A stretch of 64,000 nucleotides of DNA. It comes from Saprospiraceae bacterium (lineage in GTDB: Bacteria > Bacteroidota > Bacteroidia > Chitinophagales > Saprospiraceae). The notes beneath the pieces are model-generated. The model did no database searches, was not told where the DNA came from, and was given only the letters and a program-made list of their open reading frames with translations. The stretch covers positions 1-64,000 of the forward strand of contig JAIPBE010000015.1 in assembly GCA_021738725.1 (NCBI GenBank), in the 5' to 3' direction. Shown here piece after piece: positions 1 through 64,000 of this stretch (positions are counted from its first letter, which is position 1; each line of letters starts with the position of its first letter). The translations under genes and the position numbers were made by a program.

Positions 1-109
1 TTTGCCGGCACCGCAAACAGGGTGACAAAACAACATTAACGGGAATTGAGATCATAGAAATGCGTCTATACAGAGACGGAATCAAATCTCTCTCTCTTAG
101 AAAGGCTGT

Positions 110-431
110 TCGCTATTCGCTTTTCGCCATTCGCCTGGGACCTTAGTGGCTGGCGCCACTCAGGCAGCTTGCTTCGTTTTGGCCGGTAAAGGGTAAAGGG
201 TAAAAGGTGAAGGGCCCTGAATTTCAAAGTACATTATTGTTGCAGCTCCCTTCTCCTTGGAAAGGAGAAGGGTTGGGGAGCCTGTCCGCCCTCTGGCGGA
301 AGGTTATCACGAATACCAATCGCTATTCGCTATTCGCCATTCTCTCTTCGCCGAGCACGGTAGTGGCTGCGCCACTAAGCAGTGGCCTTCCTTTTGGCCG
401 GTAATGGGTAAAGGGTAAAAGGTAATGGGCC
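110..431. repeat. Duplicated intergenic repeat (two copies, about 110-216 and 319-431)
   Basis: Two copies of a unit of about 110 bases lie about 100 bases apart. Each begins with a CGCTATTCGC / TTCGCCATTC tract, then has an AGTGGC...GCCACT inverted repeat (145-160 and 362-376), then TTTTGGCCGGTAA followed by iterated GGGTAAA. In the second copy the inverted repeat is extended by a further AGTGGC. Related CCGAATACCG-type sequence continues at 476-500. No convincing coding region overlaps. It looks like a dispersed, REP-like intergenic repeat, but other genomic copies cannot be checked here. Confidence 0.6.
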
Positions 432-613
432 AAACGAAATGGGGCCCCTCTCTCTGAACATCTGTATTGCGAACGGCCGAATACCGAGCGCCGAATACCG
501 CAAATTGTCGGCATCAAGATTCTCAGGATTGGTGGATGAACAGGATGGGGGTGGGTTAAGGAGATTGACTAATGGTGAACAACTGACGACAGACTGCGCT
601 CATCATTTGATTT

Positions 614-645
614 GAAATAACTCAATAACGAAATAACTCAATAAC
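614..645. repeat. Perfect 16-bp tandem duplication
   Basis: The 16-base unit GAAATAACTCAATAAC occurs twice back to back. It sits in the gene-poor left end of the window, between the larger repeats and the hairpin near 800. No function is apparent. Confidence 0.7.
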
Positions 646-793
646 TTTTCTCCTCGACACCTCCACTCCTCCATTTTGATGAAAAAGCAGTCGTTTTAGC
701 CCAGAAATGATCGGAATTCCCCCTTTTTTAATCTTTCTCTAACAAAATCCGCATACAAGGGAACGGAAAGGGGTCGTTTGAGTGTAAGATTAA

Positions 794-893
794 AAAGGCA
801 GCCCCTTTTCTTCTCATACTCCATTTTTCGAAAGTGCAATAGGTTAAAGCACCAGGTTGATAAGGTTTTGTTGGTGGGGCTGCCTTTCTTTTT
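794..893. terminator. Long-range 12-bp inverted repeat with T-tracts (bidirectional terminator or small RNA)
   Basis: AAAGGCAGCCCC at 794-805 pairs perfectly with GGGGCTGCCTTT at 876-887, across a loop of about 70 bases. On the + strand the right arm runs into CTTTTTCTTTT. On the - strand the complementary arm runs into TTTTTAATC. It lies just downstream of the adenylate cyclase stop, so it may end that - strand transcript. The loop is unusually large for a simple terminator, so a structured small RNA is an alternative. Confidence 0.4.
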
Positions 894-935
894 CTTTTAA
901 ACGCCTCCGCGTTCCCATCCGCTGCCTGCCAGCCC

Positions 936-3095
936 TCAATTTTCTACAAAATACATCTCCAGCTTTCCCTTGCCTTTCGCTTCAATGGCTCCGCGTGGTG
1001 TACAGTTGATTTCACCCTTCACTTCTTCCCAGGTAGCCGCGGAGAGGTTGATCCGCCCGGGCTCGCCATTGCTCTCCATCCGCGCCGCTGTGTTGACCGT
1101 ATCCCCCCAGATATCATAGGCGAACTTCCGATCGCCAACTACCCCAGCCACCACCGGTCCGGTATGGATGCCGGCTCTCATTCGGAAGAAGGGGCGCCCC
1201 TCTTTTTCCAGTTCAGCTGCGCGATTCTCCATCCAGGTCTGCATCTCCTGGGCGGCCTTCACTACATCCAGGGCATGGCCCTCCCGCTCCTCCGGCAACC
1301 CTCCCACACAAAGGAAGGCATCCCCGATGGTCTTGATCTTTTCGATGCCATGCCGCCCGGTGATCGCATCAAAGGCCCGGAAACAGGTATCCAGCTCCGC
1401 AACCAGATCGGCCGGGGCCAGTTTGGCCGCAGTAGCTGTAAAGCCAGAAAAGTCGGTGAATAATACCGTCACGGAGTCGTAGTGCCGGGCCTGGGCCCGA
1501 CCCGTCTCTTTCAATTCCCGGGCCGTCGCCGCCGGGAGGATATTCAACAGGAGGTCATCCGACTTCTTGCGCTCGGCATCAATGATGACATTCTTTTCTT
1601 CCAGATCCTGATTTGCCTTGTTCTTGATCCGATAACGGTTGTACAGGAGCAAAGCCAGCAGGGCCAGGGCCAGTCCGCCACCCATCAGGGCACGCTGCCG
1701 GGTGCGGGCTTCACTCAGCCGCGCATCCTGAACAGCGAGCTCCTGCTCCTGCTTTTCCAGCTTGATCTGCTTTTTCAGATCCCCATAGAGCACTTCTCGC
1801 CGCTCATAATCCTTGACCCGCTTGTCATTAAATTCCTCCCAACGCAGGTCTTCAAACTTCTCCTGGCAACGGAAGGCCTCCTGCCAGTTGCCCATTGCCT
1901 TGTACACCTTGGCCCGGTCCTTCCATCCATTCCGAATAAATTTGCCGATGTCCAGGGCAGTCGCCAGGTCGAAATAGGTGTTCGTATACTGCAACGCATC
2001 ACGGTATCGCCCCTGGCGACGGGCTACATCGCCCAGACCGTTCAGGGTCTCGATCACGCCGACCTGGTCACCCAGCTCTTCACGGATCGCCTGCGAGGCG
2101 GTCAGGTGTTCCAACGCCTTCACCCAGGCATCTTCCGCTTTCTTTTTGTCCCCGATCAACAAATAGGCCGAACCAAGATTCTTTTCGACCACCCCCCGAT
2201 TGTTCAGAATATCTGCCCGGCCACTCGGATCATCGTTCTGGCTGTAGATCGTGAAAGCCTTGTCCAGCCATTCCAGGGCCAGGTGGTGGTGAACGATCGC
2301 CGAATCGCCCATGTCCTTGTCAAAGAATTGTTCGCCGAGATTGTCCTCGGTGATCCCCAGATTCTGATAGGTGATCGCCAGTGACCAGATATCGTCCATC
2401 TGCTCCCGGATGACCCGGGCTTTGTGATACCAGGTCATCGCCTCTGCCGTCAGTTCGATCTCCGACTTGATATTTCCGATCAGATTGTATCCGGAGGCAA
2501 TTTCCTCTTTGTCATCCCGGGGTTCGACAAAACCGAGAAAGTCATACAGCTGATTGAGCGCCTCCGGGTAGTTGCCCAGCGACTCGTGAATGACCGCCAT
2601 GCTGTAGGTCGCCCGGGCGATGCGTGCGGAATCGCCCAGCTGCTCCAGGATCTTCAGCGATAGTTGATAGCTGGCCAGTGCCTCCAGTCCCTCACCCTGA
2701 TTTTCATAGATATTGCCCAGGTTATTGTAGATGGAGGCCACCCCCTTGCGGTCTCCCAGACGCTCGCGCAAGGGGAGGGCATAGGTGTAGTAGCGAATGG
2801 CATCCGCATTCCGGTCATGGATGGTCTCCAAGACACCGAAGTAATTGAAGGCAGTGGCTTCTCCGCGCAAATATCCGATCTCCTGGGTCAGACAAATGGC
2901 ATCCTGGAGCAAGTGACGTGCACGGTTTGGATCTTCGATCTTCAACTCCCAGGCCGCTTCGGCCAGGGTCAGGACGCGGGTCGTGTCATCCAGCGGTTTG
3001 TCCAGCTCCAGAAGTAAACTATCTAACAAAGGGTTCTGGCCGACACTCTGAAGAGTGCCGATCAGCAAGATGAACAGGATGAAGTGCAACCGCAT
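936..3095 (-). CDS. TPR-containing class III adenylate cyclase, membrane-anchored
   Basis: Likely converts ATP to cAMP. The chosen start (719 aa) gives a clean signal peptide (MRLHFILFILLIG...). Longer starts would overlap the upstream gene. Residues about 60-430 are TPR repeats, periplasmic by prediction. A coiled-coil stretch precedes a transmembrane segment near residues 490-515, and the C-terminal 178 residues are a class III cyclase domain. Metal-binding Asp residues appear in LFTDFSG (D548) and in IGD (D592). The adenine-selecting Lys/Asp pair (K588 in IKTIGD, D661 in YDIWGD) and transition-state N668 and R672 are present, so ATP rather than GTP is expected. It lies 53 bases downstream of a membrane sensor-like gene on the same strand, which suggests co-transcription. 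This TPR-TM-cyclase layout is common in Bacteroidota. The signal sensed is unknown. Confidence 0.88.
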   Translation of the reverse strand: MRLHFILFILLIGTLQSVGQNPLLDSLLLELDKPLDDTTRVLTLAEAAWELKIEDPNRARHLLQDAICLTQEIGYLRGEATAFNYFGVLETIHDRNADAIRYYTYALPLRERLGDRKGVASIYNNLGNIYENQGEGLEALASYQLSLKILEQLGDSARIARATYSMAVIHESLGNYPEALNQLYDFLGFVEPRDDKEEIASGYNLIGNIKSEIELTAEAMTWYHKARVIREQMDDIWSLAITYQNLGITEDNLGEQFFDKDMGDSAIVHHHLALEWLDKAFTIYSQNDDPSGRADILNNRGVVEKNLGSAYLLIGDKKKAEDAWVKALEHLTASQAIREELGDQVGVIETLNGLGDVARRQGRYRDALQYTNTYFDLATALDIGKFIRNGWKDRAKVYKAMGNWQEAFRCQEKFEDLRWEEFNDKRVKDYERREVLYGDLKKQIKLEKQEQELAVQDARLSEARTRQRALMGGGLALALLALLLYNRYRIKNKANQDLEEKNVIIDAERKKSDDLLLNILPAATARELKETGRAQARHYDSVTVLFTDFSGFTATAAKLAPADLVAELDTCFRAFDAITGRHGIEKIKTIGDAFLCVGGLPEEREGHALDVVKAAQEMQTWMENRAAELEKEGRPFFRMRAGIHTGPVVAGVVGDRKFAYDIWGDTVNTAARMESNGEPGRINLSAATWEEVKGEINCTPRGAIEAKGKGKLEMYFVEN

Positions 3096-3148
3096 CGGGT
3101 GAAGATAACGACTTCTACATGTTCGATCCTCGAGGAGCCGGTTTGATC

Positions 3149-3667
3149 CTATCGGGGAGATTGGACGATCAGGATCCCCAGTTTCTGATTCAGTCCCATC
3201 ACCGGTGTGGCGATCCGCCATTGCAGAGAATCCTGCTCCAGAACCTGCTTATCAGCTTTGAGGATCATTGGATTGAGGATGGTGGTGCCTTCGTCTTTTT
3301 TGTCTGTAGAAATAAGAACAGCACCTGTCTCGGCATCCACATACTGGACTTTGTTGACCCGCGAATCCTGGATGAATTGGAGGAAGAACTGGTTCACTTG
3401 TTCCTGATTGTCCCGAGTCACCTCGCTGCGGATCGCCCAGGATAAAACCTTTGATGTCAAGGCCATTCCTTCTTGTTGAATGGTGTCTATCCGCGCACGG
3501 AAACTGTCTGCCATTTCTGCGCGATCCAGCTCATATGTCGATCTCATAGACCGCATCGTCAGCATGGCCCAACTAAAGATGCCCACTGCCAGCAGGACCA
3601 GGAATAAGGTCAACCAGTGACGTTGGAGAAAGGATTTTGAGTGGGAGGGGGAAGGATTGGTTTCCAT
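3149..3667 (-). CDS. Membrane protein with extracytoplasmic PDC/Cache-like sensor region
   Basis: 172 aa. A basic N-terminus is followed by one transmembrane helix at about residues 17-38, then a helix containing SFRARIDTIQ and an alpha/beta region with the patterns VQYVDAETGAVL and WRIATPVMG. That order (TM, long helix, sensor-type sheet) resembles a PDC/single-Cache periplasmic sensor, but no output domain follows. The next gene in the same direction is the adenylate cyclase, so this could be a detached sensory partner. The PDC assignment rests on pattern only and no family name is certain. Confidence 0.6.
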   Translation of the reverse strand: METNPSPSHSKSFLQRHWLTLFLVLLAVGIFSWAMLTMRSMRSTYELDRAEMADSFRARIDTIQQEGMALTSKVLSWAIRSEVTRDNQEQVNQFFLQFIQDSRVNKVQYVDAETGAVLISTDKKDEGTTILNPMILKADKQVLEQDSLQWRIATPVMGLNQKLGILIVQSPR

Positions 3668-3925
3668 GGTAGGGGATTAAAACGACGTTTGGAAGTGTCG
3701 GCACATCCGACATTATTCCATCTAAGCTTACAGATTTTCTATCTGAGAATTGTCAACGGGTTGTCAATGGGAGCAGGGACCATTTAAGGCCATGCAACTC
3801 CTGCAGATACACTAAGATACATGATCATAGTAATAGATACGTATTGGCAGGAGAAGGGTCCTTGTCTACAGACAGAGCAGGTGCCAGTCTGAAGAATCGT
3901 ATCTTAGTTTCCACATGTGTGCTCC

Positions 3926-3969
3926 GTGACTTCGGTCACAAAACGCACCATTGCCGATCCTTAACTTTG
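3926..3969 (+). promoter_or_regulatory. Crp/Fnr-like operator plus -7 box upstream of the first persulfide dioxygenase
   Basis: A perfect palindrome GTGAC-TTCG-GTCAC (3926-3939), equivalent to the Crp half-sites GTGA-N6-TCAC, is followed by TAACTTTG (3962-3969), an exact match to the Bacteroidota -7 element TAnnTTTG. The palindrome centre lies 36.5 bases before the end of the -7 box, which places it near -42, the usual position of a class II activator site. No TTG is found at -33, as expected for an activator-dependent promoter. The same arrangement recurs at 11909-11952. The rest of the 3668-4018 gap shows nothing else I can support. Confidence 0.65.
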
Positions 3970-4018
3970 ACGAGCCAATTATGGATCACCCATATATCTA
4001 AACTGAAATCATTCATTT

Positions 4019-5437
4019 ATGAAGATAGAACAAATCTATACCGGCTGCCTGGCTCAAGGCGCTTATTATATCGAAAGCAATGGTGAAGCGGCCATTATTG
4101 ATCCCCTGCGGGAGACAGGCCCCTATATCGAACGGGCGCACCAGGACCATGCCACCATCAAATATATTTTTGAGACCCACTTCCATGCGGACTTTGTCTC
4201 TGGGCATATCGATCTGGCCCGTAAATCCGGCGCCGAGATCGTCTTTGGACCGACCGCTAAAACGGATTTTGAAAAAATCGAAGCTACGGATGGTCAACGC
4301 TTTCCCATCGGACGCGTGTCCATAGAAGTGTTGCACACACCCGGTCATACACCGGAGAGCACCTGTTATCTGCTCCGGGATGAGGATGGCAAACCCAACG
4401 CCTTGTTCAGCGGAGATACCCTCTTCATCGGTGATGTGGGGCGGCCCGACCTCGCGCAAAAGGCGACCGGGTTGACCCAGGAAGATCTGGCAGGATGGCT
4501 CTTTGATTCCCTCCGGAAAAAGGTCATGACGCTGCCCGATGACGTGATCGTCTATCCCGCTCATGGAGCCGGCTCGGCATGCGGCAAGAACATGAGTTCC
4601 GAGACCTGGGATACCCTGGGACACCAGAAAAAAACGAACTATGCGCTGCGTGCAGACATGACCAAAGCTGAATTCATTGAGGAGGTCACCACCGGCCTCC
4701 TGGCGCCGCCGCAATATTTTGCCAAGAATGCAGCTTTGAACAAGAAGGGATATGAGAGTATCGACGTGGTCATGGAGCGGGGAGCGCATCCGTTGTCCCC
4801 GGATGAATTTGAAGCCATGGCCAATGAAACCGGAGCCCTGATTATGGATGTTCGGGAGAACACTGAATTCATCCAAGGCTTTATTCCAAACTCTATCTTC
4901 ATCGGGATCGATGGCGGATTTGCACCCTGGGTGGGCGCACTGGTGCCCGATATCCAACAGGAGATCCTGATCGTCGCCCCGGAAGGCCGTGAGGAAGAGA
5001 CCGTTATGCGTCTGGCACGGGTGGGGTATGACAATGCCATCGGATACCTCAAAGGAGGATTCGCTGCCTGGAAAGCCGCTGGAAAAGAGATGGACACCAT
5101 CATGGCCATTGATACGCCTGTTTTTGTGGAGCGATGGAAGGCCGGGAAGGCTGAAAAAGTGCTGGATGTGCGCAAGCCTGGAGAATTTGCCGGCGAACAT
5201 CTGGATAAGGCCAAGTCCCTGCCCCTGGATTTTCTGAATCTGCAGATGGAAGAAATTTCCAGAGATCAGGAATATTACCTGCATTGCCGCACGGGCTATC
5301 GGTCCACTGTGGCGGCGTCCATCCTCAAGGCGCGAGGTTTTGATAAATTGATTAATGTGATCGGGAATTTTGACGATTTTGCACCCGCCGGCCTGCCACT
5401 GACAGACTATGTCTGTCCGAGTACTTTGGTCAAATAA
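4019..5437 (+). CDS. Persulfide dioxygenase (MBL fold) fused to two rhodanese domains
   Basis: 472 aa, cytoplasmic. Expected to oxidise glutathione- or low-molecular-weight persulfide to sulfite. The N-terminal metallo-beta-lactamase domain (about 1-250) has THFHADFVSGH (H54, H56, D58), HTPGH (H110) and SGDTLFIGDVGRPDL (D133), matching the ETHE1/Blh type with a mononuclear iron. A first rhodanese domain (about 260-360) lacks the catalytic Cys: its active-site loop reads APEGREEE. The second (about 365-465) keeps it in HCRTGYRS, so only one is a likely sulfurtransferase. It is followed after 109 bases by the FeS/membrane subunit of a molybdoenzyme. A close paralog is at 12015-13424. The start follows a well-placed -7 box about 50 bases upstream. 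Confidence 0.9.
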   Translation: MKIEQIYTGCLAQGAYYIESNGEAAIIDPLRETGPYIERAHQDHATIKYIFETHFHADFVSGHIDLARKSGAEIVFGPTAKTDFEKIEATDGQRFPIGRVSIEVLHTPGHTPESTCYLLRDEDGKPNALFSGDTLFIGDVGRPDLAQKATGLTQEDLAGWLFDSLRKKVMTLPDDVIVYPAHGAGSACGKNMSSETWDTLGHQKKTNYALRADMTKAEFIEEVTTGLLAPPQYFAKNAALNKKGYESIDVVMERGAHPLSPDEFEAMANETGALIMDVRENTEFIQGFIPNSIFIGIDGGFAPWVGALVPDIQQEILIVAPEGREEETVMRLARVGYDNAIGYLKGGFAAWKAAGKEMDTIMAIDTPVFVERWKAGKAEKVLDVRKPGEFAGEHLDKAKSLPLDFLNLQMEEISRDQEYYLHCRTGYRSTVAASILKARGFDKLINVIGNFDDFAPAGLPLTDYVCPSTLVK

Positions 5438-5546
5438 TAGTAGATCATCTTCGGAAAAGTCCGCTGGTGGATCGCTAGATGAGTTTGGTTTATCAGGCCT
5501 TCAGAGACAGGGCCGGGACGCCATTTGGTTTGAGAAAACGCGCACT

Positions 5547-7169
5547 ATGAAATACGGTTTTATCATTGACAATCGGAAGTGTATCGGTTGTCATGCCTGT
5601 ACCACCGCCTGTAAATCAGAACATGATGTACCGGTCGGGGTGAACCGGACCTGGGTCAAACAAGTGGAGAAGGGGGAGTTTCCTCATACCCGCCGTCTGT
5701 TCTCGGTCATGCGATGCAATCATTGCACCGATGCCCCTTGCGTGGAGATCTGTCCTACGGAGGCCTTGTATATCCGGGAAGACGGCATCGTCGATTTTGA
5801 TAAGGATCGCTGCATCGCTTGCAAATCCTGCATGCAGGCCTGCCCCTATGATGCTTTATACATCGATCCCCAAACCCATACGGCTGCGAAATGCAACTAC
5901 TGTGCGCATCGGGTCGACATCGGTCTCGAACCGGCCTGTGTCAATGTATGCCCCGAACATGCGATCATCTCCGGGGATATGGATAATCCGGAATCCGAGA
6001 TATCCCAACTCCTTGGCAGACAACAGGTCAAGGTGCGAAAGCCGGAGAAAGGGACCGTCCCCAACCTGTTCTACATCGATGCAGATGATGCATCCCTCAA
6101 TCCTTCCCTGACCGACAAGCATCAAGACTATATGTGGAGCCACCAGGAAGGCGGCGTCGGGCATTTTGCCAAAGCGGCAGAACATATGGCCTTCTCCAAT
6201 CCGGATGTGGTTTCCGCCCTGATGGAAGTCAATGGTCAGGAAACAACCTCGGACGATGTTGCCCGAAATGGCACTGCCCGTTCGGTGGATCTGCTGATCG
6301 GTAAAAAACCTCGCCGGGTGTACGACGCCCCGGACAAAGGCATCCTCTGGGGCTGGGAAGTTTCTGGATATGTCTGGACCAAAGCCATCGCCACCGGTGC
6401 CATCCTGGTGCCCTTTATCGCCTGGTTGATGGGATTTCAAGGTCCCAATCTGGCCGGTCAATACTGGAGCTTGGGATTGGGGATCTTCTTCCTGGCGGCA
6501 ACGGGCTTATTGCTGGTCATGGACCTGGACCAGCCCAAGCGTTTTGTCTATGTGCTATTGCGCCCGCAATGGCGATCCTGGCTGCCCAGAGGTGGTTATG
6601 CCATCACCTTCTTTGGCGGACTGATGACCCTGTCACTGGTACTGCTTTATGTTGAAAAAACGGTGGTCTGGGTACAATGGCTGATGGCCGGGTTTGCCAT
6701 CCTGGTGGCGATCTATACCGCCTTCCTCTTTGCACAGGCCAAGGGTCGGGACTTCTGGCAGAGTCCAACCTTACCCATCCATATGCTGGTCCATGCACTG
6801 ATGGCCGGAGCATCCCTTTTTGCTCTGGTGAATCTCTTTACCGGTGCGGAGGTCGGCTGGACCCAGTTTCTCATCACCTTCCTCATGGTCACTATCGGAC
6901 TGAATCTCATCATCCTGGGTGCAGAACTTGCCATGCCACATCCAACACATGATACCCACAGAGTCGTCAACATGATCGTCAAGGGAATCTACCAGAAACG
7001 ATTCTGGATCGGAACCATCCTGCTCGGCAATCTAATGCCCCTCGGACTGCTCTATTTTGGTGAGGGGTCAACCATCGGATGTGCCATTGCCGCTCTTCTG
7101 GTATTGGGCGGAATCTATATCACTGAACACATTTGGGTGGAAGCGCCACAGCGCATTCCACTCAGCTAA
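5547..7169 (+). CDS. Fused 4Fe-4S ferredoxin and NrfD/DmsC-type membrane anchor (SoeB-SoeC-like)
   Basis: 540 aa from the ATG at 5547. An upstream in-frame start would overlap the preceding gene and adds no domain. Residues 1-200 are a four-cluster ferredoxin (CIGCHACTTAC, CNHC...CVEIC, CIACKSCMQAC, CNYC...CVNVC). A linker leads to about eight transmembrane helices (about 270-535) with the NrfD-like segment DLDQPKRFVYVLLRPQW. These two parts are normally separate subunits, so this is a fusion. It would carry electrons from the adjacent catalytic subunit to menaquinone at the inner face of the membrane. The catalytic subunit starts 14 bases later. Sulfite dehydrogenase (SoeABC) is the best fit by context. 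Other CISM enzymes such as polysulfide or tetrathionate reductase are possible. Confidence 0.82.
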   Translation: MKYGFIIDNRKCIGCHACTTACKSEHDVPVGVNRTWVKQVEKGEFPHTRRLFSVMRCNHCTDAPCVEICPTEALYIREDGIVDFDKDRCIACKSCMQACPYDALYIDPQTHTAAKCNYCAHRVDIGLEPACVNVCPEHAIISGDMDNPESEISQLLGRQQVKVRKPEKGTVPNLFYIDADDASLNPSLTDKHQDYMWSHQEGGVGHFAKAAEHMAFSNPDVVSALMEVNGQETTSDDVARNGTARSVDLLIGKKPRRVYDAPDKGILWGWEVSGYVWTKAIATGAILVPFIAWLMGFQGPNLAGQYWSLGLGIFFLAATGLLLVMDLDQPKRFVYVLLRPQWRSWLPRGGYAITFFGGLMTLSLVLLYVEKTVVWVQWLMAGFAILVAIYTAFLFAQAKGRDFWQSPTLPIHMLVHALMAGASLFALVNLFTGAEVGWTQFLITFLMVTIGLNLIILGAELAMPHPTHDTHRVVNMIVKGIYQKRFWIGTILLGNLMPLGLLYFGEGSTIGCAIAALLVLGGIYITEHIWVEAPQRIPLS

Positions 7170-7183
7170 AAGATACTCCGGCT

Positions 7184-10078
7184 ATGACCAAGAAACCTGG
7201 ATTCATCGAACGAATGGCCGAATCGATCGGCCTGATCCCCAACCTGCATCAGGACAGGGAGTTGGATCTGCCTCATCTGACCCAGACGACCGAACTGACC
7301 AATTTCCCTCCCCCGGATCGTTGGGATGACTGGGTGGAATACGAGGCAAAGTCGCATCCAATTCGGGAACAGAAACATTACCAGATCGTCCCGACGACCT
7401 GTTTCAACTGCGAAAGTGCTTGTGGCTTGACCGCCTTCATCGATAAGGAGACGGGTGAGGTGCGCAAATTTGAAGGGAATCCCTACCATCCAGCCAGTCG
7501 GGGCCGGAACTGTGCGAAAGGGCCCGCTACCATCAATCAGATCAAAGACCCTGATCGCATACTCTATCCGCTCAAGCGGAAGGGGAAAAGAGGATCCGGC
7601 GATTGGGAGCGAGTGACCTGGGATGAGGTCCTGGATGACATTTCAGAACGGATTCGCAAGGCCTTGCAGGAAGGCCGGAACAATGAGGTCGCCTATCATG
7701 TCGGCCGGCCGGGCCATGAAGGATATATGGATCGCATCCTGCAGTCATGGGGGATTGATGGCCATAACAGTCATACCAATATCTGCTCCTCCGGTGCCCG
7801 TTTCGGATATGCGATCTGGTACGGTTACGACCGGCCCAGCCCGGATCACACCAATGCCAAGGTTATCTTCCTGATCTCCGCACACCTGGAAAGCGGCCAC
7901 TACTTCAACCCGCACGCCCAGCGTATTATCGAAGCCAAGATGAAGGGCGCCAAGCTGATCACCATGGATCCTCGCCTGTCCAACACGGCCAGCATGAGTG
8001 ACTATTGGATGCCTTCCTACCCCGGTTCTGAAGCAGCAGTCCTCCTGGCGATTGCCAAGATCATACTGGATGAAGGGCTCTATAACAGGACCTATATGGA
8101 ACAATGGGTCAACTGGGACGAATTTCTCGAAGAGATGCATCCCGGAACACCCGTCACCTTCGAGAATTATATCAAAAAACTACGGGAGACCTACGCGGAA
8201 TACACGCCGGAATACGCCTACGAAGAAAGTGGTGTGCGACCGGAAATGATCCGCGAGACCGCTATCCTGATCGGCGAAGCTGGTGAGCAGTTTGCCTCAC
8301 ACAACTGGCGCAGTGCCGGCTCTGGTAACCTGGGTGGCTGGGCCGTGGCCCGCACCCTGCACTTCCTGAATGTCCTGACCGGCGCTGTGGGCACTAAAGG
8401 GGGGACCATGCCCAGTGAGTGGAATAAATTCAAGCCGAGCTTCTTTGCCAAACCTCCAGCACAAAAATTCTGGAACGAGCTGCATTTCCCCAAAGAATAT
8501 CCACTGGCATTTTTTGAAATGAGCTTCCTTCTGCCGCACTTCCTCAAGGAGGGCAGAGGCAAGATGGATGTCTATTTCAGCCGGGTCTTCAATCCGGTCT
8601 GGACCTATCCGGATGGGTTCTCCTGGATCGAAGCCTTCAGTGATGAATCCAAGTTCGGATTGCATGCAGCGCTGACCCCGACCTGGAGTGAGACCGCCTT
8701 TTTTGCTGATTACGTCCTGCCAATGGGGCTGGCCAGTGAGCGACACGATATCAACAGCTACGAGACCCACTCCGGCAAGTGGATCGCCTTCCGCCAACCG
8801 GTGCTGCGCGAGGCCGCCCGACGCAACGGTAAACCGGTCACCTTTACCTATGAAGCGAATCCGGGAGAAGTATGGGAAGAGGACGAATTCTGGATCGAGC
8901 TGAGTTGGCGCATCGACCCCGATGGCAGCCTGGGCATTCGGGAGCACTTCATTTCTCCGTATCGTCCAGGTGAAAAGGTCAATATTGATGAATACTACCA
9001 GTACATTTTCGAGCGGGTGCCGGGATTGCCGGAAGCCGCCGAAAAGGAAGGACTCAATCCACTCGACTACATGAAGAAGTTTGGTGCGTTCGAGATCGAG
9101 CCGCACTGTTATCACCAGAATCTCAATGAGGTGAAACCGGAGGCCCTGGCCGGGTCCGTCGTGGATCCCAAGACACAGGTGGTGAAGAAAGGAGGTAAAG
9201 ACATCGGCATCATGGTCGATGGAAAAGCTGTGGAGGGCTTTCCTACGCCATCTCGAAAGAATGAGTTTTTCTCCAAAACCATGATCGATTGGGGGTGGCC
9301 AGAATATGCATTACCAACCTATATCAAAAGTCATATCCACCCGGAGACGCTGGACAAGAGTAAGGGCGAATATGTGTTGGTGCCCACTTTCCGTTTGCCC
9401 ACGCTGATCCACTCCCGCTCGGGGAATGCCAAGTGGCTCTATGAGATCTCCAACCGAAACCCGATCTGGATGCATCCTGATGATGCCAGAATCTTCGGGT
9501 TTAAGACCGGAGATCTGGTCAAAATGAATACCGACATCGGGTATTTTGTGGACAAGGTCTGGGTCACAGAGGGGATGAAACCGGGAGTGGTGGCCTGTTC
9601 ACATCACCTGGGTCGCTGGAGACGTCCGGAAGACAATACGGGTAACCGATGGGCGACCAATACGGTGGCTATCAAGAACGACGGAAAGGGTGGATGGAAG
9701 ATGTCCACCATTTCCGGGATAAAACCATTTGAAAGCAATGACAAGGATTCCAGCCGTATTTTCTGGAGCGATGGCGGGGTACATCAGAATATTACGTTTC
9801 CGGTACATCCCGATCCGATTTCGGGGATGCATTGCTGGCACCAACGGGTGAGGATCGAAAAGGCCGGACCGGATGATGCTTATGGCGATATCTTAGTGGA
9901 TACGAATAAGTCCATGGAGATCTACAGGGAATGGCTGAAAATGACTCGGCCGGCTCCTGGTCCAGGTGGTTTACGTCGGCCTTTGTGGTTCAGACGCGCC
10001 TTGCGCCCTGTCGATGATGTCTATTATGTTGATAATGTCAATGAAAATGGTTCGCTGAAGGATGGTATTGGTCAGTAA
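7184..10078 (+). CDS. Molybdopterin oxidoreductase catalytic subunit, SoeA-like (putative sulfite dehydrogenase)
   Basis: 964 aa from the ATG at 7184, 14 bases after the fused FeS/membrane subunit. An N-terminal 4Fe-4S motif (CFNCESACG with a fourth Cys in GRNCAKGPA) leads into the Mo-bisPGD domains. HTNICSSGARFG is the probable active-site loop and would supply a Cys ligand to Mo. The C-terminal region has the dinucleotide-binding barrel (YVLVPTFRLPTLIHSRSGN, WMHPDDARIFG). There is no twin-arginine signal, so the enzyme is cytoplasmic, as in SoeABC and unlike the exported PsrA and TtrA enzymes. Placement between persulfide dioxygenases and a SulP transporter supports oxidation of sulfite to sulfate. 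The substrate is inferred, not proven. An FdhD sulfurase that could serve it is at 46564-47412. Confidence 0.85.
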   Translation: MTKKPGFIERMAESIGLIPNLHQDRELDLPHLTQTTELTNFPPPDRWDDWVEYEAKSHPIREQKHYQIVPTTCFNCESACGLTAFIDKETGEVRKFEGNPYHPASRGRNCAKGPATINQIKDPDRILYPLKRKGKRGSGDWERVTWDEVLDDISERIRKALQEGRNNEVAYHVGRPGHEGYMDRILQSWGIDGHNSHTNICSSGARFGYAIWYGYDRPSPDHTNAKVIFLISAHLESGHYFNPHAQRIIEAKMKGAKLITMDPRLSNTASMSDYWMPSYPGSEAAVLLAIAKIILDEGLYNRTYMEQWVNWDEFLEEMHPGTPVTFENYIKKLRETYAEYTPEYAYEESGVRPEMIRETAILIGEAGEQFASHNWRSAGSGNLGGWAVARTLHFLNVLTGAVGTKGGTMPSEWNKFKPSFFAKPPAQKFWNELHFPKEYPLAFFEMSFLLPHFLKEGRGKMDVYFSRVFNPVWTYPDGFSWIEAFSDESKFGLHAALTPTWSETAFFADYVLPMGLASERHDINSYETHSGKWIAFRQPVLREAARRNGKPVTFTYEANPGEVWEEDEFWIELSWRIDPDGSLGIREHFISPYRPGEKVNIDEYYQYIFERVPGLPEAAEKEGLNPLDYMKKFGAFEIEPHCYHQNLNEVKPEALAGSVVDPKTQVVKKGGKDIGIMVDGKAVEGFPTPSRKNEFFSKTMIDWGWPEYALPTYIKSHIHPETLDKSKGEYVLVPTFRLPTLIHSRSGNAKWLYEISNRNPIWMHPDDARIFGFKTGDLVKMNTDIGYFVDKVWVTEGMKPGVVACSHHLGRWRRPEDNTGNRWATNTVAIKNDGKGGWKMSTISGIKPFESNDKDSSRIFWSDGGVHQNITFPVHPDPISGMHCWHQRVRIEKAGPDDAYGDILVDTNKSMEIYREWLKMTRPAPGPGGLRRPLWFRRALRPVDDVYYVDNVNENGSLKDGIGQ

Positions 10079-10096
10079 TTTAATGGTGTTTACTGC

Positions 10097-11890
10097 ATGA
10101 ATGGTTCAGAAGGCATTTGGCCTAAGATTTTTCCTTTTTTGCAGTGGTGGCCCATGGTCACCAAAAAAACGGTAAAGGCAGATGTCTTAGCGGCTATAAC
10201 TGGCGCCATCATCGTACTTCCACAGGGAGTGGCTTTTGCGATGATCGCGGGTCTGCCTCCGATCTATGGCTTGTATACAGCGATGATCCCACCGATCATC
10301 GCTGCCTTGTTCGGTTCGTCCTGGCACCTGATCTCCGGACCGACAACGACGATCTCTCTCATTGTATTCGCTACGCTTTCCATATATGCAGAGCCTGGTT
10401 CTGACGTATATATCCAAATGGCGATTGTGCTGGCTTTTATCGCTGGTTCATTCCGTTTGATGATGGGCCTGGCCCGATTTGGGACCCTGGTCAATTTTGT
10501 TTCCAGCAGTGTTGTCACCGGTTTTACTACGGGTGCAGCGTTGTTGATCGGGATCAGCCAACTCAAACATGTCCTGGGTTTGAAGATGCCGAATGGTCTT
10601 GCCTTTCATGAAACGGTGGGCTTTATTTTCAGTCATTTTGCCCAGATCAATCCCTGGATATTCCTGGTCGCCATGATCGCCCTGATCGTGGCATTGATCC
10701 TGAAGAGATGGGTGCCCAAGATGCCACCCTTCTTGACGGGAATGGTCCTGGCCAGTGTCGCTACATATTTCCTGGGGGCAGCGGATAAGGGTATCACACT
10801 GGTGGGAAAAATGCCTTCGCATTTGCCACCATTTGGCTTGCCCGAACTCACCCTGGCAAATATTACAAAATTGGGCAGCAGCGGTTTTGCCATTGCATTA
10901 TTGGGGCTGATCGAAGCGACCGCCATCGGGCGGTCCATTGCGATTCGGTCGCATCAGCGCCTGGATAGCAACCAGGAATTTATCGGTCAGGGGCTGGCCT
11001 ACATCGTGGGCAGCTTTTTTTCGAGTTACCCCGGTAGTGGTTCCTTTACCCGTTCGGGAGTGAATTATGACGCCGGAGCAAAGACACCCATGGCTGCCAT
11101 TTTCGCCTCGGTTTTCCTGGTGCTGATCGTCTTGTTTGTGGCCCCACTCAGTGCCTATCTGCCCATCGCCGCAATGGGAGGTGTCATCCTCGTGGTGGCC
11201 TACAATCTGATCAACTTCAAAGAGATCAAAAAGGTGATCCGGGCCAGTGGTAGTGAGGCTACAGTACTCATCGCTACGTTTCTGGCAACCCTCTTTTTCG
11301 AATTGGAATTCGCAATCTATATCGGCATCTTCCTGTCCCTGTTTTTCTATTTGCGCCGTACATCCAAGCCGCATATTGCCATTATGGCGCCCAGTCAGCG
11401 AGATGTGCGTCACCACTTCATCAATATCGGACGGGTAGACGATATCAGAGAGTGCCCCCAATTGAAAGTGGTTCGAATCGATGGATCACTTTTCTATGGT
11501 GCGATCGACCATATAGAAGGCTTTTTCAGTGATCTGAAAGCGAACGGACACAATCGAATCCTGCTATTGGCAGATGGGATCAATTTTATTGACCTGGCAG
11601 GCGCAGAATGGCTCTATCATAAGACAATGCAGTTGCGTTTCCTCGGTGGTGATATGTATATCACCGGGCTGAAAATCGTGGCGCAGGATGTCTTGTGGAA
11701 GTCCGGATTAAAAGATGCGATAGGAGCCGATCATTTCTTTACCACGAAGAAACTGGCCCTTGCAGCTATCTACCCACAACTGGATCCAGCGATCTGTGAA
11801 CGCTGCACGGCGCGGATCTTCTGGGAATGTCAGCAGGACGATCGTCTGCCTGCTGTCCATTTGATCAAAGAACCTCTCCCAAAGCACTGA
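10097..11890 (+). CDS. SulP-family anion transporter with STAS domain (probable sulfate exporter/exchanger)
   Basis: 597 aa. The SLC26/SulP core spans about 20-420, with GIIVLPQG-type helix 1 (here AAITGAIIVLPQGVAFA), GLPPIYGLYTAMIPP and GPTTTISL. A cytoplasmic STAS domain follows at about 440-560 (VVRIDGSLFYGAIDH, ILLLADGINFIDLAGAEWL). The extreme C-terminus is Cys-rich (CERCTARIFWEC), which is unusual and might bind metal. The gene starts 18 bases after the molybdoenzyme gene and so belongs to the same operon. Given that context, export of sulfate made from sulfite is the likely job, although SulP proteins also import sulfate or move bicarbonate. A second start at residue 20 is possible. 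Confidence 0.88.
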   Translation: MNGSEGIWPKIFPFLQWWPMVTKKTVKADVLAAITGAIIVLPQGVAFAMIAGLPPIYGLYTAMIPPIIAALFGSSWHLISGPTTTISLIVFATLSIYAEPGSDVYIQMAIVLAFIAGSFRLMMGLARFGTLVNFVSSSVVTGFTTGAALLIGISQLKHVLGLKMPNGLAFHETVGFIFSHFAQINPWIFLVAMIALIVALILKRWVPKMPPFLTGMVLASVATYFLGAADKGITLVGKMPSHLPPFGLPELTLANITKLGSSGFAIALLGLIEATAIGRSIAIRSHQRLDSNQEFIGQGLAYIVGSFFSSYPGSGSFTRSGVNYDAGAKTPMAAIFASVFLVLIVLFVAPLSAYLPIAAMGGVILVVAYNLINFKEIKKVIRASGSEATVLIATFLATLFFELEFAIYIGIFLSLFFYLRRTSKPHIAIMAPSQRDVRHHFINIGRVDDIRECPQLKVVRIDGSLFYGAIDHIEGFFSDLKANGHNRILLLADGINFIDLAGAEWLYHKTMQLRFLGGDMYITGLKIVAQDVLWKSGLKDAIGADHFFTTKKLALAAIYPQLDPAICERCTARIFWECQQDDRLPAVHLIKEPLPKH

Positions 11891-11908
11891 CATGCGTCAG
11901 AGTTTTTC

Positions 11909-11952
11909 GTGACAAGGGTCACAAAAACTACCTCTTTCCCAGGGTAATTTTA
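11909..11952 (+). promoter_or_regulatory. Second Crp/Fnr-like operator plus -7 box, same spacing as at 3926
   Basis: GTGAC-AAGG-GTCAC (11909-11922) is a perfect palindrome. TAATTTTA (11945-11952) matches TAnnTTTG at all but the last base. The distance from the palindrome centre to the end of the -7 box is 36.5 bases, exactly as upstream of the first persulfide dioxygenase gene. This separates the downstream gene from the SulP gene as its own transcription unit. Confidence 0.6.
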
Positions 11953-12014
11953 CATGAAACAGTGGATTCGGGTCAACCCTGGACACCCTTTTTTCATATT
12001 GTTAAACCATCCAG

Positions 12015-13424
12015 ATGAAAGTAGAACAGTTGTATACCGGATGCCTGGCAGAGGCGGCATATTATATCGAAAGTAATGGGGAAGCCGTGGTGATCGACCC
12101 TCTTCGAGAAACGGAGCCCTACATGGAACGAGCCACCGCAGACGGGGCGACCATTAAATTCGTACTGGAGACACACTTTCACGCAGACTTTGTTTCCGGG
12201 CACCTGGATCTGGCCAGACAAACGCATGCGACCATCGTTTTTGGACCCACCGCCAAACCGAATTTCACGGCACATATCGCCAAGGACGGCGAAGTGCTGA
12301 ATGTAGGTGATGTGTCGATCGTCGTTCTGCATACACCGGGCCATACCATGGAAAGCACCTCCTATCTTCTTCGGGATGAAAATGGAAAGGACTATGCCCT
12401 GTTCTCAGGGGATACCCTTTTTCTCGGCGATGTGGGGCGCCCGGACCTGGCGATCAAGACGGACCTGACCCGGGAGGACCTGGCCGGCTACCTCTTTGAC
12501 AGTCTGCGCAACAAGATCATGCCCCTGGCAGATGATGTGATCGTCTATCCCGGTCATGGCGCCGGATCGGCCTGCGGAAAGAAAATGAGCAAGGAAACAC
12601 AGGGCACCATGGGCGAACAGAAGAAATTCAATTACGCCTTGCGGTCGGATATGACCCGGGAGGAATTCGTTCGGGAAGTGACCACCGGATTGGTGGAACC
12701 GCCCCAGTACTTCCCCAAGAATGCAGTGATGAATAAGATGGGATACGAGTCCATCGACGTAGTCCGGCAGAGAGGATCTCAACCGCTGAGTGTGCGAGCA
12801 TTCAAAGCCGCTTGGGAAGGAGAGAACGCCCTTGTTCTGGATACTCGGGATCAGCTGGAATTTGTCAAGGGATTTATTCCCGGCTCCATTTTTATCGGCG
12901 TCGACGGAAACTTTGCACCCTGGGTGGGCGCCCTGATCACGGATCTGAAACAACCAATCCTCTTTGTGGCCGAACCAGGTCGTGAAGATGAAGTGGTGGT
13001 TCGACTCGCACGTGTGGGGTACGACCATCCGATCGGATACCTGGATGGCGGATTTGCGGCCTGGCAAAAGGCAGGCGAAGAGATCGACACGATGGAGGAA
13101 ATGTCGCCAGAGGAGTTGGATATGGCCTTTGATGGAAAGAACATGAAAGTGCTGGATGTGCGAAAGCATAGTGAATATGCGGCGGAGCATGTGGTCGGTG
13201 CTACCAATTTCCCACTTGACTTCATCAATCGGAACATGGATGATCTCAAGCCTGAAAACAAGTACATCCTCTATTGTGCCACTGGCTATCGATCAGTGAT
13301 CGCCGGGTCTATCCTCAAGGCCAGAGGGATCTATGATGTTGTCAATGTTCCAGGTGGCTTTACAGAGATTTCAGAGACGAATATCAAACGGACAGAATTC
13401 ACAGCACAGGAAACGGAATTGTAA
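12015..13424 (+). CDS. Second persulfide dioxygenase-rhodanese paralog
   Basis: 469 aa, the same three-domain plan as the protein at 4019-5437 and alignable along its length. MBL residues are conserved (THFHADFVSGH, HTPGH, SGDTLFLGDVGRPDL, YPGHGAGSACGK). The first rhodanese domain again lacks its Cys (loop AEPGREDE). The second keeps it in YCATGYRS. It has its own operator and promoter at 11909-11952 and a terminator directly downstream, so it is probably monocistronic. Two dioxygenases may differ in persulfide substrate or expression. The sequences do not say which. Confidence 0.9.
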   Translation: MKVEQLYTGCLAEAAYYIESNGEAVVIDPLRETEPYMERATADGATIKFVLETHFHADFVSGHLDLARQTHATIVFGPTAKPNFTAHIAKDGEVLNVGDVSIVVLHTPGHTMESTSYLLRDENGKDYALFSGDTLFLGDVGRPDLAIKTDLTREDLAGYLFDSLRNKIMPLADDVIVYPGHGAGSACGKKMSKETQGTMGEQKKFNYALRSDMTREEFVREVTTGLVEPPQYFPKNAVMNKMGYESIDVVRQRGSQPLSVRAFKAAWEGENALVLDTRDQLEFVKGFIPGSIFIGVDGNFAPWVGALITDLKQPILFVAEPGREDEVVVRLARVGYDHPIGYLDGGFAAWQKAGEEIDTMEEMSPEELDMAFDGKNMKVLDVRKHSEYAAEHVVGATNFPLDFINRNMDDLKPENKYILYCATGYRSVIAGSILKARGIYDVVNVPGGFTEISETNIKRTEFTAQETEL

Positions 13425-13451
13425 TTTAGTGGGATAAATACAGCGACTTGG

Positions 13452-13479
13452 AAGGGTTGGTGAGCATTCGCCAACCCTT
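13452..13479 (+). terminator. Rho-independent terminator after the second persulfide dioxygenase
   Basis: AAGGGTTGG (13452-13460) pairs with CCAACCCTT (13471-13479) around a 10-base loop and is followed by TATT. It lies 27 bases after the stop codon. Confidence 0.7.
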
Positions 13480-13484
13480 TATTG

Positions 13485-13501
13485 TGTGATAAACCATCAC
13501 A
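13485..13501 (+). promoter_or_regulatory. Palindrome TGTGAT-N5-ATCACA upstream of the YeeE-type gene
   Basis: A perfect 6-bp inverted repeat with a 5-base spacer (AAACC) lies between the terminator of the dioxygenase gene and the transporter pair. The half-site resembles Crp/Fnr sites but the spacing is one base longer than the two operators at 3926 and 11909. No clear -7 box follows at the expected distance, so its role as an operator is a guess. Confidence 0.3.
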
Positions 13502-13630
13502 TAGCGTCTTTCGAACTCGGATTCTTGCTGCTTATTGCACTGGATGGATATCAGAATGTCTGACAATCCGTATCTTATCCTTTGCTTTTTCAAGGGAAGG
13601 ATTTATCTCTACACGCTTAAATTCGAATCT

Positions 13631-14215
13631 ATGACCATTCTGGAGTGGATCAGTCAACCCTGGCATTGGGCAGTGGGTGGATTGGCCATCGCTTTGCTAT
13701 CCGTGGCAATGACACTCATGGGACGAAAATTTGGAGTTTCCTCCAGTTTTAAGGTCCTCTGTTCCTGGGCAGGAGCCGGCAAGAAGATCCCCTATTTTGA
13801 CATCAATCTAAAGGATAATCGATGGTTGATGACGTTTGTCGCAGGCGGTGTGCTAGGTGCGATCATTTCAGTCCACTATCTGCGCAGTCCTGAACCTGTT
13901 GCCATTTCTCAGTCGACCATAGATTATCTGGCTGGCTTGGGAATAGCCTATCCGGAATCGGATGAAAGCGGCCTGGGCTTTGTGCCCACAGTGCTATTCA
14001 ACTTCGCTAATTGGAAGGGGGTAGTCTTCGCCCTGATAGGCGGATTTTTTGTCGGGTTCGGTGCCCGCTACGGAGAGGGTTGTACTTCCGGACACGCAAT
14101 CACCGGTCTGTCTCATTTGTCCCTTCCTTCTCTGATCACCGTGATCGGATTTTTTATCGGCGGACTGTTCATGACCTGGGTGGTTCTGCCTTACCTCCTA
14201 CCACTTCTCCTCTAA
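13631..14215 (+). CDS. YeeE/YedE-family sulfur transport protein, first half
   Basis: 194 aa from the ATG at 13631. Upstream in-frame starts add no recognisable sequence. It has four to five transmembrane helices. The signature GARYGEGCTSGHAITG carries the conserved Cys of YeeE/TsuA thiosulfate transporters. It is about half the length of a full YeeE, and the matching second half is the next gene, 19 bases downstream. Such split pairs occur in many bacteria. Together with the neighbouring sulfur enzymes, import of thiosulfate or other sulfane sulfur is likely. Confidence 0.85.
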   Translation: MTILEWISQPWHWAVGGLAIALLSVAMTLMGRKFGVSSSFKVLCSWAGAGKKIPYFDINLKDNRWLMTFVAGGVLGAIISVHYLRSPEPVAISQSTIDYLAGLGIAYPESDESGLGFVPTVLFNFANWKGVVFALIGGFFVGFGARYGEGCTSGHAITGLSHLSLPSLITVIGFFIGGLFMTWVVLPYLLPLLL

Positions 14216-14234
14216 TCCCCAACGGTACAGACCT

Positions 14235-14648
14235 ATGAAAAATCTAGCTTTTTTCCTGATAGGAATCCCCTTTGGGATCATCATGACCAAGTCGGAGGTG
14301 ATCTCCTGGTTTCGGATCACCGAAATGTTCCGTTTTGAATCCTTCCATATGTATGGGGTGATCGGTGTCGCTGTGGTGGCCGGTATGATCGCCATGTTTG
14401 TCCTCAAAGGTGCCAGGGTGAAAACCTGGAGTGGAACGGAGGTGGCCTATACACCTATGCCCCTGAGTATCAAAAGGCACCTGCTGGCCGGTTCGATCTT
14501 CGGGATCGGATGGGCGATCACCGGCGCTTGCCCGGGCCCCATGTGGGTCCTCCTGGGCAATGGATTCTGGATCGTATTGATCTATATCCTGGGAGCATTT
14601 CTGGGCACCTGGGCGTATGGTGCTGTGACCCATAAAATGCCTCAATAG
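14235..14648 (+). CDS. YeeE/YedE-related DUF6691 protein, second half
   Basis: 137 aa, about four transmembrane helices. GWAITGACPGP carries the second conserved Cys of the YeeE fold. It begins MKNLAFFLIGIPFGIIMTKS, typical of DUF6691 partners. It follows the first half by 19 bases on the same strand and presumably forms one transporter with it. The 170 bases after it hold nothing I can recognise. Confidence 0.85.
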   Translation: MKNLAFFLIGIPFGIIMTKSEVISWFRITEMFRFESFHMYGVIGVAVVAGMIAMFVLKGARVKTWSGTEVAYTPMPLSIKRHLLAGSIFGIGWAITGACPGPMWVLLGNGFWIVLIYILGAFLGTWAYGAVTHKMPQ

Positions 14649-14818
14649 CGGACTTAAAATATGACTGAATCAGGGCTTGTACATCCAACGGCAGGGAGAT
14701 TTATCATTTGCAAGAGAGGGCAGAAGTGGATACATAATCTCACCCAGTCACGGTTCGGCTCTATCCGACGGAGTGGCAGGGTAGGGTTGGCGTTTCGATG
14801 AATGTTATGAATGTAGCT

Positions 14819-15178
14819 TCAGATCTTCGTTCTCTTTGATCGAATTGGCAATTGAAATACCAACCGCAGCGCCATCCAGTTAATTGAAATAAGTACAATG
14901 CCTACCAAGATGGCGAGACCAGGATAAAGGGCTTCCAGGGAGGGAATATTATAGTGATAGATCGTCCAGTACATGACTAGATAATGAATCGTAGTAAATC
15001 TGGAGAATGCACATAATACAAACCAGAATGCCAGGGCAAAAAGTGTTCTGGCATATAGGCGAAATAGTCTTCCACGGAAATAGGGGGCACGTGTTTTTCC
15101 TATCCAGGTCCGGGAGGTAAAGGAGGTGCCTAATGCTACAGAGATGATGGCCATAGTACCTATACGATCCAGAGGCAA
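14819..15178 (-). CDS. Small membrane protein, possibly the frameshifted C-terminal part of the upstream ORF
   Basis: About 119 aa from a TTG at 15178, or 111 aa from the ATG at 15154. It has three predicted transmembrane segments (ALAFWFVLCAF, LVMYWTIYHY, LAILVGIVLISINWMA). It overlaps the end of the upstream ORF (15160-15366) by 19 bases in a -1 relation. Reading across the overlap gives a continuous hydrophobic protein (VQILPLDRIGTMAII), so the two may be one gene split by a frameshift or sequencing error. No family is recognised. It is last in a - strand group with the HD hydrolase. Confidence 0.45.
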   Translation of the reverse strand: MPLDRIGTMAIISVALGTSFTSRTWIGKTRAPYFRGRLFRLYARTLFALAFWFVLCAFSRFTTIHYLVMYWTIYHYNIPSLEALYPGLAILVGIVLISINWMALRLVFQLPIRSKRTKI

Positions 15179-15366
15179 GGTAGAATTTGTACCAAACGAG
15201 TGGGACTGGCTATCGTTTCAATGACCTGCGCACCAATATAAAACCAGGAGAAAAGCAGAATAGAAACCAGAATTCCTCCCAAGATGCCCACCTTCCAACG
15301 AATACTCCCCACCGAAGATGGTTGTAGTGTTGGACGAAATTGTAAGTGGAAGTTCGTTTTACCCAT
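15160..15366 (-). CDS. Small membrane protein, possibly the N-terminal part of the downstream ORF
   Basis: 68 aa from the ATG at 15366, chosen because longer starts run into the stop of the HD-domain gene. There is one transmembrane helix (VGILGGILVSILLFSWFYIGA). The stop at 15160 lies 19 bases inside the next ORF. See the entry at 14819-15178 for the frameshift alternative. Function unknown. Confidence 0.4.
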   Translation of the reverse strand: MGKTNFHLQFRPTLQPSSVGSIRWKVGILGGILVSILLFSWFYIGAQVIETIASPTRLVQILPCLWIV

Positions 15367-15404
15367 TGTAGCTTTTAAAATGGATCGCGAAAATGAGTTT
15401 GATT

Positions 15405-16076
15405 TCAATCCCTTGCACGGGTTGTATCCGACCCATCCCACTCCCGATAGAACTGCTCCAGATAGGCTTCCATAAACTGATGCCTCGTCTGAGCCATCTT
15501 TCGCCCGGTCTCCGTATTCATTTTGTCCTTGAGTAGCAGCAGCTTTTCGTAGAAGTGGTTGATGGTTGGAGCAGTGCTGTGTTTGTATTCTTCCACACTC
15601 ATATGAAGATTTGGCGGGATCCCAGGGTCATACAATCCGCGCCCCTTATGTCCACCATAATTGAAGGCTCTGGCGATGCCAATGGCGCCAAGGGCATCCA
15701 GGCGGTCGGCATCCTGTACGACAGCCAGTTCAGGTGAATGAAATCCGCCTTCATTGTGTCCACCCTTGTAGGAGATATGCCGAACGATCTGTTCCACATG
15801 GTCCACCATGTCTTGATCCACGGATAGACTTTCCAGAAACCGTCTGGCTGTTCGGGGGCCGATCTCTTCATCGCCGCCATGGAATTTTGAGTCGGCAATG
15901 TCATGTAACAATGCCGACAGCTCTACAATAAAGGTGTCTACAGATTCTCCTTTGGCGATCAGCTTTGCATTGGTCCACACCCGATGGATATGCCACCAGT
16001 CATGTCCGCCTTCCGCATTTTTCAGTTGCTGCTGGACAAATTGGACAGTTTGTTCGATGATGGCGGATGGTTTCAT
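15405..16076 (-). CDS. HD-domain phosphohydrolase (YedJ-like)
   Basis: 223 aa, cytoplasmic. It has the metal-binding residues of the HD superfamily: HDWWHIHRV (first His), LLHDIADSKF (the HD pair) and QDADRLDALGAIGIARAF (distal Asp). The closest recognisable type is the YedJ/YpgQ group of predicted metal-dependent nucleotide hydrolases. The substrate is unknown. It sits 50 bases after the STM3941-like gene and 38 before the small membrane ORFs on the same strand. Confidence 0.85.
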   Translation of the reverse strand: MKPSAIIEQTVQFVQQQLKNAEGGHDWWHIHRVWTNAKLIAKGESVDTFIVELSALLHDIADSKFHGGDEEIGPRTARRFLESLSVDQDMVDHVEQIVRHISYKGGHNEGGFHSPELAVVQDADRLDALGAIGIARAFNYGGHKGRGLYDPGIPPNLHMSVEEYKHSTAPTINHFYEKLLLLKDKMNTETGRKMAQTRHQFMEAYLEQFYREWDGSDTTRARD

Positions 16077-16126
16077 TACAGCAGGTGCAGGTGAACAGAA
16101 ATACCGAAGGATTTAAAGGTGCTTCC

Positions 16127-16663
16127 CTAGGAGCGCTTCCTTGGAGGATGCAGCCGTTCTTCAAGAAGCTGAAGCAGCTCCGTGGTTGGAATGGTGAGAT
16201 AGTCTGTCTGGATCACGATGGGTGTGCCATACAATTTGAGGTTGGTATTCATCAGGTTTTGCTGCAGGGGGTTTCTGGCTTTCTTCTGGAGATCCTTTGG
16301 TTTGGCCACTTCCACCAGAATGTGTTTATTCGAGCGACTCGTATCGATCCGCAACTGTCGAATTTCCTTCCAGCGGATCAAACCCACACCCAGATTGCTA
16401 CTGTGGTCGATGATGCCCTCCGGGGTGATCACCAGCCCGATGGGATTACCCATTCCTTTCTGTAGATCGTTCATAGCCAGGATGCCAAACACAAAAACCA
16501 GAACGCCGGCGATCACCTGGACTACCCAGGGCGTCAGAAACGTTTGGACAGGCGCATAGGAAAGTAAAAGCCAGACTCCCGCCAGGGCCAGGGCAGTGAA
16601 GAGGCCTCCTCGCAGGAGGAACTTTTTCCGATTCAGGGGGATTTCCAGGCGTGATGAATCCAT
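16127..16663 (-). CDS. STM3941-family membrane protein
   Basis: 178 aa. It has two transmembrane helices at about 18-36 and 43-62. They are followed by a soluble region with GLVITPEGIIDHSS and IRWKEIRQLRID, which has the look of a PH-like domain of the STM3941 family. No enzyme motif is seen. A good promoter lies immediately upstream (16678-16707). It heads the - strand group ending at 14819. Confidence 0.65.
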   Translation of the reverse strand: MDSSRLEIPLNRKKFLLRGGLFTALALAGVWLLLSYAPVQTFLTPWVVQVIAGVLVFVFGILAMNDLQKGMGNPIGLVITPEGIIDHSSNLGVGLIRWKEIRQLRIDTSRSNKHILVEVAKPKDLQKKARNPLQQNLMNTNLKLYGTPIVIQTDYLTIPTTELLQLLEERLHPPRKRS

Positions 16664-16677
16664 GGCGTGCTTTCACC

Positions 16678-16707
16678 TAAAGGTACAGCTCGCCTTGCGA
16701 TGTCCAA
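16678..16707 (-). promoter_or_regulatory. Bacteroidota-type promoter, TTG-N19-TACCTTTA
   Basis: Read on the - strand, TTG (16707-16705) is followed after 19 bases by TACCTTTA (16685-16678), close to the TAnnTTTG -7 consensus. The start codon of the STM3941-like gene lies 15 bases further on. Confidence 0.55.
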
Positions 16708-16771
16708 ATCTTTACAAAGGGAGTTGACCGGCCGGTGTTAGTGCTGAACACAACCTGGTCAGAGAGCCGCG

Positions 16772-18730
16772 TCAGCGCACCAGGAGGATTTCTCCGGAGA
16801 AAACCTTCGAAGTGGGTGGCAAGTCAGCCAGGCCTGGGGGGGCTACGTCAATAGTGTATAGATAGACTCCGGGGTCCAGCGGTTTGCCATTTCGGGCCTC
16901 TCCGTTCCAACCGGATTGCGGGTCGAGGGATTCAAAGATCAATCCACCCCAGCGGTCATATATCTGCATGCGGAAGGTTTCCAATGGGCCAACAGCCGTC
17001 GGGCGGAAGATGTCATTGATCCCATCCTCATTCGGAGAAAAGGCCGTCGGGACAAAGAGCTTGACATCCCATGTCACTGCAATATCCCGGGTGAGTGAAT
17101 CGGCGCATACCAGAGCACCCGTCACAATCAGCGTCACAGGATACACTCCGGCATCGAGGTATTCATGACTGGGATCGGCACTCGAACTGGTACTTCCATC
17201 TCCGAATGACCAGAACCAGGACTGAGGATCTCCGGTTGTTGCATCATTAAATTGGACCAGTGGGTTCAGCGTGCTGGGTTGGTTTGGGGTGATCGTGAAA
17301 CCGGCTTTCGGAGGTACAAGAATGTGAACAAAGGAATCCTTGGTCAGGGCCGCTTTGCAGAAGTTAGAATAATAGACCTCCAGGGTCACACTGTACCAAC
17401 CGGATTCAAAATAGGTCTTGAGTGGATCATTGAAGGTGTTGCCAATGGTACCATCGCCAAACGTCCATAAGACAGAGGCTGCCGGCGGGATGCTTTCGTC
17501 GAAGAACTGCAATGCATGTGGCGGGCAGCCGATCGGGTTGTCCACTGAAAATGCAATGATCGGAGCGGCGATCACCTCGATCTCGACCTGAAACCCCAGG
17601 GCACAATCACCCGATGGTTTGAACTGGATCAGATGGGTGCCGACCCCGGCCAGACCCGGATCAAACAATCCGGATGCGGGGTTGGTGATCCCTGGCCCCG
17701 ACCAGATACCGGCCCCAGCGCCCGGATCGATGACGAAGGGATTGTTGCTGGCACAAACCGACTCTGAAAAAGGACTGATGGTGTTGCCGATAACGGAGAT
17801 GACAATGTCTTTCGACAGGCCGCAGTTAGAGCCATCCAGGGTGCGGACTGTATATGTAGTGGTATTTTGTGGTTTGACCCATATCCCGTCAACGGTATCT
17901 ACATCAATTCCGTTCGACCATTCGACAGGGTAGTTGGAGGTTGCCGACAAAAGGACGCTGTCACCCAGACAGAGGGTCTGATCATCGGAGGCGGTTAACT
18001 GCGGCTCGATTGGCTCGACGATGATATCATCAAACCAGGCGTAGAACCCTGTCATGAGGTCCATAGTCCATGCTGAAAATGTGGATGTAGATACATTGCC
18101 GACATAGCCGACATAGGCGTGCGTATACGCATCATCAGGCGTATAACTGAATTCAACATAGCTCCACTCACTTCCGTCATTGACTTCCTGACAGGTCACA
18201 AATTGATCGGTCAATCCAGAATAATCGGTCAGGTCCGGATTGAAAGCGGGGTTGACTGTCTTGGAGAAAAAGATGCCCCACTGATTGGTCAGCATCAGGA
18301 AATTTGGATCGTCCTCCTTGTTTTGCACCCAGTATGACACCCTGTAGCAGGCCCCAGGGATAAGCGGCTCCAACAGTTCCGTTCCCGCCCATTCCCTCGT
18401 ACCATCCGGGCCGTTGCCCTTCCAGCAGCCGAGGACACCTTTTCCGGAATGTGGAGCGCCACATTCTGTGTTCCCATTTCCAGTAGGGCAGGGGAGCAGG
18501 CTGGTCAGATTGCTGCCTGCAGGATTATCCTGGTGATGGTGATCGGGGGTACTGTTGGCATTATACCAGAATGTCAACGGAGTCAAGGTATTTGGCGCTG
18601 TACCGACGGTGCCATCCCACACCTCGAATCCGGGATCAGGGATGAGATTTTGTCCGGAGACAGGCATCATATTCCCACCAAGCAGAAAGAAGATGAAAAG
18701 ATAGATTCTGGGAGAAGGGTAATATTCCAT
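16772..18730 (-). CDS. Secreted PKD-repeat protein with T9SS type-B (gliding-motility) C-terminal domain
   Basis: 652 aa. A signal peptide (cleavage near PVSGQ) is followed by a lectin-like or jelly-roll region (about 28-260, beginning NLIPDPGFEVWDG). An Ig-like stretch with TTTYTVRTLDGSNC comes next. Two PKD domains follow (SVLWTFGDGTIG and QSWFWSFGDGSTSSS, each with ADPSHEYLDAGVYPVTL-like ends). The C-terminus has VPTAFSPNEDGINDIFRP and MQIYDRWGGLIFES, the hallmark of the type-B sorting signal that directs export by the type IX secretion system. It is a cell-surface or secreted protein. The ligand is unknown. Confidence 0.88.
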   Translation of the reverse strand: MEYYPSPRIYLFIFFLLGGNMMPVSGQNLIPDPGFEVWDGTVGTAPNTLTPLTFWYNANSTPDHHHQDNPAGSNLTSLLPCPTGNGNTECGAPHSGKGVLGCWKGNGPDGTREWAGTELLEPLIPGACYRVSYWVQNKEDDPNFLMLTNQWGIFFSKTVNPAFNPDLTDYSGLTDQFVTCQEVNDGSEWSYVEFSYTPDDAYTHAYVGYVGNVSTSTFSAWTMDLMTGFYAWFDDIIVEPIEPQLTASDDQTLCLGDSVLLSATSNYPVEWSNGIDVDTVDGIWVKPQNTTTYTVRTLDGSNCGLSKDIVISVIGNTISPFSESVCASNNPFVIDPGAGAGIWSGPGITNPASGLFDPGLAGVGTHLIQFKPSGDCALGFQVEIEVIAAPIIAFSVDNPIGCPPHALQFFDESIPPAASVLWTFGDGTIGNTFNDPLKTYFESGWYSVTLEVYYSNFCKAALTKDSFVHILVPPKAGFTITPNQPSTLNPLVQFNDATTGDPQSWFWSFGDGSTSSSADPSHEYLDAGVYPVTLIVTGALVCADSLTRDIAVTWDVKLFVPTAFSPNEDGINDIFRPTAVGPLETFRMQIYDRWGGLIFESLDPQSGWNGEARNGKPLDPGVYLYTIDVAPPGLADLPPTSKVFSGEILLVR

Positions 18731-18909
18731 AAAATGCCAGCAAATAAAACCGGTCAGAGACGTAAATGGTTCCAGCCTGTCGATTCGGATCCAATCAAAA
18801 AGTGGTTCAGACGGTCATTCCAACGCTCAGAAAATAATCCTTGAACAGATGTGAACGACTGTTTAGATACCGGACCTTACTGCAGACAAAATGGATGCCA
18901 CGCTGCACT

Positions 18910-19233
18910 TTACTCCTGAAATGGAGTACTCAGTGCCTGCGTGCCTCCCTCCAGGTAGGCGATCAGGATAAAGCCTTTGGATGCCATCAATTCACAAGCC
19001 AGTCGGCTGCGTTTCCCGGTGTCGCAGAAGACATAGTATGGGTTCAACCGATCGAGGGTTTCTATAGCCTCCTCAAAAGTGGTATCCAGGTAGTCCAAGT
19101 GCCGGGCCTGCGGCAGGGTGCCATCCGCGAGGATCTCTTCTCCGGTGCGGACATCCAGGAGGATGGCGCCATCGGTGATCGACCATTCTGACAGGAAGAG
19201 GTGGGGAGGGATCGATCGGGTTGGGAATGCCAT
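18910..19233 (-). CDS. Single-domain rhodanese sulfurtransferase
   Basis: 107 aa, cytoplasmic. Rhodanese fold with GAILLDVRTGEEI and the active-site loop FCDTGKRSR with catalytic C70. It is short but complete for a single-domain rhodanese. It could pass sulfane sulfur to the persulfide enzymes encoded 5-15 kb away, but the gene is in a separate unit. The 179-base gap between it and the PKD protein gene start shows nothing notable. Confidence 0.82.
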   Translation of the reverse strand: MAFPTRSIPPHLFLSEWSITDGAILLDVRTGEEILADGTLPQARHLDYLDTTFEEAIETLDRLNPYYVFCDTGKRSRLACELMASKGFILIAYLEGGTQALSTPFQE

Positions 19234-19252
19234 CAGTTGTTTGGGGTGAGGT

Positions 19253-19290
19253 AAAAATCAAGAAGCCCTTTCGGTGTCGAAAGGGCTTCT
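19253..19290 (-). terminator. Rho-independent terminator after the DUF4920 gene
   Basis: A perfect 13-bp stem (19261-19273 with 19278-19290) closes on a GTGT loop. On the - strand it is followed by TTGATTTTTA. It ends the DUF4920 transcript. Confidence 0.85.
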
Positions 19291-19309
19291 CGGTGGATCG
19301 TCCGATGGG

Positions 19310-19810
19310 TTATTGAACGATGACCACACCGTTTGCCATGAACTTGAGTTCTTCCTCTGGTTCAGTGATTGCAGCGATCTCTTCCGCAGGAAGACCTTCA
19401 TCTTCGGCATAGTGTCGAAGTTCCTCCACGCTGGTGATATCGCGATAGGCGTAACCGTCAATGACGACTTCTGAACCGGCAAGACCGAACGGCATGAAAA
19501 ATTCGTAATCCTTAAATTGCACAAATATCTCCGGTGCTTCTTCTGATGTGGGTGCTTTCATGGTCATCCAGCATCCTTTCACCTGGCAGACAGATGTCAC
19601 CAGACCGCGCACCTTAGTGGCCACACTATCCGATTCATTGAGCCTGACGAGCAGCTCATCCATGGTGATCGCCCCATCCGGGGTGATGACTTCACCAAAA
19701 TGAAGGCTGTCCACAGCGGCGTCGCCGCTACCATCTGCTTGATCCGTTCCGGACGAACCACAAGACCAAAGACCGCCGATCAGGGCAAACAGGATGATTC
19801 CATATTTCAT
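19310..19810 (-). CDS. DUF4920 lipoprotein
   Basis: 166 aa. A lipoprotein signal (LWSC, lipid-bearing C17) is followed by an Asp/Ser-rich linker and the DUF4920 domain, with TSVCQVKGCWMTM and FVQFKDYEFFMPFGLAGSEVVIDG. The two Cys residues of CQVKGC could bind metal or form a disulfide. The role of the family is unknown. It is probably anchored to the envelope. It has its own promoter (19830-19857) and terminator. Confidence 0.82.
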   Translation of the reverse strand: MKYGIILFALIGGLWSCGSSGTDQADGSGDAAVDSLHFGEVITPDGAITMDELLVRLNESDSVATKVRGLVTSVCQVKGCWMTMKAPTSEEAPEIFVQFKDYEFFMPFGLAGSEVVIDGYAYRDITSVEELRHYAEDEGLPAEEIAAITEPEEELKFMANGVVIVQ

Positions 19811-19829
19811 AAGAGAGAAATTTAAGCCC

Positions 19830-19857
19830 TAAAGATAGTGGAGTGATCGAATTTCAA
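19830..19857 (-). promoter_or_regulatory. Bacteroidota-type promoter, TTG-N17-TATCTTTA
   Basis: On the - strand TTG (19857-19855) precedes TATCTTTA (19837-19830) by 17 bases. It is 19 bases from the DUF4920 start codon. Confidence 0.5.
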
Positions 19858-19942
19858 AGGGGTGGTCTGAGAATGACAATATTCCGGGACAACGGATGGT
19901 TATAAGCTTCAAAGACACGCTTATTGACAGAACCATACGCTA

Positions 19943-21544
19943 ATGATCCCGATGATGATGATCTATGTATGGTTTTGTTTGTACGGACTGATCCCGCTGA
20001 CCACTCAAGGGGGCTGTGCTTCCGGAAATTGTATCGACGGCACAGGGATCTATCAATTCGAAAGCGGCGCCCGCTATGAGGGCACATTCCAGAATGGGAA
20101 ACGCCAGGGCCAGGGCAAACTGACCCTGTCTAACGGATTGACCTATCTGGGCCAATTCGTCCGGGATTACCGCCAGGGAGAAGGGTGTCAAACCAGTCAG
20201 GATGGTTCTGTGTACACCGGTCAGTTTTTTCGTGACCGATACCATGGTCAGGGGACCATGCAATTTGCGGATGGCGCTGTGTACCGCGGTGAATGGCAAT
20301 CGGGAAAGATGCATGGGCAGGGAGAACTGACCAGGCCTGCTGGTGATCGGTTTATTGGTGCCTTCCAATATGGGCTCATGGATGGGACCGGAGTCTGGAT
20401 CAAGGCGGATGGTACCCGCATCCAGGGAATCTGGAAGGATGGGAAACGTTCGGATGCAACTTTAGCAGAGAACCAGACCAGCCCCGTCCACGAAGAACCA
20501 TCCCGGACTTCCAGTTCGATAACCGCCTTGACCCGACCGCCATCCCGGCTGCGCACATCCCTATATGTCTATATGGATGGCAGCAGATACGAAGGGACGA
20601 TGGTCGATGATCTACCAGAAGGAACCGGGACATGTCATTATGCAAATGGAGATGTCTATACCGGTGGATGGTCGCGCCACACTCCGCATGGGGAAGGAAC
20701 ATTGGAGATGCAGGATGGCCGGCATTTGCAGGGTCAATGGGAGTACGGGCGACTCAAAAAACTGACTGCGCCCACGCAGGCTATGGAGCGAAGCCAGATC
20801 AAACCGATCCGGGACGACAAGATCCGGATCTGGGCGGTAGTAGCCGGGATCGCCCCTTATCAGCATATGCCCGCCTTGCAGTATCCGGATGATGATGCTT
20901 ATCAGATGTACGCATTCTTACGCAGCCCTGAAGGAGGCGCACTGCCAGATGATCAGATCCGGCTGCTGATCAATGAAGAAGCCACACGTGATCAATTGAT
21001 AAAGGCCATTCAGGAAATGTTCGGTTATGCAGATGAGAACGATGTCGTGTTGTTCTACTTCAGTGGACATGGACTCGACGGTGCTCTCCTGCCCGCAGAT
21101 TTTGACGGCTTTGACAATCGGTTGTTCTACCAGGAACTGACAGCATTGTTGGATCAAAGCCTGGCCAAACAGAAACTGGTCATTGCGGATGCGTGCTATT
21201 CTGGATCGCTGCTGACTGCCCGGGGTGATATCGGCTTTGACCTGGATCTGTATTATCAGGAATTGGAAAAGGCGGCCGGGGGGACGGCCATCCTCCTCAG
21301 TTCGAAGCAGGAGGAATTTTCGCTGGAGGACAAAGGGTTGCGGGCCGGAGTGTTTTCCTATTACCTGCGTCTGGGGTTGAAAGGGAATGCCGATCTGGAT
21401 GGGGATAGTGTGATCCGCATCGGGGAATTGTACACCTATATTCATCAAAAGGTGATGTCACGTACTAAAGGACGTCAGACACCAGTTTTGAAGGGGAGTT
21501 ATGATGAAAACATGCCATTGGCTTACCTGCGGCCCCGTGGATAG
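19943..21544 (+). CDS. MORN-repeat caspase-like (C14) protease 1
   Basis: 533 aa. A hydrophobic N-terminus (weak signal peptide, no basic residue before it) is followed by GCASGNC and MORN repeats at about 35-170 and 208-270 (YEGTFQNGKRQGQG, YRGEWQSGKMHGQG type). The caspase p20 fold is at about 293-525. The catalytic dyad is complete: H376 in FYFSGHG and C418 in IADACYSG. Substrate-recognition segments follow (LLSSKQEEFSLE, GVFSYYLRLGLKG). An exported cysteine protease with Arg/Lys preference would be usual for bacterial orthocaspases, but specificity is inferred only. A paralog follows 15 bases later, so the two form one operon. Confidence 0.85.
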   Translation: MIPMMMIYVWFCLYGLIPLTTQGGCASGNCIDGTGIYQFESGARYEGTFQNGKRQGQGKLTLSNGLTYLGQFVRDYRQGEGCQTSQDGSVYTGQFFRDRYHGQGTMQFADGAVYRGEWQSGKMHGQGELTRPAGDRFIGAFQYGLMDGTGVWIKADGTRIQGIWKDGKRSDATLAENQTSPVHEEPSRTSSSITALTRPPSRLRTSLYVYMDGSRYEGTMVDDLPEGTGTCHYANGDVYTGGWSRHTPHGEGTLEMQDGRHLQGQWEYGRLKKLTAPTQAMERSQIKPIRDDKIRIWAVVAGIAPYQHMPALQYPDDDAYQMYAFLRSPEGGALPDDQIRLLINEEATRDQLIKAIQEMFGYADENDVVLFYFSGHGLDGALLPADFDGFDNRLFYQELTALLDQSLAKQKLVIADACYSGSLLTARGDIGFDLDLYYQELEKAAGGTAILLSSKQEEFSLEDKGLRAGVFSYYLRLGLKGNADLDGDSVIRIGELYTYIHQKVMSRTKGRQTPVLKGSYDENMPLAYLRPRG

Positions 21545-21547
21545 CTC

Positions 21548-21555
21548 TATCTTTG
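21548..21555 (+). promoter_or_regulatory. TATCTTTG -7 box directly before the second MORN-caspase start
   Basis: TATCTTTG matches TAnnTTTG exactly and ends 4 bases before the ATG at 21560. A transcript from here would be essentially leaderless. No TTG is found 17-23 bases upstream, so it may be fortuitous and the gene may simply be co-transcribed with its neighbour. Confidence 0.3.
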
Positions 21556-21559
21556 TACG

Positions 21560-23242
21560 ATGCGGATAATGTACCTCCTCATTTTTGTCCTTCTTGGTGC
21601 CTTGACAGTTCAGGCCCAATGTATTTCCGGCGACTGCAGGAATGGCCGGGGAATCTATGTCTATCCTTCCGGGGCAAAATATATTGGGGATTTCAAAGAC
21701 GGTGAGATCCACGGTATCGGCACGTGCTATTATACGGATGGGAGCAAGTACCAGGGGGAGTGGAAGCATCGCTATCCACAGGGGAAAGGCATCAAGACAT
21801 ATGCGGATGGGTATAAATATTCCGGCTTGTGGATGAAAGGAAAACCGGTGGATGAAAAAGGGCAGCTCCTGGAAGAATATGCCATCACGGACAAGGAGGA
21901 GGATAACGACGGGACCGACATCCAGTCGGGTTGCATTGCGGGCGATTGCGAAAATGGATTGGGCACATTCGCCTATCCCGATGGCAGCAAATATGATGGC
22001 CAGTTTGTCAATGGAAAGTTGGTGGGGCTGGGAACCTGGTACTATGCCAATGGGGATAAGTATGTCGGCGCCTTCCGGAATAACTTTCCTCATGGGAAAG
22101 GGACGCTATACAATGCAGATGGAGCAGCGACGCAAGGAGAATGGCGGGATGGCGAATATGTAGGTTCCACGCAACCAGAAAAGATCCTGTTGGGCTGCAT
22201 CGAGGGCGATTGTAGTGAAGGTGTAGGTACGTATGTCTATCAGGATGCGTCAGCCACCTTCAGAGGTGAATTCGAACACGGCCGTCCGGCAGGGCAGGGG
22301 ACCGTGACGTTTATCAACGGTGACCGCTATTCTGGCGAATGGGAGGATGGACAATTCAATGGAAAGGGAACCCTCTACAAGCGGGATGGAACCGTTATTC
22401 GCGGGCTATGGACAAAAGGTCAGTACCAGATCCCGGCTGAAATGGAGGCAGAGCTTCTGGCCGAACGAACTGTCGATACAGGTGCTGTTCAGATCAACGA
22501 ACCAATGCTTCATGCCCGTCCGCAGAAGGTGTGGGCAGTGGTCGTCGGTGTGGCTGCCTATAATCATATGCCAGCCTTGCGCTATACGGATGATGACGCA
22601 TATCGGGTATATGCTTTCCTGAAGAGCCCTGAAGGAGGGGCACTACCGGACAGCCAGATCCGGATCCTGGTAGATGAAGAGGCGACCCTGGATCACATCC
22701 GGGAGACGATCCACAATCTCTTTTCCAAGGCAGGTCCGGATGATCTGGTCTTGCTCTACTTTTCCGGCCATGGCGTGAAAGGCGCCTTTTTGCCTTTTGA
22801 TTTTGATGGTTACAACCGAAAACTCCAGCACGAAGAGATCGGCGAGTTATTACAGAACAGCCCGGCACGCTATAAGATCTGTTTTGCGGATGCCTGCCAC
22901 AGCGGAGGACTGTTTGCTGAACGCGCAGTTGAAGTGCAGCCGGAATTGGTGAGTTTTTACCAGGATCTGTTTGCTGCGGCGCAAGGCACAGCGATCATCA
23001 TGTCTTCCAAATCGGAAGAGACCTCCCTGGAATCGAGCGGTCTCCGACAGGGAGTGTTCAGTCATTTCCTGATCCGCGGGCTGAAAGGAGAAGCTGACTA
23101 TAATGGAGATAGCCTGGTAAGCATCCAGGAATTGTACGATTACATCTATGTGAATGTGCGCGCCTATACCGGCATGCGCCAAAGCCCCGTCATCAAGGGA
23201 AATTACGATCCGCATATGCCGGTATCTACTGCCGCCAATTAG
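21560..23242 (+). CDS. MORN-repeat caspase-like (C14) protease 2
   Basis: 560 aa. A clear signal peptide ends at TVQAQ. Three MORN blocks (about 21-95, 125-200, 212-290) each open with a Cys-pair motif of the form CIxGDC (CISGDC, CIAGDC, CIEGDC). The caspase domain is at about 324-555, with H404 in LYFSGHG and C446 in FADACHSGG. MSSKSEETSLE and GVFSHFLIRGLKG correspond to the same segments in the upstream paralog. The two caspase domains align along their full length, while the MORN arrays differ in number. Expected to act outside the cytoplasm. Partners and substrates are unknown. Confidence 0.87.
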   Translation: MRIMYLLIFVLLGALTVQAQCISGDCRNGRGIYVYPSGAKYIGDFKDGEIHGIGTCYYTDGSKYQGEWKHRYPQGKGIKTYADGYKYSGLWMKGKPVDEKGQLLEEYAITDKEEDNDGTDIQSGCIAGDCENGLGTFAYPDGSKYDGQFVNGKLVGLGTWYYANGDKYVGAFRNNFPHGKGTLYNADGAATQGEWRDGEYVGSTQPEKILLGCIEGDCSEGVGTYVYQDASATFRGEFEHGRPAGQGTVTFINGDRYSGEWEDGQFNGKGTLYKRDGTVIRGLWTKGQYQIPAEMEAELLAERTVDTGAVQINEPMLHARPQKVWAVVVGVAAYNHMPALRYTDDDAYRVYAFLKSPEGGALPDSQIRILVDEEATLDHIRETIHNLFSKAGPDDLVLLYFSGHGVKGAFLPFDFDGYNRKLQHEEIGELLQNSPARYKICFADACHSGGLFAERAVEVQPELVSFYQDLFAAAQGTAIIMSSKSEETSLESSGLRQGVFSHFLIRGLKGEADYNGDSLVSIQELYDYIYVNVRAYTGMRQSPVIKGNYDPHMPVSTAAN

Positions 23243-23363
23243 CGGGGTTTGGTTGCTTCTGCGAAAGCCACTTGAAGCTGTCTGATGGGGAAACACAAGT
23301 CTACTTCTTGCTACCTTGAAACTTCTATGTTTCGGATTCGTTCTTAAGTCTACAATCACGATT

Positions 23364-24284
23364 ATGAAACTCAACTGGTTTAACTGGCTATCCTTCTTCA
23401 TCCTCCTGGGTGGACTGGCCCTCACTGTTTCATCATTTCTCGACCCCGAAACGGGTAAACATAATGAAGGAGGCAATGGCAAAGGGCTTCCTCAGATGAT
23501 CACCTCTGTGACGACCAACAGAGCCTTCTCTTTCGCCGGAGAGGATCTGGATATGTCCAACATGGACCTGAGAGAACGGTTGGATCGCGAATTGATCGTC
23601 AATGCCTATTACCATTCCAGCACCTTGTTGAGTTTGAAGAAGACCCGACGTTATTTTGCAGTCATCGAACCCATCCTCAAAGAGGAAGGTATTCCGGATG
23701 ACTTCAAGTATCTGGCTGTTGCAGAAAGTGCGCTGATGAATGCCGTTTCCTCTGCCGGAGCCCGAGGTGTTTGGCAGTTTATGGAAGCCACCGGGAAGGA
23801 GTATGGCCTGGAGATCAACAGCGAGGTCGATGAGCGCAATCATCTTGAAAAGTCCACCCGTGCGGCATGCCGTTATTTGAAGTCTTATTACGAGCGATTT
23901 GGCTCCTGGCAGCTGGCTGCTTGCGGGTACAATATGGGCGGACCACGACTGGCCCGGGAGATGGAAGTCCAGCGAGCAAAGACGTTTGCGGATGTCAACC
24001 TCAACAGTGAGACCTCTCGCTATCTTTTCCGTATTGTGGCTCTCAAAACCATCCTGGAGGATCCGGCGGCCTTCGGATATCAGTTGAGTGATGAGGACTA
24101 TTATTCGCCGATGGACGATGTGTATGAATTGACTGTCGATGCCAGCGTAGTCAACTGGGGAGATTTTGCCATCAAACATGGGACAAACTACAGAACGCTC
24201 AAGCTGTATAATCCCTGGTTGAAAGACAATCAGCTGACCAACAGATCCGGGAAGAAATACACGGTATTGATCCCCAAGGCCTGA
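23364..24284 (+). CDS. Lytic transglycosylase (SLT/MltD-type)
   Basis: 306 aa from the ATG at 23364, which gives a signal peptide or anchor (LSFFILLGGLALTVSSF). The SLT domain at about 85-245 has the catalytic Glu in AVAESAL (E121), GVWQFMEATGKEYGL and AACGYNMGGPRL. The last 50 residues resemble a LysM module (YRTLKLYNPWL...YTVLIPKA). It cleaves peptidoglycan glycan strands in the periplasm. It is followed by a strong bidirectional terminator. It sits between the MORN-caspase pair and the - strand caspase array, but nothing ties it to them beyond location. Confidence 0.88.
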   Translation: MKLNWFNWLSFFILLGGLALTVSSFLDPETGKHNEGGNGKGLPQMITSVTTNRAFSFAGEDLDMSNMDLRERLDRELIVNAYYHSSTLLSLKKTRRYFAVIEPILKEEGIPDDFKYLAVAESALMNAVSSAGARGVWQFMEATGKEYGLEINSEVDERNHLEKSTRAACRYLKSYYERFGSWQLAACGYNMGGPRLAREMEVQRAKTFADVNLNSETSRYLFRIVALKTILEDPAAFGYQLSDEDYYSPMDDVYELTVDASVVNWGDFAIKHGTNYRTLKLYNPWLKDNQLTNRSGKKYTVLIPKA

Positions 24285-24291
24285 AGCTATT

Positions 24292-24326
24292 AAAAAAGGC
24301 TTCCCGTGAACCGGGAAGCCTTTTTT
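24292..24326. terminator. Bidirectional rho-independent terminator
   Basis: AAAAAAGGCTTCCCG (24292-24306) pairs with CGGGAAGCCTTTTTT (24312-24326) around a 5-base loop. It lies between converging genes and gives a U-tract in both directions. Confidence 0.92.
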
Positions 24327-24347
24327 GTTGAAAGGTATAAAGGTCAA

Positions 24348-25097
24348 TTAAAAGAAGGCAATGCCCACGTTCATCACGGTGAAATCGTAGGGCATGTCCT
24401 CCTTGAAGAGGTTGTTGAGGTAATAATTGACATAGATTCGTGCCCTTTTATAGCCGATCTGGCCCGTTACGCCATAGAGGACGTCATTCAATCCCAGGTC
24501 TGCATGCAGGGTCGTTTCCAGATCGCCATTGTCCAGTTCACCATCGGCCTCAGAGCTGCTGGCCACGCGGAAAGCCACAAATCCACCCGCAGCGATAGCC
24601 ACTTTGTTTTTGTATTCAAATAGCAGAGGAATGGAGAGTGTATGGACATTCAACTCTGTATTGGTCACGCCATCCAGATCCGTATTGTCATAGCTCGGGA
24701 TCTTGGTTTCCGGATCCCAATCCAGGACAGCCTTGTCTGTCTCGACATTCAGATATCTCCACAACAAGCCATAACTAATGTTGAATGAACTACCGGCTCC
24801 TCCCAACCGTGTTCGAGCCATCAGCCCAAAGTCTGTGCTCCAGGACTTCCATGGCTTGAATTCAGGTATATAAGCATTACCATCGTCAAAATTGGATGTC
24901 ACGAAGGTGGGGCCGATGCCGAAGTACCCTTCCAGACTGGTGCGCTTTCCAGACTTCTTCCCCATCTTGAATTTGGTGGGATCAAAATCAAAGTTGACAT
25001 CCGTATCGTCAGAGCCGGTTTCTTGAGCAGTACTGCTGACAGGTGCCAGCCAGGCGAGGATCATGACCGGAAGTGCAAAAAAGAGATAACGTTTCAT
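24348..25097 (-). CDS. Outer-membrane beta-barrel protein
   Basis: 249 aa from the ATG at 25097, which opens a signal peptide ending near VSSTAQ. The mature protein begins with an acidic linker and then alternating, aromatic-rich strands (GYFGIGPTFV, FNISYGLLWRYL, ARIYVNYYLNN), ending in VMNVGIAFF with a C-terminal Phe typical of barrels. No specific family is recognised. It lies 64 bases downstream of the M14 peptidase gene on the same strand. Confidence 0.7.
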   Translation of the reverse strand: MKRYLFFALPVMILAWLAPVSSTAQETGSDDTDVNFDFDPTKFKMGKKSGKRTSLEGYFGIGPTFVTSNFDDGNAYIPEFKPWKSWSTDFGLMARTRLGGAGSSFNISYGLLWRYLNVETDKAVLDWDPETKIPSYDNTDLDGVTNTELNVHTLSIPLLFEYKNKVAIAAGGFVAFRVASSSEADGELDNGDLETTLHADLGLNDVLYGVTGQIGYKRARIYVNYYLNNLFKEDMPYDFTVMNVGIAFF

Positions 25098-25161
25098 TCG
25101 TGCTGATTTTAGAATGGTAAATATAGTCGTTTCTGACATTGGTCCTCTCAGACCGGGTGGA

Positions 25162-26649
25162 TTAGTCCAGCCCCTTGGCGATCAACCTTTGCAGGTCAGA
25201 CTTCCATTCTTCTCCCCGGAGGTCCCAGGCTTTTCCATTGACGATCAGGTAGCGATAGTTTCCCTTCTCGTCCTGGAGATAGAACGTCGGGTTGCTGCCG
25301 AGACCGATGGGTTCACTGGCATTATCGTCCAGTCGGCGGACAGCCAGTGGAGCATCGGCATACCGTTCCGCCAGGGTGACCTGGCCCATTCGAATGATCG
25401 CTGTACCCGAGAGAATGAGATCGGTCAGGGGCTCCTCCCGCAGTTCAGCCATATCGATCATGACATGTGGATGCGTGCGGGCCGGGACGATCAGCCACTT
25501 GCCCTCTCCTTCCAGGATCGTATAGGCGCCATAGGGGGAGAGGTCGCCGATCTCTTCGATCTGCGCTTTGCGTACCCAGGTGCGGCCGTCCGGGCTGGTC
25601 TCTTCCTTGTGTTTGAATATGATGTCCACCAGGTAGGTTGAGCGGCCTGCTTGAATGTGGACCTCTTTCAAAAGCAGATCTGTCAGGTGATTCTGATTGA
25701 ATGGTATGTCGTTGTAGGTGCTGATCGGCTCATCGATATAGGTCTTTTTGGCGATCCCGTCCAGGGCGGCCACTAGCGTGGCAAAATAGAGCCGACGCAA
25801 GATTTGTTTCTCATCATCGCCGGGCAGCCAGCCCGCTTCGATCAGGATGGTGCGGGTGCCCCATTTCGTAAAATTGTCACCGAAGGCCCGGGGTTCGAAT
25901 GTATCCGAGTATTTCGCCACCTGATCGGGGATGAGCTTTTGCAGTCCGTTGGACAGGCCGCCGATCAGGCGCATGGCATCCTGGCGATGCGGGGGTTTGC
26001 TGCGGCTGACATCCGGAGGAGGGGCGAGGAAGGCGATCGCACTGGTGAGGTTGGAGATGCCGGCGCTGTAATAGCGATGTTGATCGTGGAGGTTGAATCC
26101 CCAGTCGGCGTCGAGGCTGTCCCGCCAGTGTTTGAGGATCTGCGCTTCCGGACTGGTCAGGCGAAGCGCATCGCGGTTGAGGTCAATGCCGAGGGCGTTC
26201 TGGCGTTCGTAGACTTCTGCGCCGTCCGGGTTGAGCAAGGGGAGGAATACCAGGGTCAGTCGCTCTTTCAGCTTGGCAGCCTCCGGCAGGAATGCCTCAT
26301 CCTGAAGCGCATTCCAGAGATCGAGGGTAGCCAGGGTGGCAGTGGGTTCATCGCCGTGCATCTGGGTCCAAAGGAGGACAGTCGTCGGACCGGAGCCCCA
26401 GGAGACGGCACGAATCTCCCGCCCCTGGACGGAATGTCCGGCGGTAGATACCCCGAAGGCAGGGTCTGCGGACAGGGCGTTGATCCGGGCGAGGATGTCG
26501 CTGTGTTTGAATCTTCGTTCATCGAGTCCTGCTTCCTTGACCTCCTCATGATGCCGGTACATTCGACGCATGAGGTCGGAGGATTGGGCGGGGAGGGAGG
26601 GTGTAACCCCGATAACAAGAATAAATAGTGTGAGACGCCAATGGATCAT
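25162..26649 (-). CDS. Secreted M14-family zinc carboxypeptidase
   Basis: 495 aa with a signal peptide (ends near SLPAQ). The M14 fold has zinc ligands in MHGDEP (His and Glu) and NLHDQH (His), the substrate motif DLNRD, and the catalytic Glu in ILIEAGWL. A C-terminal domain of about 150 residues follows. It removes C-terminal residues or acts on peptidoglycan peptides. Which of these is not clear. It is the intact copy of a gene whose 5' half is duplicated as a chimeric pseudogene at 29812-30843. It lies 47 bases after the small secreted gene of the first caspase unit. Confidence 0.85.
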   Translation of the reverse strand: MIHWRLTLFILVIGVTPSLPAQSSDLMRRMYRHHEEVKEAGLDERRFKHSDILARINALSADPAFGVSTAGHSVQGREIRAVSWGSGPTTVLLWTQMHGDEPTATLATLDLWNALQDEAFLPEAAKLKERLTLVFLPLLNPDGAEVYERQNALGIDLNRDALRLTSPEAQILKHWRDSLDADWGFNLHDQHRYYSAGISNLTSAIAFLAPPPDVSRSKPPHRQDAMRLIGGLSNGLQKLIPDQVAKYSDTFEPRAFGDNFTKWGTRTILIEAGWLPGDDEKQILRRLYFATLVAALDGIAKKTYIDEPISTYNDIPFNQNHLTDLLLKEVHIQAGRSTYLVDIIFKHKEETSPDGRTWVRKAQIEEIGDLSPYGAYTILEGEGKWLIVPARTHPHVMIDMAELREEPLTDLILSGTAIIRMGQVTLAERYADAPLAVRRLDDNASEPIGLGSNPTFYLQDEKGNYRYLIVNGKAWDLRGEEWKSDLQRLIAKGLD

Positions 26650-26696
26650 GCCTCAAGATATGTCTTCTCCTGGAAGTCATCCAGCCATGGGCAAGA

Positions 26697-27449
26697 TCAC
26701 CTTTGCGGTGCAATTCGTGATTCAAAATACCGATCTGTTGAAAGGTCAGTACGATTGCCACCCAATCCTTCCAGGATATGGTCCATCTTGTTGTCATCAA
26801 TACCTATTCCGATCCTAACATTGTCATCCGGATTTTCAATGACTGTAATGTCCAAGTCTGGTGGACTGAGATTATTCGTTTCTTCAACCAAAGGATTTGG
26901 ACAAGTTGTCGTTGAAAAGAAGGTTAGAATCTGAGGATTTTCAACCGTATCTGCAAAACCTACTACAAATTCACCATTCCACAGACTATACGTGCTATCC
27001 ACCAGATTTCCAAACTGGTCATATGCACATAATTTTGCTTTGTGAATAGGTTCTTTTGATGTTTCAAAGAATAATGTCCCACTTATTATATTCACAGGAT
27101 AATAATTATCTGTTTTTTTTGTCAAATAAAAAGTCAGGGATTCAATTGCCTGGTATTTATCCCTGATTATGAATTGTTGAGAATTTTTATTGGTACCTGA
27201 CAATGTAATTTTATCCTGGTCTTTCAGTTTGATTTTTTCAGGTCTGCCGAACCAACCGGTTCGTCTTTTCTTTTTGTCATTCAATCTGACCCCTTTTCGA
27301 GGTGAGCAATCGGGTTTGTCATCGCCGTTTCGGATATTGACAATAACATGGTTAGGTGACGGATTGTCCTGGCTGTAAAGATCAGGAGTTGACAGGATCA
27401 AAAGACATGTCAATAGGGCAAGTTTACAACAATGTGTTATTGTGGTCAT
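26697..27449 (-). CDS. Small secreted protein translationally coupled to a caspase gene (unit 1)
   Basis: 250 aa from the ATG at 27449, which overlaps the caspase stop as ATGA. A signal peptide ends near PDLYSQ. The mature part has a basic region (RKGVRLNDKKKRR), beta-rich stretches and TTTCPNPLVEE. No family is recognised. It occupies the same place as the 227-aa gene at 31047-31730 relative to its caspase, but similarity between the two is faint and mainly near the end (acidic DD then hydrophobic strand). A caspase substrate, inhibitor or adaptor would fit the coupling. That is inference. AT content is higher than in the M14 gene. Confidence 0.65.
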   Translation of the reverse strand: MTTITHCCKLALLTCLLILSTPDLYSQDNPSPNHVIVNIRNGDDKPDCSPRKGVRLNDKKKRRTGWFGRPEKIKLKDQDKITLSGTNKNSQQFIIRDKYQAIESLTFYLTKKTDNYYPVNIISGTLFFETSKEPIHKAKLCAYDQFGNLVDSTYSLWNGEFVVGFADTVENPQILTFFSTTTCPNPLVEETNNLSPPDLDITVIENPDDNVRIGIGIDDNKMDHILEGLGGNRTDLSTDRYFESRIAPQR

Positions 27450-29722
27450 TTCGATGTTTTTGATGATTCTGATTTGAGTAATGATTCGATTCCGGTGAGG
27501 CGACTCCATTTGGGCATTTTTTTAATTTCGCGAATAAGCTCCGGCTCAATACGCAATGCGCTGGTGAGAAAGTGGAAAGATGTTTCATGTGCGCCCTTAT
27601 CCAAATAAATAGATGCTTTTCTAAACAATGCCGAAGCGTATTGAGGTTGCAAACTGAGCATGGTATCACAGAGTGCAAGTGCCAGTTCCGGCTTGTTGAT
27701 CAATTGATAGAGAGAGGCTAGGCTATCCAGAGTAGCCAAACGATTTGGTGAAAGATGTAACGCAGTAATATAGCATGCTTCTGCTTCGGCTAGTTTTCCC
27801 TGGTGCAGGAATAACGCGCCAAGAGTATGATGTCCTCTGGTCAAGTCAGGGTTCAGGCTAATGGCTTTTTGAATTGCATTTTCGACATTAATCCAGTCTT
27901 TTTTTCGCATTAACTCTGCACCGAGATTAGACCATGCAAGTGCATTGGTTGAATCAAGACTGACCACATATTCAAAGGCCATAATTGCTTTTGACACATT
28001 TGGAAGATAGTGGTGTAATGCTCCCAGAGCTGTGTTGGTGGGTATACACATTGAATCGATTTCCAGATTTCTTTTTATCAATTCAGCTGCATCTTTAAAC
28101 CGGCCATAGTTTTTACAGAGCTCATATGCCAGTACTGCCCCGGGAAGTGTCCACACAGGAGCAAGTTCGTGCAGTTTGTGTAGTATGGTTATAGCGGAAT
28201 CCGGGTTGTTCATCTTCACAGCCAGACACCTGCTCATGCCATAATATGCAAGTGTGGAGTCAGATTGAAATTCAAGACTCCGTGAATATGCTGCCATGAC
28301 TTGGGTGGCACTTGAAGAATCGGTCTGTTCAGATGTTTTTAAATAGAGTGACATTCCCTCAAAAAGAGCCTCTCTGGCAAGAAGATCATTGTAGATGATG
28401 TGCTTCGGGCCCAGGAGCATGGCGGCCCGACGTATTTGTTGAGGGAATTTTTGCATTTTCGGCAATAGTTCCTGTCCGGCTGTCACGGTTCTGGTCTCTA
28501 CTGCCAACAGATTCATCAGTGTTCGCTGGGCATCATCCTGGAGAGCTGCAGCATAGTATCTAGTCAAGTATCTGTTTGCTTTTTCATTCAATCCCGGATG
28601 TTTCAGAATCTGGTTGTAAAGTGTTTCCGTGGATGCACTTGTCGAAGAGAAGAATTCTTCTCTGGCTATCGCATTTTTAAATTTGTTTACCAGGAAAAGG
28701 AGTGATGTGTCGGCATCATGAAAAAGAAGTTCTTCATATGACCGTTGCTCGATCATTTGAAAATTCGGAAATGATTTGCTGGTTGATGCTGTTCCAGCCA
28801 TTTCGATGGGTAACCGAGCTAATACCAGTTCAGGGTTTCCAGTTATCGTTGGATGTTGTAAAATTGGCGCTGTTTCCTGAAGGATATGTTCCTCCAGATA
28901 CCGTTTCATTTCATATAGTGTAATCGTGCCGTTTTCATCTTCATCAGCGCCTCCGGAGAGGCCCTGTATGACAAAATAGCTGAAAACCCCGTTGCCCTCG
29001 CCCCATTGTGAACTTTCCAGACTGACCTCATTTGGTTGACAGGCAAGTAATTTCGTTTCCTGTTCAAATTGCCTCATCATGGATTGAACAGTGAGTTGAG
29101 GTCCACCAAGGACCGACCCGGTCAGTTTGCCCGCACGACACGCATCAACAATCAACATGATGCGTGTTCGCTTATTGGTTGAAAGGGAGGTAGTGGCTTC
29201 TTTCAGTAAATGCATACTGATTGCTCCACCGGCACCATAAAGTTGAGGTGATGCATCATTGCAAAGGAGATAACCATCCTGGCCGAAAGCGCGTTGGACA
29301 TCACCATGGCCTGAAAAAAAGATGATGGCTTCATCTCCTTTATTTGATTCCTCTATTAACCATACTATTTCATTCAGGACTCTTGCAGCAGTAGCCTCCT
29401 CATTGATAATGACATGGAGTCTGCTAGCATCCATGTTTTTTCCATTTGGCGATCTAAGCCAATCTGCGAATGCCTCCGCATCCCTATGCGCAAAACGCAG
29501 ATCCGGAATATCCGAATGCTGATAATTGGAAATACCAACGACTACTGCTCTGGTGGTGCCATGACCGGTATTTTGATCCTGCAGGATCAACCCCGTATTC
29601 CCCTTTTCCTGCGCCATCGCAGGATGCAGTATCAACCCGAGCAGCAGCACCGTCACCCACTTCCACCAGACCATTCGGTGGAAGCCATTCCGAAGCTCTG
29701 GTTTGGTGTTCAGGTTTCCCAT
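27446..29722 (-). CDS. Secreted caspase-like protease with C-terminal TPR repeats (unit 1)
   Basis: 758 aa starting MGNLN, chosen because the paralog at 31723-34017 starts with the same residues. A long signal peptide ends at HPAMAQ. The caspase domain is at about 55-300, with H139 in IFFSGHG and C195 in IVDACRAG, the ACQPNEVSLES segment and GVFSYFVIQGLSGG. A helical spacer (about 310-470) leads to TPR repeats (about 480-745). The DACRAG active site differs from the DACYSG/DACHSG of the MORN proteins. The gene overlaps the following small secreted gene by 4 bases. The first 250 bases are nearly identical to those of the unit 2 copy. Confidence 0.85.
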   Translation of the reverse strand: MGNLNTKPELRNGFHRMVWWKWVTVLLLGLILHPAMAQEKGNTGLILQDQNTGHGTTRAVVVGISNYQHSDIPDLRFAHRDAEAFADWLRSPNGKNMDASRLHVIINEEATAARVLNEIVWLIEESNKGDEAIIFFSGHGDVQRAFGQDGYLLCNDASPQLYGAGGAISMHLLKEATTSLSTNKRTRIMLIVDACRAGKLTGSVLGGPQLTVQSMMRQFEQETKLLACQPNEVSLESSQWGEGNGVFSYFVIQGLSGGADEDENGTITLYEMKRYLEEHILQETAPILQHPTITGNPELVLARLPIEMAGTASTSKSFPNFQMIEQRSYEELLFHDADTSLLFLVNKFKNAIAREEFFSSTSASTETLYNQILKHPGLNEKANRYLTRYYAAALQDDAQRTLMNLLAVETRTVTAGQELLPKMQKFPQQIRRAAMLLGPKHIIYNDLLAREALFEGMSLYLKTSEQTDSSSATQVMAAYSRSLEFQSDSTLAYYGMSRCLAVKMNNPDSAITILHKLHELAPVWTLPGAVLAYELCKNYGRFKDAAELIKRNLEIDSMCIPTNTALGALHHYLPNVSKAIMAFEYVVSLDSTNALAWSNLGAELMRKKDWINVENAIQKAISLNPDLTRGHHTLGALFLHQGKLAEAEACYITALHLSPNRLATLDSLASLYQLINKPELALALCDTMLSLQPQYASALFRKASIYLDKGAHETSFHFLTSALRIEPELIREIKKMPKWSRLTGIESLLKSESSKTSK

Positions 29723-29811
29723 AAGCTCATCACTTATTGTGATTGCCATGGAAAATTAGTGAAAAATCAGAATTTTGTAGCTATGAGTTCGTTTTTTATC
29801 CTGGTTGCAAA

Positions 29812-30843
29812 TTATATATCCACTGAAAGTGTTGTGGAGTATGTACGTCCACTACCCGCGCACACATTTTTCCCATCATTCGTTTTCCTCAGAGCATGCA
29901 TCCAGGGGTCTATTTCGAGGACATAGTTGTATTCGTTAAAACCCTGTTTTAAAGCATTGTCCAACCACTGGAGGGCCGTTTTCTGGTTTTGTTTCTCATC
30001 ATCGCCGGGCAGCCAGCCCGCTTCGATCAGGATGGTGCGGGTGCCCCATTTCGTGAAGTTGTCGCCGAAGGCTCGGGGTTCGAAGGCATCCGAGTATTTC
30101 GCCACCTGATCGAGGATGAGTGCTTGGAGTCCATTGGACAGCCCACCGATCAGACGCATGGCATCCAGACGATGCGGGGGTTTGCTGCGGCTGACATCCG
30201 GAGGAGGGGCGAGAAAGGCGATCGCACTGGTGAGATTGGAGATGCCGGCGCTGTAATAGCGATGTTGATCGTGGAGGTTGAATCCCCAGTCGACATCCAG
30301 ACTGTCTCGCCAGTGTTTGAGGATCTGTGCTTCCGGACTGGTCAGTCGAAGGGCATCGCGGTTGAGGTCGATGCCGAGGGCGTTTTGTCGTTCATAGACT
30401 TCGCCACCATCCGGGTTGAGCAAGGGGAGGAACACCAGGGTCAGTCGCTCTTTCAGCTTTGCAGCCTCCGGGAGGAACACTTCATCCTGCAGGGCGTTCC
30501 AGAGATCGAGGGTGGCGAGGGTGCCGGTGGGCTCATCCCCGTGCATCTGCGTTCATAGCAGGACTGTGGTCGGCCCGGTGCCCCAGGATACGGCTTTGAT
30601 CTCACGGCCCATGACGGAATATCCAGCGGTGGATACTCCGAAGGCAGGATCCGTCGACAGGGCGTTGATCCGGGCCAGGATGTCGCTCTGTTTGAATCTC
30701 CGTTCATCGAGACCTGCTTCCTTGACCTCCTCATGATGCCGATACATCCGGCGCATGAGGTCGGAGGATTGGGCGTCCAACTGCACGCAAAGAAATGAAA
30801 GCGTGATGACAATTGAAAGTAGGCGGAATGTTGATCGTTTCAT
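29812..30843 (-). pseudogene. Chimeric pseudogene: 5' half of M14 carboxypeptidase joined to the tail of a caspase-TPR gene
   Basis: Read from 30843, the frame matches the intact M14 gene (QSSDLMRRMYRHHEEVKEAG shared) until a TGA at 30555-30553 replaces the Trp of LLWTQMHGDEP. The same frame then continues with M14 sequence, including DLNRD, NLHDQH and ILIEAGWLPGDDEKQ. At about 29987-29994 it switches to NQKTALQWLDNALKQGF...DPWMHALRKT, the C-terminal end of the caspase-TPR protein encoded at 34141-37572. The tail itself is frameshifted and misses the original stop. The joint lies in a short CAAA/CAAG match between the two parents. It marks the boundary of a tandem duplication. No functional product is expected. 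Confidence 0.85.
29985..30820. repeat. Duplicated M14 5' segment (copy of about 25795-26630)
   Basis: This stretch and the 5' half of the intact M14 gene agree base for base over long runs, for example around the shared TTCGCCACCTGATCG and GGGGTTTGCTGCGGCTGACA. Differences are scattered substitutions. Together with the caspase and tail copies it outlines one tandem duplication. Confidence 0.8.
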
Positions 30844-30924
30844 CAGCGCAAGGTAATCAAGACCATAGTATCCGGTTGAGATGAAATGGTATTCCAGGAT
30901 GGCCTTATATGAAGTTGATTAGCC

Positions 30925-31035
30925 AAAATGCTGTCGAAGAAACGCACGATGATCGAGGCGATTGCTTAGAAGCTTCAAAACCGATATCAATTGTCACCTG
31001 ATCCTCATCAGTTGTAATCGCGATTGGAATTCTCG
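30925..31035 (-). pseudogene. Remnant of a third small secreted gene (C-terminal fragment)
   Basis: On the - strand this gap encodes TDEDQVTIDIGFE, which matches KDDHATIDIAFDD near the end of the 227-aa protein encoded just upstream. After a frame change it reads IASIIVRFFDS against LIARIRSFFTH. There is no start codon and no N-terminal part. It suggests that another copy of the small gene was once here. The match is short. Confidence 0.4.
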
Positions 31036-31046
31036 AAGTAATGAAA

Positions 31047-31730
31047 TTATTCTGATGTCAACAATGTTGGCATGTGTGTAAAGAAAGATCTAATTCTTGC
31101 GATCAAGCCATGGGAATCATCAAAAGCAATATCTATGGTCGCGTGATCATCTTTCGTTTCGGGTTCTATATTAAGTTTCATCATTTCAACTTGCCCCAAC
31201 AAATAATGGACGGTATATGCATTGATAGTTCCACCTGTGGGTAAAGAATAAATTCCATCATCTGTATTCACCGTATTAGTGGGTACCGGGCATTCATCAC
31301 ATATGACAGTATAAACCTGGTTAGTTTGACCGTTGTGAGAAATACGACCTTCGATTCGCGGTTGTGCAGATATATTTCGATACAATGTTATACCCATTGT
31401 AGTTTTTCGGTTGAGACTTTCCACATTTTCCACATTCAAAGACAGGGACCTGTAGGTGGGGCTGCTTATGTTGAGCCGATCATTAGAATTAATGAAAAAC
31501 TTATCAGAATATCCAGTTGAATAAGTCTGGTAGGGTGTGGTTCTACTTTGACCGCCAGTTGTGGTAACATGTTGGATAGTCCCCATCAAAGGCGTTCTAC
31601 CCGATCCAGGACTGCTGCTCCCTGTCAACACAATTTGAAAATTTGGATCTGTAACTGCAACAAATAGAAAGAGAATGATCAGTGAATTAATAATGATGAG
31701 AAGTGGGAAAGGTTTGGTAAGGCTATTCAT
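31047..31730 (-). CDS. Small exported protein translationally coupled to a caspase gene (unit 2)
   Basis: 227 aa. Its ATG lies 8 bases inside the end of the preceding caspase gene, a coupling like that in unit 1. A hydrophobic N-terminal segment (LLIIINSLIILFLFVAV) may be a signal or an anchor. The rest is Ser/Thr-rich with VICDECPVP and a C-terminal acidic-strand motif DDHATIDIAFDD. No family is recognised. Divergence from the unit 1 partner is far greater than that between the two caspases, which suggests rapid change or replacement. Confidence 0.6.
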   Translation of the reverse strand: MNSLTKPFPLLIIINSLIILFLFVAVTDPNFQIVLTGSSSPGSGRTPLMGTIQHVTTTGGQSRTTPYQTYSTGYSDKFFINSNDRLNISSPTYRSLSLNVENVESLNRKTTMGITLYRNISAQPRIEGRISHNGQTNQVYTVICDECPVPTNTVNTDDGIYSLPTGGTINAYTVHYLLGQVEMMKLNIEPETKDDHATIDIAFDDSHGLIARIRSFFTHMPTLLTSE

Positions 31731-34017
31731 GATCGTCTTCCGTTTGGGTGTATTTCAATATAAGAATTTTCAATTCTGGTATATGTTCAAATTCGATGAT
31801 TCGAGGGTCGATTCCGGGATTTCGTTTTGTTGATTTCAAGGCTATAAAATAAGCTTCAATATTTAAGATTGTCCGGTCGATTTTATTTTGCTTCAGATAG
31901 ATTTGGGCTAATCTAAAATATGCAGTGTAGTCATTTGAATTCTGTTGGATCAAGGCATTTAATTCCTGAATGGCGAGATCGGTCTGTCCGGTTTGAAGAT
32001 ACAATACAACGAGGCTGTCTCTAGTCGGCTTATATTGAGGATTGATCTTTTTCGATTCATTGTACAATCGAATGGCATCGTCAATCCGGTTTGTATTGGA
32101 AAGAATACATCCATAAACATATCTGAGGTTGGCAATGTCTGGACATTTTGATATTCCTTCTTTCAAAATATGTTCAGCTTCTTGGTATCGTGATGGCGTG
32201 CTTATGACTGCTGCAAGATTACTCCAGCTGATCCCGTTGGTTGAATCCTGAGCTAATGCTCTTCTAAAGTTAGCCTCCGCTTCAACATATTTTTTTTGAT
32301 AATAGTATAAAGTGCCAAGACCTCGCCAGACGAGTACACTTGTGGAGTCCATTTCACTGGCCTCAAACAGTAGTTTATTTGCGATGTCAAATTCGAAATA
32401 TGGTTTTTTAATTAACAAGGTCGCAATATGTGTGTTCGGCAGGTTCCAGTTCATCGCTTTGGCATTTGCAAGGTGGACCTGTTCCAAGGTTGAATCTTGC
32501 ATTTGCATAATATTGATATATGCAAGTGCTTTGTAATAATGGACCACAGGTGAATTTTCTTCCAGAGCTAGAGATGCGTCGAAGAAATTCAGAATCCTTC
32601 GGCCTATGGCCGGATCATTACTCATCTCATTATCACCATATAGGAGAAACCCTTCCAGCCATTTTTCCCGTGCTTTCAAATTCTTGTACATGATATGATG
32701 GCTCCCTAATATTTCAGCTGACCGTGCAATTTGCCGCGGATAGTCCCGATAGGTATTGACCATAATTCTGGTTTCCGGCCCGGAGGTCAGGTTCGCATCC
32801 ATAATGGCGAGTAGGGCCTGTTGAATATCGTCCTGAAGAGCAACAGCATAATGCCGTTTGATGTAGCGTTTGAACTCTGAAGGAATCAGTGGATCCGATT
32901 GGATCATTTCGTAATATCGGTCAGCACAATGATCTGCAGGATCAAAGAATGCTTTCTCACGAACCAGGCTATTAAAGGTTGCGATCAATGTCTGTTGGGC
33001 AGTATCCAATCGGTTTATATAGGCCTCCTCATATCCACGTTCGCAGTAATAAGAAAGAATTTCCAGGTTATTATTGTCCTGAACCAATTGGTTGTTCTGG
33101 ACTGTTGAATCGACGACGGAAAGAGTTGCCTCTGCATCCCCCGAAATTTGGGGGTTTTGATAGAGTGGGGAGACTTCCTTTGAGACATGATACGTCAAAT
33201 AACGGTTCAGCTCACCCAGTTTCACGTTATGATCATCTTCTTCATCACTTTCGCCTAATAATCCACGGATGAGATAGTAACTGAATACACCTCGTCCATT
33301 CCCCAAACTTGGACTTTCCAGACTCATTTCGTTGGGTTGACATGCCATCAATTTGATCTCGTTTGCAAATTGTTCTTTCATGGCGGCGGCTGTCAGGTAA
33401 GGGCCACCTATGGGGCTTCCCGCTAGTTTACCGGCGCGGCATGCATCTGTTATCAAAATGACTTTTACGCGCTTCTCACTAAATGACTGGATTAATAATT
33501 TCAGGTGATAAACACTGAAGGCCCCGGTAGATCCGTAGAGTCTTGGTGAAGCATCATGGCACAACAGGAATCCTGTATTGCCATATTTTTGTTCGACATC
33601 ACCATGACCTGAAAAGTAGATAATGGCCTGATCACCTGGCTGACTTTCTTCGAGTAACCATGTAAGTTCACTTTCGAATCTGGCATTCGTCGCCATCGAA
33701 TCAACTAACAGTCGAATATGCTCAAGAGCCAGAGAACCGCCAGCACTGGATTGTAGATATTTGACGAATATCGTTGCATCCCGATCCGCAAAGCGCAGAT
33801 CCGGAATATCCGGATGCTGATAATTGGATATGCCAACGACTACTGCTCTGGTCGTACCTCGACTGTTATTTTGTTCATCCAGGATCAGCCCCGTATTCCC
33901 CTTTTCCTGGGCCATCGCAGGATGCAGTATCAACCCGAGATACAACACAGCAATCCACTTCCACCAGCACTCGTGGATGAAGTATTGAAGGTCTGTGTTG
34001 GCGTTCAGGTTCCCCAT
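31723..34017 (-). CDS. Secreted caspase-like protease with C-terminal TPR repeats (unit 2)
   Basis: 764 aa with a signal peptide (LILHPAMAQ). The caspase domain is at about 55-300, with H138 in IYFSGHGD and C193 in ITDACRAG. A helical spacer and TPR repeats follow (about 470-740; YRRALAQDSTNGISWSNLAAV type). It aligns throughout with the 758-aa protein of unit 1, best in the signal peptide and caspase domain. It lies 123 bases after the 1143-aa caspase-TPR gene on the same strand and overlaps the following small gene by 8 bases. Confidence 0.86.
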   Translation of the reverse strand: MGNLNANTDLQYFIHECWWKWIAVLYLGLILHPAMAQEKGNTGLILDEQNNSRGTTRAVVVGISNYQHPDIPDLRFADRDATIFVKYLQSSAGGSLALEHIRLLVDSMATNARFESELTWLLEESQPGDQAIIYFSGHGDVEQKYGNTGFLLCHDASPRLYGSTGAFSVYHLKLLIQSFSEKRVKVILITDACRAGKLAGSPIGGPYLTAAAMKEQFANEIKLMACQPNEMSLESPSLGNGRGVFSYYLIRGLLGESDEEDDHNVKLGELNRYLTYHVSKEVSPLYQNPQISGDAEATLSVVDSTVQNNQLVQDNNNLEILSYYCERGYEEAYINRLDTAQQTLIATFNSLVREKAFFDPADHCADRYYEMIQSDPLIPSEFKRYIKRHYAVALQDDIQQALLAIMDANLTSGPETRIMVNTYRDYPRQIARSAEILGSHHIMYKNLKAREKWLEGFLLYGDNEMSNDPAIGRRILNFFDASLALEENSPVVHYYKALAYINIMQMQDSTLEQVHLANAKAMNWNLPNTHIATLLIKKPYFEFDIANKLLFEASEMDSTSVLVWRGLGTLYYYQKKYVEAEANFRRALAQDSTNGISWSNLAAVISTPSRYQEAEHILKEGISKCPDIANLRYVYGCILSNTNRIDDAIRLYNESKKINPQYKPTRDSLVVLYLQTGQTDLAIQELNALIQQNSNDYTAYFRLAQIYLKQNKIDRTILNIEAYFIALKSTKRNPGIDPRIIEFEHIPELKILILKYTQTEDDHE

Positions 34018-34060
34018 ATGGTCATCACCTTAAGTGATTGCCATGGGAAATTAGTGAAAA
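33780..34060. repeat. Near-identical caspase 5' segment (matches about 29460-29760)
   Basis: The start of the unit 2 caspase gene and its upstream gap agree closely with the same part of unit 1, including shared GATTGCCATGG and AATTAGTGAAAAA in the gap and GCGCAGATCCGGAATATCCG in the coding part. Similarity continues upstream into the tail of the caspase-TPR gene and stops at the chimeric joint near 29990. Confidence 0.75.
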
Positions 34061-34140
34061 AATAGGATTTCAGGGCAACGAGTCCGTTCGTTGGTCTGGA
34101 TACGAAATATTTATAGACTATAAGAGTTGCGGAGTATGCC

Positions 34141-37100
34141 TTATCCCCGCATACATTTTTGCCACTCTGGTGTTTTCCTCAGATCATGCATCCAGGGATC
34201 TCTCTCGAGGACATAGGTGTATTCGCCAAAACCCTTTTTCAAGGCTTTGTCCAACCACTTGATCGCAGTTTTCTGATCTTGCTTTTTTGCATAGATACGG
34301 GCAACAGAATATGCATTTGCACCCGTTCCGGCATCGGCTGCATGGTTCATTTCGTACAGGTTGATGGCCTTGTCCAAGTCACCCGCCAGCAGCGCGTTCT
34401 GGGCGCGCAGGTCTGCGACCCGAAGGGTCTGCTGAGGATCCAGGATAAACCCGGCAGTTTTATCCAGTAAATGGGTACCTGCAGCAAATCGTGCATCCAG
34501 ATTATTCATGCGTGCTAACTTCAGATGCGTAGGGAACCGCAAATGCCCGACAGAATCCTGATAGGCGAGGTGTTCACGCACCTTTGGCAACTGGTACCGA
34601 GCTTGATAGCTCTCGATGATCTTATCACGCAGGTCATCCTGCGTGGGGGCATATGTCAACGCTCGTTCATATAAAGATTCGGCCTCGTCGCGTTTTTCAA
34701 GATGGAGCTGAATATCGCCTTGTTTTTGTAATACATCCGCGCGCTCATGGGCATAGACCAGATAGGGGAAGGCCATGTTCAAGAGGGACAGAGGCTTCTC
34801 GCACACCTGCGGCCAATAGATCAGATCAGGGTGTTTGTTCACATGCCTCGGTTGTGACCACGCCATATAGTAGTGGGTCACCAGGGCCAGATGATGTGAT
34901 GGATCGGGATCATCAAAACTGTCCTCAAATCCTTCATTTCGTACTTCATAATTCTTTTCCCTGCGCAAACAGATATTGTACAACAAATTGGCGGGTCGAA
35001 TGAGCCAGGTGGCTTGCCCGGGCATGCGATTAATCATGCGCAGATAAAACTGGTAAAGTTCCTGATCATTGCTATAGGGGCCGGTTATGTTTTGTCGGAA
35101 ATAGACTTCTTCAGCTTCGGTAAAACGACCAGTCCGTTCATATAAAGCGCCCAGCTTCTGGTACAGGATTACCTGGCTGGAGTCCTGAGACAAGAGTTCA
35201 TGGTAGATCTTTTCCGCCTCGGACCAACGCCCCCAGGATTCTGCGATCAGGGCATGCAGCATCTTCCTGCCATCTTCTTCAGGTTCATGTTCCGTTGCCA
35301 GTGTAATGCTCTGGTCAGCCAACTCATATTTTCCCACTTTGAAATATGCCCAGGCCAGTTGATCGTAAACGATGCGGTATTCAGGATCCAATTCGACAAC
35401 TGTTAAAAAACGGGGGATGGCTTTTTCATATTTCTCATCGAGACTGTAGACCTGTCCCAATTCGTAATACAGACTTGGATCTTTGGGATTTTTCTGAATG
35501 AGCGCCAGGAGTTCTTCTTCCGTTCTGAAATTTTCGCCATAAAAGTCTGGCGCCATTACATCCGAGTACCCATCCATATCTACATCCAGCGGAGAAATGG
35601 GCAGGTTCTTTTTCAGGTATTCTGCGATGACAAAATTCTCGTTGGCCATGACAAATTCTCCGGTTTGCTGGTAGAGATACCCCAGTCGTTCAAAACCGGC
35701 AAAATGTTGAGGAGCGAGCTGCGTGCATCGGAGGAAAGATGCTTCCGCATACAAATACCGATTCTGTTTTTCGTAGATCCGTCCCTGGATCAAATGCGCG
35801 TTCGCATATTCAGGGAGAAGCGAAAGTGCCTTTTCGACCATTTGTTGGGCTTCATCCAATCGCTTTTCACCAATGAGCATGGAAGCCAGATTCGCGTACG
35901 GCAATCCCCAGGTGGGAGCCAGTTCCTGTGCCAAGCGAAAGTGTTTTTCAGCCAGGTCGTTCTGCTTGCGGTATCGGTACAGGATACCCAGCTCATTATG
36001 CACGTAGGGCGCCTTGTCATCCAGGGCAAGCGCTTTGAGCTGCAGGGCCAGCGCATCGGTATAAGCCTGGGTGCGATCCTCCAGGGAGACAGCCAGAATA
36101 CGAATTGCCGCGCCCGAAAAATAGGCTTCTTTCACGGCGAGCCGGTCCCGAAGCGGGTGACCTTCCGGCAGCAGCTTGAGGACCATTTTGAAGATATCCG
36201 GATACCACCGGTATTTGGAGGTTTCATACTTGTAATAGGCGCGCTCCTCCAGGTCATCCGGATCGGCCTTCAAATAGTTGTTGATGATCTCTTGCCCCCG
36301 GTCGTGGAGAGCGATCGCCAACTTCAGGTTAAAGGCTTTCAAGGCCTCTGGATCTTGCACATCGATGCCGGCAAGTTGCCAGAAGTTGTCCAGTTTGTAT
36401 TGTTTGTCCGCGTCGATCTGATGCGCTCGAGCAACCTCAGCAAACTGGGACATGAAGGCGACCGGGATCTCCAGTGCAGGTAACGCCAGGAGAGCCGGGA
36501 GGTCCATATCATCGATCAAGGCTTCATCCTTGTTGGTCGAAAACAGAAGCTCAATGGGGCTTTCTTCCTGGACTAGCATCAGCACGATATCATCATCATC
36601 ATCCATGCCTCGCCCTCCGGTAGTTCCATCGGCCATGACCATGTCTCCCGAGCTGCCCTCATTGGTCAAAGCAGTGAAGATCTCCGGGACGACAAATCCC
36701 AGAGGAAAAGTTTCAGATGCAGAAACGATGATCGGGTCCTGCCGTTGGGGCGGATCGAGGGATTTGGTGTCTTTGACAACCGTTTGCCGAAAATAATCCG
36801 CTAGCTCTTCAGCGGTGACGGCATCCATGTCTGTCGTATTACTTTCATCATTAGCCAGTCCCTGCAAGCCACGGATCAGATAATAGGAGAACACGCCTCG
36901 ACCTCCGCCCCAGCTGGAGCCTTCAGCCGACTTTTGATCCGGCTTGCACGAAAGGATGCGCACCTCGTTTGCCTTTTGCTTTGCCAGGTTTTCCGTAGGG
37001 ACGTTACGGCCCTCCGCCAGGGTACCCGCCCGGCAGGCATCCAGGATGAATGTTGTGCGCACATTTCGAACGGATGACAACTCAATCGCGAGCAGGTCGA

Positions 37101-37572
37101 GATCTTCGACCCGAATCGCATTATTCCTGTAATTGTTGGGTGGGGAATCGTACGTCAAGAGATAGCCAAGCTGCCAAAGTGCAGCCACCTCCACATCTCC
37201 ATGTCCGGCAAAGTATAACAGGGCCACATCCCCTTCTTTAGACGATGTTTTAAGCCAGTTCATGGCATCATCCACGGCGGCTAACGTCGCATCCGCATTG
37301 GTCAGCACTCGGATCTGTTTCTGGATTTTCCCGGCGGCATCAGACCGCAGGTAATCGGCAAACGCCTGGGCATCCAGATGGGCATATTTGAGTGGTCGGA
37401 TTCCTGGGTCCCGATAATCAGACACCCCGATCACGACAGCACGCATGGTCGGTGCATCTACAGGTGGTGTCGTGGTCGAAGATCTGCGGATCGGTTGGGC
37501 GGAAACCATGGACGACACGAAGAGACCCAAAAATAAACAGGATAAAGAGACGTAGATGTAGTGACGGATCAT
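34141..37572 (-). CDS. Large secreted caspase-TPR protein A
   Basis: 1143 aa from the ATG at 37572, giving a signal peptide that ends SMVSAQ. The paralog has the same start and the same spacing to a conserved upstream box. The caspase domain is at about 40-300, with H124 in LYFAGHGD and C180 in FILDACRAG, then ILSCKPDQKSAEGS and GVFSYYLIRGLQG. A helical region (about 360-500) and about a dozen TPR repeats follow, up to a terminal segment (ALKKGFGEY...DPWMHDLRKTPEWQ). That tail is the part found fused to M14 in the pseudogene at 29812. TPRs suggest protein binding in the envelope. Confidence 0.87.
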   Translation of the reverse strand: MIRHYIYVSLSCLFLGLFVSSMVSAQPIRRSSTTTPPVDAPTMRAVVIGVSDYRDPGIRPLKYAHLDAQAFADYLRSDAAGKIQKQIRVLTNADATLAAVDDAMNWLKTSSKEGDVALLYFAGHGDVEVAALWQLGYLLTYDSPPNNYRNNAIRVEDLDLLAIELSSVRNVRTTFILDACRAGTLAEGRNVPTENLAKQKANEVRILSCKPDQKSAEGSSWGGGRGVFSYYLIRGLQGLANDESNTTDMDAVTAEELADYFRQTVVKDTKSLDPPQRQDPIIVSASETFPLGFVVPEIFTALTNEGSSGDMVMADGTTGGRGMDDDDDIVLMLVQEESPIELLFSTNKDEALIDDMDLPALLALPALEIPVAFMSQFAEVARAHQIDADKQYKLDNFWQLAGIDVQDPEALKAFNLKLAIALHDRGQEIINNYLKADPDDLEERAYYKYETSKYRWYPDIFKMVLKLLPEGHPLRDRLAVKEAYFSGAAIRILAVSLEDRTQAYTDALALQLKALALDDKAPYVHNELGILYRYRKQNDLAEKHFRLAQELAPTWGLPYANLASMLIGEKRLDEAQQMVEKALSLLPEYANAHLIQGRIYEKQNRYLYAEASFLRCTQLAPQHFAGFERLGYLYQQTGEFVMANENFVIAEYLKKNLPISPLDVDMDGYSDVMAPDFYGENFRTEEELLALIQKNPKDPSLYYELGQVYSLDEKYEKAIPRFLTVVELDPEYRIVYDQLAWAYFKVGKYELADQSITLATEHEPEEDGRKMLHALIAESWGRWSEAEKIYHELLSQDSSQVILYQKLGALYERTGRFTEAEEVYFRQNITGPYSNDQELYQFYLRMINRMPGQATWLIRPANLLYNICLRREKNYEVRNEGFEDSFDDPDPSHHLALVTHYYMAWSQPRHVNKHPDLIYWPQVCEKPLSLLNMAFPYLVYAHERADVLQKQGDIQLHLEKRDEAESLYERALTYAPTQDDLRDKIIESYQARYQLPKVREHLAYQDSVGHLRFPTHLKLARMNNLDARFAAGTHLLDKTAGFILDPQQTLRVADLRAQNALLAGDLDKAINLYEMNHAADAGTGANAYSVARIYAKKQDQKTAIKWLDKALKKGFGEYTYVLERDPWMHDLRKTPEWQKCMRG

Positions 37573-37596
37573 CGAGCGTTTGTGTTTGTAGATGCC

Positions 37597-37604
37597 TAAA
37601 TATA
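37597..37604 (-). promoter_or_regulatory. Conserved -7 box (TATATTTA) upstream of caspase-TPR A
   Basis: On the - strand TATATTTA fits TAnnTTTG except for the last base and is preceded by a TTG 21 bases upstream. The surrounding block, ATCCTTATATTTAG to ACAAACACAA, is shared with the paralog at 41277-41284 at the same 24-base distance to the start codon. Confidence 0.5.
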
Positions 37605-37817
37605 AGGATAGCATGGCATGTGTTTCAATAATAAAGAGAATGCATCCCAACCGTTTTGTCCGTATTGGATGCGAGTATGGCCCGATCTAATGGGAATGGG
37701 GGTGTGCCCTGTCATCATAAGATCGGTCTATCAGGCAACGGTATGATGTTCCCTCATGTCGCTGAACTTCGACCAGTATACGAGGCCGGCCGTTTGAACT
37801 GCGTTTGGTAAAAGTAT

Positions 37818-40800
37818 TTATTCAATGATAATTCGCTTCCACTTGGAGGTATTTCGGAGCCTAACCATAGCTGGATCACGAGCCACCACCCAACGGTATT
37901 GGCGGAATCCCAGTTTCATGGCTTTGTCCACCCAAAGCAAAGCCTTTTTTCTATGTTTCTGGGAGGCATGAATACGGGCTATGGACCATGCAGATTCTCC
38001 GTGATCCGGATGCAAGGTATGATTGCGTTCATAGAGGGTTAATGCATGGGTGAGATCGCCCTTCAGGACGGCATTCTGTGCCTCCAACGCGTCTAATGAT
38101 CTGGACTCTTCTGGTCCCATCATCATGTCCTTTGCTGTATGCATGACTTCACCGGCCTTCTGGAAATAACCATTCAGATTATTCATGCGTACCAGGACCA
38201 GGTGATCCGGATAATGCAGTCGTCCCAGTGAATCCTGTTGGGCCAGCAGTTTTCGGGCTTTCTCATATTGCTGTTCCGCGATATATTCCTGGATCATATC
38301 GTCTCTGATATCCTCCCGAAAGGGAGCGTGATTGAAGGCGCGCTGAAAATCGGATAATGCCTGATCTACATGATTAAGTTGAAGATGGATATTGCCTGTT
38401 TTTTGCAAAATACTTGCTCGTTCAAAAGGGGAAAGTATATAGGGATAGATCGACTGGAATAGTTCTAATGCATTTGCGCAAGCATTCTGTTTGACACGCA
38501 GATCTGGATGGATGGAATATGGCAGAGGGGACCACCAGGTGGAGTAGAATTCATCGACTGTGGTGGACTTGTCGTAGGCATTACCGTGCACTTTTTCCGC
38601 CGAGGAGTGCCCCATCGCAGGTTGACTCTTTGGAACGGTTATGCACTCCTGATAGAGGATCATACCCGCTCGTTGTTTCCAGGAATACTGACTGGGCATC
38701 TTATCAGACATCCGGAGATAAAACGTATAGAGCGCATTTCGTCCAGCCTCTTTATAATAATTCCGGTATTCCAAATATGTCATCTCAGCCTCGACATCCT
38801 GTTCTGTTCTCTCGTATAATGCGCCCAATTTCTGGTAGCCTAGTTGAAAGGAGGGATTATGATTGAGTAAGTCTCGATAGATCTTTTCTGCCTGGCTCCA
38901 TCGCCCCCACTTTTCTGCCAATAATGCCTTCAGCATATCTCGCCCTTCATCATATCCAGTGAGACGTTCTGCCAGGGTAAGCATGCGGTCGGCCAGTTCA
39001 TATTTTTCAAGTTTTAAATAAGTCCAGGCAAGATGGTCATAGAGTTGCGGGGTATCGGCATCCATTTGCAAAACTGTTTGGAAAGCAGTCAACGCTTCTG
39101 CGTACTGACGCTTCTTACTGGCCTCTTCACCGAGTTGCATGTAATATTCTGGACCCGGATCTCCTACCGGATAGGTGGATAACGATTCGGGAATCGTATA
39201 TACAGATTTGTCTCCAAACGCGTCTGGATATTTATGTGGGCCAGCCGTCACGTCTGGAAAATTAAATTGTTGGGCAATAAAATCAAATCGATCCAGCAGT
39301 TTATTGATTATTTCGAAATTCGCGTTGGCTTTGTCATATTCACCTGTCTGGAGATATAGATATCCCAGACGATCATATGCAGCAAAGTCTTCCGGCGCCA
39401 ACCGTATACAATGCAGATATTCTACTTCCGCCTCCAGGAATAGTCGATTCAATTCATAGATCCGCCCCTGATGGAGGTGGGAAATGTAATTGTCCGGCAT
39501 CAGTTGAAGTGCCCTGGATGCGTATTCCTGGGCTTCGGTCAGGCGATTCTGAAGGATCAGGGTAGCACAAAGATTCGCATATGGGAGGCCCCATGAGGGA
39601 GCCAGCTCGAGTGCTTTACGGAAGTGATATTCCGCTTTTTTCATTTGTTCTGTGCGTTTGTATAGGATGCCCAATTCATTGTGCACATAGGGGGCATGGG
39701 GATCCAGACTCAGTGCTTTTTGTTGTAAGGCCATCGCTTCAGCATAAGCAGGAGCCGGATCTTTCAGCCCTATGGCCAGGATCCGGACAGAAGCGCCTGA
39801 AAAGTATGCCTCCTTTACGGCGACGCGATCCCGAAGTGGGTGACCTTCCGGCAACAACTTGAGCACCAGTTTGAAAATATCGGGGTACCATCGATATTTG
39901 GTGGTTTCAAATTTCTGGAAAGCACGCTCTTCCAGATCATCCGGATCGGATCGGAGATAGCTGTTAATGATCTCCTGGCCCCGATCGTGTAGATCGATCG
40001 CCAGCTTGAGGTTAAAGGCTTTCATCGTCGCGGGATCATAGACATTGATGTCGGCCTGCTGCCAATAGTTGTTCAAATTGAATTGAAGTTCCGGATTGAC
40101 ATTCTGTTTTTGAGCGGCCGTAGCAAGCTGGGTTATGAACGCGATCGGGATCTCCAGGGCAGGTAGTGCCAGGAGGGCAGGGAGGTCCATATCATCGATC
40201 AAGGCCTTATCCTGATGGGTTGTCAAGAGAAGATCAATGGGGCTTCCTGCCTGGACTTTCGTGAGGGTGAAAACATCATTATCCTTACCACGCCCATCGG
40301 TCGTGCCATCTGCCATGACTATATCTCCAGAGCTGGCCTCATTGGTCAAAGCAGTGAATATTTCCGGGACGACAAACCCCAGGGGAAAGGTCTCAGATGC
40401 AGAAACAATGATCGGGTCCTGCCGTTGTGGTGGATCCAGGGATTTGGTGTCCTTGACGACCGTCTGCCGAAAATAGTCCGCCAGTTCTTCCACTGTGACG
40501 GCATCCAGGTCGGTCGTATTGCTTTCATCATTGGCCAAGCCTTGTAAGCCACGGATCAAATAATAGGAGAACACGCCCCGACCACCGCCCCAGGTGGAGC
40601 CTTCAGCCGACTTTTGATCCGGCTTGCAAGAAAGGATGCGCACCTCATTTGCCTTTTGTTTCGCCAGGTTTTCAGTGGGCACGCTGCGGCCCTCCGCCAG
40701 GGTGCCTGCTCGACAGGCATCCAGGATGAAGGTTGTGCGCACATTTCGAACGGATGACAGTTCAATGGCGAGCAGGTCGAGATCTTCGACCCGGATCGCA

Positions 40801-41252
40801 TTGTTCCTGTAATTGTTGGGTGGGGAATCGTACGTCAAGAGATAGCCCAATTGCCAAAGTGCCGCCAGCTCTACATCTCCATGCCCGGCAAAGTATAACA
40901 GGGCCACATCCCCTTCTTTGGATGATGTTTTGAGCCAGTTCATGGCATCATCCACAGAGGCTAGTGTCGCATCTGCATTGGTCAGGAGTCGGATCTGCTT
41001 CTGGATCTTCCCGGCCGCATCAGACCGCAGGTAATCGGCAAACGCCTGGGCATCCAGATGGGCATATTTGAGTGGTCGGATTCCGGGGTCCCGATAATCA
41101 GACACCCCGATCACGACGGCACGCATGGTCGGTGCATCCACTGGCGTAGTGGTGTCCGCAGTTCTGCGGATCGGTTGTGCAGTGGCCAATCCCGAAATAC
41201 TGAGGCCAAAAACCAGAAGGAATAAGTTGGCAAAAAGGCGGTGCCGGGCCAT
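37818..41252 (-). CDS. Large secreted caspase-TPR protein B
   Basis: 1144 aa from the ATG at 41252, with a signal peptide ending at LATAQ. The first 300 residues after the signal peptide are almost identical to protein A (H124 in LYFAGHGD, C180 in ILDACRAG). The helical and TPR region (about 360-1100) has diverged strongly, and the C-terminus reads AMKLGFRQY...DPAMVRLRNTSKW. This mosaic pattern suggests recent gene conversion or strong constraint on the protease part and variation of the TPR part. It is first in the - strand caspase series and is divergent from the metacaspase operon that starts at 41407. Confidence 0.87.
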   Translation of the reverse strand: MARHRLFANLFLLVFGLSISGLATAQPIRRTADTTTPVDAPTMRAVVIGVSDYRDPGIRPLKYAHLDAQAFADYLRSDAAGKIQKQIRLLTNADATLASVDDAMNWLKTSSKEGDVALLYFAGHGDVELAALWQLGYLLTYDSPPNNYRNNAIRVEDLDLLAIELSSVRNVRTTFILDACRAGTLAEGRSVPTENLAKQKANEVRILSCKPDQKSAEGSTWGGGRGVFSYYLIRGLQGLANDESNTTDLDAVTVEELADYFRQTVVKDTKSLDPPQRQDPIIVSASETFPLGFVVPEIFTALTNEASSGDIVMADGTTDGRGKDNDVFTLTKVQAGSPIDLLLTTHQDKALIDDMDLPALLALPALEIPIAFITQLATAAQKQNVNPELQFNLNNYWQQADINVYDPATMKAFNLKLAIDLHDRGQEIINSYLRSDPDDLEERAFQKFETTKYRWYPDIFKLVLKLLPEGHPLRDRVAVKEAYFSGASVRILAIGLKDPAPAYAEAMALQQKALSLDPHAPYVHNELGILYKRTEQMKKAEYHFRKALELAPSWGLPYANLCATLILQNRLTEAQEYASRALQLMPDNYISHLHQGRIYELNRLFLEAEVEYLHCIRLAPEDFAAYDRLGYLYLQTGEYDKANANFEIINKLLDRFDFIAQQFNFPDVTAGPHKYPDAFGDKSVYTIPESLSTYPVGDPGPEYYMQLGEEASKKRQYAEALTAFQTVLQMDADTPQLYDHLAWTYLKLEKYELADRMLTLAERLTGYDEGRDMLKALLAEKWGRWSQAEKIYRDLLNHNPSFQLGYQKLGALYERTEQDVEAEMTYLEYRNYYKEAGRNALYTFYLRMSDKMPSQYSWKQRAGMILYQECITVPKSQPAMGHSSAEKVHGNAYDKSTTVDEFYSTWWSPLPYSIHPDLRVKQNACANALELFQSIYPYILSPFERASILQKTGNIHLQLNHVDQALSDFQRAFNHAPFREDIRDDMIQEYIAEQQYEKARKLLAQQDSLGRLHYPDHLVLVRMNNLNGYFQKAGEVMHTAKDMMMGPEESRSLDALEAQNAVLKGDLTHALTLYERNHTLHPDHGESAWSIARIHASQKHRKKALLWVDKAMKLGFRQYRWVVARDPAMVRLRNTSKWKRIIIE

Positions 41253-41276
41253 GGAACGATTGTGTTTGTGGATTTC

Positions 41277-41284
41277 TAAATATA
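41277..41284 (-). promoter_or_regulatory. Conserved -7 box (TATATTTA) upstream of caspase-TPR B
   Basis: Same box, same flanking sequence and same distance to the ATG as at 37597-37604. The 154-base gap to the divergent gene at 41407 presumably holds promoters for both directions. No TTG is found at the expected -33 position here. Confidence 0.45.
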
Positions 41285-41406
41285 AGGATTGCATGGAATG
41301 TAACCGGGAAAAGAATGTTATCCAGCATGGATCGGTAACTGACGACGGTCCATTTTGTCTTATCTTTCCAAGACTAGCCTTTCTTCTGTCCGATTAAATC
41401 TTAAAC

Positions 41407-43350
41407 ATGTTTCGTGTGCTTCGTACCTCCTTAATTCTCCTTTCCTGCTGCTTGATCTCCTTTTCACCCATTTGGGGCCAGCAAACTAATCATGCAGCCC
41501 TGATCGGCGTGGGGGCATATCCAGCAGCTTCGGGATGGGCGACGCTTTCCTCAGCAAATGATTTGGAGCTATTGTCCCTGACCCTCCAGGATGTGGGCTT
41601 TCAGTCAAAGAATATCCATACCATCCAGGATGAACAAGCCACTAAAAGAGGAATTATCTCCTTCCTGAATAAGGAAGTGGCCCCTAAACTGCATAAAGGT
41701 GACCTGCTTCTCCTGCATTTTTCAGGCCATGGTCAGCAGGCGGCTGATGATAATGGAGATGAATCGGATCAGCTCGATGAATGTTGGGTGCCGTTCGATT
41801 CACCAAAGAACTACCAGGCAGGTGTCAATGAAGGAGAGAACCTCCTCCGGGATGACGAGATCGGTTCCATCCTGGATAACCTGCTGAAACGGGTGGGCCC
41901 GGAAGGTCAACTTTTCATTTCTGTAGATGCCTGCCATTCCGGAACATCGACCCGAGGAATGGGAACGGCCCGTGGTACGGATGTGATCATGGCAGATCCC
42001 GCATCGGTGCGGACAGGTCTGTTTGGCAAGCATCGAAGCAATCCGACACCGGTACCTGAGCTGGTCACCTCCGAATCCAGAAAGAATCTGATCGTGCTTA
42101 CCAGTTCATCACCCACCCAACTCAGTCAGGAGAATATAGACAGTGGACAGGGATTTGGCGTCTATACCTATCAGTTTTGCAAGTGCTTGAGATCTATTGA
42201 TCCAGATGCCACCGTAAACGAACTCTTTGATGAAGTTAAATCCCGGATCTCAGGTATGGGATATGATCAACGTCCGACTGCTGAGGGAGATCTCGAAACG
42301 CCTCTCTTTGGAGGTCGACTGAAACCGCCAGTTCCAGTGTACCGGATTGCCAAACTGCGCGCGCCGGACACAGTTCAACTTGCAGTAGGCAGCCTGAAGG
42401 GTATTTATCCCGGGAGCCTGATGAATATCTATCCCTCCGGAATAACAGATACAACAGGTATTGTCCCCATTGGCAGGGGGGTCATTACAAAGGTGACTTC
42501 GGTGACCAGTGATCTTGCTCTCACCAAAGCAGTGACAGAAAGTGCACTGGCGAATTGTCGGGCCTATCAGATCTATGCGGCGGCCCCTCCGATCGATCTC
42601 TCCATACACCTGCAGGACCTCAGCCCTGCCTCCACAGCCGTGATCACCGCTACGCTGAAGAATTACCCCTTTATCCGGATTTCCGATCTCCCCGCTCGTA
42701 TGATCGTGGAGGACACACAGGATAGTATTTTCCTCTGGACATCGTATGATCGATTGCTCTGGAAGGATAAGATCAGTGAATCCAACGGGGAGCGAATGAT
42801 CAAAGCGATCAAACAACATGTAGAAGCCATTGCGATGCGGTTGATCGAGACAAAGGATCCGGAATACCTGGCTACAGTAAGAATGGAGATCATAGACAGT
42901 GATGATAATTGGGTCCCGTTTGCAGCCGAGGAGGTAGTGGAAGGCGATTTGATGCGGCTGGTCGTCACCAACACCGGCGATACCCCATATTATTACTCCC
43001 TCGTGGATGTCCAACCGGATGACCAAATCATTACGCTGATCCCACCCCTGGGGAATGACCCGAAGCGATATCAGCTGAAGCCGGGAAAGAGCTGGACAAG
43101 TCCCGCTTTCAATGTCAAACCCCCCTATGGAGCAGAAACGGTCAAATTGATATGCACCGACAAACCCGTCCATCTCGGGCAGATCCAGTCGACGCGCAGC
43201 ATCCCGTCCAAACCGCATTTGCTCGAGTTGTTGTACGCTTCCAGCTTCCCTGAAATTAGTGGAACCCGCGGGATCTCCATCGACGAAAAGCCGGCCGGTT
43301 CAGGTAGTGTGCACACGCTTCAATTCAGTATTGTTGAGAATAGAGAATAG
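41407..43350 (+). CDS. Secreted metacaspase-like protease with DUF4384 domain
   Basis: 647 aa with a signal peptide ending at IWGQQ. The caspase domain is at about 27-310, with H108 in LHFSGHGQ and C176 in SVDACHSGT. Between them DDNGDESDQLDECWVPFD matches the acidic loop of type I metacaspases, which suggests calcium dependence. The middle region is beta-rich. The part at about 505-600 with YYYSLVDVQPDDQIITLIPP fits DUF4384, often attached to bacterial caspases. It lies 29 bases before a CHAT-protease gene, so the two are likely one operon, divergent from the caspase-TPR series. Confidence 0.87.
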   Translation: MFRVLRTSLILLSCCLISFSPIWGQQTNHAALIGVGAYPAASGWATLSSANDLELLSLTLQDVGFQSKNIHTIQDEQATKRGIISFLNKEVAPKLHKGDLLLLHFSGHGQQAADDNGDESDQLDECWVPFDSPKNYQAGVNEGENLLRDDEIGSILDNLLKRVGPEGQLFISVDACHSGTSTRGMGTARGTDVIMADPASVRTGLFGKHRSNPTPVPELVTSESRKNLIVLTSSSPTQLSQENIDSGQGFGVYTYQFCKCLRSIDPDATVNELFDEVKSRISGMGYDQRPTAEGDLETPLFGGRLKPPVPVYRIAKLRAPDTVQLAVGSLKGIYPGSLMNIYPSGITDTTGIVPIGRGVITKVTSVTSDLALTKAVTESALANCRAYQIYAAAPPIDLSIHLQDLSPASTAVITATLKNYPFIRISDLPARMIVEDTQDSIFLWTSYDRLLWKDKISESNGERMIKAIKQHVEAIAMRLIETKDPEYLATVRMEIIDSDDNWVPFAAEEVVEGDLMRLVVTNTGDTPYYYSLVDVQPDDQIITLIPPLGNDPKRYQLKPGKSWTSPAFNVKPPYGAETVKLICTDKPVHLGQIQSTRSIPSKPHLLELLYASSFPEISGTRGISIDEKPAGSGSVHTLQFSIVENRE

Positions 43351-43379
43351 GCTGAGGCTGACGGAATGATCAACCTGAC

Positions 43380-46220
43380 ATGTCTTTGAAATGTATACCA
43401 GAAGTGATTGTGATATCTGCGTGTAGAAAATTATTTAAATCCTGGTATTTGGATCGGATCCGGATCACTTCTCTGATCGGACTCTGTATTTTGGTTGGGC
43501 CTCTTCTCCCTGCTCAACTACCGGTATTGGATGCAACAACTTCGGGGAAGGCTGAGCTTCTCCAGCAATTGGTAGACGATGGAGTCGCTCTGGATGTCAG
43601 AGATGTGCATGGCTCGAATCTTCTGGATGTCGCTTTGAGAGCGGAGCATATGGATTGTGCTGCCATCCTGTTAGAGGCTGGCCTGGCACCTGAGCAGGCC
43701 CAGGTTTGTATGATCGAATACTATCGCCAGAGGGGCGATCTGCGCAAGGCACTCTCACTGGCAGACCGGCAGTTGAGCAGGATGGATGCAGCGTCAGAAC
43801 AGAATCATTCGGATTATCCATTGACCCTGGCTTATAAGGGGTTGATCCTTCTTGACGAAGGCGACCTGGGGAATGCACTGGAACTCATCTTGCAATCTGT
43901 GTCAATAACAGATGCAATTCTCGGAAAGAATTGCCTTCCCTATGGCGCGCGTTTGAATAATCTTGGACTCATTTATCAGGCTCTGGGTGATTATGCTTCG
44001 GCCGGGTCAGCTTTGGCTGAATCTCTGGCCATATATCAATCCCTTGCCCCTGATGACTATGAGAGTCATGTCACCCTCATGGAAAATTTGGGATTCACTT
44101 ATTTTGCTAATGGCCACGCTGATGAATGTCTCGAAATCCTGATCCGCGCAAAAGAGCTCTATGAAGAAAAGATCAGTGATCGGGATCTGAACTATTCTTA
44201 CCGTTTGAATAATCTGGGTACCGTTTACTACCGGCTGGGGCAATATGAACAGGCCATTCCACTGTTGGAAAAAGCACTGGCCATAGTCATTGAACAATTC
44301 GGCCCACAGCATTTATTATGTGCCGCGGGCCACTACAATATAGCTCAGAACTATCATCGGGTCGGTGATTATCAACTAGCAGATGCGCAATACCTCAAAG
44401 CGATTGCGGCCGGGACCGCATCATTGGGTGTAAAGCACCAGGAATTTGGCTGGTATCTCAGTGGCCGGGCTGTCAATCTGGTGGCCATGGAAGATGAAGC
44501 TGCAGCCTTGGATGTCTTTCTGCAATTAGGAACGAACCTCCGATTTCAGATGACTCACCGGCTGCCCTTTCTGAATGAGCGACTTCAACTGAACTATGCA
44601 TCCGATCTGGCCCAAGATTACGATCGTATCTCTTCTTTTCTGGTGACTCACCCTCAGTTTGATCAGCTGGTCTGCCAGAACTATGAGGATGTCATGCTGC
44701 GCAAAGGAATTCTACTGCACCTGAAAACCCTTTTACTCGATCGGCTGCGGTCCAACGCAGATGAAACGATTCACGGACAATACAGTAGCTGGCTGGACCT
44801 CCACACACAGATTGCGGATGAATACAGTATTCCCTTATCTGAGCGAGAAGGGCAACTCGATAGTCTGGAAAAGGAAGCGGAAAGAATAGAGCAATTTCTG
44901 GTGACGCATCTCCCGGAATTTGTTGACGAAAAGGATGCCCCAAAGTGGGAAGCCGTCAGGAGTGGATTAGGCCCGGGAGAAATCTCTATCGAATTTGATC
45001 GATTCAATTTTGTGGAGTCCACTGGCCAGGATCAGCGGATTCAATATGCGGCCTATTTGCTGCGGCGGGAATGGCCTCACCCTCGATTTGTTCCTCTTTG
45101 CTATGAGGAGGACTTGCTTCGGATCATGGGCTCCGGAAAAGAACGACGAGCGGATTATGTATCTCAGTTGTATACAATTCCAGATAGAGGGCTCTCTCCT
45201 TCTGAGGAAGAAAAATCAACCTTGTACGACTTGATATGGAAGCCTCTTTCTCCTTTTATGGAAGACAGCCGAACCGTGTTCATTTCACCTGCCGGCTTGT
45301 TGCACCGAATTCATATCGGGGCGATACCCATCAACCTGGACAGCACACTGTCAGATGTTTATTCGATTCGTCATATCGGGAATACGGCACGTCTGGGGGG
45401 GCACAACACCTTTGGTGATATCCGGTTTGGCAAAGATGCATTTCTGGTTGGCGGTGCAACATACACGATGGATAGCTTGGCCATCATGATCGGTATCGAA
45501 GCGCCTACTTTCCTGGATCCTTCAGGAGCGGAAATGGTGGCGGCATTGGATCGAGGCGGAAAAAATGAATGGAAATCACTGCCAGGGAGCTTGAAAGAAG
45601 TGAAACAAGTCCAGTCTGTGCTTGAAGCAGCCGGATATCATGTTTCCAGTTTCAGCGGGTATTCTGCAAGCGAAGATAATTTCAAACTGATCGAAAAAAC
45701 TCCGGTTTCACCCCGTATCATTCACCTGGCCACACACGGCTACTTTTTTGAAGACCATCCAGAAGATGAGCAGGACACAGGTCCGACCATTCAAAGTAGC
45801 AGTAACCCGCTGATGAGGTCAGGACTCATCCTGGCCGGAGGCAACCATGTCTGGTCTGGAAATTCTCCTGTCGCGGGTTTGGAGGACGGAATTCTGACCG
45901 CATTTGAGATCTGCCACATGGATTTGAGTGGCACAGAACTCGTCGTTCTGTCTGCCTGTGAAACCGGCCTGGGAGAGATTGCCGGAAGTGAGGGTGTTTA
46001 TGGTTTACAACGAGCATTTTCCATGGCCGGAGTCCGATATATCATCATGTCCCTCTGGCAGGTTCCAGATCACCAGACTAAGGACCTGATGACCGCTTTT
46101 TACCAAAACTGGCTGGGGTCGGGGATGTCTATTCCTGTTGCCTTCCGAATGGCACAGACAGCCATGCGAGAACGATTTATTGATCCCTATGCCTGGGCTG
46201 GGTTCGTCCTCCTGGAATAG
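43380..46220 (+). CDS. Exported ankyrin/TPR protein with C-terminal CHAT protease domain
   Basis: 946 aa. After an N-terminal hydrophobic segment (LIGLCILVGPLLPAQ) there is an ankyrin-like pair of helices (LLQQLVDDGVALDVRDVHGSN, about 55-100). TPR repeats follow at about 115-370 (RLNNLGTVYYRLGQYEQAIP), then a helical linker, then a CHAT domain at about 620-946. The caspase-like dyad is present: H786 in ATHGYFF and C860 in LSACETGLG. CHAT proteins are the TPR-linked relatives of caspases and separases. Some cleave gasdermins, but no gasdermin-like gene is seen nearby. It is co-directional with the metacaspase gene 29 bases upstream. Confidence 0.88.
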   Translation: MSLKCIPEVIVISACRKLFKSWYLDRIRITSLIGLCILVGPLLPAQLPVLDATTSGKAELLQQLVDDGVALDVRDVHGSNLLDVALRAEHMDCAAILLEAGLAPEQAQVCMIEYYRQRGDLRKALSLADRQLSRMDAASEQNHSDYPLTLAYKGLILLDEGDLGNALELILQSVSITDAILGKNCLPYGARLNNLGLIYQALGDYASAGSALAESLAIYQSLAPDDYESHVTLMENLGFTYFANGHADECLEILIRAKELYEEKISDRDLNYSYRLNNLGTVYYRLGQYEQAIPLLEKALAIVIEQFGPQHLLCAAGHYNIAQNYHRVGDYQLADAQYLKAIAAGTASLGVKHQEFGWYLSGRAVNLVAMEDEAAALDVFLQLGTNLRFQMTHRLPFLNERLQLNYASDLAQDYDRISSFLVTHPQFDQLVCQNYEDVMLRKGILLHLKTLLLDRLRSNADETIHGQYSSWLDLHTQIADEYSIPLSEREGQLDSLEKEAERIEQFLVTHLPEFVDEKDAPKWEAVRSGLGPGEISIEFDRFNFVESTGQDQRIQYAAYLLRREWPHPRFVPLCYEEDLLRIMGSGKERRADYVSQLYTIPDRGLSPSEEEKSTLYDLIWKPLSPFMEDSRTVFISPAGLLHRIHIGAIPINLDSTLSDVYSIRHIGNTARLGGHNTFGDIRFGKDAFLVGGATYTMDSLAIMIGIEAPTFLDPSGAEMVAALDRGGKNEWKSLPGSLKEVKQVQSVLEAAGYHVSSFSGYSASEDNFKLIEKTPVSPRIIHLATHGYFFEDHPEDEQDTGPTIQSSSNPLMRSGLILAGGNHVWSGNSPVAGLEDGILTAFEICHMDLSGTELVVLSACETGLGEIAGSEGVYGLQRAFSMAGVRYIIMSLWQVPDHQTKDLMTAFYQNWLGSGMSIPVAFRMAQTAMRERFIDPYAWAGFVLLE

Positions 46221-46221
46221 C

Positions 46222-46250
46222 AAAAAAAAAGGCCTCCATCAGGAGGCCTT
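46222..46250. terminator. Terminator between the CHAT gene and thx
   Basis: AAGGCCTCC (46229-46237) pairs with GGAGGCCTT (46242-46250) with an ATCA loop. The A-run at 46222-46230 gives a strong U-tract on the - strand, so it chiefly ends the thx transcript. Confidence 0.8.
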
Positions 46251-46274
46251 GTCATTGTCGAAGCACAAAGACGA

Positions 46275-46418
46275 TTAAGAAGCCTTCTTCGTAGCTTTTT
46301 TCGATTCTGCAGCCTTATTGGCCGCTTCAGCAGCTACGTTAACAGCCTTCGGACGGGAATTGCCGAAAGAGCCGCGCCAGATTTTTCCGCGCTTTGTGCG
46401 CTTATCTCCTCTACCCAT
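46275..46418 (-). CDS. 30S ribosomal protein THX
   Basis: A 47-aa basic protein starting MGRGDKRTKRGKIWRGSFGN and ending in an Ala/Lys-rich tail (AAESKKATKKAS). The GDKxTxRGKIWRGSxG core is the signature of the THX family that binds the small ribosomal subunit. The length is typical for Bacteroidota members with an Ala/Lys extension. A -7 box (TACCTTTG, 46453-46446) lies upstream and a terminator directly downstream, so it is a single-gene unit. Confidence 0.9.
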   Translation of the reverse strand: MGRGDKRTKRGKIWRGSFGNSRPKAVNVAAEAANKAAESKKATKKAS

Positions 46419-46445
46419 GGTTAGATTGTTTTTTTATGACGGTTG

Positions 46446-46453
46446 CAAAGGTA
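46446..46453 (-). promoter_or_regulatory. -7 box TACCTTTG for thx
   Basis: An exact TAnnTTTG match on the - strand, 27 bases before the thx start codon. No clear TTG at -33. Confidence 0.5.
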
Positions 46454-46563
46454 AGAGAAATTGGGATTCCATGCTGTTATTGCCACTTTTCGCGAAATGG
46501 AGCAACATTCAGCTGGTTCCACACTGAAGTGCTCACCACATGTTGAGTGGATACGAGCTGCTC

Positions 46564-47412
46564 TCAAATGCTCTCCTCGACCCGTTGTCTTCCGGTGTAG
46601 ACATTGAAGCGTTCCTGACCGGTAAACCCGATCAGGGTCAGCCCACCTTCCTCCGCCAGATCAATAGCGAGAGAGGAGGGCGCACCTACGGCAATAAGAA
46701 TGGGAATGGACGAGATCAAGGCTTTCTGGACCAGTTCAAAACTGGCCCGACCACTGAGGACGACAGCAGCCAGATCTGAATATGATCCACCGTCAGCTTG
46801 CAAGCTCCCGATCAATTTGTCCATGGCATTGTGTCGCCCGACATCTTCCCGGAGCAGTAGAAGGTTCCCTTTCAGATCAAACAGGCCACTCGCATGGATA
46901 CCACCAGTGACACTGAACAGGGATTGTTGTTTCCGTAATCGGTCCGGCAATCCGAGGATGGTTACAGCATCCAATCGAGGTTCTAAAGGAAAGAGTTCAA
47001 CATGCAGATTTTGCATCACGGCATCAATAGACGCTTTCCCGCAGACACCGCAACTGGAGGTGAGGTAAAAATGGCGTTCGAGCGTTGTCCAGTCAAGCGT
47101 AACCTCGGGTGCCAGATGTACTTCTATGGTGTGTCCACGCCCAGCTTCCTGTCGCGTATTTATGAGCTTCATGGATTGAATCTGGCTCATGTCAGTGATC
47201 AACCCTTCGCTGAACAGAAAGCCGCGAACCAGGTCTGTATCATGTCCAGGGGTACGCATGGTGATGGCCAGGCTCCGGTTTTCGCGTTTTGTATCCGGAC
47301 CGAAAACCAGCCGGATCTCTAGTGGTTCTTCTACAGTCACCGCATCCGGACTCTCCTGCCAACCCTGTTGGCGGTCAAAACGGAAAATAGGGTAGGAGCG
47401 ATATCCTTCCAA
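46564..47412 (-). CDS. fdhD: Formate dehydrogenase accessory sulfurtransferase FdhD
   Basis: 282 aa. FdhD carries sulfur from a cysteine desulfurase to Mo-bisPGD before it is inserted into formate dehydrogenase-type enzymes. EEPLEIRL near the start, TPGHDTDLVRGFLFSEGLI and the catalytic loop SSCGVCGKAS (C121 and C124, the same positions as in E. coli) are present, as is GGIHASGLFD. No formate dehydrogenase is seen in the window. The cytoplasmic molybdoenzyme at 7184-10078 is a possible client, although they are 37 kb apart. It lies 55 bases after a small cytochrome-like lipoprotein gene on the same strand. Confidence 0.92.
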   Translation of the reverse strand: MEGYRSYPIFRFDRQQGWQESPDAVTVEEPLEIRLVFGPDTKRENRSLAITMRTPGHDTDLVRGFLFSEGLITDMSQIQSMKLINTRQEAGRGHTIEVHLAPEVTLDWTTLERHFYLTSSCGVCGKASIDAVMQNLHVELFPLEPRLDAVTILGLPDRLRKQQSLFSVTGGIHASGLFDLKGNLLLLREDVGRHNAMDKLIGSLQADGGSYSDLAAVVLSGRASFELVQKALISSIPILIAVGAPSSLAIDLAEEGGLTLIGFTGQERFNVYTGRQRVEESI

Positions 47413-47467
47413 GAGTGGATGTTTTCGGAAAGGTACGGAGGAAAGCGATTTTAGATCTATTATACAG

Positions 47468-47836
47468 TTAACGGGGGTATCCCTGGTTGATCCAACATTG
47501 CAAGAGATCCAGTTCTTCCTGGGTCAGATGCTCTCTTATGACATTGGGGTAGACTGTTTTGCTGGGGGGCATGCGCAGAACAGGGTCATTCATACGGTGG
47601 AAAACACGGTCCACCAGTTTGCCACTTTGGAGTTTTGGTTCAATCCCCTCGTAATCGTTATAGGCTCCGTCATGGCAACCCGAATAATTGCAGGTTTCCT
47701 GGATGAGGGGCAGGATATCGATCTGATAACTCAATGGAATCTGACAGGGGTCTGGCTCTATAGAGATGATAGGATCATGTTGACAGCCGAACTGCAGACC
47801 AATGATCATCAAACTATAAACGGCAAACTTTTTCAT
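47468..47836 (-). CDS. Small lipoprotein with atypical CX4CH heme-like motif
   Basis: 122 aa. A lipoprotein signal ends at QFGC (C18). The mature part has a single CNYSGCH (C49, C54, H55), that is C-x4-C-H instead of the usual C-x2-C-H, and a later MPP with a possible Met ligand. YQIDILPLIQETC and LTQEELDLLQCWINQGYP resemble the short cytochrome-c-like domains found in Bacteroidota and Planctomycetes. Whether heme is attached is uncertain. An envelope electron carrier is the best guess. Confidence 0.6.
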   Translation of the reverse strand: MKKFAVYSLMIIGLQFGCQHDPIISIEPDPCQIPLSYQIDILPLIQETCNYSGCHDGAYNDYEGIEPKLQSGKLVDRVFHRMNDPVLRMPPSKTVYPNVIREHLTQEELDLLQCWINQGYPR

Positions 47837-47862
47837 CCATTTGGAACAAGTAGCCTGCGGCC

Positions 47863-47890
47863 TTGTTTAAACTGAATCTAAGTAACTTTG
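47863..47890 (+). promoter_or_regulatory. Promoter TTG-N17-TAACTTTG for the bacilliredoxin gene
   Basis: TTG (47863-47865) and TAACTTTG (47883-47890) are spaced by 17 bases. The -7 box is a perfect TAnnTTTG match. The start codon is at 47905, so the leader is short. Confidence 0.6.
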
Positions 47891-47904
47891 CAAAAAAAGA
47901 ACGC

Positions 47905-48321
47905 ATGTATCCGATAGAACTGACCGAACCGATGACCAGGGACCTGACTGATTTCGGTTTTTTACCGCTTTCCGAACCCTCCGATGTCGATACCATCCTC
48001 GGTGGTGAAGAAGGGACCGTCTTGATGGTTGTCAATTCCGTTTGTGGTTGCGCAGCAGCCAACTGTCGTCCGGGGGTGAAGCTTGCTCTACACCGTTCAG
48101 AAAAGAAACCCGAAAAGCTCGGGACGGTATTTGCCGGAGTCGATGCAGCCGCGACTGCACGTGCCCGTGAATATTTTTTACCGTACCCGCCATCCAGCCC
48201 GGCTATTGCCCTGTTCAAGGACGGAGAGTTGGTGCATATGCTGGAGCGCCATCATATTGAAGGTCGTCCTGCATCGATGATCGCCGACAACCTGATCACA
48301 GCCTTTGAAAAATACTGCTAA
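47905..48321 (+). CDS. BrxA/BrxB-family bacilliredoxin
   Basis: 138 aa from the ATG at 47905, placed just after a good promoter. A thioredoxin-like fold has the active site NSVCGCAAANCRPG (C47, C49, C54), the CGC motif of BrxA/BrxB/YphP. These proteins reduce mixed disulfides of low-molecular-weight thiols on proteins. The usual thiol, bacillithiol, is made by many Bacteroidota. Persulfides of such thiols are the usual substrates of the dioxygenases encoded at 4019 and 12015, which makes a functional link plausible. Confidence 0.88.
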   Translation: MYPIELTEPMTRDLTDFGFLPLSEPSDVDTILGGEEGTVLMVVNSVCGCAAANCRPGVKLALHRSEKKPEKLGTVFAGVDAAATARAREYFLPYPPSSPAIALFKDGELVHMLERHHIEGRPASMIADNLITAFEKYC

Positions 48322-48384
48322 GCCCGGTTCCATAAGGGCAGTCGCTGATTTCTTTTTCTGATCCAGACTTTCTACGACTGCTGG

Positions 48385-49032
48385 TTAGGGGGAGAGTCGC
48401 TCGATGATCCAGGATCCATCCCTCAGTTGGTATTGGACCCGGTCATGCAGTCGACTCATACGGCCTTGCCAGAACTCCATCAGGACGGGCTCTACCAGAT
48501 AGCCGCCCCAATAGGGGGGGAGCGGTAAGTATGCTTCTTCGTGGTATTTCTCTTCGAGCTCGCGAAAGCGTTTTTCCAGGATGACTCGACTCGGGATCGG
48601 TTCACTCTGCCGGGAGGCCCATGCGCCGATTTGACTTTCCTTGGGTCTGGATTGAAAGTATAATTTGGATTCCTCGTCATCGATGCGATGGGCGATCCCT
48701 TCTATTCGAACCTGCCGTTGCAATTCCAACCAGAGAAAGTTCAGACAAACTCTCGGGTTGTGATTGATCTGTTGGCCCTTGCGGCTTTCATAATTGGTAT
48801 AAAAAACAACACCGCGATCACGGATTTCCTTAAGCAATACCACTCGGGTGGTAGGGCCGCCGGAGGCATCAACGGTGGCCAGGGTCATGGCGTTGGGTTC
48901 CAGGAGTTGGCTGTCCACAGCTTCGGAGATCCAGGTTCTGAGTTGTTGGATGGGATGAGGATCGACACTGGATTCATCTAGTTCATGTAAACTGTAGTTT
49001 TGGCGCATGGTGGCCAGATCAGCGGTGATCAT
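48385..49032 (-). CDS. pdxH: Pyridoxamine 5'-phosphate oxidase
   Basis: 215 aa. Oxidises PNP or PMP to pyridoxal 5'-phosphate using FMN and O2. The full family pattern is present: TTRVVLLKEI, FYTNYESRKGQQI, NPRVCLNFLWLELQRQVRI, YFQSRPKESQIGAWAS, and the C-terminal EFWQGRMSRLHDR that closes the active site. Length is normal. Convergent with the bacilliredoxin gene. Confidence 0.95.
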   Translation of the reverse strand: MITADLATMRQNYSLHELDESSVDPHPIQQLRTWISEAVDSQLLEPNAMTLATVDASGGPTTRVVLLKEIRDRGVVFYTNYESRKGQQINHNPRVCLNFLWLELQRQVRIEGIAHRIDDEESKLYFQSRPKESQIGAWASRQSEPIPSRVILEKRFRELEEKYHEEAYLPLPPYWGGYLVEPVLMEFWQGRMSRLHDRVQYQLRDGSWIIERLSP

Positions 49033-49108
49033 GATAGATGGTTTTGAACAAAGGTACTATCCCATCTGCTTCTACCCGATGATCTGGCTCAGCGCTCTCT
49101 GGATCTGC

Positions 49109-49654
49109 TCAAACCTGGCGGCTCATGATGACTTTATCCGTATAGGTACCCTCACTCTTGAAAAAGTCGGGCACCGTACCGATCTGCTGAAATCCAGCCT
49201 GCTCGTAAATCCGACGCCCTGCACCATTCGTCGCGTAGACCTCGAGCCAGACGATCTCGAGGATGGGATTGAGCTCCGCCCACCGGATCATTTCCCGAAG
49301 GAGATGGCTCCCCAATCCGGTATTTCGCCATTCCTGACGGAGACCCATGCCGATCATACCCGTGTGCCGCATACGCATGCGGTGGCTGCCCGTCAGGTCG
49401 ATATTACCCACGATCTCATTCTCGTATTCGGCGACCAGCAAAAGCGAATTTTCTTGATCAATAAAACCCTGGATCCACGCTTCCTCTTCTTGCGGACCCG
49501 GTGTGAACTCCTCTGGCGTCAACGGCACATAGGGACTGGATATCAGGTAGGTCTGGATCGTCCGACGAAGGGCTTCTGCATTTTCCACCAGGGCCATCCG
49601 GAGCAGGACAGATCGTTCATCTTTGAGGCGGACCGATCGGGGCTTGAATTTCAT
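49109..49654 (-). CDS. GNAT-family N-acetyltransferase
   Basis: 181 aa. The GNAT fold shows VGNIDLTG, the acetyl-CoA-binding IGMGLRQEWRNTGLGSHLL and VYATNGAGRRIYEQAGFQQIGTVPDF. The closest look is to the RimI/YhhY type, but the acceptor cannot be told. It appears monocistronic. Confidence 0.85.
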   Translation of the reverse strand: MKFKPRSVRLKDERSVLLRMALVENAEALRRTIQTYLISSPYVPLTPEEFTPGPQEEEAWIQGFIDQENSLLLVAEYENEIVGNIDLTGSHRMRMRHTGMIGMGLRQEWRNTGLGSHLLREMIRWAELNPILEIVWLEVYATNGAGRRIYEQAGFQQIGTVPDFFKSEGTYTDKVIMSRQV

Positions 49655-49837
49655 AACTGGACGAACTTAATGATCTCGCAGCATCGTGGATGATCTGACC
49701 CGGATGCTGGTTCAAGATACTGTCTTCGGTCCAATCCCGTTTGTCAGAGAGGACTCTGTCAGGAGAGAATGCTGTTGACATTCATCCATGAAACAGGTTG
49801 GACGATCTCCCATCTTTGCCCTACTTTCGTCCTCCAC

Positions 49838-50317
49838 ATGGAACCCCGACAATATCCCGTTTCAGGACACTGGCGCATTACGCTTTTGTGGCTGGTATTA
49901 ACCGCCTTCATTTTGGTGGCCTTCAGTGCACCTATCCTGCTCAACGACGTGGAGTTTCCGTTCTGGGGCTCCCATTGTCTCTTCATTGTGGTCTTTATGT
50001 TTTCCATCCGGTACCTGTTTTTTCTCCGGCATTCATGGTTGGCCAGCAAGCAGATCGCCAAAATCGCCCTGTTTTTTCTCTGTATCTGGGGAGCATTCTA
50101 CCTGGTCGACCATATTCACGACTTTCAGATCTTTACAGATGAGGATGGTTTGAATACTTTCCTCAAGCACCTCTCCAATGCAGAGTATACCAGCCTGGAA
50201 CGATTCATCAAAGCCGAAATGATCTTTTTCGGGACCGGCAGTGTCATCGCCGTCATTTTTCTCGCATTTCGCCTGGTCATCTCTGTATGGCGCTGGCATA
50301 ATCTCCGCAAAGCCTGA
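49838..50317 (+). CDS. Four-helix membrane protein of unknown function
   Basis: 159 aa from the ATG at 49838. The longer in-frame start adds non-hydrophobic sequence before the first helix. Four transmembrane segments: about 13-36, 45-66, 76-95 and 127-150. No family motif is recognised. It starts a compact + strand series with the CMD-family and DUF6311 genes (gaps of 23 and 3 bases). Confidence 0.6.
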   Translation: MEPRQYPVSGHWRITLLWLVLTAFILVAFSAPILLNDVEFPFWGSHCLFIVVFMFSIRYLFFLRHSWLASKQIAKIALFFLCIWGAFYLVDHIHDFQIFTDEDGLNTFLKHLSNAEYTSLERFIKAEMIFFGTGSVIAVIFLAFRLVISVWRWHNLRKA

Positions 50318-50340
50318 CCTTCACCTGAAACCTGCACCTA

Positions 50341-50685
50341 ATGTCTGATCAGATCAAGGAATTTAACGAATACCGTCAACGGATGAACGACGTCATCCTG
50401 GCAAAAGAGAACAAAGTGCTCAAGCGCTTCTGGAGTCTGGACAATCAAACCTATCAGGACGGGGCCCTGCCGGTGAAAACGAAGGAGCTGATGGGACTGG
50501 TGGCCTCCATGGTCCTGCGCTGTGATGATTGTATCAAATACCATCTGGGCACCTGCTATGAATTGGGGTGTGCCACAGAGGAGATCTACGAGGTTTTCAG
50601 TGTGGCCAACCTGGTCGGTGGATCCATTTGCATCCCCCACACACGTCGTGCAGCCGAATACTGGGAAGAGCTGATTCAAAACTAG
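50341..50685 (+). CDS. Carboxymuconolactone decarboxylase (AhpD-like) family protein
   Basis: 114 aa. The CMD fold has the redox motif LRCDDCIKYH (C61, C64, H68), as in AhpD-type alkylhydroperoxidases, followed by CYELGCATEEIYEV. Probably a small oligomeric thiol peroxidase or disulfide reductase of the cytoplasm. It is followed after 3 bases by the DUF6311 membrane protein gene. Confidence 0.88.
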   Translation: MSDQIKEFNEYRQRMNDVILAKENKVLKRFWSLDNQTYQDGALPVKTKELMGLVASMVLRCDDCIKYHLGTCYELGCATEEIYEVFSVANLVGGSICIPHTRRAAEYWEELIQN

Positions 50686-50688
50686 GCG

Positions 50689-52821
50689 ATGCGCCCGTTG
50701 TCCGATCAACCCTGGTTAGCCCCTGCATGGTCGATCCTGATCGGCCTGGTGCTGGTCATGAGCAAGATGGGTCTGGCTGTGCTTGATCCCTTTTATATAG
50801 ATTGGTTGATCAAGGCAGGTGGAGACCTTGCAGCGCACTATATGGGCTGGCATTTTTACAAGCTCTCCCCGCTTACCCTGCCGCTCGGGACAATCGCCAA
50901 TTATACCTGGCCACAGGTTACCAATATTGGATATACAGATTCGATCCCCTTGCTGGCCATTCCCTGTCGGATCCTGTTTGGTTGGGTCGCTGCTCCCTTT
51001 CAGTACTTCGGATTCTGGTATCTCAGTTGTTATGCATTGGGTATCTATTTCAGTTGGAGGATCCTGAACCAGGTCGGGATCCAGGATGTGATCACGTTGA
51101 TGGGCGGTAGCGTGCTGATCGGGATCACCCCATTTTTACTGTTTCGCTGGGGCCATGACGCGCTGAGTGCCCAATGGCTGATCCTGGCGGTATTTCTGGT
51201 TTACCTCCAGGCGAAAGATCCGGAAAGGCACACGTTTCGATGGCTGGTATGCCTTACCCTGGCATCGGCGTTTATTCACCCCTATTTGACACTGGCAGTC
51301 TTTGTACTGACCTTGCCAGCCTGGTGGAGATATTGGAGTGTACAAGCAGCAACCTGGAAGAAAAAGGTCCTCACCCTGGCAGGAATGCTGTTGGGGATCT
51401 TTCTGAGTTGGGCGTTGATCGGCTATTTTCAGATCTCCTCCGATGATGCAAAGAGCGTCGGATTCGGAGAGTATTCGGCCAACCTGAATACCTTTTTCAA
51501 TCCGTTGAACTTCAGTGCCTTTCTGCCGGCGTTGCCCCTGGCACACCCCAGCCAGTATGAAGGATTCAGCTACCTCGGTTTCGGGATGTTGATCTTGCTG
51601 GCCCAAAATCTGATCTTTCACCAACACCGGTTTTTTCCCGGATTCTCCACGCATAAGGGCATGTGGTGGGCGTTGATCGGATTGTCCGTTTTCGCCTTGA
51701 GTCATCAATGGACCATCGGATCAATCTACCTGTTCAAGTGGCATTTTTCGGATCATTTTACCGGGATGTTCAGATCCTCCGGGCGATTTATCTGGCCCGC
51801 TGCCTATGCCCTCCTGATTCTGATCTTGATCGGCATCGATCGATTGCCAGCTACACAACGGGTCAAGCATATCCTTATCCTGTTAGCTTTATTCATCCAG
51901 GTGACAGATCTGCAGTCGCTCTGGAAGCGTAATGATCGAATGGGTGCCTCGATGTTGTCATATGTGGAAGCACCCCAGTGGGACTCAATTCTAGTGACGT
52001 CTACAAAAGTGATTCTCTATCCGCCCCTCGACCTCAGCCTGGTCCATTGGAATGATTTTACCACCATTGGTCTACGAGTCGCACCTTACAAGATCCCCAT
52101 TACGACCGGTTATCTCTCCAGATATGATGAACCTTTGCGGAAAAAAACCGAGGAAGATGTCCTGCATCTGATCCAGACTGGAGACTTCTCCAACTTTCCC
52201 GGAGCACTCCTGATCTCGGGAAAGAATAGTCAGCACTACATCTCCGATCTCCTGGCCGCAAGGATGGTCAAAGTGTGGTACCTCGACGAATATTTCCTTA
52301 TCGTCGCCCGGGATCATCCATTTTCTCCTCAGCATCCTGAACCTCTTGTGGGTCGTATTCTTCAACTTGATCTCGGTGAGGGTCTACCTGGTTTTCTGGA
52401 GCGGAACAGACCAAATACCGTACTGATCACCGTATCAGATGAAGCCTCGGAGAAATTGTGCGAAGAAGCCAGGACGTGGTTCGAACAGGCAGGCAGTCAT
52501 ATCCAGGATCTTCAATTCAGATCCAGCTGGCTGGCCATCTTCAACCAGGGGAAACTGGTACAAGAAGCATTTGCCACGACAGATTCTCTGACTATGGATG
52601 TTGCCCGTCATGATGTCATGGAGAGCTGGTCTGCACCGGCAGATATTCGGATGGCCTCAGGAGGTGCATTGAATCAGATGACACCTATATTGGAAATCAA
52701 TGGCGTCAATGTTGCCGACAGGCATCGAGGCATTCAGATCGCCGTCTTGGATACATTGGGGAAGGTGATCGAGACGGCTTGTTTTGATACCTACACGGAT
52801 TGTTATACCCGACGGCGGTAG
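50689..52821 (+). CDS. DUF6311 polytopic membrane protein
   Basis: 710 aa. About ten transmembrane helices in residues 10-410 are followed by a soluble C-terminal part of about 300 residues. AGGDLAAHYMGWHFYKLSPLTLPLG and YTDSIPLLAIPCRILFG are characteristic of DUF6311, a family with the architecture of GT-C glycosyltransferases. Early acidic residues (D34, D46 region) would suit a lipid-phosphate-sugar transferase, but activity is not established. It overlaps nothing and sits 3 bases after the CMD gene. Confidence 0.72.
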   Translation: MRPLSDQPWLAPAWSILIGLVLVMSKMGLAVLDPFYIDWLIKAGGDLAAHYMGWHFYKLSPLTLPLGTIANYTWPQVTNIGYTDSIPLLAIPCRILFGWVAAPFQYFGFWYLSCYALGIYFSWRILNQVGIQDVITLMGGSVLIGITPFLLFRWGHDALSAQWLILAVFLVYLQAKDPERHTFRWLVCLTLASAFIHPYLTLAVFVLTLPAWWRYWSVQAATWKKKVLTLAGMLLGIFLSWALIGYFQISSDDAKSVGFGEYSANLNTFFNPLNFSAFLPALPLAHPSQYEGFSYLGFGMLILLAQNLIFHQHRFFPGFSTHKGMWWALIGLSVFALSHQWTIGSIYLFKWHFSDHFTGMFRSSGRFIWPAAYALLILILIGIDRLPATQRVKHILILLALFIQVTDLQSLWKRNDRMGASMLSYVEAPQWDSILVTSTKVILYPPLDLSLVHWNDFTTIGLRVAPYKIPITTGYLSRYDEPLRKKTEEDVLHLIQTGDFSNFPGALLISGKNSQHYISDLLAARMVKVWYLDEYFLIVARDHPFSPQHPEPLVGRILQLDLGEGLPGFLERNRPNTVLITVSDEASEKLCEEARTWFEQAGSHIQDLQFRSSWLAIFNQGKLVQEAFATTDSLTMDVARHDVMESWSAPADIRMASGGALNQMTPILEINGVNVADRHRGIQIAVLDTLGKVIETACFDTYTDCYTRRR

Positions 52822-52964
52822 TGAATGTCTGTAAGGCTTGTTCGGAGAGCGGTTTCATGAAACCATTCAGGCGGTCCTCGGCTAAGCGGAAATCAGGTTG
52901 GAATTTCTACCAGTAGACGCCCCACTTTTGCTATGTGACTCGAGCACTTCCTTATATTCGCCCC

Positions 52965-55229
52965 ATGTCAGATTTTCTCAAAGGTCTCAATCCTGTTCAA
53001 CTGCAGGCAGTGACCACCATTCAAGGCCCTGTGCTGGTCATCGCTGGTCCCGGATCAGGCAAAACCAGGGTCCTGACCTTTCGGATCGCCTACCTGTTGT
53101 CCCAGGGCGTCCCCCCCTCTTCCATTCTCGCACTGACGTTTACCAACAAAGCGGCCCGTGAGATGAAAGAACGGATCGGCCATGTCGCCGGCCCCAAGTC
53201 CAGCCAGGTATGGGCAGGCACCTTTCACTCCCTCTTTTCCCGAATCCTGCGGATAGAGGCCGACCAGATCGGATATCCTTCTGACTTTACCATCTACGAT
53301 ACAGAGGACTCGAAGAGTCTCATCTCGTCCATTATCAAGGAATGGAACCTGGATAAGGAGGCCTACCCCACTAATTCGATCAAGAACCGGATCTCATCGG
53401 CCAAAAGTAACCTCTTGACCCCCAAGGCCTATGAAATGAATTCGGAGCAGATGTCCAATGATCAGGCAAGCCGAATTCCCCAGTTTCACAAACTCTACTC
53501 CGAATATGTCGGTCGTTGCCGCAAAGCCGGAGCCATGGATTTTGATGACCTCCTGCTCCAGTTTTTCAGACTCCTGCAGGAGAAGCCGGAAATTGCCAGG
53601 AAATATCGGGAACGCTTCCAGTTTATCATGGTCGATGAGTTTCAGGACACCAACTTTCTGCAGTACGGGATCCTGAAGAAACTGACCCTCTATCAGGGCA
53701 GCCCCCGGAATATTTGTGCCGTCGGTGATGACGCCCAGAGTATCTATGCCTTTCGGGGTGCGACCATCGATAATATCCTGGATTTCGAGAAGGACTTTGA
53801 CGGGATGCAAACCTTTAAACTCGAACAGAACTACCGTTCCACCCGCCATATCGTGGAGGCTGCCAACAAGGTGATCGGCTACAACAAAAGGCAGATCCGG
53901 AAGACCATCTGGACCGATCAGGAGGATGGCCAGAAGATCAAAGTGATCAAGGCCATCAATGATACCGAGGAGGGCCGCAGGGTGATCGACCAGATCATGG
54001 AATTGAAAACCCGTGACCACCTGCCCAATCACGAGATCGCTATCCTGTACCGGACCAATGCCCAGAGCCGGATATTTGAAGAACATCTGCGCCGCCACAA
54101 TATCCCCTATAAGATCTTTGGTGGCCAGTCCTTCTACCAGCGCAAGGAAGTCAAGGACTTGATCGCCTATTTGCGCGCAGTGGTCAATCATCGGGATGAA
54201 GAAGCCCTCAAGCGGGTGATCAATTTTCCCAAGAGAGGGATCGGCAATTCGACGATGAGTCAGATGGCGGCCTTGGCTGCTGCCGAATCCATCACCCTCT
54301 GGGAAGCCCTGGTTAAAGCGGGACCCCAAACGCGTTCGGGGAAGGCCATCTCCAATTTTATTGCCATGATGGCTGGCTTCCGTGAAAAAACAGAAACGCT
54401 CAATGCCTACGATCTGGCCCTTTGGGTGGCCAAGGAATCCCGGCTCTATGATGAGTATGCGGGCGACCATACCATCGAAGGGTTGGGTCGCAAAGAGAAT
54501 ATCCAGGCCCTGCTCGATGGCATCCAGGAATTCACAGAAAGCGATGAAGAAGTTTATACTGGAGAAGTAAAGGACAAATCTCTTGCCTCCTATTTGCAAA
54601 ACATCGCCCTGTTGACGGATGCAGATGAGGGCACGGATGAGACCGATTTTGTGTCTCTGATGTCCGTGCATGCTGCCAAAGGATTGGAGTTTCTGGCCAT
54701 CTTTCTGGTGGGTCTGGAAGAACAGCTATTCCCTTCGTTCATGTCCATGAACAGCCAGGATGAGATCGATGAAGAGCGCCGGTTATTCTATGTGGCGATC
54801 ACCCGGGCCAAGGCCCATTTGTGGCTGACCTTTGCACAGAGCCGCTACCGGTATGGTCAGATGCGGTACAATGAGCCCAGCCGGTTTCTGGAAGAGATCG
54901 AACCAGACAATCTGGAAGATACTGGTGGTATGGTCCAGGAATTGGAGGCGGCGTCTGCTCCGCCGAAGGCCAGAGTGGGTGGCGCGGCTCGCCCGGCTGT
55001 CCAGGTCGCCGCATCTGTGAGAAAGATCGATCCGGCGACCTTTATTCCAAGTGCGTCCACATCCATCGAGGCAGGGATGAAGGTGCTGCACATGAAATTT
55101 GGAGAAGGACAGGTCAAATTGGTGGATGGTGCCCGAGAGAACCGCGTCGCCACCATCTACTTCAAAGAGATCGATAATCCGGAGCGACGGATCATGTTGA
55201 AATTTGCCAAATTGATGATCGTTGATTGA
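52965..55229 (+). CDS. pcrA: UvrD/PcrA-type superfamily 1 DNA helicase
   Basis: 754 aa from the ATG at 52965. A 3'-5' helicase for repair and for clearing replication obstacles. All SF1A motifs are readable: Q-motif LNPVQLQAV, I AGPGSGKT, Ia TFTNKAAREMKERI, II MVDEFQDTN, III VGDDAQSIYAFRGA, IV LEQNYRST, V MSVHAAKGLEF, VI FYVAITRAK. The C-terminal 60 residues form a tudor-like domain (GMKVLHMKFGEGQVKLVDG), as in PcrA. Length is normal. An upstream in-frame ATG adds 10 residues without conservation. Confidence 0.94.
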   Translation: MSDFLKGLNPVQLQAVTTIQGPVLVIAGPGSGKTRVLTFRIAYLLSQGVPPSSILALTFTNKAAREMKERIGHVAGPKSSQVWAGTFHSLFSRILRIEADQIGYPSDFTIYDTEDSKSLISSIIKEWNLDKEAYPTNSIKNRISSAKSNLLTPKAYEMNSEQMSNDQASRIPQFHKLYSEYVGRCRKAGAMDFDDLLLQFFRLLQEKPEIARKYRERFQFIMVDEFQDTNFLQYGILKKLTLYQGSPRNICAVGDDAQSIYAFRGATIDNILDFEKDFDGMQTFKLEQNYRSTRHIVEAANKVIGYNKRQIRKTIWTDQEDGQKIKVIKAINDTEEGRRVIDQIMELKTRDHLPNHEIAILYRTNAQSRIFEEHLRRHNIPYKIFGGQSFYQRKEVKDLIAYLRAVVNHRDEEALKRVINFPKRGIGNSTMSQMAALAAAESITLWEALVKAGPQTRSGKAISNFIAMMAGFREKTETLNAYDLALWVAKESRLYDEYAGDHTIEGLGRKENIQALLDGIQEFTESDEEVYTGEVKDKSLASYLQNIALLTDADEGTDETDFVSLMSVHAAKGLEFLAIFLVGLEEQLFPSFMSMNSQDEIDEERRLFYVAITRAKAHLWLTFAQSRYRYGQMRYNEPSRFLEEIEPDNLEDTGGMVQELEAASAPPKARVGGAARPAVQVAASVRKIDPATFIPSASTSIEAGMKVLHMKFGEGQVKLVDGARENRVATIYFKEIDNPERRIMLKFAKLMIVD

Positions 55230-55270
55230 GCGCCTCAGGCAATTACTGATTTCGTAAAACTTTGTTCACT

Positions 55271-55714
55271 ATGAACGTTGACGTTCTTACTTCTATCGAC
55301 ATCCAATGTCCCCTCGAAGCAGTGGCAGCATATGCGGCCGATCCGAACAATGCCCCGGTGTGGTATGAAAATATCAAGACCGTGGAGTGGATCACCAACC
55401 CGCCTTTGCAGATCGGCTCCCAAGTAGCCTTTGTCGCCCATTTTCTGGGAAAGCGGATGGCCTACACCTACCAGATCGAAGATTGGATACCCGGCGAACG
55501 GTTGGTCATGAAAACCACAGAAGGTCCTTTTCCGATGGAGACAACCTATATGTGGTCAGATGCAGGTAACGGCCATACTCGGATGTCCCTGCGCAATCAG
55601 GGCCAACCCAAAGGATTTTCTGCCTGGATCGCACCCATGATGAGCTGGGCCATGGGGCGGGCCAACCGCAAGGACTTGCTAGCCATCAAGCGCATCCTGG
55701 AGGCAGGGGAGTAA
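55271..55714 (+). CDS. SRPBCC-family protein
   Basis: 147 aa from the ATG at 55271. The START/Bet v1-like fold has DIQCPLEAVAAYAADPNNAPVWYENI at the start, GERLVMKTTEGPFPMETTYMW in the middle, and the long C-terminal helix with AIKRILEAGE. Ligand unknown. It follows pcrA by 41 bases on the same strand. Confidence 0.82.
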   Translation: MNVDVLTSIDIQCPLEAVAAYAADPNNAPVWYENIKTVEWITNPPLQIGSQVAFVAHFLGKRMAYTYQIEDWIPGERLVMKTTEGPFPMETTYMWSDAGNGHTRMSLRNQGQPKGFSAWIAPMMSWAMGRANRKDLLAIKRILEAGE

Positions 55715-55983
55715 GGGACTCCTCGCTTTAAACTTGACTTGCAAGTTCTTACCTGACTTTCTGTTTAATTTGTAGAATGCACGTTTCCTTTCACCAGTGC
55801 TACCATTCGTTATCGAAGAAGATGCCAAAGTGCGGCATTAGCGACAATGAAATCTTTCTTGGATGAAATGGAAAGTGTTCAGAGGACAGGTACTGCCTTT
55901 CCCGCAAATTGGATACTCATGTTTTAGAAGATCATCGATAGCGTATCTGAAAAAATATTTCTTCTTATTCGGGTGCATCTCTA

Positions 55984-56014
55984 TTGAGCAGATGAGAAAA
56001 CACACGTAGCTTTG
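55984..56014 (+). promoter_or_regulatory. Strong Bacteroidota promoter, TTG-N20-TAGCTTTG, nearly leaderless
   Basis: TTG (55984-55986) and TAGCTTTG (56007-56014) match both consensus elements with 20 bases between them. The ATG at 56022 is only 7 bases after the -7 box, so the transcript would begin at or next to the start codon. The rest of 55715-55983 shows a small ACTTGCAAGT palindrome (55740s) and nothing else I can support. Confidence 0.6.
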
Positions 56015-56021
56015 TATAGTG

Positions 56022-56390
56022 ATGAAGTTATCAATTACCCGCTTGTTGTTGGTTGTTGGGTCATTCCTCTGGATGGCTGCTTTGACGAATGTTGAGGTGG
56101 GGCATCCCTTTGCTGCATCACAACCGACAGTGTCCAGTGAGTTGTCCCATCAGGTGGGATCAAATGCCTGGGTTGACAAAGGACTAAGACACCAGGCCCA
56201 CCGTGGATATGTTAACGAAAAGCTCGTTGAATCCTTCCCCCAAATTTGGCCTTCTGTTCAAGCTTCCCTACTTTCCGGAGCAGATGTAGATCAGGACCCT
56301 AACTTTCGTCACTATTCACTCATCTACTTCAGCCTGATCGGCCCTCATAAATTGAGGCGGCTGATTTTTCCATTCCATTCCTTCTGGTAG
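56022..56390 (+). CDS. Small secreted protein of unknown function
   Basis: 122 aa from the ATG at 56022. A signal peptide (LLLVVGSFLWMAAL) is followed by a polar mature part with no recognised motif, ending LRRLIFPFHSFW. The good promoter just upstream supports expression. It could instead be a chance ORF. The 327 bases after it (56391-56717) hold nothing I can recognise apart from short TATATACAGG-like inverted patches near 56585. Confidence 0.45.
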   Translation: MKLSITRLLLVVGSFLWMAALTNVEVGHPFAASQPTVSSELSHQVGSNAWVDKGLRHQAHRGYVNEKLVESFPQIWPSVQASLLSGADVDQDPNFRHYSLIYFSLIGPHKLRRLIFPFHSFW

Positions 56391-56717
56391 CAATTCTTGC
56401 TCGTTAGTCACGGCACTTTCGTCGTGCATTTCCGGTACTGCTTTCCCATAAGTTCAGGCAGTCACCGTCTTGAATATTCTGTCATCCAGGACAACCCACT
56501 CTGACTGTTGCATAAACGGATGGATCAAAAAAGTGGATCGGGCCATCGAATTCCCATCAGCTACCTGTCCATAGCCACCTGTACACATATATACAGGTGC
56601 AGGATCGGAAAAATCACGATTCATGGAGGAGGATAGACTCCTGCTTGAATCCTCAGGGAAAACAAGTCAATCCGTGCATACGATTCAGGGATATTGTCCT
56701 TTCAAAGAATCAATAAA

Positions 56718-57203
56718 ATGGATATTGGAACAATTCTGATCGGAGTCATCTTCGTCGCTGTCTGCGCAGCATTTTTTATAGGTATCAACCTTTCACAAAA
56801 GGCACGTCGACGAAATATCATGGCCCATGCATTACAAATCATCGGTGTCACTCTGGAAGGAGTAGGAGATTACAGCATAAGTGGCAATGTGATCATTGGC
56901 TGGCTGAATGGAGAAAAAGAGTTTTTTTTCTATCGAAATAGTTCGACAGGGATTCGCTCCTGGAGGATATCACTCCAGGATATCCGGCAGATCCAATTGG
57001 TCAAGGAAGTCAAATCAAGATCTACGGCAAATGGGAACTACTCATTTGCCAATTCTATTCAGCTCCGTTTGATTTCCGCTCTGCAAGGGAAGCCGGATGT
57101 ATTCCTTCCTTTATTTAGTCAAGAGGAAGATGCTCAGGTCGGATCTGAACTGGAAGTTGGACAAGATTGGGAAAAAAAGATAAGATCCAGACTGAACGCT
57201 TGA
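56718..57203 (+). CDS. Membrane-anchored protein of unknown function
   Basis: 161 aa from the ATG at 56718. One N-terminal helix (TILIGVIFVAVCAAFFIGI) is followed by a basic stop-transfer KARRR and a cytoplasmic beta-rich domain (GWLNGEKEFFFYRNSS, WRISLQDIRQIQLVKE) that resembles a PH-like fold. The topology is similar to the STM3941-like protein at 16127-16663 but with one helix. No family name is certain. A strong terminator follows. Confidence 0.6.
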   Translation: MDIGTILIGVIFVAVCAAFFIGINLSQKARRRNIMAHALQIIGVTLEGVGDYSISGNVIIGWLNGEKEFFFYRNSSTGIRSWRISLQDIRQIQLVKEVKSRSTANGNYSFANSIQLRLISALQGKPDVFLPLFSQEEDAQVGSELEVGQDWEKKIRSRLNA

Positions 57204-57210
57204 TCAAGCC

Positions 57211-57249
57211 TGACCGGGCAACAATTTATGGTTGCCCGGTCAACTTTTT
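57211..57249 (+). terminator. Rho-independent terminator
   Basis: TGACCGGGCAAC (57211-57222) pairs with GTTGCCCGGTCA (57231-57242) around an 8-base loop, followed by ACTTTTT. The remaining 57250-57819, about 570 bases, shows only a minor CCGTAAAAACGG hairpin near 57367 and no gene I can support. Confidence 0.9.
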
Positions 57250-57819
57250 CTCGTTTTTGGCCATTCTTCCCAACGGAAAATCTCAATGGCTAGAAGTCTT
57301 CATTTTCGTTCCCGTGAATGCAGAGAAACCGGAAACTTCGAGGTCACTTGTTGACCCTGTATTGCCGTAAAAACGGCTTGCCATTCTTTCGAAAGCTCAT
57401 CTAACCCTATCCTAGGCAGTAGACCTTTCTAATGGATATGTAATGTGGTTATTTTAAGCTTTCAGAATGCTCCGCCATGAGATTCATGTGCAAGTGGAGC
57501 TTTCTCTAATCCCTGATTTTCATTGAAGCAGAGTTCTATCTACAGCATGTCATAGCAATATGGTGCTCATTCATCATACGATAGTACACGCAGAAGGCCT
57601 GTCGTCAGCACGGACGATCCAATCTGGATTTGTCTGTTTACGCTTGTAAAAACTCAGATTCCAGTAGAATAGAAAAAAATCTTCCTGTATCGAAATCCGA
57701 TCCGGGGATCCAGCTCGTAGATGGAGGTATACAAACAATCTGGTATGCCAACACCGCTCTTTGCTTCTAAGAGCTTACCGCACACCAGGCCTTATTTATC
57801 ACATCTAACAAACAAAATC

Positions 57820-58497
57820 ATGTTGAACGAAATGAAAAAATGGAATCCTCTGAAATGGACACTCGTCCTGGGAGCATTGATCGCAGCCGCATTTGTCATC
57901 GCAGCTGACCACATTGACGCACCTGGCGTGACCAGCGGAAATGGAGGCAGTGTCGGATCGGATATCACGGATCTGTACGCCTTTGCGAACGGCGACAATA
58001 TGGTCTTTGTCATCAACACCCAGGGATTGCTGTCCCCAGCTGCAACAACAGCCGCCACGTTTGATGAAGAGGTGATGCTGGAGATCAATATCGACAACAG
58101 CTCGACCAAGGATCAGATCGAAGATCTGGTGATCCAGGCCACCTTCGAAAATGGAAAGGTTCAGGTGTACGGCCCAGCCGCACCGGTTACTACCGGTCTG
58201 AACAGCACGAAGATCGCTGGGGCGCCTTCAGTCGAAGTTGGCATCACAAAAGGCAGCACACCGGAGATCGGGAACGCCAATGGCATCAAAGTATTTGCCG
58301 GTCCACGTGACGATCCCTTCTTTTTTGACCTGGGTCGTTACCTGGATATCCTGGGCGGAACACAACCCGGTTTCAGGGATCCCGGCGTCGACGCTTTCGC
58401 CGGTACCAATGTCATGGCCCTCGTCGTCGAAGTGCCCAAATCCATGTTGGGAACAGGTGACATCAACATCTGGGCGACCTCCAATCGCAAGCTGTAA
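57820..58497 (+). CDS. DUF4331 protein, first part of a split pair
   Basis: 225 aa from the ATG at 57820 (57832 is equally possible). A signal peptide (LVLGALIAAAFVIAADHI) is followed by the DUF4331 start HIDAPGVTSG...SDITDLYAF and the usual calcium-like acidic patches, then GPRDDPFFFDLGRYLDIL and VPKSMLGTGDINIWATSNR. Usually DUF4331 proteins continue for another 150-250 residues. Here the remaining part is a separate lipoprotein gene 43 bases downstream. Location is the envelope. Function unknown. Confidence 0.85.
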   Translation: MLNEMKKWNPLKWTLVLGALIAAAFVIAADHIDAPGVTSGNGGSVGSDITDLYAFANGDNMVFVINTQGLLSPAATTAATFDEEVMLEINIDNSSTKDQIEDLVIQATFENGKVQVYGPAAPVTTGLNSTKIAGAPSVEVGITKGSTPEIGNANGIKVFAGPRDDPFFFDLGRYLDILGGTQPGFRDPGVDAFAGTNVMALVVEVPKSMLGTGDINIWATSNRKL

Positions 58498-58540
58498 TTG
58501 AAACCCCTTATTTAAATCAAAAGTTAAACATCATTCCGAT

Positions 58541-59062
58541 ATGAAAATCGCACAAATCACCTTCATTCTCATCTCTTTCCTGGCGTTCACCGCATGTGAA
58601 AAAGATGATGATCAACCGGTTGTTCGCTACGAACAGGAAGACCAGATGGGTCGGCCGGCTATCAACACCGTCTTTGTTCCTTCCGGATCTGCAAAAGACG
58701 ATTTCAACACCACCACACCGGCTACAATGGGTGCCACATACAGCTCTATTTTTCAGAACCGATTGCTAGCCCTCAATCCGGGGTATACCACCAACCTCCT
58801 GACCCTGGATGCTGCTACCTTTTCCAGTGTACTGGCCACTGATGTGTTGAGTGTTTCACTGACCAAGCCCACTACCTTCTATGATGGAACCAATGTCCTG
58901 ACCGGTCGCGCCCTCGCGGATGACGTCATCGATGTGGAATTGATCCTCATATTCGGTGGACCCACCGGTGGATCCAATCCTGGATTGACAGGCGACAATG
59001 TAGACGGAAACGACAAACCTTTCTTGTCTTCATTCCCCTACCTGGCTGCCCCGCACAGTTGA
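58541..59062 (+). CDS. DUF4331-like lipoprotein, second part of a split pair
   Basis: 173 aa. A lipoprotein signal ends at FTAC. QEDQMGRPAINTVFVPSG and RALADDVIDVELILIFGG correspond to the C-terminal half of longer DUF4331 proteins. It follows the first part closely and both are exported, so they probably form one unit held to the membrane by this lipid anchor. Confidence 0.8.
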   Translation: MKIAQITFILISFLAFTACEKDDDQPVVRYEQEDQMGRPAINTVFVPSGSAKDDFNTTTPATMGATYSSIFQNRLLALNPGYTTNLLTLDAATFSSVLATDVLSVSLTKPTTFYDGTNVLTGRALADDVIDVELILIFGGPTGGSNPGLTGDNVDGNDKPFLSSFPYLAAPHS

Positions 59063-59140
59063 TGAAATGAGTTTGAGGAGAGGTGGTGGCGAAGCTGCGA
59101 TCTCTCCTCTTCTCTTTTTTAACCAGAACAAATGACCATT

Positions 59141-60436
59141 ATGAAAACTGTTCATCTCCTCGTATTTCTAGGACTGATCCTGCTGAACGCGTGTACCCGG
59201 GAGCCTTTACAAATCGCGCAAGCCACAGACTATCAGTCATATCTTGCAACAGAACCTTCCCCGAAAACCTATTCTTTGGAGGTAGACCAAACCTTCTGGC
59301 AGGAACGCCTCGGCAGTGATCCGGGCGATGAGATCGCCATGATCAAACTGGCCCAGATATTCGCTGCACAATTCAAGCAGAGTGGTCAGTTGGAACATAT
59401 TCTCTTCTCCGACAGCTTATATCAACAGGTTCTCGCCCTTCAGTCCTCTCCCTCATCAGGGATCTATCAGGCCCTGGCCCAGAACGCGATCACCCAGCAT
59501 CAATTTCAACAGGCAAAGATCTATGCCGAGAAAGCACTGGCCATCGGCGAACGGAAAGCCGCTTCAACCCTGGTCCTGGTGGATGTTGCCCTCGAACTGG
59601 GGAATGATTACCAGGCCAATGCCTTGTTGAACTCATTCGCCAATCAAAACTCCTTTGCACATCTGGTTCGCCAGAGCAAATTGAGCGACCATCGCGGTGA
59701 TCTGGATACGTCGATCAAGTTGATGGAAAAAGGGTTGGATCGTATCAAAGGAAATAAAGCCCTCTATTGTTGGTCCCTGTCCAACCTGGGAGACATGTAT
59801 GGTCATGCAGGCCGTATTGAGGATGCGTATGCCGCCTACCTCGCCGTCCTGAAAACCGATCCCACCTATGATTATGCATTGAAAGGAATTGCCTGGATCG
59901 CTCTCTCTCATGACGGCAATTATGCCGAGGCGAAGCGCATCATCCAGGTCCTCCAGCAACGGAAGCATATGCCGGAGGCGGATCTTTGGCTGGCCGAGAT
60001 CGCAGAAATGGAAGGGGAACCAGAAACCAAGCAAGCCTGCCTTCAACGTTTTGTCCAGTCTGTGAATCTTCCTGGATACAAAACGATGTATCACAAATAC
60101 CTGGCGGAGGTATATGCTGAAGATCTGGGGGCTGTTGATAAAAGTATGGCCATCGCCCAAGAGGAGATTGCCAGCAGGCCTACACCGCAATCCTACGATC
60201 TCTACGCCTGGAGTCTGCTGCTCTCCGGCCAACCGGAAAAAGCACTGGAAATTACCCGGGATTTTGTCCAGGATCGGACATCTGAACCGGATGCCATGTA
60301 CCATACCGGCATGATCTATCTGGCGAATCGGCAGTTGGATCAGGCGGAGTCCTTTCTCAAAGAAGCCGCAGAAAGTGCCTTCGAACTGGGTCCGGCCCGT
60401 GCGGCATCCATCCGTTCGACCCTGGAAGAGATCTGA
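59141..60436 (+). CDS. TPR-repeat lipoprotein
   Basis: 431 aa from the ATG at 59141 (59132 adds three residues). A lipoprotein signal ends at LLNAC. TPR-type helical repeats fill the rest (QQAKIYAEKALAIGERK, DAYAAYLAVLKTDPTYDYALKGIA, LDQAESFLKEAAESAFELGPA). It is third in an operon with the DUF4331 pair (79-base gap), so a scaffold or adaptor role for that system is likely. A terminator follows. Confidence 0.82.
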   Translation: MKTVHLLVFLGLILLNACTREPLQIAQATDYQSYLATEPSPKTYSLEVDQTFWQERLGSDPGDEIAMIKLAQIFAAQFKQSGQLEHILFSDSLYQQVLALQSSPSSGIYQALAQNAITQHQFQQAKIYAEKALAIGERKAASTLVLVDVALELGNDYQANALLNSFANQNSFAHLVRQSKLSDHRGDLDTSIKLMEKGLDRIKGNKALYCWSLSNLGDMYGHAGRIEDAYAAYLAVLKTDPTYDYALKGIAWIALSHDGNYAEAKRIIQVLQQRKHMPEADLWLAEIAEMEGEPETKQACLQRFVQSVNLPGYKTMYHKYLAEVYAEDLGAVDKSMAIAQEEIASRPTPQSYDLYAWSLLLSGQPEKALEITRDFVQDRTSEPDAMYHTGMIYLANRQLDQAESFLKEAAESAFELGPARAASIRSTLEEI

Positions 60437-60451
60437 TCACCATTCATGTTG

Positions 60452-60490
60452 AAAAAGGCCCCTTTGTGCTATTGACAAAGGGGCCTTTTT
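60452..60490. terminator. Bidirectional rho-independent terminator
   Basis: AAAAAGGCCCCTTTGT (60452-60467) pairs with ACAAAGGGGCCTTTTT (60475-60490) around a 7-base loop. It lies between the convergent TPR lipoprotein and TonB-dependent receptor genes. Confidence 0.92.
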
Positions 60491-60535
60491 TATACCATTC
60501 AGATTTCTGATCAACCTCTGGAGGTCAGAGCAGGA

Positions 60536-62956
60536 TCAAAAGCCGATCCGCAGACCCACGATCACATTGCGGCCCGGTGCCGAGATCCCGGAACTGTAAG
60601 GCCGATACCGGACGTCCAGGATATTTTCTATCCCCCCACTCAAAGAGATATATTCCCGCACCTGCCAGAGTGCTTTCAGATGGAGGATGGACCAGGGAGG
60701 GGCATAGGGCAGTCCATCTTTGTCCTTTGCATACAGATAGTCCTTCCCCTGTTCGTCCGGTGCCAGATCCTGATTCTCCACAGTTGCCTGATATTGCCAG
60801 GTCAGATCGAATTGCCAGGCGGTCCGTCGATATTGCAGCTGAGCCATGGTGGTCCAGGGCGCTGCATGACGCAAGGGTGCTGTCGAGCCATCTTCCAGTT
60901 CTTCTTCTCCCTTTTGCCAGCTTCCTCTCCATCGCAATTTGAATCCATAGGGAAGGACCGCCTCCAGGCCACCTTGTATTCCCCACACCTTTGCCTGGGC
61001 TGCATTTTGCAGTGCCTGAACGCGACTGAGTTCACCATCATAAAGGATGGAGTCCAGCCCATTCAACGTAAAATCCCGGCGCACCAGGGCGTCATCCAGC
61101 AAGGTGTACCAGGCATTGAGATCCACCTTCAGACGTTCGCCAAACGTACGCGCCAGACCAAGATTGGCGCTCCAGGCATACTCCGGACGGATGTCTGGAT
61201 AGGGGACGACCACCGAGCCAGGTGTGGAGTCGAAGACCTTCCCCACATCATCGATGTTTGGACTACGAAATCCGGTGCTCCCCATCGCGCTGACCTGCCA
61301 CCCGGATGTGGATTGCCAGGTGACCCCTGCATTACCCGTGAGTCCTCCATTTCGCTGTCGCGCCGTCGCAAAAGGAAGGGCGTAGAATGTCGGATCAAAA
61401 GCGGCATCCAGCGTAATATAATTGTAGCGCAATCCGCCTTCTAATACCCAGGCCTCCCGTGGATGATACTGGTACAGGGCATATCCGCCCCAGGAAGACC
61501 AGGTCGATCCATCCGGATACCGACTTGGTCCGGGCACCGCAATTCCTGTCGTGATATTTTCATCTGTACCGGACGAAGAAACGGTATTGAAGACCCCTTC
61601 CAGCCCGTAACTCAGAGTCTGTTTGTCATCGATGGACCGGTGGAGGTCGATGTTCAGTGACCAGGCATCCACAGCCTCCTCCCGAATATACCGGATAGGC
61701 TTGTTGAGATCGCGGTCCTGTCGACTCTCGCCGGAATATTGATAGGCCAGAGCCAACCGAAGATGATCAAACAGAGGGCTGTCCGCCTTGTGTTCTGCTT
61801 CCAGATGATGCATCTGCCAGTTTTGAGGTCCATAGGTCCATTCTGCAGAGCGAAGCGTGTTCCCTTTCGGACGGATCAATCGATCGTATCGGGGCACATC
61901 ACCGGTCGTGGAAAGATGAAATCCATATTCGATATCCCACTGGTCATTGGGCATGAATCGGATCTTCTGCATGACGTTGAACTGCCGGTATCCACTGCCG
62001 ATCTGGAGTGTCGGGTCCGCATTGGTGATCACGGTGTCCCGACTTTCCAGACGTTGGACATAGCTGGGGCGCAGATATTCATCTGGCCCATGTCGACCCA
62101 TCCGCAGATCGTCATAATCGGTATGCGTGGCGCTGGTCAGAAAAGCCCATTTGCCTTTGCCATAATGCAAGTCGAGGTGGATCGTTTTTTCCTGACTGGC
62201 ACTGGCGAAGCGCATAAAGGCCTGGCCTCTCAGGGGACTGTCACCGGCAGGAATGAGGGTCGGTTGACGGGTAGTGAACAACATCACCCCGCCGATGGCG
62301 TCACTCCCATACAACAGGGATCCGGGCCCTAGAATGATCTCGGTCTGGTCCAGGGTGAGCGGGTCCAGGGCGATGACATTCTGCAGATTGCCACTGCGAA
62401 AAATGGCCGTGTTCATGCGCACACCATCCACGCTGATCAAGACGCGATTAGCAGCAAAACCGCGGATCATGGGACTGCCACCGCCCAACTGACTTTTCTG
62501 GATGAACACCTGACCGGACAAGCCCAACAGGTCCGCTGCGGTCTGCGGATTTTGCAGCCGAACCTCTCCGGGACGGATCACAGCTAGGGCCTGGGCCGAG
62601 CGTTTCATGGGTTGCGACCAACGAGTAGCGGTGACTGGCACAGTGCCGAGCAGAATACTGGATTCTTGTAGATGAATCTTGAATTCCATTTGTTCCAGAT
62701 CGCTGTACAAAATATGCCGAGTGTCATGTCCGAGATAGGAAATGATCAGGGTATCGGATGATCGGAATGGACTGATATCCGCCTGGCCCCGATTGTCAGT
62801 GACCATCGCGTGTGCGAAAGATGGATCCGTGATCGACGCGCCGATCAATGCATCTCTGGTCACGGCCGATTCCACCGTGATGGTCTGGCCCAACAAGGGA
62901 AAGGAAGCGATCAGGCTTGCGATCACAAGCCAGGATCGATGAATGGTTTGCTTCAT
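60536..62956 (-). CDS. TonB-dependent outer-membrane receptor, heme/hemoprotein type
   Basis: 806 aa. A signal peptide (ends near PLLGQ) is followed by a short carboxypeptidase-regulatory-like domain (ITVESAVTRDALIGASITD). The plug comes next (GGGSPMIRGFAANRVLISVDGVRMN, LGPGSLLYGSDAIGGVMLFTT), then a 22-strand barrel ending NVIVGLRIGF. FRSPNIDDVGKVFDS...PYPDIRPE resembles the FRAP...NPDL segment of heme receptors, with both motifs altered. Heme or another iron chelate is the likely ligand, not certain. No TonB or hemophore gene is adjacent. The 194-aa ORF upstream on the same strand is of unknown function. Confidence 0.87.
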   Translation of the reverse strand: MKQTIHRSWLVIASLIASFPLLGQTITVESAVTRDALIGASITDPSFAHAMVTDNRGQADISPFRSSDTLIISYLGHDTRHILYSDLEQMEFKIHLQESSILLGTVPVTATRWSQPMKRSAQALAVIRPGEVRLQNPQTAADLLGLSGQVFIQKSQLGGGSPMIRGFAANRVLISVDGVRMNTAIFRSGNLQNVIALDPLTLDQTEIILGPGSLLYGSDAIGGVMLFTTRQPTLIPAGDSPLRGQAFMRFASASQEKTIHLDLHYGKGKWAFLTSATHTDYDDLRMGRHGPDEYLRPSYVQRLESRDTVITNADPTLQIGSGYRQFNVMQKIRFMPNDQWDIEYGFHLSTTGDVPRYDRLIRPKGNTLRSAEWTYGPQNWQMHHLEAEHKADSPLFDHLRLALAYQYSGESRQDRDLNKPIRYIREEAVDAWSLNIDLHRSIDDKQTLSYGLEGVFNTVSSSGTDENITTGIAVPGPSRYPDGSTWSSWGGYALYQYHPREAWVLEGGLRYNYITLDAAFDPTFYALPFATARQRNGGLTGNAGVTWQSTSGWQVSAMGSTGFRSPNIDDVGKVFDSTPGSVVVPYPDIRPEYAWSANLGLARTFGERLKVDLNAWYTLLDDALVRRDFTLNGLDSILYDGELSRVQALQNAAQAKVWGIQGGLEAVLPYGFKLRWRGSWQKGEEELEDGSTAPLRHAAPWTTMAQLQYRRTAWQFDLTWQYQATVENQDLAPDEQGKDYLYAKDKDGLPYAPPWSILHLKALWQVREYISLSGGIENILDVRYRPYSSGISAPGRNVIVGLRIGF

Positions 62957-63007
62957 CTTAGAAGTTGATGGGTAATGAAAAATGATTCAGAGCCCTGGGG
63001 CTGGAAG

Positions 63008-63547
63008 TCAACCGATCAACTGAGGGGGTGGGGCAGGCGGATGGATGGAGAACTGAGTCGTCCATGCCGGGGATCGATCCGGAGGATGATTCCAGGACAT
63101 CCTCGCGATATGCGGCATAGTGGGCGAGATGGATGGGGGGTACAACTGCTGGAGAAAGCGGGACCAGTTCTGCTGCATGTGTGTGTGCACGGGGTCGGCG
63201 CCCAACAATCGGGCGAGCAAGTCCTTCACATCGGATTCAAATGCAGTTTCGTGCTGGTCTGGCCAGGCCATGAAGATCAGGCTGTCTGCCACCTGGACGT
63301 GTGAGATGACATCATACATCATTCCCCGGTACCGGAACTCATCCTTTTTCAACCATTCGAAGTCCAACGATATGGTGCCATCCGTGGGGATCGCTATCCG
63401 AACAAGAGATTTCTCTGGAATACCCCGAAGCATGAGTTGTTTTGCTTCCTTGCGTAAATGGTCCCGCTGCCATGAAGTGCTGGTCAAATAGGCCAGGGTC
63501 GGCAGGATGAAGAAAAGAGCCAGAGTAGATGCTAGCACAGGACGCAT
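63008..63547 (-). CDS. Exported or membrane-anchored protein of unknown function
   Basis: 179 aa from the ATG at 63547, which opens a hydrophobic segment (VLASTLALFFILPTLAYL). The polar remainder has LDFEWLKKDEFRYRGMMYDVISH and a His-rich stretch (DPVHTHMQQN), with a Pro-rich tail (HPPAPPPQLIG). No family is recognised. It lies 51 bases upstream of the TonB-dependent receptor gene in the same direction. Such small exported proteins beside a receptor sometimes handle metals, but that is only context. Confidence 0.55.
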   Translation of the reverse strand: MRPVLASTLALFFILPTLAYLTSTSWQRDHLRKEAKQLMLRGIPEKSLVRIAIPTDGTISLDFEWLKKDEFRYRGMMYDVISHVQVADSLIFMAWPDQHETAFESDVKDLLARLLGADPVHTHMQQNWSRFLQQLYPPSISPTMPHIARMSWNHPPDRSPAWTTQFSIHPPAPPPQLIG

Positions 63548-63706
63548 GGCCGAAAGATACAGGGAATAATGAGGAAGTGGATATGGTGGCATTGTGGGCG
63601 GAACCCATGATACAGATCAAGTCAGGCGCTGCCACGAATCAACAGGCTCGCAGTTGGTAAGGACTATGTTGCAGCATTGGATTCCGACAACCTAAAGGTC
63701 AACACT

Positions 63707-64000
63707 ATGGTCTCTCATCCGCACGATCTTACCCGCCACATTCATCCTGATCGGCATGCTGCTGGAACAGGGCCCCTTCGCCAGCAACGCCCCGAGTATG
63801 TGGATTTCAAACCACCCTGTAATCACGCTTGCCCCGCTGGTGAGAACATTCAAGCCTGGTTGAGCCTTGCTCAGTCGGGAGAATATCGCGCTGCCTTTGA
63901 AAAACTGATCGAAGAAAATCCCCTGCCTGCGGTGCATGGGCGGGTTTGTTATCATCCATGTGAGGACAGTTGCAATCGCGCTGAGGTGGATAGTCCGGTC
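63707..64000 (+). CDS. GltD-like NAD(P)H oxidoreductase, N-terminal part only (runs off the window)
   Basis: 98 codons, open to the end. FKPPCNHACPAGENIQAW and GRVCYHPCEDSCNR are the Cys motifs that bind the N-terminal 4Fe-4S clusters of glutamate synthase small subunits and their relatives (dihydropyrimidine dehydrogenase, NfnB-like and FeS-linked pyridine-nucleotide oxidoreductases). Which relative cannot be told without the FAD and NADPH domains to the right. The ATG at 63707 gives 40 residues before the first Cys, slightly longer than in GltD. Confidence 0.8.
   Translation, partial: MVSHPHDLTRHIHPDRHAAGTGPLRQQRPEYVDFKPPCNHACPAGENIQAWLSLAQSGEYRAAFEKLIEENPLPAVHGRVCYHPCEDSCNRAEVDSPV

Follow-up and report, generated by a model that had tools for sequence, protein, structure and literature searches.

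Can a single tandem duplication explain why half of a peptidase gene lies inside an array of caspase genes? The question is raised by a 64,000-nucleotide window (bases 1-64000 of contig C83, from a draft genome of 4.18 Mb in 109 contigs, 97.9 % complete) whose minus strand carries, 5' to 3', A0, A1, B1, C1, a chimera of an M14 5' half (D1) with an A1-type tail, B2, C2 and D2 (Table 1). The first-pass annotation had read this order as the outcome of one tandem duplication, with a joint in a few shared bases near 29987-29994, and concluded that the island grows by local duplication. We compared the locus with itself and with related genomes in a genus sample of five, the window's own included, three of which have B genes at this locus.

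Table 1. Features of the caspase array in the window
Feature	Position	Strand	Description
A0	37818-41294	minus	tandem paralogue of A1; the A0/A1 pair is common to L033
A1	34141-37650	minus	caspase-TPR; the duplicated tail derives from its 3' end; homogenised with A0 over the first ~400 residues
B1	31723-34017	minus	caspase-TPR; body orthologous to L034 3435-5729 (caspase domain 80 % aa)
C1	31047-31730	minus	small protein; 8-nt overlap with the end of B1
D1	29988-30843	minus	M14 5' half, 285 codons, with its own N-terminal leader; TGA at 30553-30555
Joint	29988-29994	minus	AAACAAA, common to M14 and, as AAGCAAG, to the A1 tail; in-frame fusion
Duplicated A1 tail	29860-29994	minus	TPR end-of-group region, then A1/B1-type intergenic sequence up to B2
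B2	27446-29749	minus	caspase (C14)-TPR; third body type; codons 1-85 homogenised with B1 (Pfam; dS by segment)
C2	26697-27509	minus	small protein; start probably at 27449 (ATGA overlap with B2), not 27509
D2	25162-26649	minus	intact metallocarboxypeptidase of the M14 family; signal peptide assigned by eye

Self-BLASTN of 19.0-46.5 kb returned two repeat blocks that meet at the joint. The first pairs 25803-26590 with 29988-30775 (788 bp, 89.6 % identity, no gaps, E 0.0) and the second pairs 29478-29994 with 33776-34284 (518 columns, 79.0 %, E 1.6e-122), that is, the A1-type tail and B2 start with the A1 tail and B1 start. They overlap at 29988-29994 only. Both the proposed order, with the M14 5' half joined to a caspase-TPR tail, and the likeness of that tail to the caspase-TPR end were borne out by these blocks. 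On the minus strand the overlap reads AAACAAA in D1 and D2 and AAGCAAG in the A1 tail, so the microhomology at the joint is 5-7 bp, imperfect today, and it lies where the annotation had placed it. Both parents are in frame at this point (DEK-Q and KK-Q). The copied A tail can be aligned over 38 codons, after which there is a 1-nt length difference from A1; the tail region of A1 matches NF047558 at residues 1113-1167. The locus has the direct repeat, and the novel joint fusing the ends of the unit, that characterise a tandem duplication, and it is from this arrangement that we infer the event.

The annotation had called for a relative lacking the duplication, and isolate 8_bin.14 (L033; M14 85 % identical to that of the window) provides one, with the single-module order A0-A1-B-C-D-OMP-transglycosylase. 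The order in Ww120 (L034, the reverse complement of G105:C8; M14 77 % identical) is B(a)-C-[M14 remnant with stops, A tail]-B(b)-C-C-D-OMP-transglycosylase; the two C genes in a row behind one B (L034 5726-7147) represent an extra copy of C alone. In Go_SlAct_bin_199 (L035; M14 57 % identical) the order is helicase, M14, OMP, transglycosylase, with no caspase match in 21.4 kb and the helicase-like gene directly adjoining D. The names helicase and OMP were assigned by eye, and the transglycosylase-like gene matches NF008050 below its cut-off. In G151, just one 3-kb contig with an M14 fragment was found. Read from gene order, the modules vary in number and order among species.

Synteny in L033, L034 and L035 marks D2 as an old chromosomal neighbour of the OMP-like and transglycosylase-like genes. 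The window orthologue of the L035 helicase-like gene lies at 52953-55226 (77 % identical) and, with the M14 side, this places the caspase island between two old neighbours. Because L035 keeps helicase, M14, OMP and transglycosylase without caspases, M14 is a bystander: a breakpoint fell within the gene and took its first half along, and it does not count as a founding member of the caspase set. The same gene order led us to reject M14 as a default functional partner of the caspases, although it may have been recruited as such later.

The different parts of the duplicated unit do not share one date. The B1 and B2 proteins are 38 % identical overall, and their nucleotide similarity by self-BLASTN is confined to the block of A tail and codons 1-85, plus one 47-bp stretch. 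With B2 taken from the ATG at 29722, dS between the two genes is 0.35 in codons 1-85, 1.58 in codons 86-160 and 1.92 in codons 501-740, and is undefined between 160 and 501. For the A tail, dS is 0.64 (38 codons); the intergenic sequence next to it has 69 % identity in 130 aligned columns. With dS of 0.35-0.64, compared to 0.95-1.8 to L033, the flanks look younger than the species, whereas the B bodies, at 1.6-1.9 or undefined, have orthologues across species.

Comparison with L033 and L034 separates leader from body. Caspase domains are 80 % identical between B1 and L034 Bb, 63 % between L033 B and L034 Ba and 53 % between B1 and B2; the corresponding values for the TPR parts are 55 %, 49 % and 25 %. 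In the first 50 residues, B1 and B2 are 70 % identical and L034 Ba and Bb 94 %, while identity is 29 % for both B1-L034 Bb and L033 B-L034 Ba. Trees of 18 B-type proteins join B1 with L034 Bb and L033 B with L034 Ba (ultrafast bootstrap 100), for the caspase and TPR parts alike, and these pairings mean that the B bodies split before the species; they also show that the B types of L034 stand in swapped order relative to the window. A later split applies to the A tail, to the leader of B and, with less certainty, to the M14 half. The trees are also suggestive of B2 as a hybrid, with a caspase part nearer B1 and a TPR part nearer L033 and L034 Ba.

The switch is visible at single sites. In the quartet of B1 and B2 with L034 Bb and Ba, codons 1-80 hold 64 sites that pair the paralogues, 2 that pair the orthologues and none that are crossed, against 56, 190 and 52 in codons 81-764 (Fisher p 3e-30; since neighbouring sites are linked, this value and that for the A genes below overstate the case). 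As a control, the orthologues B1 and L034 Bb show the reverse of the paralogues, with 54 % nucleotide identity in codons 1-85 versus 66-70 % in residues 86-500, but the control breaks at the far end, where residues 501-740 are 53.5 % identical and no better than the leader. Within L034, dS between Ba and Bb is 0.58 in codons 1-85 and at least 2.0 or undefined in later segments.

One tandem duplication alone, after which bodies diverged fast and flanks slowly, was the reading of the first-pass annotation, and it accounts for the gene order and the joint. The B1 body, however, is nearer the L034 gene than B2 in both caspase and TPR parts, and the B1 leader has the reverse affinity. A single history cannot give both, so this reading is contradicted and we regard it as very improbable. 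What stands is the arrangement, which fits a tandem duplication; a single event followed by divergence is not supported, because the B bodies predate the species.

A second gene pair behaves likewise. We compared A0 and A1 with the L033 pair, numbering residues on A1 from 37575 and leaving the last ~44 residues outside the bins. Paralogue, orthologue and crossed sites number 90, 21 and 13 in residues 1-400, then 22, 22 and 13 in residues 401-600, and finally 25, 209 and 28 in residues 601-1100 (Fisher p 6e-39, residues 401-600 left out). As the A0/A1 pair is common to L033, its homogenised 5' part cannot stem from a new duplication and is most simply put down to conversion or an equivalent exchange. 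For this reason we prefer that cause for the leaders of B and for the M14 half as well. Paralogues closer within tracts and orthologues closer outside them, the mark of concerted evolution, are found in these two gene pairs.

It is conceivable that the segment [A1 tail-B-C-M14 5' half] was duplicated once, recently, in this lineage, and that recombination with a divergent module from another strain then replaced the body of B, together with C, in one copy. The single module of L033 agrees with this, as does the similar dS of the flanks, lower than to L033: a single event could have produced all three flanks, and one copy could have had its body exchanged afterwards. Such a history requires an unseen donor, however, and B1 and L034 Bb have diverged as under vertical descent (caspase 80 % aa, M14 77 %). 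Moreover, A0 and A1 are homogenised at their 5' ends alike without a new duplication, and L034 Ba and Bb repeat the pattern of a low dS in codons 1-85 only. We therefore consider recent duplication with replacement of a body unlikely.

The parent of the M14 half-copy, D2, matches Pfam PF00246 (E 2.2e-10), and its AlphaFold2 model (pLDDT 87) has the M14 fold, with 4b6z as best Foldseek match (E 3.8e-13), among carboxypeptidases; at the sequence level, a phmmer search of the PDB with M14 found no match at E<=0.001. H98, E101, H188 and E271, which we take to have catalytic roles or to be zinc ligands, are invariant across 21 M14 proteins. Domain, predicted fold and putative zinc ligands agree in placing D2 in Peptidase M14. 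Homology between D1 and D2 starts around the signal-peptide cleavage region, and M14 comparisons between species have the same starting point. At the other end, the fusion point is where a long helix that closes the carboxypeptidase part begins in the D2 model (residues 282-301). The A1 tail supplies the residues after this point in the chimera, and may thereby let the carboxypeptidase domain fold.

Between D1 and D2, dS is 0.46 and dN 0.03 (255 codons); between D2 and L033, dS is 0.95 over the same half and 1.06 over the whole gene, and the OMP and transglycosylase genes of the window and L033 differ by 1.76 and 1.73. The 82 differences in the 255 codons comprise 34 on the D1 lineage (2, 6 and 26 by codon position), 30 on that of D2 (4, 3 and 23) and 18 ambiguous ones, which were dropped. 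Counted by codon, and leaving out codons that could not be polarised, D1 acquired 23 synonymous changes, 5 nonsynonymous changes and 1 stop, and D2 19 and 3. Compared to a neutral expectation of 29 % synonymous, the D1 count has a p of 3.6e-8, and it is unlikely that D1 evolved neutrally for more than ~20 % of its branch (P 0.039 for a neutral phase of 20 %, 0.005 for 30 %). At the same time, 4 of the 15 residue differences between D1 and D2 (stop counted) fall at columns invariant in the 21 M14 proteins, a number not below that expected for random placement (P 0.80), and this chance level suggests that D1 is now relaxed. Our reading is that purifying selection acted on D1 during most of its history and was relaxed recently, with a late TGA at a Trp codon of intact M14. 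The annotation had likewise put the gain of the TGA after the making of the copy.

Quartet sites for M14 (30 for D1+D2, 12 for D1+L033, 6 for D1+L034) and a bootstrap of 91 favour D1 with D2. The AU test does not reject the tree joining D1 with L033 (p-AU 0.117; the program warned that replicates were too few), so a D1/D2 split after that of L033 is favoured, not proven; support falls to 53/71 when L035 is added. Third-position differences are unevenly spread along D1/D2 (0 of 5000 permutations reach the observed value); we discarded this as proof of conversion because D2-L033 is similarly uneven.

L034 also has a joint of M14 remnant and A tail between its two B modules. Its A-side end lies within ~20 nt of that in the window, and its M14 part stops near codon 57. 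The A-tail remnants share a 1-nt deletion and a G-to-N change, which suggest one ancestral joint; the window remnant is 78.5 % identical to its own A1 and 57.6 % to the L034 remnant, which is 61.6 % identical to A1. One ancestral joint with later deletion and two separate events are both possible. Apart from the remnant, no A1 C-terminus of Ww120 is among the matches listed. On another Ww120 contig (L156, G105:C189) the sequence ends inside an A gene, beside a DUF4384 caspase; a caspase-DUF4384 gene adjoins an A gene in the L033 genome (L162) too. The second joint bears on whether the first is an assembly chimera of metagenome reads. The window comes from a draft in 109 contigs, and near-repeats of 79-90 % can mislead short-read assembly, but L034 was assembled separately and its joint has nearly the same A-side position, which makes an artefact unlikely. 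The substitutions and N-terminal leader of D1 also differ from any other copy seen, and we hold a chimera to be extremely improbable.

We consider it probable that a tandem duplication with a joint was followed by concerted evolution of the array, the bodies being kept distinct. The region is a tandem array of caspase-TPR modules, each a B gene with its small partner C, and stands between the A1 tail and the bystander M14. A tandem duplication with ends in the A1 tail and mid-M14, joined at the few-bp microhomology, would have created the visible joint. Homologous recombination between tandem copies, by gene conversion or unequal crossing-over, would then keep certain parts alike within a genome: the A1 tail and B leader, the M14 5' half and the first third of A0/A1. 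The B bodies (most of the caspase domain plus the TPR part), older than the species, have remained distinct, as has C. Selection would have preserved the M14 half-copy, in its in-frame fusion to the A1 tail, for most of its life until the late TGA. Homogenised 5' ends within genomes and diverging 3' bodies are most simply explained by concerted evolution through ordinary recombination. Growth of the island by local duplication is retained, yet it is too simple an account, since copies are re-blended at their 5' ends and the number and order of modules vary between species.

Concerted evolution by gene conversion has been described in trypanosome tandem arrays (PMC1855330), human gene pairs (PMC2720389) and bacterial rRNA operons (PMC6002687). 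As in concerted tandem duplicates, the window paralogues are more alike than orthologues in tracts with edges; unlike concerted evolution in general, the tracts comprise only caspase leaders or 5' ends and the peptidase half-copy, and exclude the 3' bodies. Among the papers listed in literature searches, none, judged by title, treats gene conversion in bacterial caspases.

The array could alternatively be a cassette system, in which B-C pairs with a constant leader and an interchangeable caspase/TPR body and partner are swapped and stored between two repeated flanks, the A1 tail and leader upstream and the M14 5' half downstream. Within each genome the B genes do have a constant head and a variable tail, as CDI/Rhs-like modules have. 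In the parts of PMC3150448 used here, orphan arrays of CDI/Rhs loci likewise have a constant upstream part, a divergent downstream part and a small partner gene, with tandem extra modules that often open with a fragment of the upstream gene and are rearranged between strains. The window modules differ in that no B lacks a start and leader of its own, the constant part extends over no more than ~85 codons, and the genes as read have no known toxin or immunity activity. We think a cassette system rather unlikely. If it were true, the captured bystander fragment would be a recombination handle, as orphan modules may be in CDI/Rhs loci, and the arrays of L033, L034 and the window would each have arisen by deletion from a single ancestor with three modules.

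PF00656 (C14) scores above cut-off in A0, A1, B1 and B2, and their translations carry GHGD and DACRAG, which we take to be the motifs of the C14 His-Cys dyad; by these features the four proteins are predicted members of C14 (bacterial metacaspases/orthocaspases). A1, B1 and B2 score 68.6-77.4 bits against NF047832 (EACC1-associated caspases), below its cut-off of 140. When ten proteins were scanned singly with PADLOC models, six matched a generic caspase model and four matched nothing; A1 also matches two TPR-type models weakly. C1 and C2 matched no family in Pfam, PADLOC and NCBI-type NF profile scans. BLASTP shows no direct similarity between them worth naming, and their kinship emerges only when profiles are compared (hhalign probability 87, E 4e-6, three sequences per side). 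Aligned together with four relatives, they form a single family that evolves fast and in which a C-terminal D-x3-I-x4-D-D is invariant. The C2 model is all-beta, and at a pLDDT of 54 it was too poor for a structure search, so a fold assignment was dropped. In each of the five B-C pairs inspected the two genes share 4-8 nt, if C2 is read from its ATGA start, and each pair is therefore probably translated together. Hydrophobic N termini ending in A-Q-type sites, read by eye, suggest that the array proteins are probably exported. Most likely, the array would provide exported caspases that differ in the partners selected by their TPR tails.

Other caspase genes lie nearby or in congeners. Two tandem MORN-repeat caspases at 19943-23242 of the window are 39 % identical to each other and not homogenised, each being far closer to its L033 orthologue (74 % and 91 %). 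At the far edge of the island, 41407-46220 holds a divergently placed caspase-DUF4384 gene and a TPR-CHAT gene. In the congener G150, neighbouring caspase-TPR genes (L155 6667-11507) have caspase domains 90 % and TPR parts 37 % identical; their dS of 1.2 indicates that this tandem is not recent. All five genomes of the genus sample, the window's own included, have a B match at E<=0.001, and at least two B-type genes occur on five contigs besides that of the window (G105 C8, G105 C263, G150 C3, G151 C261 and G152 C228). At E<=1e-30, with up to 17 candidates scored per genome, B homologues occur in at least 12 of 61 family genomes, the window's own included, and among the matches listed at this threshold no contig but the window's has two.

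Haliscomenobacter hydrossis and the window organism are presumably related bacteria. A 2012 survey counted 28 metacaspases in H. hydrossis (PMC3501461). The window resembles the metacaspase-rich Bacteroidetes of that survey in its many caspase homologues and in TPR, there among the common partner domains. In the portion of the survey considered here, duplication is raised only as a possibility, with duplication and paralogue evolution left to further phylogenetic analysis, and no joint or conversion like that seen in the window is described. The locus is a workable case: besides the joint, there is one relative with a single copy and another with a rearranged order, and within individual genes relatedness clearly changes over from within-genome to between-genome. 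It also carries a warning, in that identity between adjacent copies does not date the duplication here. For the organism, the array would keep a number of caspases that are alike in their leaders but not in their TPR tails and would probably serve different partners or substrates. This bears on the reason why certain Bacteroidota have caspase homologues in such numbers, up to 28 per genome in the 2012 survey (PMC3501461).
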